From NCBI GenBank assembly GCA_027077795.1, contig JALWTT010000006.1, forward strand, positions 310,001 through 374,000: a DNA stretch of 64,000 bases, in the 5' to 3' direction. A model generated the notes under the pieces. It did not search any database. It was not told the DNA's origin and worked only from the letters and a program-made list of their open reading frames with translations. The translations under genes were made by a program, and so were the position numbers. The stretch is from Thermotogaceae bacterium (GTDB lineage: Bacteria > Thermotogota > Thermotogae > Thermotogales > Thermotogaceae). Below, piece by piece: positions 1 through 64,000 of this stretch (positions are counted from its first letter, which is position 1; every line of letters begins with the position of its first letter).

Positions 1-144
1 GTATCCATCCGGCAATGGATTCCTAGGCCCATGGTAAAGGATATCTCCCAGATGTAAAAACAAGTGATCCCTTCCGACGAGATTCACGATACTTCTCCAC
101 GCCGTGATAGATCCGTGCGTGTCGGAGACAACCACGACTTTCAT
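1..144 (-). CDS. yfcE: YfcE-family metallophosphodiesterase, 3' end beyond window
   Basis: Only the first 48 residues are present. They begin MKVVVVSDTHGS, the first metal-binding DxH block of calcineurin-like phosphoesterases, and contain GDILYHGPRN followed by PLPDGY, which is characteristic of YfcE (compare GDVLNHGPRN in E. coli YfcE). The family hydrolyses phosphodiester model substrates with Mn2+; its physiological substrate is uncertain. The ATG overlaps the stop of the upstream thioesterase gene as ATGA, so the two are translationally coupled at the end of the long minus-strand operon. The C-terminal half lies left of the window. Confidence 0.85.
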   Translation of the reverse strand, partial: MKVVVVSDTHGSITAWRSIVNLVGRDHLFLHLGDILYHGPRNPLPDGY

Positions 145-545
145 ATATTCACCTCTTTCAGAAGGACGTATATTCCTTTCCCTTCAGCATGTGTAACATT
201 CCCTTTCTTTATCCATCCTTTAACGACCGCTTTCCTTCTGTTGAATTCTATCACCTCAGCTGCTAGCTCGTATTCCTCCCCCACCTTTACTGGCTTTTTG
301 AATCTCACCGTTAGTTCCGCCGTTACCCCCACGCTCCTGCTGATGGATCCTATAGCGTACGCCATAACCTCGTCGATTGCGGCGGATATAACTCCACCAT
401 GCACGATTCCTCTCCATCCTTGATGTACTTCCTTGAAGATGACTTCTGAGCGAGCTTTACCACTGCTGAAAGATATGTTCAGCATTAATCCGCACTCATT
501 CTTTTTGCCACATCCGAAGCACATATCCGTGAACTCGAGCTTCAC
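141..545 (-). CDS. PaaI-like hotdog thioesterase
   Basis: About 134 residues, the normal size for a single hotdog domain. The N-terminus carries a CFGCGKKNECGL motif and the centre GIVHGGVISAAIDEVMAYA, the hotdog helix with the HGG turn seen in PaaI-type acyl-CoA thioesterases. The expected activity is hydrolysis of an acyl- or aryl-CoA; the substrate is unknown. An ATG 21 bases upstream (566) is possible, but an AGGAGGTG ribosome site at about 552-559 sits ideally before the GTG at 545, which directly follows the stop of the ABC permease gene, so GTG is chosen. It overlaps yfcE by 4 bases. Confidence 0.8.
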   Translation of the reverse strand: MKLEFTDMCFGCGKKNECGLMLNISFSSGKARSEVIFKEVHQGWRGIVHGGVISAAIDEVMAYAIGSISRSVGVTAELTVRFKKPVKVGEEYELAAEVIEFNRRKAVVKGWIKKGNVTHAEGKGIYVLLKEVNI

Positions 546-546
546 T

Positions 547-1749
547 TCACCACCTCCTGAAAGCATATCTTCCGCTGAGCACCGCTGAGGTGAAAAACCC
601 CAGGCTCCAAAGCAGTGTTATTACCATCTCCCGAGAGATTTTCACCCCAAGAAAGAGTAGTTCTTTCCTGAAAATCATGTTGGCGTTGTATATAGGACTT
701 GCTGTTATTAATCCTCTGGAGATCTTGGGCATTTGACTAACGGCGACGAAATTACCACTGGCCAGTATGGATATGGTTAGGAAAAATATCATGAGTAGGT
801 TTGCGGTCGATCTGTTGGGAGAGAAAACTGAGATCAAGAACCCCAGCGAAGCGTATGTGAGGGATATCATTGCTATGACGGGAATCCTAATGACTGGGTC
901 TATCACCGTTCTGCTCATGTAGAACGCTATTACATAGGATATCGAAGATGCCAGGATACCTATCGTGGTATAGACGAGAATGTTTGAGATAGCATAGAAA
1001 TACGGGCTTATTTTACCCATTTTGTACATTTCCATTATATTTCTCTCCTCGTCATCTATGACCGAATGAATTGAAAGTGTCAAGATTGCCAGGACTCCGG
1101 AGAGAAGAATAACCGCCGGAGAGAGGAGGACATCGAAATTCAACTCTTTTGATTTTTGAGGTTCCCATAGGTAAGCTACAGATGGCGGGGAAAAGGATCT
1201 CTCCGTCGCCGGTTTTTTCGAAACGAAAGCAGGTGAAGGGTAACTCTTGTAGCTGAAAAGCATTCTCCTTATACATGATCCTCCCATGGACTTCGTGGCG
1301 CCGAGGTCTACGAATATCCCACCTGCCAGATCTTCGAAAAGCGATTTCAGTATAGAGTATGCTCCTATGGACAACTGCAGATCATGAGGGCTGGGTATGT
1401 ACCAAACCTCTGACTTCTTTCTCGAGTACACCTTTTCCATAAATCCATTCGGTATCACTAAAACTGCTTCGATATCGCCGTTTATTAACTTCTGCAAGTA
1501 ATTTGACTTGGTTACTTTTTCCAGATAAGCGCCTCTGAAAAACCTCATGAGAAAGGTTACCGTTATAACACTTCTCTCGTCTCTGTCTAGATTGAGTATC
1601 CCTATGTTCATACTTTGAATGTTTAAATTTATGTAAAAAAGTATTGCAAGTGCGGAAATAGCAAATGGAGATATTAAAAGTACTATGAGAACAGAGGATC
1701 TTTTTAAAAGTCTGGAAATCTCCTTAGACATTATCGCGATCAATTCCAT
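547..1749 (-). CDS. ABC-2 type permease (NatB/YhaP-like), orphan
   Basis: A 400-residue membrane protein. One N-terminal helix (about residues 18-38) is followed by a roughly 180-residue extracytoplasmic region, then a cluster of five or six helices in the C-terminal half. This is the topology of ABC-2 transporters with a large extracellular loop, as in NatB. No ATP-binding partner lies beside it: the neighbours are tmk upstream and a thioesterase downstream, so the ATPase must be encoded elsewhere or be shared. GGAGGTGA lies just before the ATG; an internal ATG (MSKEIS) six codons in is an alternative. It overlaps the end of tmk by 26 bases. Substrate unknown. Confidence 0.75.
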   Translation of the reverse strand: MELIAIMSKEISRLLKRSSVLIVLLISPFAISALAILFYINLNIQSMNIGILNLDRDERSVITVTFLMRFFRGAYLEKVTKSNYLQKLINGDIEAVLVIPNGFMEKVYSRKKSEVWYIPSPHDLQLSIGAYSILKSLFEDLAGGIFVDLGATKSMGGSCIRRMLFSYKSYPSPAFVSKKPATERSFSPPSVAYLWEPQKSKELNFDVLLSPAVILLSGVLAILTLSIHSVIDDEERNIMEMYKMGKISPYFYAISNILVYTTIGILASSISYVIAFYMSRTVIDPVIRIPVIAMISLTYASLGFLISVFSPNRSTANLLMIFFLTISILASGNFVAVSQMPKISRGLITASPIYNANMIFRKELLFLGVKISREMVITLLWSLGFFTSAVLSGRYAFRRW

Positions 1750-2347
1750 TCACCTCCAACATCTTGGAGAAAAAGCCCTTGATATCATCCCAAATTTCTT
1801 CCACACTTTTCCTACCGTCTATGGGTATATATCCATGCTCCTTGGAAAGTTTGAGATACCCTTCTCTAACTTTCTTCAAAAAGCTTTCTTTCTCCATTCT
1901 GTCCGAATAACTCTTTCTCCTCATAGCTAGCTCCACAGGTATATCTATGTAGAAAATCACATCGGGTTTTAGCCCTTTTGTTGCTACATTGTTCCCGTAT
2001 TTGACAAAGCTAATATCTAGTCCCCTTCCGTATCCCTGATATGCCAACGAGGAGTCGGCAAATCTATCAGCTATGACAAACTTCCCCAATTTGAGAGATG
2101 GTATTATTATCCTTTGGGTGAGTATGCTTCTTGAAGCTAAAAATAAGAAAAACTCCGCCTCTGGCGTGAGGTCTGAGCTTTTATCCAGTAATATCCTTCT
2201 TATTCTTTCTCCTTCTGGGGTTCCTCCCGGTTCTCTGACAAGGACACACTCCTTGCCAAGGGATTCTATGTATTTACACAACCGCTTAGCTTGGGTACTC
2301 TTTCCACTACCATCTATTCCTTCGAAGGATATGAAAAATCCTTTCAT
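1724..2347 (-). CDS. tmk: Thymidylate kinase
   Basis: Phosphorylates dTMP to dTDP with ATP, an essential step of dTTP synthesis in the cytoplasm. At 207 residues it has the standard bacterial length. The P-loop GIDGSGKST is at residues 10-18, the substrate-binding DRFADSSLAYQG motif is in the middle, and a lid-type RRKSYSDRME segment follows. The start codon overlaps the stop of the Mrp subunit gene by one base (TAATG). Its position inside a Mrp/polysaccharide operon has no obvious functional logic and probably reflects operon merging. Confidence 0.95.
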   Translation of the reverse strand: MKGFFISFEGIDGSGKSTQAKRLCKYIESLGKECVLVREPGGTPEGERIRRILLDKSSDLTPEAEFFLFLASRSILTQRIIIPSLKLGKFVIADRFADSSLAYQGYGRGLDISFVKYGNNVATKGLKPDVIFYIDIPVELAMRRKSYSDRMEKESFLKKVREGYLKLSKEHGYIPIDGRKSVEEIWDDIKGFFSKMLEVNGIDRDNV

Positions 2348-2973
2348 TAGATAATCCCCCTGTGTCTGATGAACTCACGAGTTATGATCCAAGTGCCCGC
2401 CATGACTTTGAAGTATATCAGGAAATTCTCCAAAGGTATCAGGCTTTTCTCGTTAAAAGTCATTGTCAGTATCGAAACAGCCACTATCACACCTAACAGA
2501 ATTTTCTCCACCGCTGGGATTTGAAATCTCTCGAATTCTCTCTCGAATTTTTCCACTCCCCTTGATATTCCCATGAGTAATAGGGAAGTTCCTCCAACTA
2601 CTCCGGCTGTGAATCCCCCTCCAGGATAAATGTGTCCAGTTGCGGCTAGGTAAATCGATGAAATTGCTATGAAAAAGCCCATAAAATTTGAAACAGACGT
2701 ATACACTTTGTCTGTAATTCTTTCCCCTTTTACTCCTCTGGGGATCGATATTCCAACAACAACTAGTGAAAAAACGAGAACCTCAAAGATCGTATCATAG
2801 GCTCGTTGAAAGAGATATACAGAAGTTGTTAAGTTTACAACGCCGCTTTCTTTGAAAATTTCAGGTGCTCTTGATAGGGAGTGCCCCAAATTTTTGAACG
2901 AATAGGTAAACACAACAAGTGCCGAAATTAAGGCTATCAGTACTTCAACCCGTATATTTCTTGACGATTTCAT
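2347..2973 (-). CDS. mrpB: MbhE-MrpB fusion, Na+/H+ antiporter subunit B
   Basis: 208 residues with several hydrophobic helices. Residues about 40-75 (AYDTIFEVLVF segment) match the MbhE region, equivalent to the C-terminal end of MrpA. Residues about 95-190 contain HIYPGGGFTAGVVGG, the MnhB/MrpB signature with the PGGGF turn. One protein therefore combines MrpA C-terminal (MbhE-like) and MrpB (MbhF-like) parts. In Mrp complexes this region forms part of the sodium/proton path in the cytoplasmic membrane. The gene overlaps the preceding MbhD-like gene by 29 bases and is the last antiporter gene of the operon. Confidence 0.8.
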   Translation of the reverse strand: MKSSRNIRVEVLIALISALVVFTYSFKNLGHSLSRAPEIFKESGVVNLTTSVYLFQRAYDTIFEVLVFSLVVVGISIPRGVKGERITDKVYTSVSNFMGFFIAISSIYLAATGHIYPGGGFTAGVVGGTSLLLMGISRGVEKFEREFERFQIPAVEKILLGVIVAVSILTMTFNEKSLIPLENFLIYFKVMAGTWIITREFIRHRGII

Positions 2974-3580
2974 CCAAAATACCCTCCTCTATCAGACTCT
3001 TCAAAAAAGAATCGAACTCACTCTTGTTCGATAAGATGTTGTAACTCTCTTCTTCCCATTTCAATATCTTTTTGAAATCCTCCTTAGACATAGAGAGAAA
3101 GTCCTTCTTTTCACCGTTTGAGAGCAAGAAGACTTTGGTTTTGATTATCGGAATTCCTTTTTTGACTATTGGGCCGCATCCAATATCGATATACCCTGAT
3201 TCTACTGACCGGATTAAATCCTCAACTGAACTAAATTTTACATACTCAACACTGTAACCACGCTTTTCAGCGAATTTTTCAACGATTTCTTTCATTATTC
3301 CATCCATTCCCCATATGTGTTCTTCTATCAAAAACTTTGTGGGTACGTATCCAACTCTCAAAGAAACAGGGCTTTTCAACATCAGAATGTACACGAATGT
3401 GGTTAAAAGGCTTCCGAGCATAGCTTCTGCCAAGGCGACATCGGGAGCCATAAAAGAAAGGTAAGTTGCAACCGCAAAAACACTCAGTGCGAGTCTTAAG
3501 AGAACCGCCCTGGTGGGATTCCTTTGAATTATCACAAATATCGATAATATGACCATGGTCCACGAGAATATCTCCCTCAT
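2945..3580 (-). CDS. MbhD-like antiporter subunit fused to a solute-binding-protein-like domain
   Basis: 211 residues in two parts. Residues 1-70 hold membrane helices with the MbhD/DUF4040 pattern (LSFMAPDVALAEAMLGSLL), equivalent to part of the MrpA C-terminus. Residues about 73-211 are soluble and read like a family-3 periplasmic binding protein lobe: LRVGYVP start, GIMKEIVEKFAEKRGYSV, and SVESGYIDIGCGPI. This tail is absent from ordinary MbhD or MrpA proteins. It is shorter than a complete binding protein (about 220 residues), so it may be one lobe or a degenerate form. Inference: it faces outside and senses or binds a small ligand. It overlaps mrpG as ATGA. Confidence 0.75.
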   Translation of the reverse strand: MREIFSWTMVILSIFVIIQRNPTRAVLLRLALSVFAVATYLSFMAPDVALAEAMLGSLLTTFVYILMLKSPVSLRVGYVPTKFLIEEHIWGMDGIMKEIVEKFAEKRGYSVEYVKFSSVEDLIRSVESGYIDIGCGPIVKKGIPIIKTKVFLLSNGEKKDFLSMSKEDFKKILKWEEESYNILSNKSEFDSFLKSLIEEGILDEIVKKYTG

Positions 3581-3840
3581 CTTTTCGACCTAGAACTGTA
3601 AGCTTTTGCAAACGTGTGCGTGATAACTGGCGCCCAGATGGCTAGAAATGCCAGAGAGAGCAAACATTTTATCGTGCCGAAATTTTCAATGGCGATGCCT
3701 ATGAGAATCATTGCGGATCCGGACAGATCCGATGTTCCCATTCTGTGAAGCTTGACCAAGAATTTCTTTTCCAGAGCACTCATCAGGGTCCCCACTATCA
3801 TGAGAATGATTCCGATCCAGATGAACACGTCTCCTATCAT
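3577..3840 (-). CDS. mrpG: Na+/H+ antiporter subunit G
   Basis: 87 residues with three hydrophobic helices. The central LHRMGTSDLSGSAMILIG segment is the MrpG/MnhG/PhaG signature, and the C-terminal APVITHTFAKA corresponds to the family PVATHALARAA motif. It is a small membrane subunit of the Mrp-type multisubunit cation/proton antiporter. Start and stop codons overlap both neighbours by four bases (ATGA), so all subunits are probably translated in a coupled way. Confidence 0.85.
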   Translation of the reverse strand: MIGDVFIWIGIILMIVGTLMSALEKKFLVKLHRMGTSDLSGSAMILIGIAIENFGTIKCLLSLAFLAIWAPVITHTFAKAYSSRSKR

Positions 3841-4076
3841 TCCATCCTACTCCTCATCAGAAATATGAGAATCAGCACAATTCCCGCTCCGGATGCCATC
3901 AGATACATCAAAGTGAGATCCAAGAGGTATTCTTCGTGTACCTCATAGGCTATCAAAACTGATAAGATTGCCACTTTGGTGCTCAAAGATGAAAGCCCCA
4001 ACAGCTTGCTCCACATGCTTCTTTCAGCTAGGATAATTAGAGTGAGAAGAAGTGCTACAACAGCTCCGTACATCAT
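3837..4076 (-). CDS. mrpF: Na+/H+ antiporter subunit F
   Basis: 79 residues, almost entirely hydrophobic with three predicted helices. The pattern matches MrpF/MnhF: an N-terminal helix, a short loop, a second helix, LLDLTLMYLMASGAG and a basic end. It is identified mainly by size, hydropathy and position between subunits E and G, which is the universal E-F-G order of Mrp and Mbh operons. Two consecutive ATG codons begin the gene; the first overlaps the stop of subunit E as ATGA. Confidence 0.8.
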   Translation of the reverse strand: MMYGAVVALLLTLIILAERSMWSKLLGLSSLSTKVAILSVLIAYEVHEEYLLDLTLMYLMASGAGIVLILIFLMRSRME

Positions 4077-4453
4077 TTTCTCACCATCTTATGTATATGG
4101 TGCTCAGTTTCGTCACTCATTACAACGAGAGAGTCTGGCGTTAGTGTTATCGCGAGGGTCTCAGCGATTCCACCTTCGTTTGGTTTTATCTCCCATTTTT
4201 CATGGTTCAAAAATGGAAGAATGAAGCCTTTTAGGATTGCAAATGGAATACTGATTAGGATTGACAGTGATATATTTAGAAATTCTCTCCAGCTTGGTTT
4301 GAAAACCTCATAGACAGCGACAGATGCAGCCGCTATCAAAATAGATGTAAGGTTAATTCCATTCAGTGCTATGGACAGGAGAAAACCAATCAGGGCACTC
4401 AGAAGAATAGGATCACCCCCGCTAGAAATGCCAAACTGAACGCTACATTCCAC
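4073..4453 (-). CDS. mrpE: Na+/H+ antiporter subunit E
   Basis: Up to 126 residues. Two N-terminal helices are followed by the cytoplasmic MnhE domain with ETLAITLTPDSLVV, the family ITLTPGTL motif, and a final HHIHKMV. The only ATG (4453) lies 55 bases inside mrpD and has a weak ribosome site. The family N-terminus aligns better with a start near ILLSALIG, where a GGGGGTGAT site precedes ATT (4408) and CTG (4402); a rare start codon is therefore possible. It sits between mrpD and mrpF as in other Mrp operons. Confidence 0.85.
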   Translation of the reverse strand: MECSVQFGISSGGDPILLSALIGFLLSIALNGINLTSILIAAASVAVYEVFKPSWREFLNISLSILISIPFAILKGFILPFLNHEKWEIKPNEGGIAETLAITLTPDSLVVMSDETEHHIHKMVRK

Positions 4454-5682
4454 TCGATTCTTTCTAGAAATAGCACTCGATCATTTCTAATTTTAAGAAA
4501 TATTCCCAGAATAGCAAGGCTAGATAAGAGGGACTTTAAGGAAAAATACGGGTAAAGGAGCAATAGGGGAAAGATGGAGACTGGGGAGAAGTTCCATCCT
4601 TTTGACTTGACTTTTGAGATCCTTGAAAACAGAGGCGTTGAGGATATTATCGTCCCGATGAATAATATAGGGGAGTGAAAAAGGCCTTCGGCAAATCCGC
4701 CGAGTGTGAAAGGAAACCCCGATAAAGATGAGGTTGCTACAAGCAAAGCCACCATATTTGGAATAGAGATCTCGTCACGCTTCACATCGGAGCTTCTTAG
4801 AAACAAAAAGGTCTTTGATACAGCGTGGGACATGAAGTATGCCGCTGGGTTGCCGATTGAGAGCATTGAGGTGATGTGGACCATGGTACTACCAGCTAAA
4901 ATTCTTTTGTAACTCTTAGAGATAAGGGGAACGATACTCCCAAGTATGGCCAAGTACGGGGCAACAGTTGACACGGCTGTCAGGTTTGCGAAATGTTCCA
5001 TTCTCCACAGAGGTAAGATGGTTCCTCCTATGAACGATCCTGAGAACAAAGCCGATAGTTTGTCTGAAACACTAGAGTGAAATTGTGGAAGCCACATTCC
5101 CAAACCGAAAGTTCCCGCTCTCATAAGAAGCCCTGTGGTTATGAAAGCCCCTGGGAGAGGATCAATGGGGTTTGAAAGCGAGAAATCTCCAAACTTCTGA
5201 TAAACCATGGCAATTCCAACCAGGTAAAGACTCGCTCCCGTACCACTTACGATGAGGTATTTCAAAGTTGCCCATAGGGTTCTTTTATCCTTTTTGTCTA
5301 TCGCCATCAGTCCAGCTTGGATTGAAAGCACTTCCGTCAGAACATATATGTTGAAAAGATCAAAGCTCATGAACATAGCAGAGAGTGTGAGAAGAGAGGT
5401 CAGGATTAGAAATGTTTCTTTGAAACTCTGTTCTTTTTCCAGATTTTCCAAGATTATCATGAGAAATGAAACGGATACGGCGATCATGAATATCTTTGAA
5501 TCTCTGTCGAATTTCAAGGAGACCCCAAATTTTCCAAGAATCTTGATGTGGTATTCACCTGAAAATGCGGCAACGATAAAGGTAAAGATGGGATATGCCA
5601 GCAGCATGGGTTTTCTCATAGGTCTAAGCATAGCTAAAGGAGTTGCCGCTAGGAGTACAAGTGTTGCGATGTGGGCCCTCAA
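4399..5682 (-). CDS. mrpD: Na+/H+ antiporter subunit D (NuoN/MrpD-like)
   Basis: 427 residues with about 12-14 hydrophobic helices, somewhat shorter than typical MrpD (about 490). The conserved helix-5 acid is present (NIYVLTEVLS), as is the helix-7 lysine (ATLKYLIVSG). The MWLPQFHSSVSDKLSALFSG segment corresponds to the conserved WLPDAH-SALLSG block. The usual lysine just before that block is replaced by arginine (LLMRAG). The protein should carry protons across the inner membrane. This is the only large antiporter-like subunit here; no MrpA/NuoL-like homologue is present. The TTG start overlaps the mrpC stop as TTGA. Confidence 0.87.
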   Translation of the reverse strand: MRAHIATLVLLAATPLAMLRPMRKPMLLAYPIFTFIVAAFSGEYHIKILGKFGVSLKFDRDSKIFMIAVSVSFLMIILENLEKEQSFKETFLILTSLLTLSAMFMSFDLFNIYVLTEVLSIQAGLMAIDKKDKRTLWATLKYLIVSGTGASLYLVGIAMVYQKFGDFSLSNPIDPLPGAFITTGLLMRAGTFGLGMWLPQFHSSVSDKLSALFSGSFIGGTILPLWRMEHFANLTAVSTVAPYLAILGSIVPLISKSYKRILAGSTMVHITSMLSIGNPAAYFMSHAVSKTFLFLRSSDVKRDEISIPNMVALLVATSSLSGFPFTLGGFAEGLFHSPILFIGTIISSTPLFSRISKVKSKGWNFSPVSIFPLLLLYPYFSLKSLLSSLAILGIFLKIRNDRVLFLERIEWNVAFSLAFLAGVILFF

Positions 5683-6002
5683 CCTTTCATCATCCTTTCC
5701 ATGTCGTCGGAATCCTCTCGTTTCACCTTTTCCACTAACAAAGAAACGATGGATACTGATAGAGAAAGAATGGAGAAGCCTATCACTATGGCTGTTATTA
5801 TCACAGCTTGTGGAACAGGATCTGCATATGCCACTTCTCCTGTGAATATAGGAGGCTTCGAGGAGGGTGAATAGGACATGGAAACATACAGTAAAACTGT
5901 ACCGACGTTCATCACTTCTACTGCCAGTATCTTAACGAATATATTCTTGTTCAGTGTAATTCCCATCATTCCCACCAGTATCATCGCTAGCGATGCGGTC
6001 AA
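5679..6002 (-). CDS. mrpC: Na+/H+ antiporter subunit C (NuoK-like)
   Basis: 107 residues with three helices and the highly conserved YADPVPQAVIITAIVIGF motif of MrpC/MnhC/MbhG. The first gene of the antiporter block, it begins with TTG overlapping the stop of the GH130-like gene (TTGA); GGTGAGAGG lies just upstream. The subunit order here (C-D-E-F-G-MbhD-MbhE/B) is an Mbh-like split with no full-length MrpA. Confidence 0.9.
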   Translation of the reverse strand: MTASLAMILVGMMGITLNKNIFVKILAVEVMNVGTVLLYVSMSYSPSSKPPIFTGEVAYADPVPQAVIITAIVIGFSILSLSVSIVSLLVEKVKREDSDDMERMMKG

Positions 6003-6943
6003 CCTCTCACCACCGAGATTTTCTCAAAATCGCTCGTGAACACTCCTATGGCGTAGTCACTCACTCCACCTATCCATATCAGTTTACCTTTATATACGAG
6101 CAGGCCACATCCGAATATGACAAGTGCCCTGTCTCCATACTCTTCAAGTAAACCTCTTGGGCAGAGCTTGTATCTACTGAACACGAAATTTCCGGGGCTC
6201 TTTATGAAAGCGAGGCCATTCCTGTAAGACAAATCGCTTTTCATAACTGCATGCCATCCAACAAGCCAACCCTGGTTAACCTTAACGGCATTTGTAGACC
6301 ATCCCAGCTTCTCCTCGGAGTCCTCAGGTTCTCTGACTTTTTTCAAGTCTCTTATGACCAGGTTTTCAAGATCCGCCACTCCCATCCAGAGGGTGATGGG
6401 CTTACCTTCAAAGTGTGGTCTTGTGAGTATAATCGCCTCGTTTCCTTTGAAGTCGAGAAAGGTGGAATCTTTGTTGGATTTCGGGTAAAAAGGGCCGTTT
6501 CCTATGTCCACAGAAAAGTATCCCAATCTTTTGAGACTTTTCAGATCGAATTCCGCCAACCCCAAGTAGTCCTTCCGCTCATCGAAATTTTTATCAAACC
6601 CCTTTGCTGTGTACAGTATCCACACTTTACCGTTAACAAGGTGTACCCTGGGATCCTCCACTCCAAGCAGATCTTCTCTGCCTTCAGGCCACATGATGAT
6701 TTCAACGCCTATTGAATCCGGTATGTTCCCATAGATTAGCTCATCGGCTTTCATTTTGAAATACCCTATTGAAGATGTGTACTTGTAGTAGTCGAAAACC
6801 AGTCTGGGAAACACGTGAATTTCATCTCCTATTAAGATCGCACCTGGGTTGAAAACCGCGACAGGTTTCCTCGGATAATTCAGGATACGAAACCTACTTG
6901 GGGAGAGAATGATTCGCTTCTTGAAGACATCATCACATTTCAC
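5999..6943 (-). CDS. GH130-like glycosidase/phosphorylase family protein
   Basis: 314 residues, a five-bladed propeller type protein. FNPGAILIGDEIHVFPRL is at about residues 31-48, GVEDPRV at 94-100 and WSTNAVKVNQGWLVGWHAV later, all landmarks of the GH130/DUF377 family. Members cleave or phosphorolyse beta-mannosyl linkages, but specificity cannot be read from the motifs. There is no signal peptide, so it acts in the cytoplasm. The GTG start overlaps the stop of the upstream glycoside hydrolase as GTGA. Its place between polysaccharide-export and antiporter genes suggests a link to surface glycan turnover. Confidence 0.72.
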   Translation of the reverse strand: MKCDDVFKKRIILSPSRFRILNYPRKPVAVFNPGAILIGDEIHVFPRLVFDYYKYTSSIGYFKMKADELIYGNIPDSIGVEIIMWPEGREDLLGVEDPRVHLVNGKVWILYTAKGFDKNFDERKDYLGLAEFDLKSLKRLGYFSVDIGNGPFYPKSNKDSTFLDFKGNEAIILTRPHFEGKPITLWMGVADLENLVIRDLKKVREPEDSEEKLGWSTNAVKVNQGWLVGWHAVMKSDLSYRNGLAFIKSPGNFVFSRYKLCPRGLLEEYGDRALVIFGCGLLVYKGKLIWIGGVSDYAIGVFTSDFEKISVVRG

Positions 6944-8046
6944 TTTTCTATCCTCCTTTCGAAAACCTTCTTGTTTTCATCGAATCTTTCAACACTCAAC
7001 GGCATCAAGCGGTAAAAATGGTTATGAATATCAAGCAATTTGATTTCATCGGATCTGTTCACAGCTATTAAGGATCTCCCCAAGATCACCCAATCCACGT
7101 CCTTCGACAGTCCGTATTCTTTGAGATTCCTGGGAATACCCTTGAAAACTTGCAGGAATTCATATACGGGCCTTTCAACTATTTCGCCGTTTTTGAACAT
7201 TAGCATAGAAAGTGAGGAGTCGTTGATTGTACTCCATGTGGAAACATTCCAAATGTTCAAAGCGATAGCCCTTAGATAGACTGATATCATCCATAAAGCT
7301 GCGTACGGGCCCTCTGGGGAAAGATACCCGTGGAAATTCCAATTCCAGCTTAGATTTGTTTCTGTCAAAGCTATGGGAAGATTCAATAGTTTCCTCAGAT
7401 TCAAAATTTCTCTGTAAAACTTGTCCAAATCTCTGAAGATCTCTTTGACGTTCCTCACATTGTTGAAGGGATATCTGTGTATTGAGAAAACATCCGGATT
7501 TAAATTCAAAAAAGGAGTTAGAAGCCTTGCGTTTCTCCAGACAACAGTTATATCTGGCAACATGACCATATCACCTTTTCTATCAAACCTCTTGAGAAAT
7601 TCCCTGTATTTTCTCATCACTTCTTTAAGGCTCTCTTTTTTCACCCAACTGAATGAAACTCTTTGATATATATCCGGTTCATTTCCGATGGACCATATCA
7701 CCCTTCCATTGTACATTTTTCTAACTTTACTCACGAATGAGAGCATTTCATCTACGCTGTGGCTGTTCAGAGGGATTTGAACTATCGGAGTTGCGTCAAG
7801 ATCATCGCAGAGCCGGAAGAAATCCTCTAATACCCATGAATTTATTCCATTGGCATCGTACCACAGCCCGCCTATTCTTATCGTGTCTATTTCCAATGCT
7901 TTTAACTTGTCCTCGACCATTTTCTTCTCTTCTTGGGACAATTTTTCAAAATACCAATAATTAATGCCGAAGAAATTTCCACCAATTGAAAACCCCAAAA
8001 TAGAGATCAACAAAATCACTGGAAGAAAGCGGATATCTCCCACCAC
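6940..8046 (-). CDS. Membrane-anchored clan-A (beta/alpha)8 glycoside hydrolase
   Basis: About 368 residues. A hydrophobic N-terminal segment (residues 8-22) acts as anchor or signal peptide, followed by a TIM-barrel hydrolase. VIWSIGNEPDI carries the probable acid/base Glu123 and IALTETNLSW the probable nucleophile Glu229, the two-glutamate pattern of clan GH-A (families 5, 39, 79 and others); the exact family is unclear. The start is uncertain: GTG codons at 8046 and 8043 lie inside the preceding gene, and a further GTG begins the hydrophobic segment. By analogy with PslG-type enzymes in exopolysaccharide clusters it could trim the exported polymer; this is inference. Confidence 0.7.
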   Translation of the reverse strand: MVGDIRFLPVILLISILGFSIGGNFFGINYWYFEKLSQEEKKMVEDKLKALEIDTIRIGGLWYDANGINSWVLEDFFRLCDDLDATPIVQIPLNSHSVDEMLSFVSKVRKMYNGRVIWSIGNEPDIYQRVSFSWVKKESLKEVMRKYREFLKRFDRKGDMVMLPDITVVWRNARLLTPFLNLNPDVFSIHRYPFNNVRNVKEIFRDLDKFYREILNLRKLLNLPIALTETNLSWNWNFHGYLSPEGPYAALWMISVYLRAIALNIWNVSTWSTINDSSLSMLMFKNGEIVERPVYEFLQVFKGIPRNLKEYGLSKDVDWVILGRSLIAVNRSDEIKLLDIHNHFYRLMPLSVERFDENKKVFERRIEK

Positions 8047-9446
8047 CCACCTAAAAGATAACTTCTATCAGCACTTTTGAAGAATATGTGAAGCCCATTC
8101 TTGAAGGAGATGACGGTTTTCAGAAGAATGTGAGTTTTCACGTCGTTTGAAAGTTCACTTTTGTACTCGGTTTCTATAGTAGCGGGGCCTTTCAGAAGGA
8201 GAGCAATTTCAGATTCCACGTTCACCCTTCCTGAAAGGTGTGTGTACATCGAGAGCATCTGGGCGTCCGGCCCGTACTCGAACCCAAGTGGGTAGTCCAC
8301 TATTGCTCTTGATCCAACCGGAAAATTGGACAAGAAGACGTACCTTGCGTTGAACTTCAGATACGGCAGGAACGTGTTGTACATCCATCGCGTGGTCTTC
8401 ACGTATGAGAATTCTATGTACCCAGGAAGATTGAAGATTTTCATGGTTTTGATCAATCCGGTCGTCAGGCCAAAAGCGGTTGGTTTCACGTCTTCTGGTT
8501 CCGTCAGAGGAATCGCCAGGTCGTCGAGAGCAAATTCGAGGTAAAAATTCAATCCCTTTGCAAAGGTCCATTCGAAACCTGTATCTAGCATTGAGTTTGT
8601 GTAGCCCTCGTTGAAATTGTTGTGAAGAATTGACATGGGGTCGATTGAAAAAAGGTCCAGTGCTTTCCCTCCAACGATCGTGAGCTCTCCTATGTACAGG
8701 GACATAGAATCGGATATCGAAAGGTCAACCCTGTGTGCGATGAGGCTCTTCACCTTTTCAAAGTACGGAGAGAGCGGATCGGCATTTACAGGACGAGTGC
8801 TAAGTTGTATTTTTTCCTCTTTTTCACTGAGAACGGGATTGATAGAGGCGAGAGTGACTGTATACCTAAACTTTTCCTTTTCCAGAGAATATGTGATGTT
8901 ATCTAAATATGGGAACACACCTGAAATCGCTACTGGGTGGTTCCAATAGCCCCACCGAATTTTTCCCCTTCCGATGAAAAGTGATTGGTTGTCGAACCTG
9001 AAAGCCAGATAAGATATGTATGGAAAGCGGGTATCAAAGGAGAAATACGGATAAGTTGGAATGAAGAAAAAGCTGGTGCTTGGCCATTTTCTTAGTGCCA
9101 TGTATTCTTTCCCACTAAAGAGCTCTGTATGGATCGAGACTTCGCCCATTTCCACGTGAAAAATTGTTTTAAGTGATGGGGGTATATCGTCAACGATGTA
9201 AAATATATCAGGTTCGTATATCACATCCCACCAGCTTGAGCTTGAAAAAGAAAGGTCAGTCAAAAAATAATTCGGAATTATGGAAAGTCTCGGAGAGCAT
9301 GCCCCTTCCTCTAAAGCTGGAAAGATATCTTGTGGCACTTTTCCAGAGTGTATTTGCTTATAAACATCCGCTGGAATGAAGACCGCCCTTATTGAAAAGG
9401 ACAATATGCTAATTATGATGAACGCTAAAATGAATTGACTTCTCAA
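8016..9446 (-). CDS. Wzi-like outer-membrane beta-barrel protein
   Basis: 476 residues with an N-terminal signal peptide (FILAFIIISILSFSIRA). The remainder is rich in alternating aromatic/hydrophobic strands without helices, as in outer-membrane barrels. The GRGKIRWG segment and the later HRVDLSISDSMSLYIGE followed by GGKALDLFSIDPMS resemble the Wzi capsule-assembly family. Wzi is an 18-stranded barrel that fixes capsule polysaccharide to the cell surface. The TTG start is supported by AGGAAGGTG seven bases upstream. It follows the SLBB export gene by 4 bases, supporting a role in surface polysaccharide attachment. Confidence 0.6.
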   Translation of the reverse strand: MRSQFILAFIIISILSFSIRAVFIPADVYKQIHSGKVPQDIFPALEEGACSPRLSIIPNYFLTDLSFSSSSWWDVIYEPDIFYIVDDIPPSLKTIFHVEMGEVSIHTELFSGKEYMALRKWPSTSFFFIPTYPYFSFDTRFPYISYLAFRFDNQSLFIGRGKIRWGYWNHPVAISGVFPYLDNITYSLEKEKFRYTVTLASINPVLSEKEEKIQLSTRPVNADPLSPYFEKVKSLIAHRVDLSISDSMSLYIGELTIVGGKALDLFSIDPMSILHNNFNEGYTNSMLDTGFEWTFAKGLNFYLEFALDDLAIPLTEPEDVKPTAFGLTTGLIKTMKIFNLPGYIEFSYVKTTRWMYNTFLPYLKFNARYVFLSNFPVGSRAIVDYPLGFEYGPDAQMLSMYTHLSGRVNVESEIALLLKGPATIETEYKSELSNDVKTHILLKTVISFKNGLHIFFKSADRSYLLGGWWEISAFFQ

Positions 9447-9450
9447 CTGC

Positions 9451-12400
9451 TCACCTTCCTATGATTCCAGATATATCGTTGTAAAGCCTTATGGAACTAT
9501 CGACAAATCCGATCATAGGTGTGATCAGCGAGATCATTTCGTTAATCGACATCATAGGATTGTCCGGAACGAAGACTATATCTCCAGGTTGGAGCTCGGG
9601 ATTTCTTCCACCCTTCTTACCGTTTATCCAGCTCATATCGTAAACCTCCACAACCCCTTTTACTCCTCCTCTGAACACGTACACTTTACTTGAGATTGCG
9701 GTTTTCGTGAATCCTCCAGCCCTCATGATAACCTCGAGAAGTGTTGTTTCTTTATCTATCATAACGACCGTGGGATTTCTAACTGCACCCAGTACATACA
9801 CTCTGTTTAAAGATCTTGCCGGGACATAAACAACATCTCCACCGACGACTTTTACATTCAAGAGCTGGTTGTAGTCTAATTTTAAATTCTCTCTCTGACC
9901 GTTTTTCCTTATCAACACCACCTCTCGCTTCGATTCCCAGCCGTTCAAACCACCGGAAAGTGAGAGGACTTTCAGGAGGTTTTCTTCCTTATCACTTGTA
10001 AAAATTGCACCTGGTTTTGTTACGTCTCCAAAGACGTAGACGAAATTATCCGGCAGTTCGTCGAATATCAAGACATCTCCATCGTTTAGCTTAAAGTCTG
10101 GTATATCGTTAAGACCGAAATTCACAACTTCTATTTCCTTTCCTCTCAAAATTCTCACTGTTCCGGATCCTCTTGGGATACCACCAGCTAGAGCGAAGAA
10201 ATCTTTCAAATTAGAGCCCATTGGTAATACATACCGCCCCTGTTTCACTTCCCATCCAAAGGCATAGACGTTGATAACCTCTGGGTCCAACCTCACGAAA
10301 TCTTGATCGTGAAACTCAAAGCTTAAGTCTTCAGGCTGAGTCTTGTAGGATATAACTTTTTCGTATACGATTTTCCCGTTTCTCAGCACCGAGATTTCAT
10401 ATTTGAGGTTTTTATCGGAGAATTTGACCATTCCCACCTTTGACAGGAAGTTCACCATGGATGGATCTTCATCCTGTCCAAACACGACAATCTTCGATCC
10501 GCCCACTCTACTATACACATACACTCTGATGTTCTTCTTGAGCCTTATCCACACAACTTCTCCATCTGATATGTTTCCCTTTATCTCTTTCACATTTTCA
10601 GAGCTAATGTGGAGTTTTGCCAAAAGCGATTCTTTAGTTATTCTCTCCCAGTTTTCGAATGAAACTACGGTGGAGATATCGCCGTTCACATAAACCACTT
10701 TTTTGAATCTCGGGGTGATGAGAACGAAATCGCCATCCTTTAGTGGAAAATTCACCTTACCGTTGACTACATCCTCTGGGGATAAGAGTCTTTTCTCACC
10801 GTTTCTTATGACTTCTATCTTTTTCACGTCTTCCGGATTTATTGGGAGAATCCCGTACCGAAGCAGGACATTTTTGATGTCTTCACCTGGCTTTTTAAGG
10901 CCAGCTTTGATGACTTTTGAAGAGTATATGTATACTTTCCCGAAAGCGTAAGGGGTGATGTAAACGTAGTCGTTGCTCTGCAAATTGAGATTTGCTTTTC
11001 CATCGAGAACATCCTTCAAGTCGAAACTGAGTGTGGTACCCTCGTGACTCACGAATACAACAAGGTTCTCATCGCTCAGTCCCAATTTGTACACGAGGGT
11101 TTTCAGGTCAGCTCTTTCCAGCCCTGAGAAATTAACCTCCCCACTTCTCACACCGTTCACATAAACCTTTATAGGGTTAACGGTGCTTATATATATTGTG
11201 TCCTTGTCCAAAAGGGGGACATCCGGAAGTTTTGAAAAGTCGTTTACAACATACCTTGATTCTCTCCCATTTCTTATCAGCTTAAACTCGATACTCCTGC
11301 CATTTGCTATAGAAAGACCTATCATAGCGGGTAATTTCTTCAAAGTGGGATTATCCGATTCCGAAACGGTGACCTCTCTTGAGAGTTCCCCCATTATGTA
11401 AAGTCTAATCGTTCCAAATTTGTCCACCCGAATTACATCTCCGTCTTTGAGCTCTATTCCCTTCATTCTGTCAACTTGATCTACTGTCAGAAGAATGCTT
11501 GTTCCATCTCTTGAGAGCTCTATGGACTTTGTAATCCTTGGGTCGAACACTACACCTGAATTCACCAGAACATCGAACAGCGTATCCCCTTCCTTTATGT
11601 ATTTAAATCCTTGCCTTACCCCATTTCCGTAGATCAAAACTTCTCTTGGGCCATATGTATAGATCATGTCTCCTGGCTTTAGCAGAGGGTTGTATGCTTC
11701 GCTTCCCGTTTTCAGATACCTCCAGTAGTTGACATTTATCTTGTTTTTTCCACGGATGATCACAACGCTCTCCGGGTTTATTTTGGTTTCCTTGCCGCCA
11801 GCGATGGACAGAACGACTGAGAGGCGTCTCTCATCAGCATTAAGGGTTGAGAGATCGAATCTGCCGGTTATCATCCCATATATGTACACATACTCTGGCA
11901 TTTTTTTAACTACGATAATGTCCATGTCCCTGAGGGGCTTCTCCGGTAGATCTTCGGGATTTTCAACCACGAAATCTTCCACATCGCCGTCACGAACTAG
12001 CTTAATATTCCACTTAGTGCTTTTGGAGAAAGAGATGCCGATGTTCGATATGACGTTTCTCAGAGTAGGATGGCCTCTTTCAGATAAGGTGATCCTTTTT
12101 GAAATGTCTCCGATTACATACACATCGATTTTTCTGTAGGCTGTTACGCTCACCATATCCCCATCCTTCATTCTGAAATCTGCGAGTTCGTTGAGATCCT
12201 CCAATCGAAAAATTCGGGTTTTGTCATCACGGAAAACTTTTATCTGCTTTATGAGATCTGGATTCATGGAAGCTCTAGCTTGTGCAAGGATGTTCAGTAG
12301 TGTCGTGTTTTCATTTATCTGATAAAGTCCTGCTGCAACATCATCTCCAAACACTCCAACATACATTGGCTGTGGCGTGAAGACTATATCCCCTCCTTGA

Positions 12401-12912
12401 AGAACGGGGTTGTATTTCTCATCACCAGTTTTTAGGTATTCGGAAAAATTCACATTGATGACTTGTCCATCTCTTATGATTTTCACATTCTCTATCGTGT
12501 GATCTTCTGTCAAATTTCCCTGCTCTGATCTTACAAGGGCTAGGACAGAGGATAACTTTCTTTGCTCTTTGTTCAGCGTCGATATATCATAGGCACCGCT
12601 TACCACCCCGTGAAAATAAACCCATTCTGGATGAGGCTTCTCCACATAAACGGAAACTATCGATGATGGTAGGAACCTATCGACCTTTTTTTGGATCATG
12701 TCTTGTATCTCCTTTGGGTTTTTCCCTTCAACTTTCACATACCCTATGTAAGGAAGTGATGTGAAGCCATCAAGGTCAACGCTCACCGTTTTGTTCACAA
12801 CTTCTCCAGATTGCAAATATACATCTATTGATAAGACATCTTCAGGTTGAATTTTATAGGCTTCGAGAAAAGCGGTGAATGCGATGAGAATCAGGAAAAT
12901 GAATTTTTTCAA
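9451..12912 (-). CDS. Giant SLBB-repeat polysaccharide export protein (Wza-like)
   Basis: About 1153 residues with a signal peptide (FIFLILIAFTAFLEA). A Poly_export domain (YKIQPEDVLSIDVYL onward, to about residue 93) is followed by about 13 consecutive SLBB-like units, each roughly 75-85 residues with a VYVxG-type start and a DGDxVxxxP-type end. Wza has only two to three such domains. Units 1-3 and 4-6 form a duplicated three-unit block. No C-terminal barrel helix is seen; the end is amphipathic. The start is TTG 12912, which overlaps the upstream stop as TTGA after GAGGTGG; a GTG three codons earlier is less likely. Probable role: a periplasmic conduit for exopolysaccharide. Confidence 0.85.
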   Translation of the reverse strand: MKKFIFLILIAFTAFLEAYKIQPEDVLSIDVYLQSGEVVNKTVSVDLDGFTSLPYIGYVKVEGKNPKEIQDMIQKKVDRFLPSSIVSVYVEKPHPEWVYFHGVVSGAYDISTLNKEQRKLSSVLALVRSEQGNLTEDHTIENVKIIRDGQVINVNFSEYLKTGDEKYNPVLQGGDIVFTPQPMYVGVFGDDVAAGLYQINENTTLLNILAQARASMNPDLIKQIKVFRDDKTRIFRLEDLNELADFRMKDGDMVSVTAYRKIDVYVIGDISKRITLSERGHPTLRNVISNIGISFSKSTKWNIKLVRDGDVEDFVVENPEDLPEKPLRDMDIIVVKKMPEYVYIYGMITGRFDLSTLNADERRLSVVLSIAGGKETKINPESVVIIRGKNKINVNYWRYLKTGSEAYNPLLKPGDMIYTYGPREVLIYGNGVRQGFKYIKEGDTLFDVLVNSGVVFDPRITKSIELSRDGTSILLTVDQVDRMKGIELKDGDVIRVDKFGTIRLYIMGELSREVTVSESDNPTLKKLPAMIGLSIANGRSIEFKLIRNGRESRYVVNDFSKLPDVPLLDKDTIYISTVNPIKVYVNGVRSGEVNFSGLERADLKTLVYKLGLSDENLVVFVSHEGTTLSFDLKDVLDGKANLNLQSNDYVYITPYAFGKVYIYSSKVIKAGLKKPGEDIKNVLLRYGILPINPEDVKKIEVIRNGEKRLLSPEDVVNGKVNFPLKDGDFVLITPRFKKVVYVNGDISTVVSFENWERITKESLLAKLHISSENVKEIKGNISDGEVVWIRLKKNIRVYVYSRVGGSKIVVFGQDEDPSMVNFLSKVGMVKFSDKNLKYEISVLRNGKIVYEKVISYKTQPEDLSFEFHDQDFVRLDPEVINVYAFGWEVKQGRYVLPMGSNLKDFFALAGGIPRGSGTVRILRGKEIEVVNFGLNDIPDFKLNDGDVLIFDELPDNFVYVFGDVTKPGAIFTSDKEENLLKVLSLSGGLNGWESKREVVLIRKNGQRENLKLDYNQLLNVKVVGGDVVYVPARSLNRVYVLGAVRNPTVVMIDKETTLLEVIMRAGGFTKTAISSKVYVFRGGVKGVVEVYDMSWINGKKGGRNPELQPGDIVFVPDNPMMSINEMISLITPMIGFVDSSIRLYNDISGIIGR
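11179..12627 (-). repeat. Tandem duplication of a three-SLBB unit (protein level)
   Basis: Residues about 99-341 and 343-581 (numbered from the GTG at 12921) of the export protein repeat with a period near 242 residues. VYFHGVVSGAYDISTLN pairs with VYIYGMITGRFDLSTLN, YLKTGDEKYNP with YLKTGSEAYNP, and KRITLSERGHPTLRN with REVTVSESDNPTLKK. The copies have diverged, so the duplication is old. The remaining seven units do not keep this order clearly. Confidence 0.75.
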
Positions 12913-14816
12913 GCCAACCACCTCACTTTGTTGAAAACAACTCCGAAGATCTTATCCGAAAATTTTTTCAGCATTTCTCTGGTAACCATCTTGTTAGAGA
13001 CCATTTCCGAGATGACTAAGAGCAATGCATCCGAACTGTCCAGAAGCAAGGAGAAATCCATCATTCTTATCTCGTAGGAAGGCGAGTCTATCAGAACTAT
13101 GTCGTAGTCATTCGGAATGCTCACTTCGGAAATGTTCACACCAGTTCCAGCTGGTATGAAAAATAGGTCTTTGACAATTACCGGCGTTAAGATCCCATTG
13201 CTCAGTCCCCTAGAAGTCGCAAATTTCAGTTTCGACGAGAGGGTTTTCTTGTCGATATCTCCGTCAACGAGGAGGACCTTCTTCCCAAGAGAGGAGAAAG
13301 TCTCAGCTAATCTGAGTGTTATCTCACTTTTTCCCTCTCCGTTGCTGGGACCACCCACAAGTACCCTTCCAGTGAATCTTCTGAGGTCTGATGCTATCTT
13401 CTGAGAATCCTCGAGATGCCGCAACCTTATAGTGTAGAAATTCTCTATTCCGAGCTCTTTTGAAAAAATGATGTGATCGGTGACATTGGGGTAGGAGGAT
13501 TCCCTCCAGAAGACCAACAGGATCCCCAAAAACAGTCCAATTGATATTCCCACCATGCCTAGAAACAGGGTTGAGGCCTGTTTGGGAACGTGTGTGTACT
13601 CTGGTGGAGAAACAACTGTCACGGGATAAACACTTGAAAGCTGTGATAGCATCGTTTGTATCTGTTGTTGCCAAATAAATGTGAGAAGATTTTTGTAAAC
13701 CTCAAGATCTGTTTTTATCTCCGTGTAGTCCTCCTCGAGTCCTAGTAGCCTGTTTATATCTCCTTCAACCTCTTCCAGCACTTTTCTTCCAACGCTAAGT
13801 TTAGTCTCCAAATTTCTGATGCCCCAGAGGTTTTTGACTATTTTCTCCCCTAGTGTGGAAAAACTGATAGGATTTTCCAGGAGGGATTTTTTGGCTGTTT
13901 CCAGCTTTAACTTCAGGCTCTCGATCTGAGCCTTTGTTTCCTTGACCTTCACATAGCTGTCTAGGTATATCGCACGCAAAGCTGCAAGTTGGCTTTCTAG
14001 GTCGTTTATCTCATTGTTGAGGTTCGTAACCGTTTGGAAGTCTCTATAAACGGGTGTCGTGGCTAGTTCCTTGAAAAGCTGATTGGTTTCCTCTTTTGCT
14101 TCGCTCAACGCGGTTCCGGATGCTACCAGAGATGTCATCAACTGATACTCAATGGTTTTTAAGTTCAGAAGTTCATCTTCCAGTGATATGACACCGTTTT
14201 TCCTTTGAAACTCGACGAGCTCTGACAGTTTCTTACGAAATTTCTCATAGGTCTTCTCCCTCTTTTCATCTAAAAACTCCAATTTTTTCTGAATACTTTG
14301 GGATGCCATAGTCTCAACGGTGCTCTTGAACTCCTTTATGATGCTACTTATCAGGTCATATCCGAGCTTTGGATCTTTAGACTTGTAGCTGACAGATATG
14401 AGAGAGGATTTTCCAAGTGTGGAAATGTCTAAGTTTTTCATCACAACTCTGTAGGCGATCTCCACGAGGTCATCTTGCGTGTAACCCATTCTTTCATACC
14501 TTTCTATGTCCTTTTTACCGAGAATTCTACCCACGAGTGCGAGCTTCTTTATAACCCCTTCCACTATCTTTCGACTCCTCATTATCTCTATGTAATCGTC
14601 GACATTTCCACCACTACTCACTGGTATGGATATTCCACCAAAACTGAAGCCAGTAGATTTAGTTCCTTCGACCTTGACAACCGCACTCACCTCGTATTCT
14701 TTCGGCAGATATTTGTAAACGGCAATCACGAGAATAGGTGTAATCGCAACAGTTACCAAGAACAACCATTTCCATCTTTTGAATACTCTCATCATGTCTG
14801 ATAAGGTGAGATCCAT
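12909..14816 (-). CDS. Wzz/BY-kinase-like chain-length regulator with C-terminal ATPase
   Basis: 635 residues. The N-terminal helix (about 17-35) and the Wzz motif are followed by a long periplasmic coiled-coil region, a second helix near 415-437 (LFLGMVGISIGLFLGILLVF), and a cytoplasmic CpsD/CapB-type ATPase from about 485. Walker A is GGPSNGEGKSE, A' is VLLVDGD and Walker B is DIVLIDSP. The C-terminal tyrosine cluster of classical BY-kinases is absent (the tail ends FGVVFNKVRWLA), so autophosphorylation may not occur. It should control polymer length and coupling to the SLBB export protein. It is the first gene of the minus-strand operon; AGGAGGTGG precedes the ATG. Confidence 0.87.
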   Translation of the reverse strand: MDLTLSDMMRVFKRWKWLFLVTVAITPILVIAVYKYLPKEYEVSAVVKVEGTKSTGFSFGGISIPVSSGGNVDDYIEIMRSRKIVEGVIKKLALVGRILGKKDIERYERMGYTQDDLVEIAYRVVMKNLDISTLGKSSLISVSYKSKDPKLGYDLISSIIKEFKSTVETMASQSIQKKLEFLDEKREKTYEKFRKKLSELVEFQRKNGVISLEDELLNLKTIEYQLMTSLVASGTALSEAKEETNQLFKELATTPVYRDFQTVTNLNNEINDLESQLAALRAIYLDSYVKVKETKAQIESLKLKLETAKKSLLENPISFSTLGEKIVKNLWGIRNLETKLSVGRKVLEEVEGDINRLLGLEEDYTEIKTDLEVYKNLLTFIWQQQIQTMLSQLSSVYPVTVVSPPEYTHVPKQASTLFLGMVGISIGLFLGILLVFWRESSYPNVTDHIIFSKELGIENFYTIRLRHLEDSQKIASDLRRFTGRVLVGGPSNGEGKSEITLRLAETFSSLGKKVLLVDGDIDKKTLSSKLKFATSRGLSNGILTPVIVKDLFFIPAGTGVNISEVSIPNDYDIVLIDSPSYEIRMMDFSLLLDSSDALLLVISEMVSNKMVTREMLKKFSDKIFGVVFNKVRWLA

Positions 14817-14853
14817 TCCTATGCACCACCTCCTGAGATGTCAGAGCAAAAGA

Positions 14854-14881
14854 ATTCTACCACTCTGAATTGGAATGTCAG
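14854..14881 (-). promoter_or_regulatory. Sigma-70-type promoter for the polysaccharide/Mrp operon
   Basis: On the minus strand CTGACA (14881-14876) and TAGAAT (14859-14854) are separated by 16 bases, each 5/6 to consensus. The predicted start is near 14847, about 30 bases before the ATG of the Wzz-like gene. It overlaps a weaker plus-strand promoter. Confidence 0.6.
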
Positions 14882-14898
14882 TATTGTTATGGCATACT
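14870..14898 (+). promoter_or_regulatory. Possible promoter for fliH
   Basis: TTGGAA (14870) and CATACT (14893) lie 17 bases apart, each 4/6 to consensus, about 20 bases before the fliH GTG. Weak alone; supported by being the only upstream region available to this plus-strand run. Confidence 0.35.
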
Positions 14899-14918
14899 CA
14901 AAGTGTGTGGAGGTGATC

Positions 14919-15590
14919 GTGTTGATAATAAAGCGTCATCTTATATATGTTGACTCGAAGTCTATTAGAAAGATAGGTCCTGAGGATAAGAAAAAAGGCT
15001 TGGAGGAAGAAATGGAGGAGGAAATCAGGAGAAAAGCTGAGGAGATAATAAAATCTGCTCAGGAAGAAGCGGAAGGAGCCCTCAAAGATGCCAGGGAAAA
15101 GGCTGAAAAGATCGTGGAGGACGCCAAGGAGAAAGCCCGGCTTATTATGGAAGACGCGAAGCGAAAGGCAAAAAAAGAAGTAGAGGAGATAGGGAAGCTA
15201 AAAGAGGATATCTCACGATTTCGAGAAAAATTGAACGATCAGATCGAGAAGGTAGCACGTAATGTGGCGGAAAATTCTTTGCCAATCTTGAAAGTTATCT
15301 ATAAGAAGATCCTCGAAAAAGATATAGACGAGGAGCTCGCCCTTAGGCGTGTTCAGAAGATTCTTGAGAGGATTTATACGAGTGAAAAGGTTAGAATAAG
15401 GATCTCACCTCAGGATGAAGTGATTTTAAGTGATTTAGTAGAAGAGTTAAACCGCAAGGGATTTGAAATCGTGGTTGATCCAGATCTCCAGAAGGGGGAT
15501 GTTTTGGTGGAAACCAGCAAAGGTGTGATGGACAAAACAACCTCTTTTCGATGGAATATGATAGAGGATGTCATAGATGAAATCCTGTGA
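14919..15590 (+). CDS. fliH: Flagellar assembly protein FliH
   Basis: 223 residues. The N-terminal half is a highly charged helix/coiled coil (about residues 25-110, rich in EEAE, KAEKI and DAKEKA repeats). The C-terminal domain has RIRISPQDEVIL and KGDVLVETSKGVMDKT, matching the FliH C-terminal domain (family motif VETdxGxiDa). FliH binds the FliI ATPase and the flagellar export gate. GTG 14919 is preferred over an upstream ATG (14838) because GGAGGTG lies five bases before it and the earlier residues look non-coding. V/A-ATPase subunit E is the main alternative, but the VETS-G motif favours FliH. It is not beside fliI, which is at 62315. Confidence 0.75.
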   Translation: MLIIKRHLIYVDSKSIRKIGPEDKKKGLEEEMEEEIRRKAEEIIKSAQEEAEGALKDAREKAEKIVEDAKEKARLIMEDAKRKAKKEVEEIGKLKEDISRFREKLNDQIEKVARNVAENSLPILKVIYKKILEKDIDEELALRRVQKILERIYTSEKVRIRISPQDEVILSDLVEELNRKGFEIVVDPDLQKGDVLVETSKGVMDKTTSFRWNMIEDVIDEIL

Positions 15591-15605
15591 AAGGGGTGAA
15601 AAGCT

Positions 15606-17315
15606 GTGGAGTGGGATCTCTCCTCAATCTACAGAAGCGTTGAAATTGCAAGGAAAGATTCCGAAGAGGCAGTTAAAATGTCAAAGGATTTTTTAGATGT
15701 GGATATGGAAAGTTTGGATGAGAAATCTCTGAAGAAACTTCTTGAGGATTTGGAAAGGGTTCTTTGGAAAACCCTTCTGCCACTTCAGTACGCATCGCTG
15801 AAGGTTTCAAAAAACACCCAGGACATCGAGGCACAAAAATTGTATGGTATTTTTCAGAAGAACTACACGAAGGTTGATCAGGTGGTTTCCGTGATTAAAT
15901 CAAAGCTGGCGTCTCTACCTCTTGAGAGATTGGAGAGCTTAAAAAAGGTGGAAAACTATTCCCATGTTGTTGAAAGAGTGATAGAGGAGAAAGATCATAT
16001 CCTCTCAAAGGATGCAGAACAGGTCATGTCTGCCTTGAGTGTATCTAGGAGAGACGCCGCGGCTGATACTTATGAAAAATTGTCCGCATCCTATACCTTT
16101 GAAATAGACGGTAAGAGGATGACAAGTGAAGAAGTCAGAGCGCTTCGATACCAGAAAAATGGAAATCTCAGAAAAAGAGCTATGAGGATATTCTTTGAAA
16201 GATATCGGAAAGATAAACTTGTGATAGAGAACCTTTACAACACGGTTATAAGAGATTGGGATACCGAGGCAAAGTTGAGGAATTACAAGTCCCCGATATC
16301 GATGAGAAATGCTCAAAATGAAGTATCCGATGAGATTGTTGATAAGCTCATTGAGGTGACATCCGATAAAACTTCCATCTTGAAGAGATACTACACCTGG
16401 AAATCCAAATTTTTGGGAGAAGAGCTCACACCGGCGGATGTGTACGCACCGATAGGAGAGATAGATAGGAAGTATTCATTCGACGAAGCAAAAGATTTGG
16501 TTCTAAGGGCATATTACAGCTTCTCCGAGGAGGCCGGGAGGATTGTTCAATCGTTCTTTGACGAGAGAAGGATAGATGCCTTTCCTTCAACTGGAAAAAG
16601 GGGAGGGGCTTTCTGCTCTTACTCAGTTCCAAATGGAAAACCTTACGTCCTTCTGAATTTCACGGGGAAGGTAAGAGACGTCATGACACTAGCTCACGAG
16701 CTCGGGCACGGTCTTCACGGAACCCTTTCGTCTGATCAGACCCTTCTGAACTATCATACCCCATTGACGATGGCCGAAGTGGCTTCTGTCTTCGGGGAAT
16801 TTCTGGTCTTCGATGAGGTTAAAAATGAGCTAAGCGGTGAAGAGAGAAGGGCTTTTATAGCTGGAAAGATTGAAGATGTGTTTGCAACAATGTTCAGGCA
16901 GAACATGTTCGTCAAATTTGAGATCAAGGCTCATGAGCTTGTGGAAAAAGAGGGATTTGCTCCGTTTGATGGATTATCAGATATATACGGTGAGGAAATC
17001 GAGAAAATGTTTGGTGAGAGTGTTAGGATAACCGAAGAATATCATGACGAGTGGAGTTCTATACCGCATTTCTTTTTCGCTCCTTTTTATGTATACGCCT
17101 ACAATTTTGCAAACGCTCTGGTTATCGCACTCTATCAGAAGTACCTCGAAGATGGAAAAAGATTTGTTCCCAAATATTTGAAGATTTTGAAAAGTGGTGG
17201 AAATGACAAGCCAGAAAGGCTTCTGAAGAGTGTGGGAATAGATCTAAGCGATGTGAATTTCTGGGAAAGAGCATTTGAATTCCTGAACGATCTTGTAAAG
17301 GAGGTGATAGATTGA
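15606..17315 (+). CDS. pepF: M3-family oligoendopeptidase F
   Basis: 569 residues, a cytosolic zinc peptidase of family M3B that degrades oligopeptides. The metal site TLAHELGHGLHG has His364, Glu365 and His368; the third ligand is in the following GEFLVFDEV helix. Length is typical for PepF (560-600). The GTG start is preceded by GGGGTGAAAAGCT. It lies 15 bases after fliH, and its stop is overlapped by coaX (TTGA), so fliH-pepF-coaX are probably cotranscribed. Confidence 0.92.
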   Translation: MEWDLSSIYRSVEIARKDSEEAVKMSKDFLDVDMESLDEKSLKKLLEDLERVLWKTLLPLQYASLKVSKNTQDIEAQKLYGIFQKNYTKVDQVVSVIKSKLASLPLERLESLKKVENYSHVVERVIEEKDHILSKDAEQVMSALSVSRRDAAADTYEKLSASYTFEIDGKRMTSEEVRALRYQKNGNLRKRAMRIFFERYRKDKLVIENLYNTVIRDWDTEAKLRNYKSPISMRNAQNEVSDEIVDKLIEVTSDKTSILKRYYTWKSKFLGEELTPADVYAPIGEIDRKYSFDEAKDLVLRAYYSFSEEAGRIVQSFFDERRIDAFPSTGKRGGAFCSYSVPNGKPYVLLNFTGKVRDVMTLAHELGHGLHGTLSSDQTLLNYHTPLTMAEVASVFGEFLVFDEVKNELSGEERRAFIAGKIEDVFATMFRQNMFVKFEIKAHELVEKEGFAPFDGLSDIYGEEIEKMFGESVRITEEYHDEWSSIPHFFFAPFYVYAYNFANALVIALYQKYLEDGKRFVPKYLKILKSGGNDKPERLLKSVGIDLSDVNFWERAFEFLNDLVKEVID

Positions 17316-18073
17316 ATCTCTACATAGATGTGGGGAACACCCATACCGTTTTTGGCGTGAAATTGGATGGAAATTTCAGAAAATGGAGATTGTCAACGGG
17401 AAGGTATGAAACAGAAGACGAATTCTTTTCACATTTGAAGACCCTTTTGGAAAGCAATGGGATCGATTATAAGTCCATAGATTCCGTAGTCATATCTTCA
17501 GTTGTTCCATCACTTGACTATGTTTTGAGGAGATTATCTGAAAAGTTCTTCAGAGTAGAACCTCTCTTTGTGATGGCAGATGAAAAGTGTGGCGTGAGCT
17601 GGCCCGTTCAAAATCCACGAGCTATAGGCGCAGACAGAGTGGCTAATGTCATAGGGGCTGTCCACGAATATTCAAGAGATTCTCTCGTTTTGGATTTTGG
17701 GACTGCAATAACTATAGATGTGGTTAAGGATGGAAAGTTCCTCGGTGGAACAATATCCCCGGGAATAATGACGATGCTTTATTCTCTTTTCAAAAATGCC
17801 GCTAAGCTCCCTTTGATAGATCTATCCAGGATTCCGGAGAGCTCCATAGGTAATAGCACCGAGGATAACATAAGAATAGGAATTCTGAAGCTCGTGGCTT
17901 ATGGTCTCAACCACATAATTGAGGATATAAAATTTGAGGTTGGAAGAGAGATGATGGTCATCGTTACCGGTGGACAGGCCAAGATGGTTCTCGGTATTCT
18001 GAGTCACGATGTGTATGACCCAGACATAACTCTTAAAGGTATGGAGTGGTACAAAAAATTACATGTGGTATAA
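17312..18073 (+). CDS. coaX: Type III pantothenate kinase
   Basis: 253 residues, phosphorylates pantothenate in the first step of coenzyme A synthesis. The nucleotide-binding DVGNT motif is at residues 6-10, GADRVANVIGA is the pantothenate-site block, DFGTAITIDVV follows and GGTISPG is present, all diagnostic of CoaX. It begins with TTG overlapping the pepF stop as TTGA; GGAGGTGA lies just upstream. CoaX needs a monovalent cation and is not feedback-inhibited by CoA. Confidence 0.95.
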   Translation: MNLYIDVGNTHTVFGVKLDGNFRKWRLSTGRYETEDEFFSHLKTLLESNGIDYKSIDSVVISSVVPSLDYVLRRLSEKFFRVEPLFVMADEKCGVSWPVQNPRAIGADRVANVIGAVHEYSRDSLVLDFGTAITIDVVKDGKFLGGTISPGIMTMLYSLFKNAAKLPLIDLSRIPESSIGNSTEDNIRIGILKLVAYGLNHIIEDIKFEVGREMMVIVTGGQAKMVLGILSHDVYDPDITLKGMEWYKKLHVV

Positions 18074-18110
18074 TTCTTGGAGCAAACTGATATAAGGAGG
18101 GGGGATAGGT

Positions 18111-19955
18111 ATGAGAAAGCTTTTAGCGATTTTCCTGATCGCACTATCTGTTATGTTCTTCGCAGCTATTAAGAACCCAGATACCATTGTTGAAGCCACC
18201 ATAGGGGAGCCTCGTACCCTCGATCCGCACGATGCCTACGACACCGCGAGTGGAGAAGTTATATACAACGTCTACGAAAACCTCATTCAGTATAAAGGGA
18301 GTAGTCTTTCTGAGTTCGAACCGAGGCTCGCAACCAAGTGGGAGATCCTCGATGGAGGGAAAACCTACAAGTTCTACATACGCAAAGGCGTGAAGTTCCA
18401 TAACGGAGATGTTCTCACTCCAAAGGATGTTGAATATTCCTTCGAAAGAGGGCTCATACTTGATCCAGCAGACGGTCCAATGTGGATGCTCTGGGACGCT
18501 CTATTTGGCGTTTCCAGCCTTGAGGGATTTGTTAAGGAAAAGCTCGGTGTGGCTTGGAAGGACCTCTTCGATGCGAATGGGAACGTCAAACCAAAGTACC
18601 ACGATGCCCTTGTCAAAATTTACACTGATTACATAGACAAGGCCGTTGAAGTCGACGGGGATGCAGTCGTCTTCCACCTTGCAAGGCCATTCGGACCGTT
18701 CATGAATATACTCGCCCAGAGTGCAAACTGGGCAGCAGTTCTCGATATGAAATGGTGCATAAGCATAGGATGCTGGAACGGAAAGGCCGAGGGATGGTGG
18801 AAATTCCATGACATAAAGAAGGAAAACTCCCCACTCTATGCGAGGATGAATGGAACGGGACCGTTCAAGTTCGTCAGCTGGGATAGGGCCGAGCAGAAAA
18901 TTATTCTTGTGAGAAATGATGATTATTGGAGAACACCGGCCAAGATAAAGAAAGTGGTCATCTGGGGAGTTGATGAGTGGAGCACAAGACGTGCCATGCT
19001 CGAAAAAGGTGATGCGGATATAGTCGTCGTCCCGACTCAATATTTGCCGCAAGTTGAGGGAATGAAAGATGTCACGGTTATAAAGCCACTTCCGACTCTG
19101 ATAGTTGCGTCTCTTCACTTTAACTGGACGGTTAAATCAACTAGCAAGTACATAGGTTCTGGTAAGCTCGATGGAAATGGAATTCCACCTAACTTCTTCA
19201 GTGATATTCATGTGAGAAGAGCTTTCATCTGTTCCATAAACTATGATGCTCTTATCAACGATGTTTTGCATGGACTTGGAAGAAGAATACCAACGGACCT
19301 TCCCGAGGGACTCCTTGGATTTGATGAGGAGCTTCTCTACGATGAGTACGCTCCAAGGTTTGACCTTGACTGTGCAGCTGAGGAATTTCACAAAGCTTGG
19401 GATGGCCAACTCTGGGAAAAAGGATTCAAGCTGACACTCCTTTACAACCTTGGAAATGATGTTCGAAGAACCGCAGCTGAGATGCTCAAGACCTACATCG
19501 AGTCCCTCAACCCGAAATTTCACATAAATGTCGTGGGTTTGCAATGGCCAACTTACCTCGATGCCACGAGAAATGGGACTCTACCTGCTTTCATAATAGG
19601 ATGGCTTGCGGACTACCCAGATCCGAACAACTTCATATTCACCTACTATGACTCCAAAGGATCATACGGCTTGAGGCAAGGAGAAGATTTCAGGAAATTC
19701 GTTTCCACACCTAGAGATGAGTTCGGTGGAAAGAGCCTGGATCAGGTCATAGAAGAAGCCGCTCAGGAGACCAATGTGGAGAAGAGGAAGGCTCTCTACG
19801 AGGAGATACAAAAGTTTGCGATGAAATACGCACTCGGTGCACCACTGTACCAGGGAATGGGCTTCCACGTGCAAAGAAGCTGGGTTAAAGGATGGTACTA
19901 CAATGAGATGAGACCTGGTGCAGATTTCTACACTCTTTACAAGTCTGAGAAGTGA
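18111..19955 (+). CDS. ABC transporter family-5 substrate-binding protein (orphan)
   Basis: 614 residues, with a signal peptide (LLAIFLIALSVMFFAAI) and no lipobox cysteine. The SBP_bac_5 pattern starts with EATIGEPRTLDPHDAYD, then YENLIQYKG and YKFYIRKGVKFHNGDVLTPKDV, and later RRAFICSINYDALI. Family members bind oligopeptides or, in Thermotogales, often oligosaccharides; the ligand cannot be predicted. No permease or ATPase genes are adjacent, and a strong terminator follows immediately. Codon choice is strongly biased (AAG, CTC, ATA) and the ribosome site AAGGAGGGGGG is very strong, suggesting high expression. Confidence 0.9.
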   Translation: MRKLLAIFLIALSVMFFAAIKNPDTIVEATIGEPRTLDPHDAYDTASGEVIYNVYENLIQYKGSSLSEFEPRLATKWEILDGGKTYKFYIRKGVKFHNGDVLTPKDVEYSFERGLILDPADGPMWMLWDALFGVSSLEGFVKEKLGVAWKDLFDANGNVKPKYHDALVKIYTDYIDKAVEVDGDAVVFHLARPFGPFMNILAQSANWAAVLDMKWCISIGCWNGKAEGWWKFHDIKKENSPLYARMNGTGPFKFVSWDRAEQKIILVRNDDYWRTPAKIKKVVIWGVDEWSTRRAMLEKGDADIVVVPTQYLPQVEGMKDVTVIKPLPTLIVASLHFNWTVKSTSKYIGSGKLDGNGIPPNFFSDIHVRRAFICSINYDALINDVLHGLGRRIPTDLPEGLLGFDEELLYDEYAPRFDLDCAAEEFHKAWDGQLWEKGFKLTLLYNLGNDVRRTAAEMLKTYIESLNPKFHINVVGLQWPTYLDATRNGTLPAFIIGWLADYPDPNNFIFTYYDSKGSYGLRQGEDFRKFVSTPRDEFGGKSLDQVIEEAAQETNVEKRKALYEEIQKFAMKYALGAPLYQGMGFHVQRSWVKGWYYNEMRPGADFYTLYKSEK

Positions 19956-19975
19956 GATTGCCACTTAAAGTGATG

Positions 19976-20002
19976 GCGGGCGCCCTTGAGGCGCCCGCTT
20001 TT
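19976..20002 (+). terminator. Rho-independent terminator after the binding protein
   Basis: GCGGGCGCC, loop CTTGA, GGCGCCCGC, then TTTT. A perfect 9-bp GC stem. Confidence 0.88.
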
Positions 20003-20012
20003 ATGCTATAAT
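19986..20012 (+). promoter_or_regulatory. Promoter of the EF-G-like gene, overlapping the terminator
   Basis: A perfect TATAAT at 20007-20012 precedes the EF-G-like start by 38 bases. The best -35 (TTGAGG, 19986) lies in the loop/3' arm of the preceding terminator with a short 15-base spacer. The -10 is convincing, the -35 less so. Confidence 0.5.
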
Positions 20013-20049
20013 CTCGCAAGAGAATCGAAGAAATGAGGAGGGATACGTC

Positions 20050-22116
20050 GTGAAGAAGGTTCCGCTGGATAAGAGGAGAACAGTTGCAATTGTAGGACAC
20101 AACGGAAGCGGTAAGTCACATCTCCTTTCCACAGTACTTTTCATGAAAGGTTTGCTCGATAAACCTGGATCGAAAGGTGTGGATTACGACCCGGTTGAAC
20201 AGGAGAAGGGGTCTTCTGTTACTTCACACGTAGCCACTTTTGATTGGTCTGATGGGGTTATTTCTATGATAGACACGCCTGGGTTCGGAGACTTCATGGG
20301 AGAAGTTATAAACGCTGTGTATGTCTCCGAGAATATTCTGATGGTTGTCAATGCCACGGCAGGAGTTGAGATTCAGACGGAGAGATATTGGCGTACGGCC
20401 GAGAAATACGAAAAGCCGATAATGGTTTTCGTGAACCAAATGGACAAAGAAAGAGCAGATTTCGATAAAACTCTTGCGGATTTGAAAGACAGGTTCGACA
20501 GGAAGATGATACCAGTTCTACTTCCAATAGGAAAGGAGTCCTCTTTCAGGGGAGTAGTTGATGTCTTCTCTGGGAAAGCTTATGTTTACGAGAATGGTAA
20601 AAGGTCCGAAGCTGAAGTGCCGGAGAGCATAGCAGATTACGTAGAAGAGGTCAAGATGAACGCTATAGAAGATATCGTGGAGCTGGATGACGAATTGATG
20701 GAAAAATACCTTGAAGGTGAGGAGATAGAGTCTCAAAAGATATTTGATGCTTTAAAAAAGGGATATTCATCTGGTGAAGTTGTTCCCGTGTTTGTGGGAT
20801 CAGCTGAGCTGGGTGTTGGAGTGGATCTTCTTCTTGATAAGGTGTTTGAAATAGGGGTCTCTCCGAGCGAAGCGAAGCCTTATAAGGCTTTCATGGATGG
20901 CGATAGAGAAGTTGAAGTGTTCATGAAAGATGACGAACCTTTCGTTGGGTTTATATTCAAAGCCGCTGTCGACAAGTTCGTTGGAAAGGTTACCTATTTG
21001 AAGGTTTTGTCCGGTTCGCTGAAACCTGGAGACAGCCTTATCAATATGAGAAAGGAAAATACGGAAAAAGTGGGGCATGTTTATGTACCTGTCCTTTCCA
21101 AGCAGGAGGAAGTAGAGGAAGTGGATGCTGGTGATATAGCCGTTCTTCTAAAGCTTTCTGAAGCTTCTGTTGGAGACACATTGGCTCACAAAGATAGAAG
21201 GCTTAAGGTAGTTCTTCCTGAGTATCCAGAACCCATGTACTCTAGGTCCGTTAACCCTAAATCCAAGCAAGATATCGATAAGATAAACAACGGTCTCGCT
21301 AGGCTTGCCGATTCAGATCCCACATTCCAATGGGAATACGATCCTGAAACCCAGGAGACGGTTATCTCAGGGCTCGGAGCGACTCATCTTGAAACTATGA
21401 TCTCAAGGCTTAGAGGCATATTCGGCGTTGATGTCGAGATAGGAAAGCCTAAGATAGCGTACCGAGAGACGATAAGAAAGCAAGCTGTGGCGGAGCACAA
21501 ACACAAGAAGCAAACGGGTGGACATGGGCAGTACGGACATGTCAAGATAAGGCTCGAACCACTTCCAAGGGGAACGGGATACGAATTTGTGGATCAAATA
21601 GTTGGTGGTGTCATACCGAAGAATTTCATACCTTCTGTCGACAAGGGAATAAGAGAAGCAATGAAGAGAGGTGTCCTTGCTGACTACCCAGTTGTTGATG
21701 TCAGAGTGGTTCTGTTCGACGGTTCCTATCACGAAGTTGATTCCTCTGATATTTCTTTCCAGATAGCAGCTATACAGGCGTTTAGAAAGGGTATGGAAGA
21801 GGCTAGCCCGGTTATCCTTGAACCTATAATGGATGTCGAGGTTTTCGTTCCGGATGAGAACGCTGGAGATGCCACGGGAGAGATAACCGCAAGGCGTGGA
21901 AGGCCACTGGGTATGGAACCGGCTGGTAAAGGTATGACCAAGATAAGGGCGGAGGTTCCACTTGCGGAGATGCTTGACTTCTCCAACAAGCTTTCCTCAG
22001 TGACCAGCGGTAGGGGATACTTCACCATGAGGTTTCTGAAGTACCAGGAAGTTCCACCCAACATACAGGAGAAGATAATCGAGGAGAGAAAGAGGGAGAT
22101 TGAACAGAGGAAATGA
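20050..22116 (+). CDS. Elongation factor G-like GTPase (EF-G paralogue)
   Basis: 688 residues with the EF-G domain order: G domain (G1 GHNGSGKS, G3 DTPGFGDF, G4 NQMDKE), domain II, then domains III-V (TGGHGQYGHVKI and RRGRPLGMEP blocks). The sequence departs from canonical FusA, for example G1 is GHNGSGKSH rather than AHIDAGKTT, and the extended switch I is replaced by GVDYDPVEQEKGSSV. This is the EF-G-like group also known from Thermotoga, whose members are not the main translocase; the function is unclear (ribosome-associated GTPase). GTG start with GAGGAGGG upstream; its own promoter and terminator make it monocistronic or nearly so. Confidence 0.88.
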   Translation: MKKVPLDKRRTVAIVGHNGSGKSHLLSTVLFMKGLLDKPGSKGVDYDPVEQEKGSSVTSHVATFDWSDGVISMIDTPGFGDFMGEVINAVYVSENILMVVNATAGVEIQTERYWRTAEKYEKPIMVFVNQMDKERADFDKTLADLKDRFDRKMIPVLLPIGKESSFRGVVDVFSGKAYVYENGKRSEAEVPESIADYVEEVKMNAIEDIVELDDELMEKYLEGEEIESQKIFDALKKGYSSGEVVPVFVGSAELGVGVDLLLDKVFEIGVSPSEAKPYKAFMDGDREVEVFMKDDEPFVGFIFKAAVDKFVGKVTYLKVLSGSLKPGDSLINMRKENTEKVGHVYVPVLSKQEEVEEVDAGDIAVLLKLSEASVGDTLAHKDRRLKVVLPEYPEPMYSRSVNPKSKQDIDKINNGLARLADSDPTFQWEYDPETQETVISGLGATHLETMISRLRGIFGVDVEIGKPKIAYRETIRKQAVAEHKHKKQTGGHGQYGHVKIRLEPLPRGTGYEFVDQIVGGVIPKNFIPSVDKGIREAMKRGVLADYPVVDVRVVLFDGSYHEVDSSDISFQIAAIQAFRKGMEEASPVILEPIMDVEVFVPDENAGDATGEITARRGRPLGMEPAGKGMTKIRAEVPLAEMLDFSNKLSSVTSGRGYFTMRFLKYQEVPPNIQEKIIEERKREIEQRK

Positions 22117-22118
22117 AG

Positions 22119-22140
22119 CGGGGCGCTTGCCCCGTTTTTT
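22119..22140 (+). terminator. Terminator/attenuator between the EF-G-like gene and rseP
   Basis: CGGGGC, loop GCTT, GCCCCG followed by six T. Its 3' arm is shared with a second hairpin at 22130-22148. Confidence 0.75.
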
Positions 22141-22148
22141 AAACGGGG
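22130..22148 (+). promoter_or_regulatory. Alternative hairpin sequestering the rseP ribosome site
   Basis: CCCCGTTT, loop TTT, AAACGGGG: a perfect 8-bp stem whose right arm contains the GGGG of the rseP ribosome-binding site (GGGGTG, 22145-22150). It cannot form together with the terminator, since both use 22130-22134. Function not shown. Confidence 0.5.
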
Positions 22149-22155
22149 TGATTGA

Positions 22156-23652
22156 ATGGTTGTTTTAGTGTTTTTAGCGGTCTTTGTAGGAGTGGTATTA
22201 GTTCATGAGTTCGGACATTACATATTCGCAAAGTTATTCGGAGTGCAGGTGTTGGAGTTTGCCATTGGGTTTGGACCAGCGGTGTACAGAAAGAAGGGAA
22301 AGGAAACTGATTTCAGGGTAAACGTATTTCCGCTTGGCGGGTACGTACGCCTTGCTGGTGAGAACCCCTATGAAGGAGGAAATTGGGAAGAGGGAAAAGG
22401 ATTTTACGATAAACCTGCGTGGCAGAGATTTTTCATATCGTTCGCCGGACCGGCTTTCTCGATACTCGCCGGGTATGCGCTCTTCTTGGTAATAGTTAAC
22501 ATCTGGGGTGTGAGTTTTTCTGGAGTGAGTCAGGTTATTCCGAACTCTCCAGCTGAGAAAGCGGGGCTCGAAAAAGGTGACATAATCCTGAAAATGAATG
22601 GGAACTATGTGTTTGACCACAGAGTCATCTCGGACATAATAAAAGAAGGAAGGAAGGTTAACATAACTGTTTTGAGGGGTGGGAAAAAGGTCAGCCTATC
22701 CGTATCTCCTCAAAGAATGCCTTATCAACTCGATTTGTTCTTATCATCTGCCACTGGAAACGTTTTGGGAAACTTCGTCTCGATTGAGAACAACAATCAA
22801 CCCGATCCAAACTTTCTGAAGACCATACTCAAAAACAGGGTGGAAGTCGATTTTGAAGGGTCCAGGCTTGAAGGGATTCTTGACAGCTATTTCTACGTGC
22901 CATCAAGATATGCCCTGGGCTTTGTCTTTTCCGGACTTTCTCCTGTTCTGAAAAGGGATTATTACCCGTTGAAGAAAGGCGACAGGATAATGGATGTGAA
23001 CGGGATGAGGATAAATGGATGGCTGGATTTCATAAGGGTGAGTAGGTATGTCTCTATGGATCCGGATCAGGTGTATGTAGAACTGGTTGGAAAAGCGGTG
23101 GATTGGTGGAGCTATGGAGCTCCAGAGAGTTTGGTTCTGAGTGTCATGAGAAATGGGAGAAAGCTTGCTAGAATCAGAATGGATAAGAATGAGCTTGCGA
23201 AGATGTTCACGGACTCCACCCTTTTCGAGATTGAAACCCCACCTTACAAGCCTAGATCGTTTTCGGAAAGGCTAGATATAGCTGTATCCAGATGTAATTG
23301 GATATTGGTTATAACCTGGAACACCCTTTTTAAAGGGTTTTTTAGGAGCGTGAGTAGCGGTGAGGTTGCAGGTCCCGTTGGACTCGCCTGGGCTGTCGGA
23401 ACAGCCGCGAAAATGGGACTCGATTCCGTATTGGTTCTAGTAGCTGTGATAACGATAAATCTTGGAATATTCAATCTCCTGCCATTACCTGCTCTTGATG
23501 GTGGAAGGATAGTGTTCGCTTTAATAGAGATGATAACGAGAAAAAGGGTTGATCCAAGGATAGAGGCCATGGTGCACGCGATAGGTTTCCTCCTACTTAT
23601 GGGATTTCTAATCTACATAACCTTCATGGATATAGGGAGGTTTGCTTGGTGA
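22156..23652 (+). CDS. rseP: RseP-like site-2 metalloprotease
   Basis: 498 residues, an intramembrane zinc protease that cleaves membrane-bound anti-sigma factors or signal-peptide remnants. HEFGH (residues 17-21) in the first helix gives the zinc ligands and the C-terminal LPLPALDGGRIVF gives the LDG motif. One clear PDZ domain lies at about 115-190 (IPNSPAEKAGLEKGDIILKMNG), and a second, diverged one near 250-300 (LKKGDRIMDVNGMRING). It is longer than the minimal family (about 360-450) because of this region. ispG starts inside its last codons, as in other Thermotoga-type genomes. Confidence 0.9.
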   Translation: MVVLVFLAVFVGVVLVHEFGHYIFAKLFGVQVLEFAIGFGPAVYRKKGKETDFRVNVFPLGGYVRLAGENPYEGGNWEEGKGFYDKPAWQRFFISFAGPAFSILAGYALFLVIVNIWGVSFSGVSQVIPNSPAEKAGLEKGDIILKMNGNYVFDHRVISDIIKEGRKVNITVLRGGKKVSLSVSPQRMPYQLDLFLSSATGNVLGNFVSIENNNQPDPNFLKTILKNRVEVDFEGSRLEGILDSYFYVPSRYALGFVFSGLSPVLKRDYYPLKKGDRIMDVNGMRINGWLDFIRVSRYVSMDPDQVYVELVGKAVDWWSYGAPESLVLSVMRNGRKLARIRMDKNELAKMFTDSTLFEIETPPYKPRSFSERLDIAVSRCNWILVITWNTLFKGFFRSVSSGEVAGPVGLAWAVGTAAKMGLDSVLVLVAVITINLGIFNLLPLPALDGGRIVFALIEMITRKRVDPRIEAMVHAIGFLLLMGFLIYITFMDIGRFAW

Positions 23653-24677
23653 GAGTGAGAATAGGGGACATCGTTATAGGAAAGGGGTTGCCTGTAGCCA
23701 TACAATCCATGACAAACACCCCGACATTCGATGTAGAAAGGACTGTCAGACAAATTGAGAGACTGAAAAAAGCTGGGGCTGATATAGTAAGAGTGTCCAT
23801 CCCGGATGAAAGAAGTGCCAGAGCACTTAAAGAAATCAAGGAAAGAGTGAGTGTGCCTTTGATCGCCGATATACACTTTGATCATCGCTTGGCTATCCTA
23901 TCGATCAAAATGGGTACGGATAAGGTCAGAATAAATCCAGGGAACATAGGATCTGATTGGAAAGTCAGGGAACTTGCAAATTTTGCAAAAGAACATCGAG
24001 TTCCAATAAGAGTTGGTGCGAACACGGGCTCTCTCCCAAAAGATTTGGAAGATAGATATGAAGAGAGGTATGTTGCGTTGGCTGAAGCTGCGTTAAGAGA
24101 GGCGAGGCTTTTAGAGAAGTTTGGATTCAATGATATAGTGATTTCCGCGAAAAGTTCTGACGCGATCGAGACTATAAGGGCAAATGAGTACATAAGGGAA
24201 AGAGTTTCATATCCCATCCATATAGGAGTAACCGAGGCCGGTGTTTATGAAAGTGCAGTTGTTTCCTCTTCATTTGCCCTGGGTTATCTCCTGTACGAGG
24301 GAATAGGGGAGACGATAAGGGTATCCATAGCGGGAGACCCTGTACGTGAGGTATACGTCGCGAGGAAGCTCCTATCTACTCTGGGAATGAGAAAGGAACC
24401 AAAAGTTGTAGCGTGTCCAAGTTGTGCAAGAGCGGTGTTCAATGTCGAAAAAGTGGCTGAAGATGTGGAAAGAAAACTCTTCAAACTTGGAAAACCTGTG
24501 ACTTTCTCTGTTCTCGGATGCTATGTTAACGGGATAGGTGAAGGAAAGCGTGCGGACGCGGGAATTGCTGGGATTGATAGTGAAAGGTTCGTAGCGTTTA
24601 AAAGAGGCGAGATAATCGGCACTTTCAAAATGACAGACTTGGAAAGGGTCATAGAGGATCTCCTTTCGAATCTGTAA
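23646..24677 (+). CDS. ispG: 4-hydroxy-3-methylbut-2-enyl diphosphate synthase
   Basis: 343 residues; converts MEcPP to HMBPP in the non-mevalonate isoprenoid pathway using a 4Fe-4S cluster. The N-terminal MVRVRIGDIVIGKGLPVAIQ leads into SMTNTPTFD, the TIM-barrel signature. Cluster cysteines are in CPSCARAV and in GCYVNGIGEG; the family consensus is CPSCGR and GCxVNGPGE, so the glycine after CPSC and the proline before GE are changed. TTG (23646) or GTG (23649) could be the start; GGGAGG lies five bases before the TTG. It overlaps rseP by 7 bases and the convergent nitrilase gene by 29. Confidence 0.93.
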   Translation: MVRVRIGDIVIGKGLPVAIQSMTNTPTFDVERTVRQIERLKKAGADIVRVSIPDERSARALKEIKERVSVPLIADIHFDHRLAILSIKMGTDKVRINPGNIGSDWKVRELANFAKEHRVPIRVGANTGSLPKDLEDRYEERYVALAEAALREARLLEKFGFNDIVISAKSSDAIETIRANEYIRERVSYPIHIGVTEAGVYESAVVSSSFALGYLLYEGIGETIRVSIAGDPVREVYVARKLLSTLGMRKEPKVVACPSCARAVFNVEKVAEDVERKLFKLGKPVTFSVLGCYVNGIGEGKRADAGIAGIDSERFVAFKRGEIIGTFKMTDLERVIEDLLSNL

Positions 24678-25461
24678 AGTGGCATATATCCCTGTAAAGA
24701 AGCCTTTTCCTGTTTGAAAAGTAGGCATGTGAATCTCCTGTTTCCTCATATCTGTAGTGCTCTAAGATGGAAGTATCTATTTCGGCAAATATCGCACCTT
24801 CTCCTTCCTCAATCTCAGCCAGGATTCTTCCCGATGGATGAACTATCCTGCTTTTCCCTATGAAATTCATTTCCCCTCTTCCAGTTGTGGAGGCAGCCGC
24901 TAGGTAACACCCATTTTCGATAGCTCTGGCCTTTGTTGCCGCGTCGTATATTCTATACCTCTCTTTTCCAAATGCGAAAAGTGCTATCAAGACTTGAGCT
25001 CCTCTGAGAGTGAGGACTCTGGAAATCTCTGGAAACCCTATCTCGTAGCACAACAAAACCCCGAATCTCACGTCCTTGAAATCAAAAACCAGGAAATCTT
25101 CTCCAGGTTCGAAGACTTCCTTTTCCCCTCTGAAAAGATGTGTTTTGTCGTAGAAGAGAACTTCTCTTTTCTTCTTAATGACGACCGCGGAATTCCTAAG
25201 TTTCTTTCCCAAAATTCTGGGAGATCCAAACACAAAGGCTTTGCTGAGATTTCTAGAAAGCGAGACGAGTTCATCCAAAACCCTCTGAAGGAATTGAGCT
25301 CCGCTTGTGAGGATATCTTTATCGAGTGTATACCCACTTAAATATAGCTCTGGAAATACCACAAGATCGGCTTTAACTTTGCCGGCCACACCCAGTAACT
25401 TTTCGTAATTTTTTCTGAAGTTTCCCACTTCTGGTTGTGCTTGAAAGACAGCTATCCTCAT
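24649..25461 (-). CDS. Nitrilase-superfamily carbon-nitrogen hydrolase
   Basis: 270 residues, a single CN-hydrolase domain. The catalytic triad is visible as Glu38 (FPELYLSGY), Lys106 (FYDKTHLF) and Cys138 (GVLLCYEIGFPE). The AATKARAIENGCYLAAAS segment is the conserved RA-EN block. Substrates in this family are amides or nitriles such as omega-amidase or N-carbamoyl compounds; no NAD-synthetase or acyltransferase domain is attached, so specificity remains open. It is a lone minus-strand gene, convergent with ispG and overlapping its 3' end by 29 bases. Confidence 0.88.
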   Translation of the reverse strand: MRIAVFQAQPEVGNFRKNYEKLLGVAGKVKADLVVFPELYLSGYTLDKDILTSGAQFLQRVLDELVSLSRNLSKAFVFGSPRILGKKLRNSAVVIKKKREVLFYDKTHLFRGEKEVFEPGEDFLVFDFKDVRFGVLLCYEIGFPEISRVLTLRGAQVLIALFAFGKERYRIYDAATKARAIENGCYLAAASTTGRGEMNFIGKSRIVHPSGRILAEIEEGEGAIFAEIDTSILEHYRYEETGDSHAYFSNRKRLLYRDICHFTDSKGDPL

Positions 25462-25589
25462 ATCGTCCTAGGAACTTGCTACACCGTTTGGAGTATACCA
25501 GATAAGATCCGTGATCTAGTTCCCGACTGTTTTATCATCGGAAAGGGTTTAAAATAAACATGATCTTGAATTTGGAGGAGGTGATCGCT

Positions 25590-25898
25590 TTGCCGGCATT
25601 TGAGAATGCCAAGGCTACTTTTAAGATAGGAGAAAAGCTCTCAAATGAAGAGCTTATTCGCGCTGTCAGGTACTTCATAGCAGCAGAATATGAGGCCGTT
25701 CAAATGTACACTCAGGTTGCGGAGATAACCGATAATAAGCTTGCCAAAGCGGTTCTTCTCGATATAGCCGAGGAAGAACTGGTCCACGCGGGAGAATTTC
25801 TCAGACTCCTTAAAGAGATATCACCAACCGATTGGGAGAGATACGAAGAGGGCTTCAAAGAAGTTGAAGAGATAGTAGAGAAGCTCGAAGATAAGTAA
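25590..25898 (+). CDS. Encapsulated-ferritin-like (demi-ferritin) protein
   Basis: 102 residues, two main helices. Glu33 (AAEYEAV), Tyr40, and Glu63/His66 (EEELVHAGEF) line up with the iron-site residues Glu32, Tyr39, Glu62 and His65 of encapsulated ferritin. Such proteins form decamers with a ferroxidase site between subunits and need an encapsulin shell to store iron. No encapsulin gene is adjacent and I see no obvious C-terminal targeting peptide (the end is EEIVEKLEDK). TTG 25590 is preferred over ATG 25560 because GGAGGTGATC lies just before it. Rubrerythrin-like ferritin family proteins are the alternative. Confidence 0.78.
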   Translation: MPAFENAKATFKIGEKLSNEELIRAVRYFIAAEYEAVQMYTQVAEITDNKLAKAVLLDIAEEELVHAGEFLRLLKEISPTDWERYEEGFKEVEEIVEKLEDK

Positions 25899-25951
25899 AT
25901 CTTAAAGATCTCTCCTAGACGATTCGCAAGCCTTCAACTGCATTTCACCTT

Positions 25952-25980
25952 TTCTCTTTGAGAGAGAACTTTTGTTTTTC
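25952..25980 (+). terminator. Weak terminator after the ferritin-like gene
   Basis: TTCTCT, loop TTGAG, AGAGAA followed by CTTTTGTTTTTC. The stem is only 6 bp and AT-rich, so function is uncertain. Confidence 0.35.
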
Positions 25981-26003
25981 AACACAATAGTTTTTCCACA
26001 TTT

Positions 26004-26028
26004 TATAATTATTATTATTGAAAATAAT
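26004..26028 (+). promoter_or_regulatory. TATAAT box with adjacent inverted repeat, putative ROK operator
   Basis: TATAAT (26004-26009) has no good -35. Five bases downstream lies ATTATT-GAA-AATAAT, a perfect 6-bp inverted repeat, where a repressor would block initiation. The gap 25899-26150 is otherwise AT-rich and holds no gene. Confidence 0.4.
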
Positions 26029-26150
26029 GTAATAAAAAGAGAAAATAGTGGCTATTCTCGGTTAAATCGATGTATGTATGTGTAATCAGGTATAACCACA
26101 TTTGTTTTTAAAAGTGCTTCTTGATAACTTCAGGGCATGGGAGGGACTGG

Positions 26151-27182
26151 ATGAAGTTGAGTCTGTTCGATGTGGCATGGCACATATTCCAGGAGAATGG
26201 CATAACGAGGAAGGATCTGTCCAGCGAATTTGGCATGAGCTTATCCGGAGTTTCCGTAATTGTAAACAAGCTAAGGGATTTGGGAATAGTTGAAGAGACC
26301 CCCCTTGAAGGTTCGAGAATAGGGAGATCTCCGAGTACTCTTATTCCCAATCCAAAGGTTTTAAACGTATGCGGGGTTGACATGGCTTCCTATGATATAA
26401 CAGTTGGCATCTATGATTTTGGAATGGAGAAACTCGAAGAGCGCTTTATAAACCTGTCTTCATCTGAAGATTTCCTCAAGTCTTCGGCGAGTGCAATAGG
26501 CAAGATGTGTGACGGGACGGACTACATAGGCGTATCTTTACCGGGAATCATAGAATCTCACAGCGGGATACTTTTGAGTGCTGCTATTCCCGAGTTGGAA
26601 GGAAAGGATGTCAAGAGGATCCTCGAGAATATAACAGGGAAACATGTTTGCGTTGTGAACGATGCGAATGCAGCGACAATAGCGGAATATCACCGAAGAA
26701 AGAAGGCTAAGTCTCTTTTAGGCGTGTTCTTTTCCAGAGGAATCGGAATGGGGTACATGAGAAATGGGGAGATATTCATGGGAACGAATGGATATGCAGG
26801 AGAGCTCGGTGGGATATTCGTTGACGAAAGTAGGAAACTGGATGATGTGATTTATGTGGAAAACCTCCCGAGAAGGGCTGAGGATCTTTCGGAGACTTTG
26901 AATCCATCTCATGAGTTGTTTGGGTTTGTAAGTGATGTTGTATCCAGGGTTATTTCGAGCTTGGTGTATCTCTTCGATCCAGGCCTTGTTGTGTTGATCT
27001 CCAGAAAGGAGCTGAGTGATGACGGGGTGGATATGTTGAGAAGCCGCGTTCTCAGGGTGTTAGAGTACCCGTTCAACAAGGAAACCAGAATAGAAGGTCG
27101 AATCCTTGAAGACAACCCTGCAGTTTACGGTTCCGCGATATTGGCTGCAAAATGTTGGCTGAATGAGATTTTAACTGCTTAA
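26151..27182 (+). CDS. ROK-family transcriptional regulator (NagC/XylR type)
   Basis: 343 residues. A winged helix-turn-helix at about residues 5-60 (ITRKDLSSEFGMSLSGVSVI) is joined to a ROK sugar-kinase-like domain with GVDMASYDITVGIYD, SLPGIIESHSGILL and VNDANAATIAEY. The zinc cluster CxCGxxGCxE of active ROK kinases is missing (GYAGELGGIFVDESRK), so this is a sensor without the usual metal site and probably no kinase activity. ATG 26151 is chosen since GGGAGG sits six bases upstream; a TTG 30 bases earlier is less likely. It heads the carbohydrate operon and probably controls it. Confidence 0.85.
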   Translation: MKLSLFDVAWHIFQENGITRKDLSSEFGMSLSGVSVIVNKLRDLGIVEETPLEGSRIGRSPSTLIPNPKVLNVCGVDMASYDITVGIYDFGMEKLEERFINLSSSEDFLKSSASAIGKMCDGTDYIGVSLPGIIESHSGILLSAAIPELEGKDVKRILENITGKHVCVVNDANAATIAEYHRRKKAKSLLGVFFSRGIGMGYMRNGEIFMGTNGYAGELGGIFVDESRKLDDVIYVENLPRRAEDLSETLNPSHELFGFVSDVVSRVISSLVYLFDPGLVVLISRKELSDDGVDMLRSRVLRVLEYPFNKETRIEGRILEDNPAVYGSAILAAKCWLNEILTA

Positions 27183-27198
27183 CGAGGAGAGGGTGATC

Positions 27199-28257
27199 AT
27201 GGAAAAGGTCAGGGTGGGGATTCTGGGAACAGGTGGAATAGCGAAGATACACGCCTGGGCGTTAACAAGTGTTTCTCATATAAAACTTGTTGCCGTGGCA
27301 AGTAGGAGTTTAGAGAGAGCTCGGGATTTTGCAAAGGGTAGATGGAGTGGGAGTCTTTACGCGCCTGGAGATATAGGGCTTTCGTATGAAATAGAAAGAG
27401 CGATGAACTATGACGAAATCCTGGAAAGCGATGAGGTTGATGCAGTTTATGTGTGCCTGCCAAACGCGCTTCATTATGAATATTGCATGAGAGCCATGGA
27501 AAATGGCAAGCACTGCTTTGTAGAGAAGCCCATGACTGTTAAAGCAGAGGAAGCTTGGAAGCTGGTGAAAAAGGCCAAGGAAATGGGGGTAGTCCTCCAA
27601 GTTGGTCACATGTGGAGGTTTCACAACGATGTGAAATTTGCAAGAAGAGTAGTTAAAGAGGGGATCATAGGGGACATCGTCAGGGTCAAAGCCTATTCCA
27701 TCCATGTTTTCTTCTATCCAAAAGGATGGTTTGTCGATCCGAGGTTATCAGGTGGAGGAGCGCTTTTGGACATGGGAGTTCATGCTATAGATACGGTGCA
27801 GTTTGTTCTGGGCGAAGGATACTCGAGTGTGTATGCGGATATCTCCACCTCGTACATAAATTACCCCGTGGATGACACAGACGTTCTCTTCTTGAAAACC
27901 ATTTCTGGAATCCCTGTTTTAGTGGAAAGCGGATGGGCACAGATGTTCTCCTCAAAGAAAGAAGCCAGCATTGAAATATACGGGGAAAAGGGATTTGTAA
28001 GCGTATTTCCGACGTTCGCGATAACAAGCTTAGCAGGAGAGTACGGAGAATTTCGACCGTCAAAACCGGAATCTCACGAATCCCTTGAGATGTTTAGAAG
28101 ACAGGCGGAGAATTTCGCAAAGTCCATTCTGGGGATTGAGGAACCTCTGTGCAGCGGTGAAGATGGAGCTAAGGTTATCGGGGTGGTCGAAGCTGCATAT
28201 GAGTCATCGAAGAAGGGGGTTTTTGTTGATGTGAACTCAACGGGGGTGAACCCCTAA
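27199..28257 (+). CDS. Gfo/Idh/MocA-family NAD(P)-dependent dehydrogenase
   Basis: 352 residues. The Rossmann motif VGILGTGGIAKIHAWAL is at the N-terminus, and FVEKPM carries the catalytic lysine of the EKP motif. HMWRFHNDVKFAR and GGGALLDMGVHAIDTVQF form the C-terminal substrate domain with the conserved DxGxHxxD histidine. Such enzymes oxidise a sugar or cyclitol hydroxyl, often at C3. It begins at ATG 27199 after GAGGAG; a GTG two codons upstream is too close to the ribosome site. It is the second gene of the sugar operon, 17 bases after the regulator. Confidence 0.88.
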   Translation: MEKVRVGILGTGGIAKIHAWALTSVSHIKLVAVASRSLERARDFAKGRWSGSLYAPGDIGLSYEIERAMNYDEILESDEVDAVYVCLPNALHYEYCMRAMENGKHCFVEKPMTVKAEEAWKLVKKAKEMGVVLQVGHMWRFHNDVKFARRVVKEGIIGDIVRVKAYSIHVFFYPKGWFVDPRLSGGGALLDMGVHAIDTVQFVLGEGYSSVYADISTSYINYPVDDTDVLFLKTISGIPVLVESGWAQMFSSKKEASIEIYGEKGFVSVFPTFAITSLAGEYGEFRPSKPESHESLEMFRRQAENFAKSILGIEEPLCSGEDGAKVIGVVEAAYESSKKGVFVDVNSTGVNP

Positions 28258-28279
28258 AAAAGTCGGGAGGTGTTGTCTT

Positions 28280-29542
28280 ATGAGGAAACTTCTGGTTATT
28301 CTTATTGCAGCTGTTTTTATGTTCGCACTAGGAGAAAGGATCACGTTCTGGTACATGGGTAGCGAGACTCCGAGCGTTCAGAAGATGAAGGCAGAGCTCA
28401 TAAACGAGTTCAAGAAAGAATACGGAATAGACGTTGACTGGGAAACCATATCTTGGGATGACGCGTGGAACAAGCTGACAGCGGCTATAGCCTCCGGAGA
28501 TGTTCCAGACGTGTCCATGGTTGGTTTCACCTGGGCTGCGTCGTTCTACTACTCTGGGGCAACGATAGATCTGAAACCGTACGTGGGAAAATATTTCCCA
28601 CCCAAAGAAGACTGGATACCTGGAGGATGGGCTTCCATGGTTGGAAATGGGCACGTGTACTCTGTGGTCTGGGACGCTGATACGACTGGTTTCTTGATAA
28701 GGAAGGACCTGTTCGAGAAGGCTGGAATTAAGCCACCTGAAACTTGGGTTGACATGATAGTCGATGCGAAGTTACTTCAGAAGAAGCTTGGGATGAAGTA
28801 TCCAATACTCATACCTCTTCACGGTTGGGATGGAGTGCATGTTTATCAAATATTCGCCTGGCAAAACGGTACAGATTGGTTCACACCGGATGGTAAAAAA
28901 GCAGTTATAGACAACCCGCTCAACGTTCAAGCAATCTCCTTCATCTACGATTTGATAACGAAGTACAAGGTCATGGATCCAGCAGTTGTGGAATACGGTG
29001 GGGACGAAGCCATGGCCAACATATACAACGGTAACGCGGCTATGACCTACGTCGGAGGAAATGATGTTTACAACCTTCTTTTCCAATACCCGGATCTCAA
29101 GGATAAGATTGCTTTTGTCAAACCGCCCGCAGGGTTCTTTGGAGACGCTGCTGCCTTCTTGAGCCCAGACAACCTTGTTGTGTTCAAGGGTAGCAAACAT
29201 AAGGAAGCCGCTTTGAAATGGATAAAGTTCCTCTCCGAGAAGAGAGCTCAGGTTATCTACTGCTCTGCTGTTGGTCTCCCATCACCACTAAAAGCTGCTT
29301 GGAAAGATCCTGCCTTCTCCACTCCATTCTGGAAGGGACTCTGGGAAAACGTTCAAGTTGGTAAATCCTCCATGCTGATACCGGCTTTTGGTTTTGCTGA
29401 GAACACCATGAAGATGACCATAGCCAAGATAAACAACGCTTTGTCAAATGGAAACTACAGCAAGGAATACCTTGAAAAAGCCTTGGAGGAGGTCAACAAG
29501 AAAGTTCAAAATGAGATAAACAGACTCTCGACAAGTCATTGA
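28280..29542 (+). CDS. ABC sugar transporter substrate-binding protein (family 1)
   Basis: 420 residues with a signal peptide (LLVILIAAVFMFALG) and no lipobox. The mature part starts ERITFWYMGSE and contains WDDAWNKLTAAIASGDVPDV, the SBP_bac_1 pattern of carbohydrate-binding proteins; many aromatic residues (WYM, WDG, FAWQNG) suit sugar stacking. Together with the two permeases downstream it forms a CUT1 importer lacking its own ATPase. A partial terminator after the gene would raise its expression above that of the permeases. Confidence 0.92.
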   Translation: MRKLLVILIAAVFMFALGERITFWYMGSETPSVQKMKAELINEFKKEYGIDVDWETISWDDAWNKLTAAIASGDVPDVSMVGFTWAASFYYSGATIDLKPYVGKYFPPKEDWIPGGWASMVGNGHVYSVVWDADTTGFLIRKDLFEKAGIKPPETWVDMIVDAKLLQKKLGMKYPILIPLHGWDGVHVYQIFAWQNGTDWFTPDGKKAVIDNPLNVQAISFIYDLITKYKVMDPAVVEYGGDEAMANIYNGNAAMTYVGGNDVYNLLFQYPDLKDKIAFVKPPAGFFGDAAAFLSPDNLVVFKGSKHKEAALKWIKFLSEKRAQVIYCSAVGLPSPLKAAWKDPAFSTPFWKGLWENVQVGKSSMLIPAFGFAENTMKMTIAKINNALSNGNYSKEYLEKALEEVNKKVQNEINRLSTSH

Positions 29543-29547
29543 ATTAA

Positions 29548-29566
29548 GGGCCCCTCGGGGCCCTTT
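29548..29566 (+). terminator. Short GC hairpin between binding protein and permease
   Basis: GGGCCC, loop CTCG, GGGCCC followed by only TTT. The short T run suggests partial termination or mRNA stabilisation rather than an operon end. Confidence 0.55.
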
Positions 29567-29580
29567 CGCGAGGTGTTAGC

Positions 29581-30492
29581 ATGCCTTCTTTGAGCTCTAA
29601 AAGGAAGAGATGGGCATATAGCTTTGTTTTACCTGTTGTTATCTTGACTTTTCTCACCCAGTTTATACCTATACTGTGGGACATATACATGAGCTTTCAT
29701 GAGCTTGACCTTTACTATATAGGTAGGATAAAAGAAGCTCCTTTCGTGGGAATTCAGAACTATTCCTACGCTTTGAACATGTTCTCTACCTATGGAGCGG
29801 ATTTTTGGAATTCCGTGAAGGTCACGATCGTCTATGTCACGATCTCCGAGATATTTTGCTACATATTTGGAATGGGAGCAGCTTTACTCCTCAACAGAGA
29901 TTTCAAAGGTAGAAACCTTTTGAGGGGTCTTTTCTTGTTACCATGGATCTTGCCGAGTGTAGTTTCAATAACCACATTCAGCCAAATGTTCTCGAAGAAT
30001 TGGGGAATAATAAATCACACGCTCATGAAACTTCACCTCATTAAGGAACCTCTGATGTGGCTTTCAGGTAGAAACGCCATATACGCTCTGGCTATTAGTA
30101 GCATATGGGTTAGCTGGCCTTTTTGGTACATAATACTCCTGGGAGGAATGCAGGAAATACCTTCGGAACTCTATGAGGTGGCGGAAATAGATGGGGCTAA
30201 TGCATGGCAGAAGTTGATATACATAACCATCCCTCTTTTAAGACCGGTCACGGTGATTCTATTCTTGCTGACCAGCATCTGGACCTTCAACGATTTCAGC
30301 ACACCTTTCATACTGTTTGGAAAGGTTCCTCCACCCAGTGCGGACCTGATATCCATACATATATATAACACGACATTCACAAATTGGAATTTCGGATTGG
30401 GAGCTGCGATGATAAACATAATCATAATGTTCCTATCAGTGGTCGCGCTTGTATACATAAACAAAGTTGGGACATGGAGGGAAGGCCTGTGA
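29581..30492 (+). CDS. ABC sugar permease, MalF/UgpA type
   Basis: 303 residues with six hydrophobic helices. The EAA loop contacting the ATPase is YEVAEIDGANAWQKLIYITI, typical of CUT1 permeases. The gene starts with ATG after CGAGGTGTTAGC and overlaps the second permease by four bases (GTGA). No ATPase gene occurs in the operon, so a shared MsmX/MalK-type ATPase encoded elsewhere probably powers it. Confidence 0.92.
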   Translation: MPSLSSKRKRWAYSFVLPVVILTFLTQFIPILWDIYMSFHELDLYYIGRIKEAPFVGIQNYSYALNMFSTYGADFWNSVKVTIVYVTISEIFCYIFGMGAALLLNRDFKGRNLLRGLFLLPWILPSVVSITTFSQMFSKNWGIINHTLMKLHLIKEPLMWLSGRNAIYALAISSIWVSWPFWYIILLGGMQEIPSELYEVAEIDGANAWQKLIYITIPLLRPVTVILFLLTSIWTFNDFSTPFILFGKVPPPSADLISIHIYNTTFTNWNFGLGAAMINIIIMFLSVVALVYINKVGTWREGL

Positions 30493-31337
30493 AAGTCAAA
30501 AGAGCTATAACGAATACGTTCTTCTGGATTGCCATATCTGTATATCTCGTGATAATTTTCTTTCCAGTCTTCTGGTTGATTTCGGGAAGCTTGAAGACGA
30601 CTCTCGAGCTCACGGGAACCACGCCACACTTCATACCTAAAAAAGTGCACTTTGAAAATTACATATACATATGGAGGGACATACCACTCGCCCGATACTT
30701 CAAGAACAGCCTAATAATAGCCACGGCTGCTACCTTCTTGGCAGTTCTCATATCCGTTATAGGGGCCTACGGATTTTCGAGGTTCGAGTTTCCGGGTAGA
30801 CAATTTTTCGGAAATTCCCTGATATTCACCCAGCTTTTTCCCAGCATATCTTTTCTTATACCTTACTACGCCATGTTCATACTATTCTACAAGATAACGG
30901 GAATAAGACTCATAGGAGGATACACTGGGATCATATTCACCATGATGGTTTTCGCTCTCCCCGTTGATGTCTGGCTTATGAAAGGATATATAGATGCTAT
31001 ACCTAAGGAATTGGAAGAAGCCGCGTTAATAGATGGTTGCAACTATTTTCAAGCTTTTTTCAAGGTTGTTTTTCCACTACTCGCGCCCAGTGTAGCCGCG
31101 GTGTTCATCATCTCATTTATGCAAGCGTGGAACGAGGTTCTGTTCGCTTCGGTTTTGACCAACTCGCGAACCAGAACTCTGGCCATAGGAATTCTTGAAT
31201 ACAGGACTAAGTATTTCAGCAATTGGAGCTACATATTCGCAGCTGGTGTGACCATCAGTATTCCTGTTTTGATCCTGTTCACGGTGCTCCAAAGGTACAT
31301 AATCCGCGGGCTCATGAGAGGAGCCCTAAAGGGATAA
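30489..31337 (+). CDS. ABC sugar permease, MalG/UgpE type
   Basis: 282 residues with six helices. The EAA motif is LEEAALIDGCNYFQAFFKVV. The GTG start at 30489 is supported by GGAGG eight bases upstream and by GTGA overlap with the first permease; an open frame extends upstream to 30384 but is inside the other permease. It ends 12 bases before the aminotransferase gene. Confidence 0.92.
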   Translation: MKVKRAITNTFFWIAISVYLVIIFFPVFWLISGSLKTTLELTGTTPHFIPKKVHFENYIYIWRDIPLARYFKNSLIIATAATFLAVLISVIGAYGFSRFEFPGRQFFGNSLIFTQLFPSISFLIPYYAMFILFYKITGIRLIGGYTGIIFTMMVFALPVDVWLMKGYIDAIPKELEEAALIDGCNYFQAFFKVVFPLLAPSVAAVFIISFMQAWNEVLFASVLTNSRTRTLAIGILEYRTKYFSNWSYIFAAGVTISIPVLILFTVLQRYIIRGLMRGALKG

Positions 31338-31349
31338 GGGGGTGCTCCA

Positions 31350-32588
31350 ATGGATAAACTTGCTATTTTCGGTGGAAGTCCTGTGCGGAAAGAACCGATT
31401 CCCCCTTGGCCAGTTTTTCACGAGGAATATTCTGAAACCCTTTTGAATGTTTTGGGGGAAGGGGGATTTTCTGAGCTCACTGGGAACATTTCGGAAGAGT
31501 TCGCGAGGAAATTCTCAGAAAAGATCGGAACTAAGTACGGGCTTACAGTATCGAATGGAACCGCCGCGATACATCTGGCTCTCATAGGAGTAGGTGTTAA
31601 CCCTGGAGACGAAGTCCTCGTTCCATCGCATACGTTCATAGGATCTGCGACTCCCGTTTTGATGCAGAACGCCATACCGGTTTTTGTGGACGTGGATGAG
31701 GATACCTATACTATGGACCCAGAGGATCTCGAAAGGAAGATCACCGATAGGAGCAAAGCGGTGATAGTTGTCCATCTGAATGGAAATCCGGCGAACATGG
31801 AGAGGATAATGGAAGTGGCTAGAAAACACGGCTTAAGGGTTATAGAAGATTGTGCGCAAGCTCATGGGGCAACTTTTGACGAAAAATATGTAGGATCGAT
31901 CGGAGATGTGGGAACATTCAGCTTTTGGGAAGACAAGATAATTACCACAGCTGGAGAGGGAGGGATGGTTGTGACAAATGACCTTGAGATATTTGAGAGA
32001 ATGAAGGCGGCTAAATCCCATGGGGAAACTGAGTTCAGGAAGGGAGAGGAAAGGAGATATCTTCATGCGTTTCTTGGTTATAACTACAGGATGACGGAAT
32101 TTCAAGCTATGTATGGTATCCTTGAGCTTGAAAATCTTGATGGATACGTGGAGAAAAGGAGAGAAAATGCCTCGTTTTTGAACAGAGAACTGGGAAAACT
32201 AGATGGGATTTTTACACCTGTCGAAACTCCGAGGGGAAAGCATGTCTATTACAAGTACATAGTGAAAGTGGATGAATCCGTGCTTGGAAAGAGTGCGAAG
32301 TGGATAAAAGAAGCGTTGAAGTCTGAGGGTATAGAGATCAGTGAAAGGTATTCTATCCCTCTGTACTCTCAGCCAGTTTTCAAGGATAAGAGAACTTACG
32401 GAAGCTCAAGCTGGCCATATGATTGCGTGGATAAATCTTATGATTACTCAAATTGCTGTCCCAAAACCGAGAGGATAAGTGGAAAGCTTTTGACTCTTTA
32501 CGTTCATCCTACTGTTGACAAAGAATATCTGAGCGATGTGGCTCGTGCCTTTGAAAAAGTGTGGAATTATTTAGGATTTGAGACTTGA
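31350..32588 (+). CDS. DegT/DnrJ/EryC1-family PLP aminotransferase
   Basis: 412 residues. The sugar aminotransferase fold is shown by SNGTAAIHLALIGVGVNPGD, VIEDCAQAHGA and GTFSFWEDKIITTAGEGGM, where Lys196 is the likely PLP lysine, plus GYNYRMTEFQA near the substrate site. Members transfer an amino group to a keto-sugar or keto-cyclitol (perosamine, 3-aminoquinate, scyllo-inosamine, kanosamine pathways). In a catabolic operon next to a Gfo/Idh dehydrogenase it may work in reverse on an imported amino sugar or amino-cyclitol; this is inference. Confidence 0.87.
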   Translation: MDKLAIFGGSPVRKEPIPPWPVFHEEYSETLLNVLGEGGFSELTGNISEEFARKFSEKIGTKYGLTVSNGTAAIHLALIGVGVNPGDEVLVPSHTFIGSATPVLMQNAIPVFVDVDEDTYTMDPEDLERKITDRSKAVIVVHLNGNPANMERIMEVARKHGLRVIEDCAQAHGATFDEKYVGSIGDVGTFSFWEDKIITTAGEGGMVVTNDLEIFERMKAAKSHGETEFRKGEERRYLHAFLGYNYRMTEFQAMYGILELENLDGYVEKRRENASFLNRELGKLDGIFTPVETPRGKHVYYKYIVKVDESVLGKSAKWIKEALKSEGIEISERYSIPLYSQPVFKDKRTYGSSSWPYDCVDKSYDYSNCCPKTERISGKLLTLYVHPTVDKEYLSDVARAFEKVWNYLGFET

Positions 32589-32633
32589 TGTTTCATCATG
32601 GCTTTATAGAACCTGTGGGAGAGGAGGAAGAAA

Positions 32634-33872
32634 ATGAGGGTATCTGTTATAGGTGCCGGCAGTTCCTACACACCAGAGCTTCTCAAAGGGTTAAAGGAGA
32701 TTGAAAAAGACACGGGGCTCGAAGAAATCTGTCTTTACGACATAAACGAGGAGAAGCTCGGTGTTATAGAGGGATTTTCCAAGAGATACCTCAAAGGGGA
32801 ACTCAAGGTGGTTTCTGAGAAGAATTTTGATGACTGTGTTGGAAATGCGAGTTATGTGATATTCCAATTTAGGCCAGGAGGACTTGAAGGAAGACTCAAA
32901 GATGAAACGATTCCACTGAAGTATGGGCTCATCGGTCAGGAGACAACCGGTGTTGGCGGATTTGCAATGGCGATGAGAGTTTTCCCGGTTGTGGAGGATT
33001 ACATAAACAGAATAGAAAAGGTTTCGAATGCCTTTGTGATAAATTTTACCAACCCCTCTGGCCATGTGAGTGAATTCGTTTTGAACTATCTGAATTTTGA
33101 TAGGTTTGTAGGTCTGTGTAACATTCCCATAAACTTGATAAAAGCTATCGCAGATCTGCTTGATGCAAGCATGGATGACATTTTTCTGAAGTACTATGGG
33201 TTAAACCACCTGACATTTCTGGAGAGGGTTTATCTGGGAAACAGGGATGTGACAGACGAAGTTATGGAGAAGGTGAAATATTCTCCAGCAAATCTTGATA
33301 GCGATCTTCCCGTAGACCTTATGAAAACCCTTGGGCTCTTTCTGAATTCGTATCTGAAATATTATCTATTCGAAAGGGAAACCGTCAAAAAACTGGAAAA
33401 GGCCACTCCAAGGGCGAAAGTGGTGATGAAAATAGAAAGGGATCTTTTCAAAGAGTATGAAAGCTCGGACGAGATTCCAAAGGATCTCATGAGGAGGGGC
33501 GGCAGCATGTATTCAACTGCCGCGGCTTTGCTCTTAAGGGATCTACATGGATCCACCGGAAGAATCCACATAGTGAACACCAGAAATTCCGGTGCTGTCT
33601 CGAACATTCCGAAAGATTACGTAATGGAAGTTCCATCGTTGACAAAGGGAGGAAAGATTTTCCCTGTGTCCATGGGGGAAGCTGATCCGTTTGCCGTAGC
33701 TTTCATTCACCATATAAAGATGTATGAAAGGATAGCTATTGAAGCTTACTTGAAGCATTCAAGGAGACTAGCGCTTAAGGCCCTTCTACTTCATCCACTC
33801 GGTCCAGATTACGATTTCGCTGAAAGCCTGTTGGACGATTTGATAGAAGCAAATGGATTTGATTTGAAATGA
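32634..33872 (+). CDS. Glycoside hydrolase family 4, 6-phospho-beta-glucosidase-like
   Basis: 412 residues. The NAD-binding GAGSSYTP is at residues 7-14, IGQETTGVGGFAMA at 100-113 and NFTNPSG at 137-143; the metal ligands Cys162 (LCNIP) and His192 (GLNHLTF) are present. GH4 enzymes need NAD+ and Mn2+ and cleave by oxidation at C3 and elimination. IGQETTGVGGF groups it with phospho-beta-glucosidases (BglT/LicH). GH4 enzymes normally act on 6-phosphosugars, but this operon encodes an ABC importer rather than a PTS, so a kinase would have to act first or the substrate is atypical. Confidence 0.9.
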   Translation: MRVSVIGAGSSYTPELLKGLKEIEKDTGLEEICLYDINEEKLGVIEGFSKRYLKGELKVVSEKNFDDCVGNASYVIFQFRPGGLEGRLKDETIPLKYGLIGQETTGVGGFAMAMRVFPVVEDYINRIEKVSNAFVINFTNPSGHVSEFVLNYLNFDRFVGLCNIPINLIKAIADLLDASMDDIFLKYYGLNHLTFLERVYLGNRDVTDEVMEKVKYSPANLDSDLPVDLMKTLGLFLNSYLKYYLFERETVKKLEKATPRAKVVMKIERDLFKEYESSDEIPKDLMRRGGSMYSTAAALLLRDLHGSTGRIHIVNTRNSGAVSNIPKDYVMEVPSLTKGGKIFPVSMGEADPFAVAFIHHIKMYERIAIEAYLKHSRRLALKALLLHPLGPDYDFAESLLDDLIEANGFDLK

Positions 33873-33884
33873 GGAGGGATTTCC

Positions 33885-34838
33885 TTGATTTTTCTTGGAG
33901 TAGATGTTGGAGGAACAAAGACAGATGTACTCGTGGTAAACGAGATGGGGAGGGTTTTAGGAAGGTACATAGGTGGCCCAGGAAATCACGAATCTTTAGG
34001 AGTGGAGGGGGCATACAGGGAGATTAACAGATCCATTAAAAAGGCTTTGAGAAAAGCCGATCTGGACAAATCTGAGGTGGACTATGCTTTTTTCGGCATG
34101 GCGGGTTTTGATCACGAGGAAGACCGAGATGTGATAGACGAAATTCTCAGGAAGATAGGATTGAAAAATTACAGTTTTGACAACGACGGTAGAATAGCGC
34201 TCAAATCTGGTACCGGTGATGACATAGGGATAATGGTCAGTTGCGGAACAGGAAGTGTGAGCTATGCATCTGATGGGAGAAAGATCAGCAGGATAGGCGG
34301 ATACTCTTGGGGCTTTGGAGAAAGACTGGGGTCCTACTTGATATCCGGCATGATCACATCGGCAGTTGTCAGGTCAAAAGACGGCAGGGGTTATAAGAGT
34401 AAGCTGGTTGAAAAAGTAGAATCAGAAATTGGAATGAGTGTGGAAAAGCTCAGGAGGATTTCCAGAAATGGAGTATCGGCTCTCTCTGAGTATGTGCCAA
34501 GGATAATTTCCTCGTTGTTTTGGGCGTATGAGGATCATGATTTTGTCGCCACGAAGATTGTCTTGGAAATCGCCGAGGAGGTTGTCAAGATAGCTTCAGC
34601 TCACAGGAGAGTTCTTCATTTGAAAGCTCCCGTAAAGCTCGTTCTAGAGGGAACGTTTTTCAAAAAATCACCCAAGTATTTCTTGGAGCTGATCTCTTCG
34701 GCCTTGGGAGAGGAGTTCTACGTTTCAGTTCCGAAACACCCTCCTGTTGTAGGAGCGGTCCTCTTGGCCATGGATATGGGGAAGTTGAACTCCAAGGAGT
34801 ATTTCGAAAAGATCATATCCCAGATCAACCGAGTTTGA
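33885..34838 (+). CDS. BadF/BadG-type sugar kinase (N-acetylglucosamine kinase-like)
   Basis: 317 residues of the actin/hexokinase superfamily. The phosphate-1 loop is GVDVGGTKTDVLVV, GMAGFD follows, and SCGTGSVSYA is the adenosine/phosphate-2 region. The family includes N-acetylglucosamine kinases and BadF-type ATPases; no Fe-S cysteines are seen, favouring a sugar kinase. The TTG start has GAGGAGGG upstream. As the last gene of the operon it could make the phosphorylated substrate needed by the GH4 enzyme. It overlaps the convergent MFS gene by 14 bases. Confidence 0.82.
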   Translation: MIFLGVDVGGTKTDVLVVNEMGRVLGRYIGGPGNHESLGVEGAYREINRSIKKALRKADLDKSEVDYAFFGMAGFDHEEDRDVIDEILRKIGLKNYSFDNDGRIALKSGTGDDIGIMVSCGTGSVSYASDGRKISRIGGYSWGFGERLGSYLISGMITSAVVRSKDGRGYKSKLVEKVESEIGMSVEKLRRISRNGVSALSEYVPRIISSLFWAYEDHDFVATKIVLEIAEEVVKIASAHRRVLHLKAPVKLVLEGTFFKKSPKYFLELISSALGEEFYVSVPKHPPVVGAVLLAMDMGKLNSKEYFEKIISQINRV

Positions 34839-36026
34839 GAAATAAATGGAAAATGAGCATCATCCCGCCTAGAGCGAGGAGTGCTGTTCCTATGCCCGTT
34901 AAATCGGCGATCCATCCTATGAGCGGGATCGCTGATGCCGTGAAAAATGTTTTAAGCTGTGATTCGACAGAAAGGGTAGAAGTCAGAGCAGTGGATGGGG
35001 CTTTTGAACTTATGTAAGCCACCATGACTGGTTTTCTCATGTTTTGAAATACGTATATTCCCATCAGGAGCAAAACCGATATTACAGAAAGCTTAAGGTT
35101 CAGAAAAACTCCGGAAAATGCTATTGAGAGTGCTGCCACGAGGAATATCAAATTCGCTGCACTTTCGGTTTTTTTCGCTCTTTTGACTATCTTGCCAGCA
35201 TTTCTCGATGCTCTACTAGTCATCATGTAGACGAAAAAGTACACTATTCCAACGACTATTGCGGTTCTATCCCGACCACTCATGTATAGGAATATCGGCA
35301 GTGACAAAGCGAGATTTTTCAGAACAGGTTGAAGGTATTCTTTTGCGGTTTTGTAGAATCCATCAAACATCGCGCTGTTCATAATGGGTTTCAGAACTTC
35401 CCAGCTTTTGAATATAGATGCAAATTCCCTAACTGTTTTCCTTCCACCGCTTTTTCTCCCTTCCAGTTCCTTTGGATAGGTTGCGAGGTTCAGCAAGTTT
35501 ATGGAATATGGGATCAGGGCGAACAGAAAGACTTTCCTGTAATCTTCGGTTAGTATCACAACTATGGCGGATAGGATAGCGTTGAAGGCCGATCCAAGTT
35601 GGGAGAAAGATCTCGTTGCACCGTAGTATTCGACCTTCAGATCGTACATATCCTTTAAGCGCAGGTATTCGTATATCATGGCCTTGTGTGTTCCGCTTCT
35701 AAATGTATCACCAAGTGCCAGTAGAACCATGGCTATGGAAAGAACCACGTAGTTCGAGGAAGTGTAGAATGTCAGAAACGCCACTATATACGAACTCATG
35801 GATGCAACCATTGCCTTCCTTCTGCCGTAGGCATCTGCAAATATTCCAGTAGGTATTTCGAGGATGTAGGTTGCTATCTCAGATATGGAGAAGAGAAAAC
35901 CAATCTTTAGGAACGACAGTCCCAGTGACCTGAAGTAAAGTATCAGAAAAGGTTCGTAGAAGTTGAGATTTTTCAGGAATCCGTAAGCTGCGAACCTGAA
36001 GAACTGGAAATCCTTTTTAAAGTCAT
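34825..36026 (-). CDS. MFS transporter with apparent -1 frameshift at codon 5
   Basis: About 400 residues once joined, with some 12 helices. The main frame is open from near 36020 but has no ATG, GTG or TTG before 35811, although the residues upstream (KDFQFFRFAAYGFLKNLNFY, then EIPTGIFADAYGRRKA, the MFS loop 2-3 motif) are clearly coding. An ATG at 36026 overlaps the degV stop as ATGA, like other genes here, but reads MTLKR in another frame. Slipping -1 at T TTA AAA (36021-36015) joins the two. Explanations: programmed frameshift, one missing A in an A5/A6 tract, or a new mutation. Substrate unknown. Confidence 0.75.
36015..36021 (-). other. Candidate slippery heptamer T TTA AAA in the MFS gene
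   Basis: Read in the frame of the ATG at 36026 the codons are ACT TTA AAA AGG, a canonical X XXY YYZ heptamer. A -1 slip continues as AAG GAT TTC into the long transporter frame. Inserting one A would have the same effect. Confidence 0.45.
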
Positions 36027-36898
36027 CCTTCCCTATATCTGATCACCCCTGCTCCAACCATTCCTGGAGCAACGTGTTTGGTTATCACCTTGGCGGTCAA
36101 AGTATGTGCCCTGAAGACAACATCAAAGTGCTTTTTAAACTCTTCGTACAATTTTTCCGCTTCCTCGTCTGCACCAGCTGTGATGGTTATGATCTCCATT
36201 TTCTCTCCTTCCTTGAAGCCAAGATCCTTGAGCTTTTCTATTATCGCCTTCTGAGCTTTCGCAACTCCTCTGGATTTTGCGTACGGGATCATCGTTCCAT
36301 CATCGGTTATGTAAACGTTTACCTTGACCTTGAGCATTGTTCCCAAGAACCCTTGAAATTTCGAGATCCTTCCTCCTTTCACGAGATATTCAAAGTTTGA
36401 TACGTAGAACACCGCTTGATAATCTCCATTTTCCAACCTTCTTTTCAAATAGTCTACAATTTCCTCCGTACTCATCCCCCGCTGATGTGCAAGCCTTGCA
36501 TCTCTGGCTATCATGGAAACCACGGCAGATGCTCTTAAGGAATCGAACACATAGACAGGTATATCGACCTCTTTTGCAGCGAGTGTGGCGCTGTTGTAGG
36601 TTCCGGACATCTTCGTGGATATCGTTATCACAAGGATTTCATCGTACCCTTTCTTTTTTATTTCGCTATATTTCTCAACGAAATCCTTCACTGTCGGCTG
36701 GGAGGTGTCAGGGATCTCGGGTGATTCCATGATCCTTTTGTAGAATTCCCTCTTTTCTTCTTCCTTCCACGTATCCTTTTCCTGAGTACCATCTGCCCAT
36801 ATGACATATAGAGGAACTACATCGATATCGTAGTCTTCCATGAAATCCTCTGGAATATCCGCAGTGCTATCGACGATTATTTTCAACCTTTTTTTCAC
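36023..36898 (-). CDS. DegV-family fatty-acid-binding protein
   Basis: 291 residues. The N-terminal IIVDSTADIP and the IPDTSQPTVKDF and STKMSGTYNSA blocks form the lipid head-group pocket typical of DegV/FakB proteins; VSNFEYLVKGGRIS is the conserved central motif. FakB proteins present fatty acids to a kinase (FakA) for phospholipid synthesis. The GTG start is preceded by AGGAGGTGAGTTCAG. It lies between a ROK glucokinase and the MFS gene on the minus strand. Confidence 0.92.
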   Translation of the reverse strand: MKKRLKIIVDSTADIPEDFMEDYDIDVVPLYVIWADGTQEKDTWKEEEKREFYKRIMESPEIPDTSQPTVKDFVEKYSEIKKKGYDEILVITISTKMSGTYNSATLAAKEVDIPVYVFDSLRASAVVSMIARDARLAHQRGMSTEEIVDYLKRRLENGDYQAVFYVSNFEYLVKGGRISKFQGFLGTMLKVKVNVYITDDGTMIPYAKSRGVAKAQKAIIEKLKDLGFKEGEKMEIITITAGADEEAEKLYEEFKKHFDVVFRAHTLTAKVITKHVAPGMVGAGVIRYREG

Positions 36899-36904
36899 CT
36901 GAAC

Positions 36905-37828
36905 TCACCTCCTGAGGTTTTCTAAGGCTACTGACGCTGCTCCAAGCACTCCTGCTTTATCTAAGAGTGGACTTATCACTACTTCAAATGTGTTGATAAA
37001 CGACGGCATCAGATAGCCTTTAACTTTCTTTCTGAGTGGCTTTAAAAGAACGTCTCCAGCTCTTGAAACTCCTCCACCTAGTATCACAATTTGGGGATTG
37101 AATATGTGTGCAAAGCCTGCTATTGCTCTCGCGAGCGCGTCAATTGCACGATCTCTTATTTTCCTTCCGAGCTCATCTCCGTCTCTGGCGGCATCCATAA
37201 TCACCCTTGCACTTATCTCGTTTGACTTGAATATCTCTGAATTTGGGAACTCATCTTTTAGCTCTTTTGCCATTCTGACCATTGCAGTCGCCGACGCTAT
37301 GGCTTCAAGACATCCGTAATTCCCGCACCCGCACTTCGGACCGTTTGGCTCAACTATGACGTGCCCGAGCTCTGCACCTATTCCCAGGTACCCTTTGAGA
37401 AGAATTCCATGCGTTATAACGCCGCCACCAACACCAGTTCCTAGGGTGAGTGCAACTATATGATCATACCCTTTTCCAGCACCAAACCACTTTTCCCCAA
37501 GGACGAACGCGTTTGCGTCATTCTCAACAAACGTTGGAAGGTCTGTGAGCTCTCTGACTCTATCGGCAAGGGGAACGTCCCTCCAATCCGGGAGGTTTGG
37601 AGAGAATTTCACAACACCATTGAGGATAGAACCGGGCGAGCCGATTCCAACGGCTTCAGCGTCTTCTTTGATGAAATTAACGACTTCTGCGACTCTGGAG
37701 GTTATCTTCTCGAATCCCTCCCATGCCCGTGTCTCATGTTGCTCTTCTCTCAAAATCTCTCCACTTTCCGCATCCACCAATCCCACCGTGAAAGTCGTTC
37801 CCCCGAAGTCAACCCCGACTATCCTCAA
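36905..37828 (-). CDS. glcK: ROK-family glucokinase
   Basis: 307 residues; phosphorylates glucose (or a related hexose) with ATP. The phosphate loop GVDFGGTTFTVGLVD, VENDANAFVLGE with the catalytic Asp, GTGVGGGVI, and the zinc cluster CGCGNYGCLEA are all intact, in contrast to the ROK regulator at 26151. The TTG start overlaps the stop of the DHH phosphoesterase gene (TTGA). A ROK kinase for mannose or N-acetylglucosamine cannot be excluded. Confidence 0.9.
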   Translation of the reverse strand: MRIVGVDFGGTTFTVGLVDAESGEILREEQHETRAWEGFEKITSRVAEVVNFIKEDAEAVGIGSPGSILNGVVKFSPNLPDWRDVPLADRVRELTDLPTFVENDANAFVLGEKWFGAGKGYDHIVALTLGTGVGGGVITHGILLKGYLGIGAELGHVIVEPNGPKCGCGNYGCLEAIASATAMVRMAKELKDEFPNSEIFKSNEISARVIMDAARDGDELGRKIRDRAIDALARAIAGFAHIFNPQIVILGGGVSRAGDVLLKPLRKKVKGYLMPSFINTFEVVISPLLDKAGVLGAASVALENLRR

Positions 37829-38802
37829 GACTTTTCACTCCTTGACATCTCTTCTTTGAGCTTCGGGACCACGTAGTTCATAACTTCGAAGACGTCTTTC
37901 CCTTCTATCGATGCTCCCGCGGCTCTTGGGTGCCCTCCACCGCCTATCGATTTCGCAAAACTTGAAAGATCGAACCATTCTTTACTCCTCATCGACACGT
38001 GGACAAGTCTGGGCTTTATCTCCATGAACATGACCGCGACTTCCACTCCTCTTATACTCCTGAGCTCGTGAACAAACCCCGTGCTATCCTCATCAGTGCA
38101 TCCGTGCTTTTTATACATGTCTTGCGTTATGTAGGAGTATACCAGTTTTCCATCGAGTTCGGTCTTCATTTTCTCCAGAACATCTGCGAAGAGGTGAAAC
38201 TGCTCTGTTCTCTTGTTCTCGAGTATCATGCTTGATATCTTGTGCGGTTTTCCTCCGAGTTTCACCAGTTCCGTGGCATCTTCATACACCCTCGCATCGG
38301 CGTTTGGAAACCTCAGAAAGCCGGTATCCGTGAGCACTCCCATCAGATTTATCGTCGCCAAATTCTCGTCGTACTCGACTCCTAGCTCCTTGTTAACCCT
38401 GAAAACCATCTGAGCGCACGCTCCGAAAGATCTGTCAACCCAGTTGTAATCTGCGAACTCGTCGTTTGTCGCGTGATGGTCTATCACAACTACGGGAACT
38501 TTTCCTATCAACTCTTGAAAATTTCCAATCCTGTCTGGTGATGAAACGTCCACAACTACCATCAGATCCGGATCAAATCCGGAATTTAGGAACTTTTGAT
38601 AATCCACTATATCCTTGACTTCCTCGAGCTCTTCGAAAACCCATGGGATCTTCCAATCTATTCCGCTCATCACTTCCTTCCCGATCAATTTCAACCCTTT
38701 TGATAAACTTAAAACTGAGGATATATCGTCTCCATCGGGCATTATGTGACCTACTACCAGCACCTTTTCAGCACCTCTTATTATTTCTACTATTCTCTCC
38801 AT
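37825..38802 (-). CDS. nrnA: DHH-family phosphoesterase (NrnA-like oligoribonuclease/pAp phosphatase)
   Basis: 325 residues. The N-terminal GHIMPDGDD, VDVSSPDR and VVIDHHATND blocks supply the metal ligands of DHH proteins, and the C-terminal GGGGHPRAAGAS is the DHHA1 substrate motif. NrnA-type enzymes degrade short oligonucleotides and dephosphorylate pAp. ATG 38802 has GGGAGG six bases upstream and is preferred to the ATG at 38820. In the first motif aspartate replaces the alanine common after DGD. Confidence 0.9.
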   Translation of the reverse strand: MERIVEIIRGAEKVLVVGHIMPDGDDISSVLSLSKGLKLIGKEVMSGIDWKIPWVFEELEEVKDIVDYQKFLNSGFDPDLMVVVDVSSPDRIGNFQELIGKVPVVVIDHHATNDEFADYNWVDRSFGACAQMVFRVNKELGVEYDENLATINLMGVLTDTGFLRFPNADARVYEDATELVKLGGKPHKISSMILENKRTEQFHLFADVLEKMKTELDGKLVYSYITQDMYKKHGCTDEDSTGFVHELRSIRGVEVAVMFMEIKPRLVHVSMRSKEWFDLSSFAKSIGGGGHPRAAGASIEGKDVFEVMNYVVPKLKEEMSRSEKS

Positions 38803-38901
38803 GATATCCCTCCCGGCCATGATTTATAACTAAGGAATTTTACCAGAAATTACTCTACGTTTCTCTGAAGGCTTTTCATGTTAGGAAAATTTAAAATGGG
38901 G

Positions 38902-38907
38902 TATAAT
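38902..38907 (+). promoter_or_regulatory. -10 box TATAAT before the secreted protein gene
   Basis: Perfect TATAAT in the plus/minus divergence zone; no good -35 at 16-18 bases. An ATG at 38912 would be at or before the transcript start, which argues for the later TTG start. Confidence 0.4.
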
Positions 38908-38944
38908 TAGCATGAAATCTGTCTTAGGATTGGAAGTGAGAGGG

Positions 38945-39895
38945 TTGAAGATTATCAGTTCGTTGATTCTCATTCTGATTTTACTGTTGAGTGTGGTAAC
39001 TTTTGCAAATGTCGACAAAGTGATCGTCGCGGTCATAGGGAGTAACGAATCTCTTGCTAGATCGATCGAGCAGAGCCTCAGTGGGATCGTCTCTGGTTTT
39101 TTAAACGAGAGCGATAAGAAGATGCTCATAAGGCAAAGAAAAGAATGCGAGATGGGACTTGCGGAATGTGTGGATACCGGAAAGTTCCCTCAGCTCGATT
39201 TCGTCATAGAAGCTGGAACATCGGTGAGGATCCTTTCAGTTGAGAAAGGAGAGGTTGATGCACTCCCGGATCACATTTCCAGGGATCCGGACGCCATAGC
39301 GGAGTATTTTGAAGATTTTGATATGTATTTTCATCTACCGGAGTTTTACGATCCACAAGCAAAGTACGGGGACGTTTACGTTCTCATGGACAAGGATTTC
39401 AAAGATGTTGGGAAGTGTGTGTACCACGGTAGCGGGAAATATGTGAACCTTGAAGAATGCAAAGTCAAAGGAGCTATGTATGCGAGAAGAGAGAGAAGGA
39501 AAGTGAGGTTTGAAGGATACGAGAAAGAGCTCAGCAGATCGGATGTCAGAACGATTTGGATCCACGCCAAGAGGTTTGAAGTTTACAAAGATGGACAGAA
39601 TGTCGAGATACCGGTGAGGATTTCCAGAGGAGGATACATGGTAATTGTCGATATATACGGCGGTAAGGCAGTTGTTGTGGATGTCAAGCCTGTGGAGAAG
39701 GGGACCACCACTTTTGAATTCGAAGCGTATTATGATCCTTCTGTGAAATCCGAGGAGCTTGTTTTTGTACTGATGAATCCTGAAAGCACAGTCCCCAAGC
39801 CTGAGAAACTCTTGAGCGTTTCCGAATTCAAGAAGCTCGTTGAATCATCGTCAGGCGTTGGCGTGTTCTGTTTCACCGTTGAAGGGGGAGATTGA
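38945..39895 (+). CDS. Secreted protein of unknown function (FlgO/DUF4384-like features)
   Basis: About 316 residues. A signal peptide (IISSLILILILLLSVVTFA) is followed by a segment (SLARSIEQSLSGIVSGFLNE) that faintly resembles FlgO/LpoB/CsgG-type domains. The C-terminal part (VEIPVRISRGGYMVIVDIYG) resembles the DUF4384 beta domain. I cannot name a family with certainty. Start choice is unclear: TTG 38945 gives a clean signal peptide; GTG 38936 and ATG 38912 are alternatives. Four cysteines (Cys-Glu, Cys-Val, Cys-Val, Cys-Lys contexts) lie in the mature region and could form disulfides. proC follows after 1 base, so they are cotranscribed. Confidence 0.6.
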   Translation: MKIISSLILILILLLSVVTFANVDKVIVAVIGSNESLARSIEQSLSGIVSGFLNESDKKMLIRQRKECEMGLAECVDTGKFPQLDFVIEAGTSVRILSVEKGEVDALPDHISRDPDAIAEYFEDFDMYFHLPEFYDPQAKYGDVYVLMDKDFKDVGKCVYHGSGKYVNLEECKVKGAMYARRERRKVRFEGYEKELSRSDVRTIWIHAKRFEVYKDGQNVEIPVRISRGGYMVIVDIYGGKAVVVDVKPVEKGTTTFEFEAYYDPSVKSEELVFVLMNPESTVPKPEKLLSVSEFKKLVESSSGVGVFCFTVEGGD

Positions 39896-39896
39896 T

Positions 39897-40691
39897 TTGG
39901 GAGTTGGAATAATAGGTGTTGGAAACATAGGAAAGATAATTTTAGAGAGACTTCTTATAAGTGGAAGATTCTCACCAGAGGAGATAGTCATATACAACAG
40001 AACAAGGTCAAAGGCCCAGAAATACGCTGACAGGGGAGTCAAGATAGCCCCGGATAACAAGACGCTCGTTGAGAAATCCGATGTGGTGTTTCTCTGCGTA
40101 AAGCCACAGGATTCTGACGCGATGTTCAGCCAAATCGAGGGGGTGGATACTCAAGGCAAAATATTCATTAGCACTATGGTAGGGATAAAGATGTCTCAGA
40201 TATCTGAAAGAACTGGTTCTAAATACACCGTGAGGATAATGCCAAATGTCCCGGCTATGATAGGAAAGGGTATAACCCCCACGAGCTTTTCGAAAGCTTT
40301 CGATCAGGAAGAGAAAGAAAAAGTTATTCAGATTTTAGAAACTCTCGGCAAGGTTGTCGAGGTTCCCGAAAAGTACATGGCCGCTGTCACTTCCATAAGC
40401 GGGAGCGGTCCAGCTTTCGTCTTCGTTTTGATAGAGTCACTCATCGATGCAGGACTGCGGCTCGGGCTCTCATACGATCTATCAAGAGAGCTTGTCATAG
40501 AGACTCTGAAAGGGTCAGCAGAGCTTCTTCAGGTTATGGGAAACCACCCGGGTGAGTTTAGACACATTGTCACGTCTCCAGCTGGAACTACTATAGAGGG
40601 AATATACTCGCTTGAGAGAGAGGGAATAAGGGGAATCCTTATGAAAGCGATATACGACACTTACAAGAAGGCGAAGCAGTTTGAGCGATGA
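39897..40691 (+). CDS. proC: Pyrroline-5-carboxylate reductase
   Basis: 264 residues; reduces pyrroline-5-carboxylate to proline with NAD(P)H. The Rossmann motif GIIGVGNIGKIILERL starts the protein and the P5CR signature is in GSGPAFVFVLIESLIDAG followed by HIVTSPAGTTIEG. TTG 39897 with GGGGAG seven bases upstream matches the family N-terminus; the frame is open further upstream but without support. It overlaps the following MobA-like gene by four bases. Confidence 0.95.
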   Translation: MGVGIIGVGNIGKIILERLLISGRFSPEEIVIYNRTRSKAQKYADRGVKIAPDNKTLVEKSDVVFLCVKPQDSDAMFSQIEGVDTQGKIFISTMVGIKMSQISERTGSKYTVRIMPNVPAMIGKGITPTSFSKAFDQEEKEKVIQILETLGKVVEVPEKYMAAVTSISGSGPAFVFVLIESLIDAGLRLGLSYDLSRELVIETLKGSAELLQVMGNHPGEFRHIVTSPAGTTIEGIYSLEREGIRGILMKAIYDTYKKAKQFER

Positions 40692-41260
40692 CTTGCATAT
40701 ATCTCTTAGCCGCTGGAAAGAGTGAGAGATTTGGAAAAGAAAAGCTCCTTCAAAAGATAAACGGAAAAACACTTCTTGAGACGTCCCTGAATCTTGCCTC
40801 ATCTTTTGAAGAGCCGGTGGTTGTTGTGAAGCCTTCCCTGAAAATTCCAGAAGGCTCTAGGGTTGTTGTAAACAAAAATTACGAGGAGGGAATCTCAACT
40901 TCTGTGAAACTTGCATTGAAAGATGCGAAAAGTAGAAAATGCGATGAGATATTGATATTCCTCGCCGACATGCCTCTCCTAAAGAGAGAGACCGTTTTGG
41001 AAATTCTCGATGTGTCTAGAAGATCGGATAAATGGATCATCTATCCAACATACCTTGGGAAAAAGGGATTCCCAACCTTCATAAGAAGAGAAGCTTTCAA
41101 ATTCTTTGAAGATCTCTCCGGTGATGAGGGGTTTAAGAAAGTGATAAGAGATCATCCCGAAATCTGCGAGAGCGTTCCCGTGAACGATCCAGGATGTGTT
41201 TTTGATATCGATACCCCAGAGGATTTAAAAAGAGCGGCCAAGGAGTCTGGCCGCTCATGA
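40688..41260 (+). CDS. MobA-like nucleotidyltransferase (MocA/YgfJ type)
   Basis: 190 residues with the NTP-transferase fold: [15 protein letters not shown] at the start, [16 protein letters not shown] in the middle and IFLADMPLL with the metal-binding aspartate. This matches the molybdenum-cofactor cytidylyltransferase/xanthine dehydrogenase accessory group. No other molybdopterin genes are nearby, so the substrate is uncertain. The ATGA overlap with proC shows cotranscription. Its last codons contain the minus-strand terminator of pgk-tpi and overlap that gene by 6 bases. Confidence 0.82.
41227..41256 (-). terminator. Terminator of pgk-tpi, inside the MobA-like gene
   Basis: On the minus strand GAGCGGCCA, loop GACTCCT, TGGCCGCTC followed by TTTTT. 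A perfect 9-bp stem that also encodes the last residues of the plus-strand gene. Confidence 0.82.
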
Positions 41261-43219
41261 AAGGGCTGACTTCATTATCTTTGCAAGCTCCACGAAACTT
41301 TCTTTCAAAGATGCTCCTCCCACCAATCCTCCGTCTATATCTGGCTGGGCTATTATCGGGAGGAAGTTGTTCGGTTTTATACTCCCGCCGTAGAGTATTC
41401 TGACTTCTTTCGCGACCTCTTCTCCGTACATCTCGGATAGGAGCCTCCTTATGAACTGGTGAACTTCCTGAGCTTGGTACGGCCTTGCAACTTTTCCAGT
41501 TCCTATTGCCCAAACGGGTTCGTAAGCTATGACTATCTTTTTCACCTCGTCTGCGTTAAGACCATAAAGAGCTTCTTTAATCTGTCTTTCAACGACGTTA
41601 AAGGTGAGTCCCTTTTCCCTATCTTCCAATTTCTCGCCAACGCAAAGTATCGGAGTGAATCCGTGATCCAGCGCGCTCTTGACTTTATTTCTTATGAGCT
41701 CGTCAGTCTCTTTGAATATGTGCCTTCTCTCAGAGTGTCCTATTATCACGTACTCAACTCCGACTTCCTTGAGCATGAGAGGCGATATCTCTCCGGTGAA
41801 AGCGCCCTGCTCTTCGTAGTGCATGTTCTGCGCGGCCAATTTTATGTTCGTCCCTCGAATCATATCACCTATTTCAGAGAGAGCCGTGAATGGTGGCGCA
41901 ATGATTATCTCGAACTCTTTGAACTCCTTCATCTCGTTTATGAGCATAGAGACGAATTCCTTGGCTTCCCTTATAGTTTTGTGCATTTTCCAGTTTCCGG
42001 CTAATATCAGTCGCCTGTCAACTTTTTTTTTATCCAGTATAGACGCTATTCCCGGAAGATCCTTTCCTTCCAAGAATTCAAGCGAAGCGCCGCCACCGGT
42101 AGAGACGTGCGATACCTCATCCGCAAGACCGAACTTATTCATAGCAGCTGCACTATCTCCTCCTCCTATGACCGTCATTACTCCGCTCTTTGTCATCTTC
42201 GCGATCAATTTCGCTATCTCTTCGGTTCCTTTTGCGAAATCGTCTATCTCAAAGACTCCCATCGGTCCGTTCCAAACGACCGTCTTCGATCCTTCAAGTT
42301 CTCTCTCAAAGAGCTTCACGCTCTCAGGACCTATGTCAAGGCCCATCCAGCCATCCGGTATTCCTTCTTCAGCGCTGAAAATTTTCTTCTCAACTCCCTC
42401 TTTGAGCTCCTGAGCACAGACGAAATCCACGGGGAGGACTATCTTCACACCGAGGCTTTCAGATTTTTTGAGAATTTCCTTTGCCAGATCTATCTTGTCC
42501 TCTTCCACTTTGGATGATCCGACTTCTTTTCCGAGAGCCTTAAGGAAAGTAAAGGCCATCGCTCCACCTATGAGTATCTTGTCGGCGTTTCTCATGAGGT
42601 TGTTTATGACGCCTATCTTATCCGAGACCTTCGCACCGCCGAGTATCACGGAGTAGGGTTTCTCAGGACTGTACGTGACTTTCGAGAGGAATTTGATCTC
42701 CTTCTCCATCAGAAAGCCGGCAACCGATGGTATGAACTTAGCAACACCGACGTTCGAAGCGTGAGCTCTGTGAGCCGTTCCAAAAGCGTCGTTCACGTGG
42801 AGATCCGCGTAAGACGCCCACTCTCTTGCCAGGTTTTCGTCGTTCTTGGTTTCACCTGGATGAAATCTTGTATTTTCGAGAAGGAGAACTTCTCCTTCTT
42901 TCAAATTCTGCGCAGCTTCCTTCGCTTTTTCTCCAACCGTCTCGTCGACGAACTTGACTTCCATCTCAAGGAGCTCTGAAAGCCTTTTTGCGACTGGCCT
43001 CAAGGAGAGCTCAGGCTTGGGTTCGCCCTTCGGTCTTCCAAGGTGCGAGAGAAGGATAACTTTCGCTCCCATGTTCAAGGCGTACCTTATCGTTGGGAGA
43101 GCCGCCCTTATCCTCGTATCGTCTGCAACCTCACCGTCCTTGAGAGGAACGTTGAAATCCACCCTCATTATCACTTTTTTCCCCTTTACGTTTACATCCC
43201 TTATGGTCATCTTTTCCAC
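41255..43219 (-). CDS. pgk-tpiA: Phosphoglycerate kinase-triosephosphate isomerase fusion
   Basis: 654 residues, two glycolytic enzymes in one chain, as in T. maritima. PGK covers residues 1-399 ([45 protein letters not shown]). TIM follows from about 402 ([41 protein letters not shown]). GTG 43219 has GGAGG eight bases upstream and gives the MEKMTIRDV start known from Thermotoga. An A9 tract encodes Lys397-399 at the junction; both shifted frames stop almost at once, so slippage would release PGK alone. The frame here is continuous, so fusion is the default product. Confidence 0.97.
42023..42031 (-). other. A9 slippery tract at the PGK/TIM junction
   Basis: Minus-strand GAT followed by nine A and GTT. 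With eight A the frame reads K-L-T-G-D then TGA; with ten A it reads S then TGA. Either polymerase or ribosome slippage would end the chain right after the PGK domain. Confidence 0.6.
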
Positions 43220-43238
43220 ATTCATCACCTCCAGCTCA

Positions 43239-43267
43239 AGTATACACCAGTGGTTCGATGTGTTTAA
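43239..43267 (-). promoter_or_regulatory. Promoter for pgk-tpi
   Basis: Minus-strand TATACT (43244-43239, 5/6) with TTAAAC 17 bases upstream (43267-43262, weak). The predicted leader is about 12-15 bases, just enough for the GGAGGTGA ribosome site. Confidence 0.45.
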
Positions 43268-43287
43268 GGTTAAAACATTCACAAAGC

Positions 43288-44142
43288 TTATCTGCTTGAA
43301 AAGTAGACAGCAGCTATAGTAGCTGCTAGAAGCATTAACAGCATGGCTATGGATATTTCCTTTCTGTACGTGTAATTGGACCTATCGATTTTCACCTTCG
43401 CTGATGACGTGATTCCTTCTGCTGTAACGCTCACCTCGTAAATTCCATCCTCGGCACCATTTCCGTACCATTTGACGATGTTGTCCCCTTCCCTTACGAG
43501 AAGTTCTTTCCGAAGGATAGTACCTCTGTTGCCTGATATGGTAAGTGTGGCTGTGGATTCAAAGGTGGAATATATGTGTACTTCCAAAACATCTTTGTAC
43601 CAATCACCATTTGGGGAAAATTCGTCGGATGACAGATAGATCTTCAGAACCTTTGGGAGCCTTTTGAGTTCAACTGGGATACTTTCAACCTTTTCCCATT
43701 CGAGTGGGAATTTCTCTGAAAGTTCTCTATAGCCCTCTGCCTTGAAAGTAACTTCTCTGTATCCCGATGGAACTTTTATCGTTTCTGAGGGACTTCTCAG
43801 TTTCCCGTAGTATTCTCCATCTACGAAGATTGAGATTGGATATACATTGGAAAGTACCCTAACTCGCGAGGCTTTGACGAGGTTTAAGAACACCACTGTG
43901 TTGTCACCAACTTTTACCACTTGCGGTTCCCCTACTTGTATATACCAGTTTCCATCTGTGGACACGTAGAACATGTTTCCGAGCTGAAAATTCAGAGAGA
44001 GTCTACCATTGCTTCCTATTTGTCCTACGAAAGCCATGTTAACATAAACGTCAGCTCCAGGTTCACCAATGAAAATTATCTTGACTTCTCCAGCGAGTAC
44101 CAGCGTACTGAGAGCCAGGAGTAGCAGGATCTTCCTCGTCAT
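43288..44142 (-). CDS. PEGA-domain envelope protein with FlgD-like Ig domain
   Basis: 284 residues. The signal peptide ([14 protein letters not shown]) is followed by a beta-rich region; residues about 95-150 form a PEGA domain ([29 protein letters not shown]). Residues about 175-255 form an Ig-like domain resembling FlgD ([35 protein letters not shown]). A helix near the C-terminus ([19 protein letters not shown]) anchors it, so the bulk is periplasmic. Function unknown; a structural envelope or sheath role is likely. It lies 33 bases downstream of htrA on the same strand, separated by a terminator. Confidence 0.75.
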
Positions 44143-44158
44143 GACGCATCACTCCCTC

Positions 44159-44188
44159 AAAAAACATGGGGGAGATCATCCCCCCATG
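44159..44188 (-). terminator. Terminator at the htrA stop codon
   Basis: Minus strand CATGGGGG, 8-base loop, CCCCCATG and six T. The htrA stop codon lies within the hairpin. Some read-through would feed the PEGA-domain gene. Confidence 0.8.
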
Positions 44189-45552
44189 TATGGGAACGCT
44201 GTTATCAGCTGACCTCCTTGTCTCACAATATACAGGGCTATGTAGTCACCTTTCTTGATACGCTTGATCACACTATTCCAGTCTTTAACGTTGGATATTC
44301 TGTACTCCTTGCCGTTGACCACGATCCTCTCTATTACGTCTCCGGGCTGTATACCAAAAGCGCTGCTCGCAACTTTTCTCACAATCACACCTTTCACATT
44401 GCTCGGTATGGAATACTGTTCCCTATCCCCAGGTTGGATGTTATCCACAGTGATTCCCATGAAAGTTCTGGCGACTTGTTCTTGGCTTTCTCCCTCGTAT
44501 TTACCAAGTTTCACGTTCAAAGATATCTTTCTACCTTTTCTGTCCACGAGCACTCTGACGACATCGTTCGGGGTGTAGGAGTGAATTATGGCAACGAGCT
44601 CCGCAGCATTTGAAACTTTCTGGTTGTTCACCCTGATTATGACATCACCGACTTTGATTCCAGATTTGTCAGCTGGTGAGCCCTTTATGACTTCTGTGAC
44701 GAGTGCACCACTGTTGACCTTTAGGCCGAGAGCTTTCACATGGTCTTCTGTAACCGTTACCACCCTCACTCCCAAGAAAGCTTTTTCAGCCTTTCCAGTC
44801 TTTATAAGGGAATCTATGAACCTCTTTGCCGTGTTGATGGGGATGGCGAATCCTATGTTGACGGCTTCGCTTGGATTTATTATCGCCGTGTTTATACCTA
44901 CAACCTGTCCATGTATGTTCAGGAGAGGTCCCCCACTGTTTCCAGGATTTATAGCCGCATCAGTTTGAATGAGATTAGTGTAGTAACCACTGTTATCAGG
45001 TTTTGGGATCTTTCTATGAAGGGCGCTGATCACACCTACTGTTACTGTATGCTGAAATCCAAGTGGATTTCCTATGGCTATAGCCCATTCACCTATTTCC
45101 AGTTTATCAGAATCCCCCATTTCCAGCACAGGTAGCTTCTTTCCCTTCGGATCTATCTTGATAACAGCTATATCCAGCTCTTCATCTCCGCCTATATACT
45201 TGGCACTGTACTTAGATCCATCGAGCATTGTCACCGTTATCTGCTTCGCTTCGTGAACAACATGTTCGTTCGTGAGAATGTACCCACTTTTGTCGAATAT
45301 GAAGCCTGATCCTATTCCCACTACCTTTCTCTTGTAATTCTGGAACGGTACATCCCCGAAAAACTTTCTGAAGAACTGATCAGTGAACGGATCAAAGTAT
45401 GAAACAGTTTCCTCCCTGACAACTTCTATTTTCACGACTGCAGGAGCACAGGATTTCACAACTGTCACAACCGGGCTCACATAATTGGGGTTTACATACG
45501 AAAGCCCTAGAACTGCCACTACTAATCCCAGGATGAGTACTAACTTTTTCAT
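44176..45552 (-). CDS. htrA: HtrA/DegP-family periplasmic serine protease
   Basis: 458 residues with a signal peptide (LVLILGLVVAVLGLSYV). The chymotrypsin-like triad is His97 (LTNEHVV), Asp127 (EELDIAVIKID) and Ser206 (NPGNSGGPL). Two PDZ domains follow (PDZ1 near 245-340, GSPADKSGIKVGDVIIRVNN; PDZ2 near 370-458). It degrades or refolds damaged envelope proteins. GGAGAGGAGGG precedes the ATG. It is divergent from cinA and may be stress-regulated, though no regulatory site is evident. Confidence 0.95.
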   Translation of the reverse strand: MKKLVLILGLVVAVLGLSYVNPNYVSPVVTVVKSCAPAVVKIEVVREETVSYFDPFTDQFFRKFFGDVPFQNYKRKVVGIGSGFIFDKSGYILTNEHVVHEAKQITVTMLDGSKYSAKYIGGDEELDIAVIKIDPKGKKLPVLEMGDSDKLEIGEWAIAIGNPLGFQHTVTVGVISALHRKIPKPDNSGYYTNLIQTDAAINPGNSGGPLLNIHGQVVGINTAIINPSEAVNIGFAIPINTAKRFIDSLIKTGKAEKAFLGVRVVTVTEDHVKALGLKVNSGALVTEVIKGSPADKSGIKVGDVIIRVNNQKVSNAAELVAIIHSYTPNDVVRVLVDRKGRKISLNVKLGKYEGESQEQVARTFMGITVDNIQPGDREQYSIPSNVKGVIVRKVASSAFGIQPGDVIERIVVNGKEYRISNVKDWNSVIKRIKKGDYIALYIVRQGGQLITAFPYMGG

Positions 45553-45631
45553 CTCTTATCCCTCCTCTCCTTGATGTATTCTACATCTTTATCTACCACT
45601 CTTTGACTTGTACACCGGCTATTTGTTCAAC

Positions 45632-45637
45632 TATAAT
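45632..45637 (+). promoter_or_regulatory. -10 box for the cinA-che operon
   Basis: Perfect TATAAT, 20 bases before the cinA TTG; the best -35 (TTGTAC, 45608) is 18 bases upstream and weak. Confidence 0.45.
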
Positions 45638-45656
45638 GAACTTTGGGGTGATGATT

Positions 45657-46868
45657 TTGAAGAATGCCTGCTTGATAACAATTGGTAGTGAAATAGTTGA
45701 GGGGATAATCTCAGATGAAAATTCTGTCTATCTCTCGAGAAAACTTCTGGAGCTTGGGTACAGGGTGAAAAGAATAGTTTCAACCGACGACAGCCCAGAT
45801 GAAGTGAGCAGGGAAGTGAGAAAATCGCTGGAGGAGTGTGACTTGGTGATAACAACTGGAGGTTTGGGTCCGACGAGAGATGATATAACGAGAGAAGCTG
45901 TGGCGGAAGCCGTTGGGGAGGACCTGATGTTCAATGAAAAATTGTTTAAGGGAATCGCGGATAAAGTTAGAAGATTTGCGGGAAAGGTTGTAAATTCCGT
46001 TAGAAAAGAAGCCATGGTGATAAGAGGAGCAACTGTTGTGGAGAACGATGTTGGGAGTGCTCCAGGTCAGATCTTTCAATCTGAAGGGAAAGTTGTTCTT
46101 CTTCTCCCAGGTCCTCCTGTCGAAATGAGGAACGTTTTTGAGAAGGCTGCAAAGCTTTTGACTGCTGACGAAAGGTATGTGGTGAAAACTCTGAAATTCT
46201 ACGGTGTTAGGGAATCGACTTTGGAAGATGAACTCTCAGAGATCCTGTATTCGAGCAAAAAGGTAAAAGTGGCTACTCAGGCGAGTTACACCATGGGAGT
46301 TTGGATAAGGTTTACCGCTCCCAAGTCTGCATCTGATGAGCTTTTTGATATGGTAAAAAGGGTGAAAGAAATCCGAGGGGAGGATGTGTACGCAGAGGAT
46401 AACGAAACCATGGAGGAAAGAGTAGTAAGGCTTTTGAGGAAGCAGGAGGTAACCATGTCGGTGGCTGAGTCCTGCAGCGGTGGACTTTTGGCGTCATCAT
46501 TGGTGAACATTCCTGGTGTTTCGAAAGTTTTCAAAGGTGGTATAATAGCATACAGTGATTTCGTGAAAGAGACTGTGCTGGGTGTGAGGCCCGAAACGCT
46601 CCGGGATCATGGAGCAGTTAGTGAGGAATGTGTTGTCGAGATGAGCGAAGGCGTAGCGAACCTCTTGAAAAGTGATTATTCCGTGTCGATATCCGGTGTA
46701 GCTGGACCTGAGGAGGTAGCTGGCAAACCAGTTGGACGTGTCTACATAGACATCTATGATGGGAAGCACCACGTAATTAAGAGAGATTATATGGGTGACA
46801 GGAACACCATTAGAACAAAAGCGGTGATGGATTCGCTGGATACGATAAGAAGGATGTTGGGGGGATGA
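45657..46868 (+). CDS. cinA: CinA: nicotinamide-nucleotide amidase / ADP-ribose pyrophosphatase-like
   Basis: 403 residues. The N-terminal MoCF-like domain (LITIGSEIVEG, VITTGGLGPTRDD) has COG1058 pyrophosphatase motifs, and the C-terminal PncC domain (VAESCSGGLLASSL, SGVAGPEEVAGKPVG) contains the NMN deamidase serine. Together they serve pyridine nucleotide repair/recycling. TTG 45657 is supported by GGGGTGAT upstream and the family N-terminus (KNACLITIGSEI); the more distal start at 45603 precedes the -10 box. cheA follows 3 bases later. Confidence 0.93.
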   Translation: MKNACLITIGSEIVEGIISDENSVYLSRKLLELGYRVKRIVSTDDSPDEVSREVRKSLEECDLVITTGGLGPTRDDITREAVAEAVGEDLMFNEKLFKGIADKVRRFAGKVVNSVRKEAMVIRGATVVENDVGSAPGQIFQSEGKVVLLLPGPPVEMRNVFEKAAKLLTADERYVVKTLKFYGVRESTLEDELSEILYSSKKVKVATQASYTMGVWIRFTAPKSASDELFDMVKRVKEIRGEDVYAEDNETMEERVVRLLRKQEVTMSVAESCSGGLLASSLVNIPGVSKVFKGGIIAYSDFVKETVLGVRPETLRDHGAVSEECVVEMSEGVANLLKSDYSVSISGVAGPEEVAGKPVGRVYIDIYDGKHHVIKRDYMGDRNTIRTKAVMDSLDTIRRMLGG

Positions 46869-46871
46869 AAT

Positions 46872-48896
46872 ATGATGAGAGATGAGTACCTGAGTGTGTT
46901 CATAGATGAGACCAAGGAAGCCATCCAAAACATGAACGACATACTTTTAAAGCTCGAGAAGGATATGGAGGATATGGAATCGATAAACGAGCTCTTTAGA
47001 ATCCTTCATACCTTGAAAGGTATGGCTGGAACCATGGAGTTCAACATCATGATGACACTTTGTCACAGGATGGAAAACCTCCTTGACGAGATAAGAAACG
47101 GTAGAATGAAGCTGACGGAGGATATCGTAGACAAGCTTTTCAAGGGGGCGGACATACTAGAGCAGATGTTAGGCAGCATAGTTGAAGGTGGTAGCGATGA
47201 GCTAGAGGATGTGGATGTTGAAGGGTTGGTACATGAACTGGAAGAGTTTCTCGAGGGAAAGTCCATTGGGAGGATCCCAAAGGATGAGGTTGAAAAGGGT
47301 GAAGGGAAATCTGAGGTGGAAGAAGGAATCCCTATAGAGATAACGGACGACTTGATACATGTGGTAAATGAGGCAAAGAACAAGGGCTATAACTCTTACT
47401 ACATCAGGGTGACTCTAAAAGAGGACACTCAGCTGAAATCCGCCAGGATGTATTTGGTTTTTCACAAAATAGAGGAGCTTGGTGGGGAGCTTCTGAGAAC
47501 ATTCCCCCCGGTTGAGGATATCGAGGATGAGAAATTCGACTTGGATGTTGACATGATAGTGGTTGCAAAGCAATCCGCTGAAGAGCTCTCATCAGCTGTG
47601 GGTAACGTCACAGATGTTGCAAGAGTGGTTGTGAGGCCTTTTGAGCCAGAAGAGGAGCTTGAGAAGAAGAGAGAGGAAGAGAGAAGAAGAGAGGAAGTGA
47701 GTGAGGAAGAGGGAAAGCGAGTGCGTAAAGAGGAGAGAAAGAGAAAGAAAATCACCCAAACTGTTCGGGTTGATATAGAAAAATTGGATACTTTGATGAA
47801 CCTCATGGGAGAGCTCGTTATAGCCAGATCGAGGATAGTTGAGACTTTGAAGAAATACAGCATAAAAGAGGTGGATGAATCTCTGGCCCAGCTCTCCAGG
47901 ATCACACTTGATCTTCAAAATATAGTGATGAAGATAAGGATGGTTCCGATAGCTTATGTGTTCAACAGATTTCCAAGGATGGTCAGAGATTTAGCGAAGC
48001 AGATGAACAAAGAGGTTGACTTCATTATAAAAGGAGAAGAAACTGAGCTCGATAGAACTTTTGTTGAGGAGATAGGGGATCCTTTGCTTCACCTCCTGAG
48101 AAACTCAATAGACCATGGTATTGAGTCCAAAGAGGAGAGAATAGCCAAGGGAAAGCCTCCAAAGGGAACAATTGTCCTCTCTGCACGTCATGAGGGGAAC
48201 AACGTGGTCATAGAAGTCGTGGATGACGGTAAAGGCATAGATCGAGATAAAATCATAAAGAGTGCTGTCGAAAGAGGATTGATAGACGAGACTAAAGCAA
48301 TGATGCTCCCGGATGACAAGGTATTCGAGCTCATATTCCTGCCAGGTTTTTCAACAAAAGAAGAGGTCACGGAGGTTTCTGGAAGAGGAGTTGGAATGGA
48401 TGTTGTCAAGAACGTTGTCGAATCTCTGAACGGAAGTGTCAGCATAGAGTCCCAGAAGGATAAAGGAACAAGGGTTACCATCCGTCTCCCGCTGACGCTC
48501 GCCATAATCCAGGCCCTGCTCGTGAAGGTGAGAGATTTCGTGTACGCCATACCCATAGCGGCTATAGACAGTACACTCAAGATAACCAAGGAAGATATCC
48601 AGGTAGTTCAGGATCAGGAAGTGGTGATGATAAGGCAAGAGGTTGTACCGATAATAAAGCTTTGGGATGCTTTAGGGATACCGCATGATGAAGAAGCTAC
48701 ATCTATGAATGTTGTGATAATAAAAGTGGGTAACAGGAAGTACGGTATAGTTGTGGACACGCTCATAGGTCAAGATGATATCGTTATAAAGAGCTTGGGA
48801 AAGCTCTTTTCCGATGTCAAAGAGTTTAGCGGAGGAGCGGTGCTTGGTGATGGAAGTATCGCGCTCATTTTAGATGTTGCAAATTTGATGGTGTGA
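46872..48896 (+). CDS. cheA: Chemotaxis histidine kinase CheA
   Basis: 674 residues with the P1-P5 order. His46 in [17 protein letters not shown] is the phosphorylation site. P2 (about 160-265) docks CheY. A long charged linker ([16 protein letters not shown]) leads to the P3 dimerisation helix pair, the P4 ATPase ([30 protein letters not shown]) and the P5 CheW-like coupling domain. It senses receptor state and phosphorylates CheY. Receptor and CheR/CheB genes are not in the window. Confidence 0.97.
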
Positions 48897-48906
48897 GGTG
48901 ATCGGC

Positions 48907-49359
48907 ATGGAAATAGGGGAGAAAGAGGTCATGCAAGAGTTCGAGGTACTCTCCTTCATAGTCGGGGATCAAGAGATGGCTTTCGATGTGGATTATGTTG
49001 AAATAGTCATCGATCTTGCCGAGATAACACCCGTTCCGAAATCCAAGCCTATGATAAAGGGTATCATAAACTTGAGGGGAAGAATTGTACCTATAATAGA
49101 TCTAGCCGATGTTCTAGGGGCAAACGTTGGAGACTCCCAGTACGAAAGCATCGTTGTGATAAAATACAACGACATAGAGGCTGGTTTTATGGTTGGAACG
49201 GTAAAGGGGGTTTTAAGGGCTTCAACCAATGAACTTGAGAGCATTTCTTCGCTGGAGAGATATGGAGAGAAATCTAGAGGCTTGATCAAGAAAGGAAACA
49301 GGCTGGTAGTCTACCTGGATGTAACCAAGATCATAGATGAAATTGCCGGTGAAGGATAA
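48907..49359 (+). CDS. cheW: Chemotaxis adaptor CheW
   Basis: 150 residues, a single CheW domain (IVGDQEMAFDVDYVEIVIDL, IKGIINLRGRIVPIIDLADV, NRLVVYLDVTKI). It couples receptors to CheA. ATG 48907 with GAGG eight bases upstream is preferred over GTG 48898. It is separated from cheA by 10 bases. Confidence 0.95.
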   Translation: MEIGEKEVMQEFEVLSFIVGDQEMAFDVDYVEIVIDLAEITPVPKSKPMIKGIINLRGRIVPIIDLADVLGANVGDSQYESIVVIKYNDIEAGFMVGTVKGVLRASTNELESISSLERYGEKSRGLIKKGNRLVVYLDVTKIIDEIAGEG

Positions 49360-49373
49360 GGGGGGTATGGCGG

Positions 49374-49742
49374 ATGGGTAAAAGAATTCTCATAGTTGAC
49401 GATGCTGCGTTCATGAGGATGCTACTGAAGGATATAGTCAGCAAAGCGGGATTCGAAGTGGTTGGCGAAGCTTCCAATGGTAAAGAGGCTGTCGAGAAGT
49501 ACAGGGAGCTCAAGCCTGATGCGGTTACTATGGATATAACTATGCCTGAGATGAATGGGATAGATGCGGTTAAAGAGATTAAGAAAACGGATCCCAATGC
49601 CAATATAATCATGGTTAGTGCCATGGGACAGCAAGCCATGGTTATAGAGGCAATTCAAGCTGGAGCAAAGGATTTCATAGTGAAACCTTTCCAGCCTGCG
49701 AGGGTTATCGAAGCCTTAAAAAAGGCGGTTGGGGAGGCTTAA
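49374..49742 (+). CDS. cheY: Chemotaxis response regulator CheY
   Basis: 122 residues, one receiver domain. Asp54 (TMDITMPEMNG) is the phosphate acceptor, Asp9/Asp10 bind Mg2+, Ser82 takes the switch-threonine place and Lys104 (VKPFQP) is conserved. It binds the flagellar motor switch. The sequence is very close to T. maritima CheY, including GQQAMVIEAI, supporting the taxonomic placement. Confidence 0.97.
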   Translation: MGKRILIVDDAAFMRMLLKDIVSKAGFEVVGEASNGKEAVEKYRELKPDAVTMDITMPEMNGIDAVKEIKKTDPNANIIMVSAMGQQAMVIEAIQAGAKDFIVKPFQPARVIEALKKAVGEA

Positions 49743-49754
49743 ATCATCTGGGGT

Positions 49755-50069
49755 TTGATCTTTCAGTTCGTTGTATCTCTTGGAGTTCTTCTCGCCATCT
49801 TGTGGATAGTGTATCTCATAATAAATGGAAAGTTTTCCCGGGGATTTCCCGGGAAGAATATTATTATTCTTGAGAAGAAGTACCTGGACAAGAATTCCAT
49901 GATAGTATTGGTTAGGCTGATGGACGATTACTATTTCTTGTTGGTTACACAAGGTGGAGGAACGATTATAAAAAAGCTCGATGAGCTGGAAGCCGGGAAG
50001 ATTATGACGCAGGAGGGAGAAGGGGATTTCAAAAGAATCTTTGGACGTCGCTTTGGGAGGAAACTCTGA
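49755..50069 (+). CDS. fliO: FliO-like flagellar export component
   Basis: 104 residues: one N-terminal helix (FVVSLGVLLAILWIVYLII) followed by a small soluble beta domain (IIILEKKYLDKNSMIVLVRL and YYFLLVTQGGGTIIKKL), the pattern of FliO/FliZ. FliO assists assembly of the FliP pore in the flagellar export gate. The TTG start has only a weak GGGG site; it begins 12 bases after cheY and its stop overlaps the fliP start (TGATG). Identification relies on topology and position before fliP. Confidence 0.75.
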   Translation: MIFQFVVSLGVLLAILWIVYLIINGKFSRGFPGKNIIILEKKYLDKNSMIVLVRLMDDYYFLLVTQGGGTIIKKLDELEAGKIMTQEGEGDFKRIFGRRFGRKL

Positions 50070-50815
50070 TGAGAAAGGTAATAGTAATCCTGATATTGAT
50101 ATCCGTTCTCGCGTCTTCACAACCAACTCCGCCATTCCCGAGTATAAATATAAACTTGGGAGAAGCTAACAATCCACGAAGTTTGGTAGTCACATTGGAG
50201 ATTCTTCTGATACTCACCGTTCTTACCTTAGCACCTAGCATTCTCATCCTTTTCACATCCTTTACTCGAATAATAGTTGTGCTCTCCTTTTTGAGAAATG
50301 GTTTAGGTACTAGAATGACTCCGCCTAACCAGGTTCTCATAGGGCTTGCGCTTTTTCTCACGCTTCTGATAATGAGGCCAGTTTGGAGTGATATGTGGAA
50401 CAGCGCCATAGTACCTTATATGAACAAAGAGATAGGATACCAGGAAATGTTCAAGAGGATAATGAACAGAGAGAGAAAATTCATGATAGGAGAGCTGAAA
50501 AATCATCACAACGAGGACGACGTTTTCCTGATCGCCAACTCGTCCAACATAAAGGTGGACAAGATAGAAGATGCTCCAAACTCCGTTTTGATCCCTGCGT
50601 TTATAATGGGAGAACTCGAGATATCGTTCAAAATGGGAGTGCTTTTGTACATCCCGTTCATAGTGGTTGACATGATAGTCGCCTCAATTCTACTTGCCAT
50701 GGGGATGATCATGATCCCTCCCGTTTTCGTATCGCTTCCGTTCAAAGTGCTCCTTTTTGTCATGGTGAACGGATGGGATCTCGTCATAGGTGGACTTATA
50801 AAGAGCTTCAGCTGA
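50069..50815 (+). CDS. fliP: Flagellar export gate protein FliP
   Basis: 248 residues with a cleavable signal (VIVILILISVLASS). The conserved FliP blocks are present: LAPSILILFTSFTRIIVVLSFLRN, NQVLIGLALFLTLLIM, LIPAFIMGELEISFKMG and ASILLAMGMIMIPPVFVSLPFK. It forms the core of the type III export channel. Normally fliQ and fliR follow; here the run ends and a radical SAM gene with its own promoter comes next, so the other gate genes are elsewhere. Confidence 0.95.
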   Translation: MRKVIVILILISVLASSQPTPPFPSININLGEANNPRSLVVTLEILLILTVLTLAPSILILFTSFTRIIVVLSFLRNGLGTRMTPPNQVLIGLALFLTLLIMRPVWSDMWNSAIVPYMNKEIGYQEMFKRIMNRERKFMIGELKNHHNEDDVFLIANSSNIKVDKIEDAPNSVLIPAFIMGELEISFKMGVLLYIPFIVVDMIVASILLAMGMIMIPPVFVSLPFKVLLFVMVNGWDLVIGGLIKSFS

Positions 50816-50830
50816 TAGAGCTTTCAGCAG

Positions 50831-50860
50831 TTGACACGCACCTGGAATTGGTAGTAAGAT
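50831..50860 (+). promoter_or_regulatory. Promoter of the radical SAM gene
   Basis: A perfect TTGACA (50831-50836), 18-base spacer and TAAGAT (50855-50860). The initiation zone is covered by the palindrome at 50860-50879. Confidence 0.65.
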
Positions 50861-50879
50861 TTACCAACCGGTAAGTAAA
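50860..50879 (+). promoter_or_regulatory. 20-bp palindromic operator, probable TetR-family site
   Basis: TTTACCAACC/GGTAAGTAAA is symmetric at 8 of 10 positions per half around ACC/GGT, the geometry of TetR-family operators. It starts at the last base of the -10 box. The TetR gene at 52396, right after the radical SAM gene, is the obvious candidate regulator. Confidence 0.6.
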
Positions 50880-50898
50880 ACACGGGAGGTGTGTTGAA

Positions 50899-52359
50899 AT
50901 GGCAGTGGGTGGAATTAAAGGAATGATCTACAGGCAAGCTGGAAAGATGCTTTCTTCTTTTCTAAGAAAAGCGGATGAGGAGAAATTTGCCAAGCTCCTC
51001 AACACGCTCAGTGCACTTTCCAAGGAGCCGTCTAAGAGCGGTTTGAAAAAATTGGCAGACATGGCTACTGAAAAGCATCCGATGATAACTTCCTGGGTCA
51101 AGCTCTTCAACAGATCTGCTCCTAAAGTTGTTGAAGGTGTTGTGAACAATCTGATAATAAACGAATTTGCTCTCGGTGAGCCAATAAGGCAAAAGAACAT
51201 GCACAAGTACAAGGTAGTCCTTCCAAAACTTGTTGTCATAAGCCCAACCTATGCTTGTAATCTGAACTGTGTTGGATGCTACGCCGGACTTTATGGAAGA
51301 AAATACGAACTCACAAAGGAAGAGGTTGCGAGTATAATCAAACAGGCAAATGACCTTGGAATATACTTCTTCATAATAACGGGTGGAGAGCCTTTCTTCT
51401 GGCCCCATCTGTTTGATATATTGGAGGAGTTCAAAGACAGCTATTTCCTCATCTACACGAATGGAACTCTGATAAACGATGAGAAGGCTAAGAGGCTCTC
51501 CGAACTTGGGAATGCCACTCTGGCGGTATCGATTGAGGGGTTCGAACTTGACACGGACTGGAGAAGGGGAAGAGGAGTCTTCAAGGCCATTCTGAGAGCT
51601 TGGGAAAACCTCAGGAAATATGGAGTTATATTCGGGACCTCCATAACGGCGACCAAGCTCAACCACGATACTATAATGAGTGACAAGTTCTGGGATTTCT
51701 TGGAAGAGCAGGGAGTGGCGTACGCCTGGGTCTTCCAGTTCATGCCGGTTGGTATGAATCCATCTATGGATCTAGTTCCCACCGCCCAACAGAGGTACGA
51801 GAGGTTCTTCAAAACAGAGGAGCTTAGGTTATCTGGGAGGTTTGCGTTCGTCGCCGATTTCTGGAACCACGGATTTCTCACGCACGGATGTCTCGCGGCT
51901 GGTGCTAAATATTTGCACATCAATGCCAAGGGTTACGCCGAGCCGTGTGTTTTCCAGCAGTTCGCGGTCGACAACATCAGGGAGAAATCCCTCCTTGAAA
52001 TACTCAAGAGTCCGTTCTTTGAAGCCTACAAGAGGATGATCCCTTACAGCAACAACCTCTTCAGACCCTGCCCGATAATAGACAATCCGAAGGTCTTCAG
52101 GGCTATGGTAAAGCATTTCAACGCCATACCACAGCACGAGGGAAGTGAGAAGATCATCACCGATCTAGCACCGGAAATAGACAAACTTGCCGAGGAGTGG
52201 AAAGTGTACGCAGATAAGCTCTGGTACGAACACGGATACGCCGAGAGGTACCCGGTGTTCCGTGGAATCTACAACTACGAGACGAGAATGAAGAGGTACG
52301 CAAACAAGGAGAATATGCTCGCAGTTGATAAGAAGTACATGGCTGCTGAAGCCAAGTGA
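50899..52359 (+). CDS. Radical SAM protein with SPASM-like C-terminus
   Basis: 486 residues. CNLNCVGC (Cys120, 124, 127) binds the SAM 4Fe-4S cluster and IITGGEPFFW is the SAM-binding GGE motif. Further cysteines at THGCLAAG, EPCVFQ and RPCPII fit a SPASM/twitch auxiliary cluster. The first 100 residues form an extra helical domain not seen in standard members. Such proteins often modify peptides, cofactors or lipids; no precursor peptide is visible nearby. Related radical SAM proteins are widespread in Thermotogales. Expression is probably controlled by the adjacent TetR regulator. Confidence 0.85.
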   Translation: MAVGGIKGMIYRQAGKMLSSFLRKADEEKFAKLLNTLSALSKEPSKSGLKKLADMATEKHPMITSWVKLFNRSAPKVVEGVVNNLIINEFALGEPIRQKNMHKYKVVLPKLVVISPTYACNLNCVGCYAGLYGRKYELTKEEVASIIKQANDLGIYFFIITGGEPFFWPHLFDILEEFKDSYFLIYTNGTLINDEKAKRLSELGNATLAVSIEGFELDTDWRRGRGVFKAILRAWENLRKYGVIFGTSITATKLNHDTIMSDKFWDFLEEQGVAYAWVFQFMPVGMNPSMDLVPTAQQRYERFFKTEELRLSGRFAFVADFWNHGFLTHGCLAAGAKYLHINAKGYAEPCVFQQFAVDNIREKSLLEILKSPFFEAYKRMIPYSNNLFRPCPIIDNPKVFRAMVKHFNAIPQHEGSEKIITDLAPEIDKLAEEWKVYADKLWYEHGYAERYPVFRGIYNYETRMKRYANKENMLAVDKKYMAAEAK

Positions 52360-52380
52360 GGGGCACAGCCCCTCACTTTT
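52356..52380 (+). terminator. Terminator after the radical SAM gene
   Basis: GTGAGGGGC, loop ACA, GCCCCTCAC, TTTT; includes the stop codon. Some read-through must reach tetR unless it has its own promoter. Confidence 0.85.
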
Positions 52381-52395
52381 GCTGGGGGAGATTTT

Positions 52396-52938
52396 ATGGA
52401 TACGAGAGAAAAGATTTTAAGTGCTGCTGTGAGGGCTTTTGCGGAGAAAGGGTTCAACGGGGTTAGTGTCGATGAGATAGCTAAAAGAGCTGGAGTGAAG
52501 AAGGCTCTCATATATTACTACTTTCCCAGTAAAGATGAACTCTTCAGAGAAGTTTGGGAGAAATCTTTGGACGAGCTTGAGAACCACCTCTTCTCCGAGA
52601 TAGAAGGGGAAGGAAGTTACATGAAGAAAATAAAGGGCTTCCTCAAAGCTTACATCGATTTCGTTACGAACAGGAAGGTCATATCTGAAGTCATAAATAA
52701 AGAGAGGGCTTCCGTCATGAGTGAGGACAAATGGTCGAATTTGAAGGAAAGATATGAAGGATTCTTGGGAAGAATAGCTCAGCTGATAGACGAGGGGAAA
52801 AGATACAACGCGGTTTACGATGATATAGATCCTTTGGCGGCGGCAAACCTGATTTCGGGATCTTTCGGGCATTCTGAGAAGCCTGGAGTCCTTGAAAAGA
52901 TGATCTCTTTGATAATGCGTGGGATTCTCAAGAAGTGA
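52396..52938 (+). CDS. TetR-family transcriptional repressor
   Basis: 180 residues. The helix-turn-helix is at residues 5-50 ([40 protein letters not shown]). The C-terminal ligand domain is unclassified, and the inducer is unknown. GGGGGAG lies before the ATG. It is 36 bases from the radical SAM gene and terminators flank it on both sides. It likely binds the palindrome at 50860. Confidence 0.93.
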
Positions 52939-52956
52939 TTCCAGGTGCTTGAGGTA

Positions 52957-52982
52957 GCCGGCGGGAGTCCCGCCGGCTTTTT
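52957..52982 (+). terminator. Terminator after tetR
   Basis: GCCGGCGGG, loop AGT, CCCGCCGGC, then TTTTT. Perfect 9-bp GC stem. Confidence 0.9.
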
Positions 52983-53016
52983 GTTGTATCATTCTAATGC
53001 AGGGAGGTGGGACTCT

Positions 53017-54417
53017 ATGAAGAAGTTTTTGGCATTCCTTGTGCTTCTGATATCCTTGATAGTTCTTCCGGAAACCACTATCGTTGAGGGATATGGAGAC
53101 ACTTTGCAAGCCGCCAAAGATGATGCGAGGCGAAATGCTTTGGAACAAGTGAATGGAGCTTTCATAAAGTCACTCACAAAGCTCGAGGATCTCACTCCGG
53201 TGGAAGATGTTGTTTTTTCAACGGTTGAGGGCTACGTAAAGATCCTGAAAATCCTCGATCAGAAAAAAGAGTCGGATGAAACGGGAACTTACTGGCACGT
53301 GAAGGCAAAAGTTGAAGTTATGAAGAAGAGTGTTGAGGAGAGACTGTCAGACCTCATGAAAGAGGTTGGCTCTCCAACGGTCGGTGTTATGATAGCGGAG
53401 AAGTACGAAAATGAGAGTGGGTATTCTCAATGTTCCTATCCGTTTAAACCGGAGTTCTTCGAAAAGTTGGGTTTCAAGGGAGAGCTGGCGGACAAAGGGC
53501 TTCAGATCCAGGAGATAGGAGCTCTGGCTGAGTACAACAAAAGACTTGAGAGCTATGGGGTCAGTTCTGAGGACCTCCAGAACATATCGAGTGTGTCCAA
53601 GGATATCGCTTCCTACATAATACTCGTAAAAGTTGACTATGTTGGAAGGTACAACAGTGATTACAGCGTTTGCTCTGTTTCCATGAGATCGGATATCCAG
53701 GTAGTCAGAACCGATACGGGAAAGGCGAGAACGTTGTCCTTCACGGAGACCTACGCTGGTTATTCTCCTGAAAAGGTTATAGAGTGGATCCTCAGAAGTA
53801 AAAAGAGTAAAGCGAACATAGAGAGGATATCAAGTAATGTCGTGAAGACGATCTACATCGACAGGGCTGAATACGCTTTTAACCCAAAAAACATAAGGGT
53901 TAGAATGGACCTTGACAACATAGATTGGATAGAAAAGGTATCCGAACTCTTGGAGAACTTACCCGATGTGATGAACGTCGCAAGGCAAAAAATAACCGGA
54001 AAGACAGTGATATTTGCCTTGAGAACTTACCACACTCCGGATAAACTTTGGGAGGTAATGAAGGAAAACCTGAGCTCAGACCTTAACATGGAGCTTTACA
54101 ACATAAGTGGAGATACTGTAGCTGTTAAGGTTCATGGTCTCATGGCTCCAATCAGGAGAGAGGTCATCCTCAAGTTCAGCATAGACAAGCTTTCCACCGG
54201 TTTGAAGATAAAGAGGTGTTTGATGAAGCTCAGCGGTGTGAAGTTCCTCGGAACTGTGAGTAGAGGGAAGGACATGTACGCTTTCAAAGTTGAGACGGAG
54301 ATGGATCCGGATGAACTCATAGAGACAATTGAGGGTATGGACTGCAGAGGCATTACCATGGAAGCGGAAGACATCGCGGATGATGGAAGTTGGATACTCT
54401 TCAGCACGATGAAATAA
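53017..54417 (+). CDS. Secreted LPP20/FlgT-like protein, first gene of the VWA cluster
   Basis: 466 residues with a signal peptide (FLAFLVLLISLIVLP). Residues about 25-115 (VEGYGDTLQAAKDDARRNAL, EGYVKILKIL, YWHVKAKVEV) match the alpha/beta module shared by LPP20 lipoproteins and the FlgT N-terminus. The middle region resembles FlgO/LpoB-type domains; the rest (EDLNNIDWIEKVSELLENLP region and after) shows repeated alpha-beta units of unknown family. AGGGAGGTGG precedes the ATG; upstream codons to 52945 are not coding. Two genes with related modules follow directly. No function can be assigned; it should act in the periplasm. Confidence 0.65.
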   Translation: MKKFLAFLVLLISLIVLPETTIVEGYGDTLQAAKDDARRNALEQVNGAFIKSLTKLEDLTPVEDVVFSTVEGYVKILKILDQKKESDETGTYWHVKAKVEVMKKSVEERLSDLMKEVGSPTVGVMIAEKYENESGYSQCSYPFKPEFFEKLGFKGELADKGLQIQEIGALAEYNKRLESYGVSSEDLQNISSVSKDIASYIILVKVDYVGRYNSDYSVCSVSMRSDIQVVRTDTGKARTLSFTETYAGYSPEKVIEWILRSKKSKANIERISSNVVKTIYIDRAEYAFNPKNIRVRMDLDNIDWIEKVSELLENLPDVMNVARQKITGKTVIFALRTYHTPDKLWEVMKENLSSDLNMELYNISGDTVAVKVHGLMAPIRREVILKFSIDKLSTGLKIKRCLMKLSGVKFLGTVSRGKDMYAFKVETEMDPDELIETIEGMDCRGITMEAEDIADDGSWILFSTMK

Positions 54418-54435
54418 CAGAAGGGGGTGAGTAAT

Positions 54436-56466
54436 TTGAAACGTCTATTCACTTTAATACCTATCTTGATCTTCTCCTACTATTTCGCCGGCTTCTTCGT
54501 AACGGGGGTGGACGCTTCCGATTACCCGAACGTAGTTGTAAGCGCGGTTGCTGATGTTCCAGATCCAGAGAACATGGATATCAAGGTTTTCGAAGATAAC
54601 GAAGGATTCGATGTGACTTACCTTGGGCTCATCGGCAGGGAGCCCCCGGCAAAAGTCGACATAATCTTCGTTTTCGATATCACTGGAAGCATGGAGGATG
54701 AAATCAGATCGATGATAAGAAAATCGGAAGATTTCGCAGATGAGGTAGCATCTGGAGGATTCGACTACAGATTTTCTTTGGTGACTTTCAGGGACAGGGT
54801 AGAGAAAGGAGACTATGGTTTCACTTCGGACGTTTCCACTTTCAAAGAGTGGCTTTCTTCTTTGATAGCGAAGGGAGGGGGAGACACTCCGGAGGGCGAT
54901 CTCGATGCCATGATGTACGCCATGAGACTTCCAGCGAGAAAAGACGCTCAGAAAGTTTTGATACTCATAACGGACGCTCCCTACCACTACAGAGGTGACG
55001 GGACCAAATGGAGCCGCTACACCGTAAAAAATGTCAGAGAGATGATGAGAAGACTTGGCTACTCCATATACGCCATATCGCCAGATTCGAAGCAGTACAG
55101 AGACTTGGTGATAGGTTTTGGAAAGCTCTTCGATATACACTCTGGAAAGAGCTTTTCTGAGATAGTCGATGAGATAGCGAAGGCTATAAAGAGTCAGTTC
55201 AGATTTTCCTACACGACCGTCGATAGACCGGCAAGGAGCGTTGTGACGTTCCAGGTGAAGGCATTCTACAACGGAGCTGAGGGTAGGAAAAAGCTCGAGG
55301 CAGCTGGAACTTACGAAGTTCCCATAAAGCCAACAGTTGAGGAGGAAGAGGTGGAAGTCGAGGGCTATAGTGTTATAGATCCGACGCTTCCGCAAGGCAA
55401 AGCCGTCGTTTTGGCAAAAAGAGCTGCGGAGATTGACGCAAAACGGCAAATCCTCGAATTCGTAAAGGGTGTGAAGATAGATTCCGAGACGACCGTTGGA
55501 GATGCCATGTCGGGTAGCGACAAGATAAAGTCAGCTGTTGAAGGATGGATCAGAGGTGCCGAAGTTGTGGAAGAAGGAATCGACAAGGATTTCGGAATGT
55601 ACTACGTTAAGATGAAGGCGGATTTCAAGTACATAGTGAACAAAATAAGCGGGAAGCCTACCTATACGATATCTTCAAAGGCTAATGCATTCATAGTGAG
55701 AGGAATAGTTGTGATAAACAAAAAGGTGCATCCGATATCCAGAGCGGTTCTCATGGCAAGAAGAGGTGCGGTAGTCGACGCTCAGAGGAGACTCCTTGAG
55801 GTGATAAAAGGGGTTCACATAGATGCCAAAACAACGGTTGAAGATCTCGAGGAGACCCATGATGTAGTAATGGCGAAAGTTGAGGGAACCGTCAAAGGTG
55901 CGGTGATAATCGACGAGATGAAGAACCACAGATCGCTTTCGGATATATACAAACTTGGTTACTACTGGGTCACGATGGCAGTTCCGCTTGATAAATCCGG
56001 TATGGAATATTTGAAGGAAAAGTACGGGAAATTCGGTGGAGGAAGCGTAGTGGAAGCTTTGAAAGATTATGTAAAACCGGAAGTAGAGAAAGAGAAAAAA
56101 CCGTCCGGTTGGAAGGAGAAAAAAGTTGGAAAGGTGACAAGACTTATCGTTGACGCCGAAGGAAAAGGAGTTCTGCTCCTTCTAACTGGATACAAACTTT
56201 ACTCCAAGGAAGGAAAATTGGTCTTCACTCCGGAAATGGTTAAGAAAGGAATTCTTCCGATGAGATACGTGCCAACGCTTGAGATGGCTAAAAAGCCCGT
56301 AGGTCCAAATGACAGAATCTATGTCGTAAGGGCTGTAAAAGTTGAAGGTAATTCCATATACCTTGACAAGGATTACGATACACTCGCGACCATAATATAT
56401 GATTACGGAGTCGGTGAAAGCGGCAACATAGTCGTTGCGGGGATAAAGATGAAGGCGGAGAGGTGA
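54436..56466 (+). CDS. VWA-domain envelope protein with two LPP20/FlgT-like modules
   Basis: 676 residues. An N-terminal hydrophobic segment is followed by a von Willebrand A domain at about 72-265 with a full MIDAS: Asp81-Thr83-Ser85 (FDITGSM), Thr151 (GGGDTPEGD) and Asp180 (LITDAPY). Two copies of an ARRxAxxDAxRxxLE module follow (about 315-415, KRAAEIDAKRQILEFVKGV; about 425-535, RRGAVVDAQRRLLEVIKGV), each with KGVxID and a VEGxxxGAxxxxE block. A C-terminal beta domain ends the chain. Metal-dependent adhesion to a partner is expected. TTG 54436 has GGGGGTGA upstream; GTG 54427 is less likely. Confidence 0.7.
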   Translation: MKRLFTLIPILIFSYYFAGFFVTGVDASDYPNVVVSAVADVPDPENMDIKVFEDNEGFDVTYLGLIGREPPAKVDIIFVFDITGSMEDEIRSMIRKSEDFADEVASGGFDYRFSLVTFRDRVEKGDYGFTSDVSTFKEWLSSLIAKGGGDTPEGDLDAMMYAMRLPARKDAQKVLILITDAPYHYRGDGTKWSRYTVKNVREMMRRLGYSIYAISPDSKQYRDLVIGFGKLFDIHSGKSFSEIVDEIAKAIKSQFRFSYTTVDRPARSVVTFQVKAFYNGAEGRKKLEAAGTYEVPIKPTVEEEEVEVEGYSVIDPTLPQGKAVVLAKRAAEIDAKRQILEFVKGVKIDSETTVGDAMSGSDKIKSAVEGWIRGAEVVEEGIDKDFGMYYVKMKADFKYIVNKISGKPTYTISSKANAFIVRGIVVINKKVHPISRAVLMARRGAVVDAQRRLLEVIKGVHIDAKTTVEDLEETHDVVMAKVEGTVKGAVIIDEMKNHRSLSDIYKLGYYWVTMAVPLDKSGMEYLKEKYGKFGGGSVVEALKDYVKPEVEKEKKPSGWKEKKVGKVTRLIVDAEGKGVLLLLTGYKLYSKEGKLVFTPEMVKKGILPMRYVPTLEMAKKPVGPNDRIYVVRAVKVEGNSIYLDKDYDTLATIIYDYGVGESGNIVVAGIKMKAER

Positions 56467-56470
56467 TCTT

Positions 56471-58432
56471 ATGGACAAGAACATCCTTTTGATAATCGGA
56501 GCTGGAGTGGTGCTGATTCTGATCATGGCCCTTGTTTTCTTAGTGATGAAGCCATCTTGTGAAGAACCCCAAATTCCAGATCAGACGCTCTATTATTATG
56601 GAAAAGGTGAAGCCACCAATCCCACAAAGACTGAGGCTGAGAATGTAGCAATGGAGCGCGCACGGGCTGAGCTCGTCAAGATGATATATACGGACGTCAA
56701 GACATTTTCAGAACTCGATAGATACGCGATGGTTGCTTGCTCCACGGAGAAGGGAAAATGCTCAAAGGTGGACATGGAAAGCTACAGAAAGAAGATAGTA
56801 AGCGAAGCTGCTTTGGAGCTCACCGGTTATTCGGTGAATATGAAGAGCTGCAGGAGTGGAGGAGTATACAGAGCAGTTGCAGTCGTCTACATGCCGATCT
56901 CAAAAGCACGAGCTCTTCTGAAGCTTTACTACCTGTACTCGATCATCGACGACCTCATCTCATCGAAGATGATCCACTCGGCTTACGATGCGGTGAAAGA
57001 GATGGACAGTTTGGCTCTTCTCGTGGGAAGCGTTCCCAGAATCCTTTCAGATTACAAGAAAAAAGAAGGAGAGATAGAAGAGCTCTTTGAAAAAGTTTCT
57101 CAGATTGAAAATAGACTCTTGAGCATGAAAATCAATTCGATCAAGGACGTATTCAACTTCCTGAGTGATTACAGAAAGCTCGTGAAGATCGATGTTGACT
57201 TCCCAAAGGAGATTTCAGACAAGCGAGACGAGATAATCTCTGAGTACAACCCGCGGGTTGTTCTGAAAGGCCCGGAGCAGGTGATCAAAGGAGAACTTGT
57301 GGAGCTCGGAATAAAAGTTCCGGGACTTAGCTCTGGAAACTACACTTTCGATGTAAAAGCTTTCGGAAAATTTCCAAAGAGCGTAAGCGTTATAAATGGA
57401 GGAGGAATTCTGAAAGGCTACGTGGAGAACAAAGCCGGTGTTGAAATAAGCCTGACAGGTTCAGTGAAATCGAGTTGGAGCCCAGGTGCTGTTCTCGAGC
57501 CGACGCTTAGAAATGCGGTGTCTGTTCTGATATCATCACTCAGGAAACCGGAATCCGAGGTGGTGTTCCTTCCATCTGAGATAAATCCTGAGAACACGAA
57601 GGCAGTGATATATACTCAAATAGCGGCGGAAAACGATGGATGGAGTGTCGCATCAATAGATGAGGAGTACGAGAAGATGGAAAAGCTTCTGTCAAAGTGG
57701 GATTCAGACTGGTCCATTGATTCAAAAAATGCTGTGCTTGTCACCGCAAAAAAGGATTCCTTGCTGTTCCAAGGAGCAGTATCTGGAAAGCTCTTTGCAA
57801 AAGAGATAGATCTTGAAGGAGCTTCAAATGATGATATGAAAAAGATTGCTCTCGCTGCGATAGCTTCTGGGCATCCAGAAATTGCAGAGTCTCTTGGAGG
57901 CTATATATCCGGAGTTGCCTACTATGTTGAGGGGAAAAAGGACAAGGCTTTAAGCACTTTTGAGGATCTCGAAACCCCGGAATCCTACTTAGCTCTCTCG
58001 CGAATATTCTACGATCTTGGGGACTACATAAGTAGTGTCAAGCTTGCTGAAAAGGCTTTGAACAAGTTTCCAAACCAGTCTTATGTGATAATGGGGAGGG
58101 CCTTTTCAAAGATAAACGATCCATCGTTTCTTCTCGAAAAGCTTCAGGATCTTTACAGCTGTCTTTTCTCCACGAAAGACAATCACCCGTGTTACTACGC
58201 CGCGGCATCGCTCCTTTACAAATACGGGAATTGCAAGGACGCCAAGAGATGGATTTTGAAGGCTTTGGACTTCGAGAAATCACCGAATTACCTTCTTCTC
58301 TATGGGAAAGTGCTCGTCTGCCTTGAGGATTACAAGAGGGCCGAAGAAGTGGTTAAATCCTTGAAAAAGATGAGACTTTCACCGTCTCTCGAGGATGAGC
58401 TCGAATGGTTAATTTCAAAAATTAAAAAATAA
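56471..58432 (+). CDS. Membrane-anchored LPP20-like protein with TPR-like C-terminus
   Basis: 653 residues. One N-terminal helix (LLIIGAGVVLILIMALVFLV) anchors the protein. An LPP20-like domain spans about residues 35-155 (YYYGKGEATNP, ENVAMERARAELVKMI, GGVYRAVAVVYMP), followed by a coiled segment and beta-rich region (about 265-345). From about 470 onwards helical pairs resemble TPR repeats (YYVEGKKDKALSTFEDLE, IFYDLGDYISSVKLAEKALN). It is 4 bases after the VWA gene, so both proteins are probably made together; TPR and VWA domains suggest a protein-protein complex in the envelope. Confidence 0.65.
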   Translation: MDKNILLIIGAGVVLILIMALVFLVMKPSCEEPQIPDQTLYYYGKGEATNPTKTEAENVAMERARAELVKMIYTDVKTFSELDRYAMVACSTEKGKCSKVDMESYRKKIVSEAALELTGYSVNMKSCRSGGVYRAVAVVYMPISKARALLKLYYLYSIIDDLISSKMIHSAYDAVKEMDSLALLVGSVPRILSDYKKKEGEIEELFEKVSQIENRLLSMKINSIKDVFNFLSDYRKLVKIDVDFPKEISDKRDEIISEYNPRVVLKGPEQVIKGELVELGIKVPGLSSGNYTFDVKAFGKFPKSVSVINGGGILKGYVENKAGVEISLTGSVKSSWSPGAVLEPTLRNAVSVLISSLRKPESEVVFLPSEINPENTKAVIYTQIAAENDGWSVASIDEEYEKMEKLLSKWDSDWSIDSKNAVLVTAKKDSLLFQGAVSGKLFAKEIDLEGASNDDMKKIALAAIASGHPEIAESLGGYISGVAYYVEGKKDKALSTFEDLETPESYLALSRIFYDLGDYISSVKLAEKALNKFPNQSYVIMGRAFSKINDPSFLLEKLQDLYSCLFSTKDNHPCYYAAASLLYKYGNCKDAKRWILKALDFEKSPNYLLLYGKVLVCLEDYKRAEEVVKSLKKMRLSPSLEDELEWLISKIKK

Positions 58433-58437
58433 TGTAA

Positions 58438-59742
<1,305 letters not shown>

Positions 59743-59757
59743 GCTCTGTTCAAAAAC

Positions 59758-59787
59758 TTGCGAAGAGAAGAGAATGGATGATATAAT
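59758..59787 (+). promoter_or_regulatory. Promoter of the Omp-alpha gene
   Basis: TTGCGA (59758), 18-base spacer and TATAAT (59782). The start is predicted near 59794, so the ATG at 59774 cannot be used and 59828 is confirmed. Confidence 0.65.
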
Positions 59788-59827
59788 CCAGCTTAGTGAA
59801 AACTCCATGAAGGGGGGAGGTATTAAT

Positions 59828-61051
59828 ATGAAGAAGGCAGTGGTAATACTGTTAGCGGTTTTAGTGGTTGCGGCTTTCGCACTGGATTTCAAAGATGTCC
59901 CCAAGAGTCATTGGGCGTACCCATACATCGAGAAGCTTGTCAATGCAGGGATAGTAACGGGCTACCCAGATGGAACTTTTAAGGGGAAAAACGCCGTTTC
60001 TAGGTACGAACTAGCCGTTCTCAGTGGAAGGCTTTATGATCGTGTTCTGTCCGAGATCAAACCTGTCAAAGACGATGTCACGAAGATCAAAAGCGATATC
60101 TCTAACTTGAAGATGCTCGTCTCCGGGATATCGTCTTCTCTCACCGAAGGGCTCGCTGACACCAAGAAGACAGTTTCCGAACTCAAGAAGAGTGTAGACT
60201 CACTTAACAATTCGATATCCTACTTCTATGATCAACTTGATTCTGTAAACAACCAACTTGACACCATAAGGGACGCTTTCTTCGTTTTGAAAGGAGAAGT
60301 CGTTTCCAAGGATAACTTCTCAGCGTATCAGAAGAAAGTGGATGGAACCCTCAGCCAATACCATGATGACATCTTTATGCTCAAAAAGAGAACTTCTAAG
60401 CTCATCGAGAGAGTTTCGGTTCTTGAGTTCAATTCCTCCAAAAATTCGAAAGCTATCCCAGCCCTTCAGAGTGATGTTGAGAGCTTGAAAGGAAAAGTGG
60501 AGAAACTTGAGGCCTATAAGCTCGAGACAATCAGCAATATGGCTCTCGTCAAGCAGAATGTAAGTTCTCTTCAAAAGGGTTATTCCAAGCTTTACAACAA
60601 CATCAAGGATCTCAACAGCGCCCTTGACTTCCAAGTTAAAACCCTTTCCAAGAAGATATCCCTTGTTGATAGCAAAGTGAACACCACCATTTCAGATCTT
60701 AGAAGTTTCAAGGATTCCATGGTAAACATGTCTCTTGGACTCAGCAATAGGGTTGGAAAGCTTGAAACAACGGTTGAAGGCTTGAAGGGAAATGTCGATA
60801 GCGTCAATGAAAAACTCTCGTCTGCCAGCAAGCAGATTGATACTCTGAAAGATTCTGTAAGCACTCTTGTGTCAAAGCTTGAAACGGTTAGGGAAGACCT
60901 TGAAAGCGTCAAGAAAACCGTTAATACGAACAACGAGAAGATAGAGGAAATAGCTAAGAAGGCTAGTGGAGCGAATACTCTGGCTGTTATCGCACTGGTT
61001 CTCGCCGCTGTTGGAATAGGAATAGGAGTTTACGCTGCGGTAAAGCCATGA
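59828..61051 (+). CDS. Omp-alpha: SLH-domain coiled-coil toga spacer protein
   Basis: 407 residues, close to the 400 of T. maritima Omp-alpha. A signal peptide (VVILLAVLVVAAFA) is followed by one SLH domain (about 20-75, FKDVPKSHWAYPYIEKLV, GYPDGTFKGKN, SRYELAVL), then about 300 residues of coiled coil with serine/leucine heptads. A C-terminal helix (LAVIALVLAAVGIGIGVYAAV) embeds in the outer membrane. It bridges cell wall and toga as a long rod. AGGGGGGAGG precedes the ATG. The Omp-beta gene follows with its own promoter. Confidence 0.92.
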   Translation: MKKAVVILLAVLVVAAFALDFKDVPKSHWAYPYIEKLVNAGIVTGYPDGTFKGKNAVSRYELAVLSGRLYDRVLSEIKPVKDDVTKIKSDISNLKMLVSGISSSLTEGLADTKKTVSELKKSVDSLNNSISYFYDQLDSVNNQLDTIRDAFFVLKGEVVSKDNFSAYQKKVDGTLSQYHDDIFMLKKRTSKLIERVSVLEFNSSKNSKAIPALQSDVESLKGKVEKLEAYKLETISNMALVKQNVSSLQKGYSKLYNNIKDLNSALDFQVKTLSKKISLVDSKVNTTISDLRSFKDSMVNMSLGLSNRVGKLETTVEGLKGNVDSVNEKLSSASKQIDTLKDSVSTLVSKLETVREDLESVKKTVNTNNEKIEEIAKKASGANTLAVIALVLAAVGIGIGVYAAVKP

Positions 61052-61066
61052 CGGGGAGCTTACATC

Positions 61067-61094
61067 TTGAAAAATAGCTTCTTGGGGGTATAAT
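61067..61094 (+). promoter_or_regulatory. Strong promoter of the Omp-beta gene
   Basis: TTGAAA (61067, 5/6), 16-base spacer, perfect TATAAT (61089). Predicted start about 61101, leader about 27 bases. Confidence 0.75.
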
Positions 61095-61127
61095 TTTTAA
61101 AATCTTTTAAGCGGGAGGTTGAGAGGC

Positions 61128-62258
61128 ATGCGTAAATTGCTTTTGGGGGTTCTTATCGTTGCTTTCGGCGTTTTCGCCCTTGCAGGTAGTGCAAATGCAA
61201 CCGCATCGTGGACAGGGAAATACACAGTGACAGCTAAAGTAACTTCTGCAGGGATTGATGTCTTTGGTGCGTTTGATACAACTGTTACATCTCTTTCCTG
61301 GGGGCCAACGGGCAGTACTGAAAAGGCTGGCAACGTTACCCTGTCGCTTTACTGGTCCTTCGCAGGTGGAACGATCAATCTTTCAAGTGCTGAGTTCAAC
61401 GGAAACCTACTCTACCTCAAGTATGTTACTTCCGCATATGACTTCACAAGTACTATATTTGACCCCAATGCTGGAAGAGATATTGCCTTCAGTGGGGATT
61501 ACCTTGAAATGAAACTTCAGAGCTTCCCAAGTCTTGAGATTTACTACGTTGACCAGGTTGACGATGAGACTTCCGCTACGAGCACGTTCTTTGACGATGG
61601 TGTTGCTGCCCTCTTCAGTCAGGATCTTGGAGTTGGGAGCCTCTCCGCAGGAGCTGTTTACTACATGAGTTCTGGTGCTGGATACGCGGCTGCTTTCGCT
61701 GATTTCACAGGATCTGGTGCTCTTGAAAACTTCAAGCTTTCCTTCGCTTACAAGCAGGAAACGAGCAACTGGGCTGTTGACGCGAATTACTCCATGACCT
61801 TCGCCAATATAGTCACGGTTGCTCCTGAATTTGCTTACGACGATGGAAGTGGATGGTTTGGCCAATTTGCTAAAGCTGATATAAAAGCCACTCCGAAATT
61901 TGGAAACGTATCCCTTACTCTTGAAACTGTTCCAGAGTACAATCTCGCAGCAAGTGCATTTTCCGCCTCACTTTCTGCTGAACTTGACTTTTCTCTCGAG
62001 AGTATGGTCAGCGTTACAACGAAATTCAACATGGGTGATGTTGTGAGCGCTCCAAACACTTGGAGTGCTGAAGTTGATACCACTTTAACGCCGGTTAAAC
62101 CTCTCAGCATATCCGCAATCTTCAAGACGGATAACACAATGGCTTACACATGGAACGTTTCCGCCTCCTACACAGTTGAGAGTGGGCTCACCGCTGGAGC
62201 TTACTACGATTCTTCGAACAACTGGAACGCAACTCTCAGCTACAGCGCGAGCTTCTGA
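61128..62258 (+). CDS. Omp-beta-like major outer-membrane (toga) beta-barrel
   Basis: 376 residues with a signal peptide (LLLGVLIVAFGVFALAGSANA). The mature part consists of alternating short strands rich in Ser, Thr, Ala, Tyr and Phe (LSLYWSFAGGTINLSS, VSASYTVESGLTAGAYY) and ends in phenylalanine (LSYSASF), the C-terminal signal of BAM-assembled barrels. Placement after Omp-alpha is as in T. maritima, where Omp-beta forms the porin lattice of the toga. ATG 61128 has GGGAGG upstream; a TTG three codons earlier is less likely. Codon bias and a strong promoter suggest high expression. Confidence 0.85.
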   Translation: MRKLLLGVLIVAFGVFALAGSANATASWTGKYTVTAKVTSAGIDVFGAFDTTVTSLSWGPTGSTEKAGNVTLSLYWSFAGGTINLSSAEFNGNLLYLKYVTSAYDFTSTIFDPNAGRDIAFSGDYLEMKLQSFPSLEIYYVDQVDDETSATSTFFDDGVAALFSQDLGVGSLSAGAVYYMSSGAGYAAAFADFTGSGALENFKLSFAYKQETSNWAVDANYSMTFANIVTVAPEFAYDDGSGWFGQFAKADIKATPKFGNVSLTLETVPEYNLAASAFSASLSAELDFSLESMVSVTTKFNMGDVVSAPNTWSAEVDTTLTPVKPLSISAIFKTDNTMAYTWNVSASYTVESGLTAGAYYDSSNNWNATLSYSASF

Positions 62259-62273
62259 TCTAAACTAAAATGA

Positions 62274-62306
62274 AAGAGCCCCCTCAATGCGAGGGGGCTC
62301 TTGTTT
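62274..62306. terminator. Bidirectional terminator between omp-beta and fliI
   Basis: AAGAGCCCCCTC, loop AATGC, GAGGGGGCTCTT followed by GTTT on plus; TTTCATTTT follows on minus. It serves both convergent transcripts. Confidence 0.85.
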
Positions 62307-62314
62307 ATTGAGGG

Positions 62315-63628
62315 TTATATCACCTTTGAAGCCATTTCCAGAAGTCGCGATACGGTCGTCTCGAACGGGGCTTTTTCAAATATTCCCTGGCGCAAAAACG
62401 AATTTATCTCATCGATCATCTCTATGGCGGTGTCTATCTTTGGGTTTGAACCTTTTCTGTAAGCTCCGACGTCTATCAAATCCTTCGCATTCCTGTAGGT
62501 TGCCATCAAGTCTCTTATCTTTGCCGCAGCCCTCTGATGCTCTTCGCTCACGACTTCTTTCATAAGTCTGCTTATGCTCATGAGAACATCAACTGGTGGG
62601 TAGTGGTTCGATTCAGCCAAGCTTCTCGAGAGGATTATATGACCATCAACTATAGACCTGACGGTATCCGATATTGGATCGTTGAAGTCGTCTGCTTCAA
62701 CAAGGACTGTGTATATCGCAGTGATGCTCCCCCTGTCGGAGTTTCCGGCTCTTTCGAGTATCTTCGGAAGACCTGCAAAGACGCTCGGTGTATACCCACG
62801 TGTTGTTGGAGGTTCTCCTATAGAGAGACCGATTTCCCTTTGAGCCATAGCCCATCTCGTAAGCGAGTCGACCATTAGCATGACGTCGTGTCCCATATCA
62901 CGGAAGTATTCCGCTATGGCTGTAGCAGTTAAAAGGGATTTCACCCTGACAAGGGCCGGCTGATCTGATGTTGAAACAACGACGACTGATCTTTTCAAAC
63001 CTTCTTCTCCTAAGTCTCTTTCTATGAACTCCCTGACTTCCCTTCCTCGCTCGCCTATGAGTGCTATGACGTTTATATCCGCATAGGTATTCCTCGCTAT
63101 CATTCCAAGGAGTGTGCTCTTTCCAACGCCGCTCCCCGCGAATATCCCTATTCTCTGACCTTTTCCAAGCGTTATGAAACCATCTATCGATCTGATCCCA
63201 ACCGGAAGCGGTTCTGTTATCCTCTTTCTTTTGAGGGGATGTGGAGATTCGTTTGAGATTGGATACCTCTCTTCGGGTACGAACGGTTTTCCATCGATGG
63301 GCCTTCCAAGACCATCGAGCACCCTTCCCGTTAAATCTTTCGATACTCCGACATCTAAAACTCTTTCTGTACCTACCACCTCACATCCGGGCCTGAGTCC
63401 AGTCGCATCTTCAAGTGGCATCAAGAGGACGTTTTCATCTTGAAATCCCACAACCTCTGCCAAAATTCTCTTTCTTCCCGTGAAAATCTTGCAGAGCTCC
63501 CCAAGGGATACATCCGGACCTTCAGACTCTATCGTCAACCCGACGACTCTTTTAACCCTTCCGTTCGGCTTGTCCAGGTCAAGCTCTTCTATCCTTCCTT
63601 TTAAAACCTCAAAGATGTCTTCTCTCAT
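62315..63628 (-). CDS. fliI: Flagellar export ATPase FliI
   Basis: 437 residues, hexameric ATPase that unfolds and feeds substrates into the flagellar type III export gate. Walker A is AGSGVGKST (residues 164-172), Walker B is DVMLMVDSLTRWAMAQREI, and GEPPTTRGYTPSVFAGLPKI is the FliI/F1-beta family signature. The N-terminus resembles other FliI proteins and lacks the F1 DELSEED loop. The ATG overlaps the stop of the inositol phosphatase gene (ATGA). Its partner fliH is at the opposite end of the window, unlike the usual fliH-fliI order. Confidence 0.96.
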   Translation of the reverse strand: MREDIFEVLKGRIEELDLDKPNGRVKRVVGLTIESEGPDVSLGELCKIFTGRKRILAEVVGFQDENVLLMPLEDATGLRPGCEVVGTERVLDVGVSKDLTGRVLDGLGRPIDGKPFVPEERYPISNESPHPLKRKRITEPLPVGIRSIDGFITLGKGQRIGIFAGSGVGKSTLLGMIARNTYADINVIALIGERGREVREFIERDLGEEGLKRSVVVVSTSDQPALVRVKSLLTATAIAEYFRDMGHDVMLMVDSLTRWAMAQREIGLSIGEPPTTRGYTPSVFAGLPKILERAGNSDRGSITAIYTVLVEADDFNDPISDTVRSIVDGHIILSRSLAESNHYPPVDVLMSISRLMKEVVSEEHQRAAAKIRDLMATYRNAKDLIDVGAYRKGSNPKIDTAIEMIDEINSFLRQGIFEKAPFETTVSRLLEMASKVI

Positions 63629-64000
63629 TTCACGCTTCTCACAACTTTCAGGAGATTTTTAAAAAGTGAGGGCTTCCCAGCGACGACTTCTCCCAATTCT
63701 AGATCGAACGAATCTTTGGATATTGAACTTACAAAGGCTCCAGCTTCCGTTGCTATGAGATACCCAGCTGCCAAGTCCCAAGGGCCGAGTCCTATCTCGA
63801 AGTACCCATCTATCCTTCCAGCAGCCAGGTATGACAGTTCAGCGGCGCAACTCCCGAGTATCCTTATCTCTCTGACTTTCTCGTTCACAACTTCTATCGC
63901 TTTGTAAGTCCAGAGCGTTCCGTTGTGATCGTATGGCCAACCTGTGACCACGAGACTTTTCTCTAGCTTGTTATCACCGCTCTCTATCCTTCTGCCGTTC
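63625..64000 (-). CDS. Inositol-monophosphatase-family protein, N-terminus beyond window
   Basis: Only the last about 124 residues are present. GLGPWDLAAGYLIATEAGA is the second metal-binding block (WDxAAG) of the IMPase/FBPase superfamily, and LGSCAAELSYLAAGRIDGY lies just before it. Members dephosphorylate inositol phosphates, fructose-1,6-bisphosphate or pAp. The reading frame is open to the window edge. The stop overlaps the fliI start by four bases. Confidence 0.9.
   Translation of the reverse strand, partial: NGRRIESGDNKLEKSLVVTGWPYDHNGTLWTYKAIEVVNEKVREIRILGSCAAELSYLAAGRIDGYFEIGLGPWDLAAGYLIATEAGAFVSSISKDSFDLELGEVVAGKPSLFKNLLKVVRSVK

Follow-up and report, generated by a model that had tools for sequence, protein, structure and literature searches.

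The window analysed here, a stretch of 64,000 nucleotides from a Thermotogaceae bacterium (phylum Thermotogota), encodes a Wza-type export protein (OPX) in which a single Poly_export domain is followed by thirteen SLBB units, and across the phylum the number of these units rises with the length of a coiled-coil spacer protein of the cell envelope. The domain make-up, the wall-to-wall arrangement of the units, their tandem duplications, the gene linkage and the co-variation of unit number with spacer length are established by the analyses below. We consider it likely, with a probability of about 0.74, that OPX is a long conduit of stacked rings that has been lengthened to bridge a wide periplasm; the ring stoichiometry, stacking along a single axis, passage of the polymer and periplasm width as the selective cause remain inferences.

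Domain architecture of the OPX protein

The OPX gene (9451..12912, minus strand) encodes 1,153 amino acids comprising a signal peptide, a Poly_export domain, 13 SLBB units and a C-terminal helix. Its open reading frame runs from 12912 to 9451, starts with TTG downstream of an AGGTGG motif and shares four bases with the stop of the preceding co-polymerase gene. Residues 1-18 (12859..12912, minus strand) form an SPI-type Sec signal peptide without a lipobox cysteine or any lipoprotein signal, and the mature chain opens directly with the Poly_export domain (residues 18-90; 12643..12861, minus strand), whose PF02563 match (E 3e-16) exceeds the curated Pfam cut-off and which a profile search aligned to its Wza equivalent, domain D1. 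A lipobox was also sought in the relatives of OPX and matched in only one of 74 full-length proteins, upstream of the likely start; its absence would make sense for an N-terminus located well away from the outer membrane. No second Poly_export protein was found in the genome, OPX being its only one. Neither GfcC (PF06251) nor Wza_C (PF18412) is among the Pfam matches of the query, and relatives with 18-20 units gave only weak GfcC matches, no stretch of which passed alone. The chain ends in an amphipathic helix (residues 1123-1152; 9457..9546, minus strand), which appears in the AlphaFold2 model and is covered by a phmmer alignment reaching into the Wza helix. Its hydrophobic moment of 0.36 was attained by 1.4% of shuffles, and this model-predicted segment is a possible outer-membrane helix like that of Wza. 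Judged from sequence alone, OPX is a secreted Wza-type protein, class 1-like and of extreme length.

Pfam passes just two to three SLBB stretches in OPX (three for PF22461, two for PF10531). An SLBB profile was seeded with two Pfam-recognised units of the query and iterated on OPX proteins outside the window's own family. With this profile 13 consecutive units were identified, twelve of them at E 3e-6 or better; the remaining one, U9, is partial, covering profile positions 14-59 of 102 at 9.3 bits (E 0.006). The best score in 500 shuffles of OPX was 3.6 bits. The AlphaFold2 model (mean pLDDT 79) likewise displays the beta-grasp pattern 13 times, with U9 short, before the terminal helix at 1123-1152; because its pTM is 0.33, the domain orientations in the monomer are undetermined. 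The possibility that OPX has only two or three SLBB domains was rejected, since Pfam under-detects the diverged units and the trained profile and the model agree on 13. The first-pass annotation, made without database searches, had proposed about 13 SLBB-like units after one Poly_export domain, and this held, with the correction that U9 is half-size. It had also stated that a profile search finding only two or three SLBB domains would refute it, an outcome that Pfam alone would literally meet; the trained profile finds 13.

All units lie on the minus strand. U1-U3 (11890..12636) and U4-U6 (11179..11889) are the two copies of a duplicated block, in which residues 99-335 align with residues 343-575 at 34-35% identity over 237 aa (E 4e-53), and the corresponding units pair with z-scores of 24.6 (U1-U4), 10.8 (U2-U5) and 15.3 (U3-U6). 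The block duplication is also present in a genus-mate (G098). The diverged tandem copy of three units that had been read at residues of about 99-341 and 343-581 was thus confirmed, at 34% identity and E 4e-53. These blocks are followed by U7-U8 (10702..11178), found by the SLBB profile, by U9 (10552..10701), about half a unit by the profile and shortened in the model, and by U10-U13 (9556..10551), found by both Pfam and the SLBB profile, U12 and U13 being the units that Pfam recognises best.

Relation to Wza and other export proteins

The nearest solved proteins to OPX by sequence are Wza, which the fold search also ranks first; together with PF02563 this upholds the Wza-like family assignment of the first-pass annotation. 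In the family profile, which gave E 1e-41 for the chain, Poly_export with U1-U2 aligns to Wza residues 63-280, and U12-U13 with the C-terminus aligns to Wza 170-344, into the start of the outer-membrane helix. OPX thus probably reads as a Wza with about eleven extra SLBB units inserted between its two ends, an inference resting on sequence. It shares with E. coli Wza (PDB 2j58, 9r60) the Poly_export domain, SLBB domains, a C-terminal helix, an adjoining Wzc-like co-polymerase and a Wzi-fold barrel. The E. coli protein, however, has two SLBB domains and is a lipoprotein, whereas OPX has 13 and an SPI-type signal peptide; OPX also lacks the N-terminal extension that reaches the outer membrane, and an octamer has not been shown for it. 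A lipoprotein signal is usual in class 1 OPX proteins (about 78%) without defining them.

OPX proteins with 1-8 SLBB units were already recorded in 2007 (PMC1796856), and class 1 proteins with SLBB(1-14) by Saidi et al. 2022 (PMC9603273). The window's OPX is therefore of a known kind, and the statement that Wza-type proteins have two or three SLBB domains, with which it had first been compared, is too narrow, as up to 14 are recorded (PMC9603273). The class 1 proteins of Saidi et al., long-repeat members included, have the same architecture as OPX; in the sections bearing on it the domains were counted without relation to periplasm width, and Thermotogota proteins reach 20 units by our phylum-tuned profile versus 14 in that survey. 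The KpsD-type class 2 proteins share several SLBB-like domains and the usual SPI signal peptide with OPX but have a GfcC domain, for which OPX gave no match.

Genomic context of the export system

Immediately upstream of OPX lies a Wzc-like polysaccharide co-polymerase (12909..14816, minus strand) with Wzz (PF02706, E 6e-10) and P-loop ATPase (PF01656, E 3e-7) domains, for which NCBIfam matches fall under the cut-off. No C-terminal tyrosine cluster is visible in its sequence, despite the ATPase domain. Relatives of this gene adjoin the OPX gene in many families of Thermotogota. Downstream, a 476-aa outer-membrane beta-barrel of Wzi-related fold (8016..9446, minus strand; AlphaFold2 pTM 0.84) has Wzi (2ynk, E 5e-11, TM 0.53-0.56) as its best PDB match, followed by AlgE; no Pfam or other sequence family matched it. 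Relatives of the barrel were not found in several Thermotogota genomes and elsewhere are often not adjacent to OPX. In the genome that we take to be T. maritima (G091, locus L129 region, G091:C1:674903-676200) the barrel gene appears as two overlapping frames of 221 and 300 aa, and its congeners carry it as one frame of about 480 aa.

The next gene (6940..8046, minus strand), conserved beside the Wzi-like gene in genus-mates, encodes a secreted protein of glycoside-hydrolase-like appearance, a function inferred only from reading the sequence, with no Pfam match. A GH130 mannoside-phosphorylase family protein (5999..6943, minus strand; PF04041, E 4e-59) is the last sugar-related gene of the tight run. 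Genes for MnhC/MnhD/MbhD-like antiporter subunits continue the run directly afterwards (141-6002, minus strand) and are odd neighbours for a polysaccharide operon. Candidates for the flippase Wzx (PF01943, C6:475796) and the polymerase Wzy (PF04932, C15:54517) lie outside the window and are unlinked to the OPX operon.

SLBB number across Thermotogota

An OPX match was obtained in 87 of 103 Thermotogota genomes, and a single Poly_export protein was counted in each of 11 genomes sampled from different parts of the phylum. The Thermotogota OPX proteins carry 5-20 SLBB units, which fill the chain between Poly_export and the terminal helix in an unbroken series without linkers: 8-9 in Petrotoga-like genomes, 11 in Thermotoga, 13 in the window's genus, 18 in Mesotoga-like genomes and 20 in Kosmotoga pacifica. 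Apart from Kosmotoga pacifica, names such as Petrotoga, Thermotoga, Mesotoga and the others given as '-like' are what we take these genomes to be.

For comparison of units within a protein, each OPX was split at the unit borders before BLAST. Neighbouring units are 99-100% identical in three Marinitoga-like genomes (G042, G044 and G039); elsewhere, G077 has a pair at 83% and Fervidobacterium-like genomes have pairs at 65%. Counting the four Marinitoga-like proteins L101, L105, L096 and L099 (G039, G041, G044 and G042, respectively), neighbouring units of 67-136 aa are 93-100% identical, which shows that one or two SLBB units joined the tandem array very recently and that rings are still being gained. 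The SLBB number grows via tandem duplication of internal units. In one Fervidobacterium-like genome (G072) the OPX gene (L027 / L057) is split into two frames of 428 and 665 aa.

Co-variation with the coiled-coil spacer

Omp-alpha of T. maritima, an SLH protein that combines a coiled coil of 316 residues with a C-terminal anchor, keeps the toga about 50 nm away from the cytoplasmic membrane (PMC3387000). The window encodes a protein of the same layout as Omp-alpha/OmpA1 of that species (PMC3387000), which we propose as the ruler partner of OPX: the product of 59774..61051 (plus strand; PF00395, E 1e-14, and coiled-coil matches) consists of an SLH domain, a coiled coil of about 314 aa and a C-terminal hydrophobic anchor. 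Three more SLH-coiled-coil proteins are encoded in tandem elsewhere in this genome (G000:C6:653380-656226), and the spacers of its paralogs are similar in length, at 314-324 aa in the three measured. SLH proteins were collected by profile from the same genomes, and the spacer was defined as the stretch between the SLH domain and the C-terminal anchor. Spacers range from 156 to 497 aa across genomes, and that of T. maritima measured 309-312 residues, in agreement with the literature value. It should be noted that spacer length serves as a proxy for toga width and that a genome has several paralogous spacers.

The number of SLBB units correlates with spacer length at r = 0.91 (n = 62 genomes, uncorrected). 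PGLS on an RpoB tree gave a slope of 18.5 +/- 1.8 aa per unit (lambda 0.875, p 4e-15), and genus-level PIC over 29 genera gave r = 0.876 (p = 5e-10) with 20.6 residues per unit. Converted at 0.1485 nm per residue, the PIC slope is 3.06 +/- 0.64 nm per SLBB unit, or about one Wza ring. None of 2,000 permutations was as strong as the genus-level PIC, whose r stays at 0.86-0.89 when any of five families tested is dropped (0.88 without f9, the family with long proteins). In the sister genera G087 and G089 the two traits differ together: 13 units go with a 307-aa spacer in the former, and 10 units with one of 236 aa in the latter. The comparison of repeat number with toga width that had been suggested at the outset, run here by the spacer proxy, thus yielded a co-variation of about 3.1 nm per unit.

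Two controls behaved differently: RpoB length was unrelated, with non-significant PIC, and the length of the Wzi-like barrel correlated before phylogenetic correction only, its PIC being non-significant. As a separate observation, intact RpoB frames in the window's family f1 (L259-L270) have 1,276-1,301 aa, about 100 aa longer than the 1,146-1,223 aa or so of other families, an excess that represents a lineage-specific insertion. The periplasmic part of the co-polymerase is constant (354-408 aa, one truncated frame apart) and unrelated to either SLBB number or spacer, suggesting that the partner in the inner membrane is of fixed height and that it is the OPX chain which absorbs the difference. 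The idea that the co-polymerase length scales as well was accordingly rejected.

PIC across all species tips gave r of about 0. This result is dominated by two pairs, G069/G071 (RpoB branch 0.001) and G039/G041 (missing paralog), and contrasts on RpoB branches >0.03 give r = 0.81; both the branch cut-off and the genus-level averaging were picked after seeing the null all-tip result. Taken family by family, f3 and f10 show a strong relation, and f1, f2 and f9 a weak one. The window's genus falls about 26 aa under the regression line, and G042, despite its freshly duplicated unit, has a 278-residue spacer equal to that of the 11-unit G045. The coupling is loose among close relatives and over short times. 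No earlier report of a relation between SLBB number and spacer length was found in the open-licence PMC papers searched, and what is likely to be new is the series of ring numbers, reaching 20 across the phylum, together with its quantitative agreement with the tether of the outer membrane.

The absolute sizes were also compared. Wza has a length of 140 A, and its complex with Wzc extends over about 250 A (~25 nm) of periplasm (PMC12881504). Adding nine rings at 3.06 nm to ~25 nm gives ~52 nm for the 11-unit Thermotoga protein, against the ~50 nm reported for Omp-alpha spacing (PMC3387000). A Wza ring is about 3 nm high, a value that fits a length of 140 A made up of three periplasmic rings plus an outer-membrane barrel. 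In six genomes the computed length of tube plus co-polymerase exceeds the spacer by about 4 to 15 nm, which could possibly correspond to the gap between the wall and the inner membrane. The closeness of the slope to one ring per unit argues, though only indirectly, for stacking along the axis. The first-pass idea of a long tube fitting a wide periplasm is in this sense quantitatively supported; the stacking itself is not shown.

Proposed mechanism and alternative explanations

We propose that OPX would serve as the periplasmic and outer-membrane conduit for polysaccharide in the one Wza-type export system that the cell has. Several OPX chains would assemble as rings, as in Wza, with the Poly_export ring facing the inner-membrane co-polymerase, the SLBB units stacked above it as 12-13 further rings and the C-terminal helices forming the exit through the outer membrane. 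Tandem duplication of SLBB units would lengthen the tube while the co-polymerase kept its height, and the proposed cause of this lengthening is that coiled-coil SLH proteins hold the toga tens of nanometres from the wall.

The alternative that survives best is that the OPX tube docks below the Wzi-like barrel, which would be the actual outer-membrane exit (class 3-like). This remains possible: a barrel of Wzi/AlgE fold is encoded next to OPX, PF18412 has no match in OPX, and barrels accompany OPX proteins without an outer-membrane helix (PMC9603273). Against it, the C-terminus of OPX carries an amphipathic helix, about 30 residues long, that aligns with the Wza helix, and the Wzi-like relative was not found in several genomes and is often non-adjacent. 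Wzi is, moreover, a plugged lectin that accompanies Wza, which also counts against a barrel exit. This alternative bears only on the final step and does not conflict with a long tube of stacked rings.

A second explanation, which we regard as unlikely, is that the additional SLBB units act as sugar-binding beads along a flexible chain and that the spacer correlation reflects lineage-wide envelope differences. In its favour, SLBB domains are named for ligand binding (PMC1796856), a long polymer would find more binding sites on a chain with more units, and the AlphaFold2 model leaves the domain orientations unfixed. However, beads on a chain give no reason to expect a slope close to the height of one ring per unit, and they predict neither linker-free units nor a constant co-polymerase height. 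Least convincing is the view that the co-variation mainly reflects shared ancestry or a general expansion of surface proteins (e.g., in Kosmotogaceae-like genomes) with no functional coupling: the near-zero species-level PIC, the weak coupling within f1, f2 and f9 and the uncorrected correlation of Wzi-like barrel length speak for it, but the genus-level PIC (r 0.88, unchanged without f9), the PGLS (p 4e-15) and the Wzi-like and RpoB controls, which lose or lack correlation under PIC, make it very unlikely.

A bolder form of the stacked-conduit reading, towards which we lean only slightly, is that Thermotogota tune the conduit ring by ring, as SLBB units are duplicated in tandem or lost, to the distance that the Omp-alpha coiled coils impose between membrane and wall. 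Both proteins would then be co-evolving molecular rulers, and genome sequence alone would predict periplasm width. No link between Omp-alpha/OmpA1 and an export conduit was found in the open-licence PMC papers searched.

Implications for the Thermotogota envelope

With these genes, a module of the Wza-Wzc-Wzi type is identified in a deeply branching phylum of diderms. TamB was considered as a third ruler and rejected, as PF04357 matched in none of the 103 Thermotogota genomes, though several control diderms have TamB; the lack of a match in this set raises the question of how lipids cross the wide periplasm. How envelope-spanning machines are matched to periplasm width is an open question that has been studied mainly by engineering Lpp in E. 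coli, where Lpp length bears on the flagellum and on stress signalling (PMC8824477). The principle is the same, in that machines spanning the envelope are constrained by how long the outer-membrane tether is; the Lpp case, however, was engineered in one species (PMC8824477), whereas Thermotogota offer a natural co-variation of conduit and tether across a phylum. These bacteria vary the gap naturally, with spacers of 156-497 aa, and the export machine seems to follow by adding rings. This may also provide a rationale for the many-SLBB OPX proteins of other groups. If true, the proposed coupling would give a testable prediction for each sequenced Thermotogota species and possibly a genome-based reading of periplasm width.
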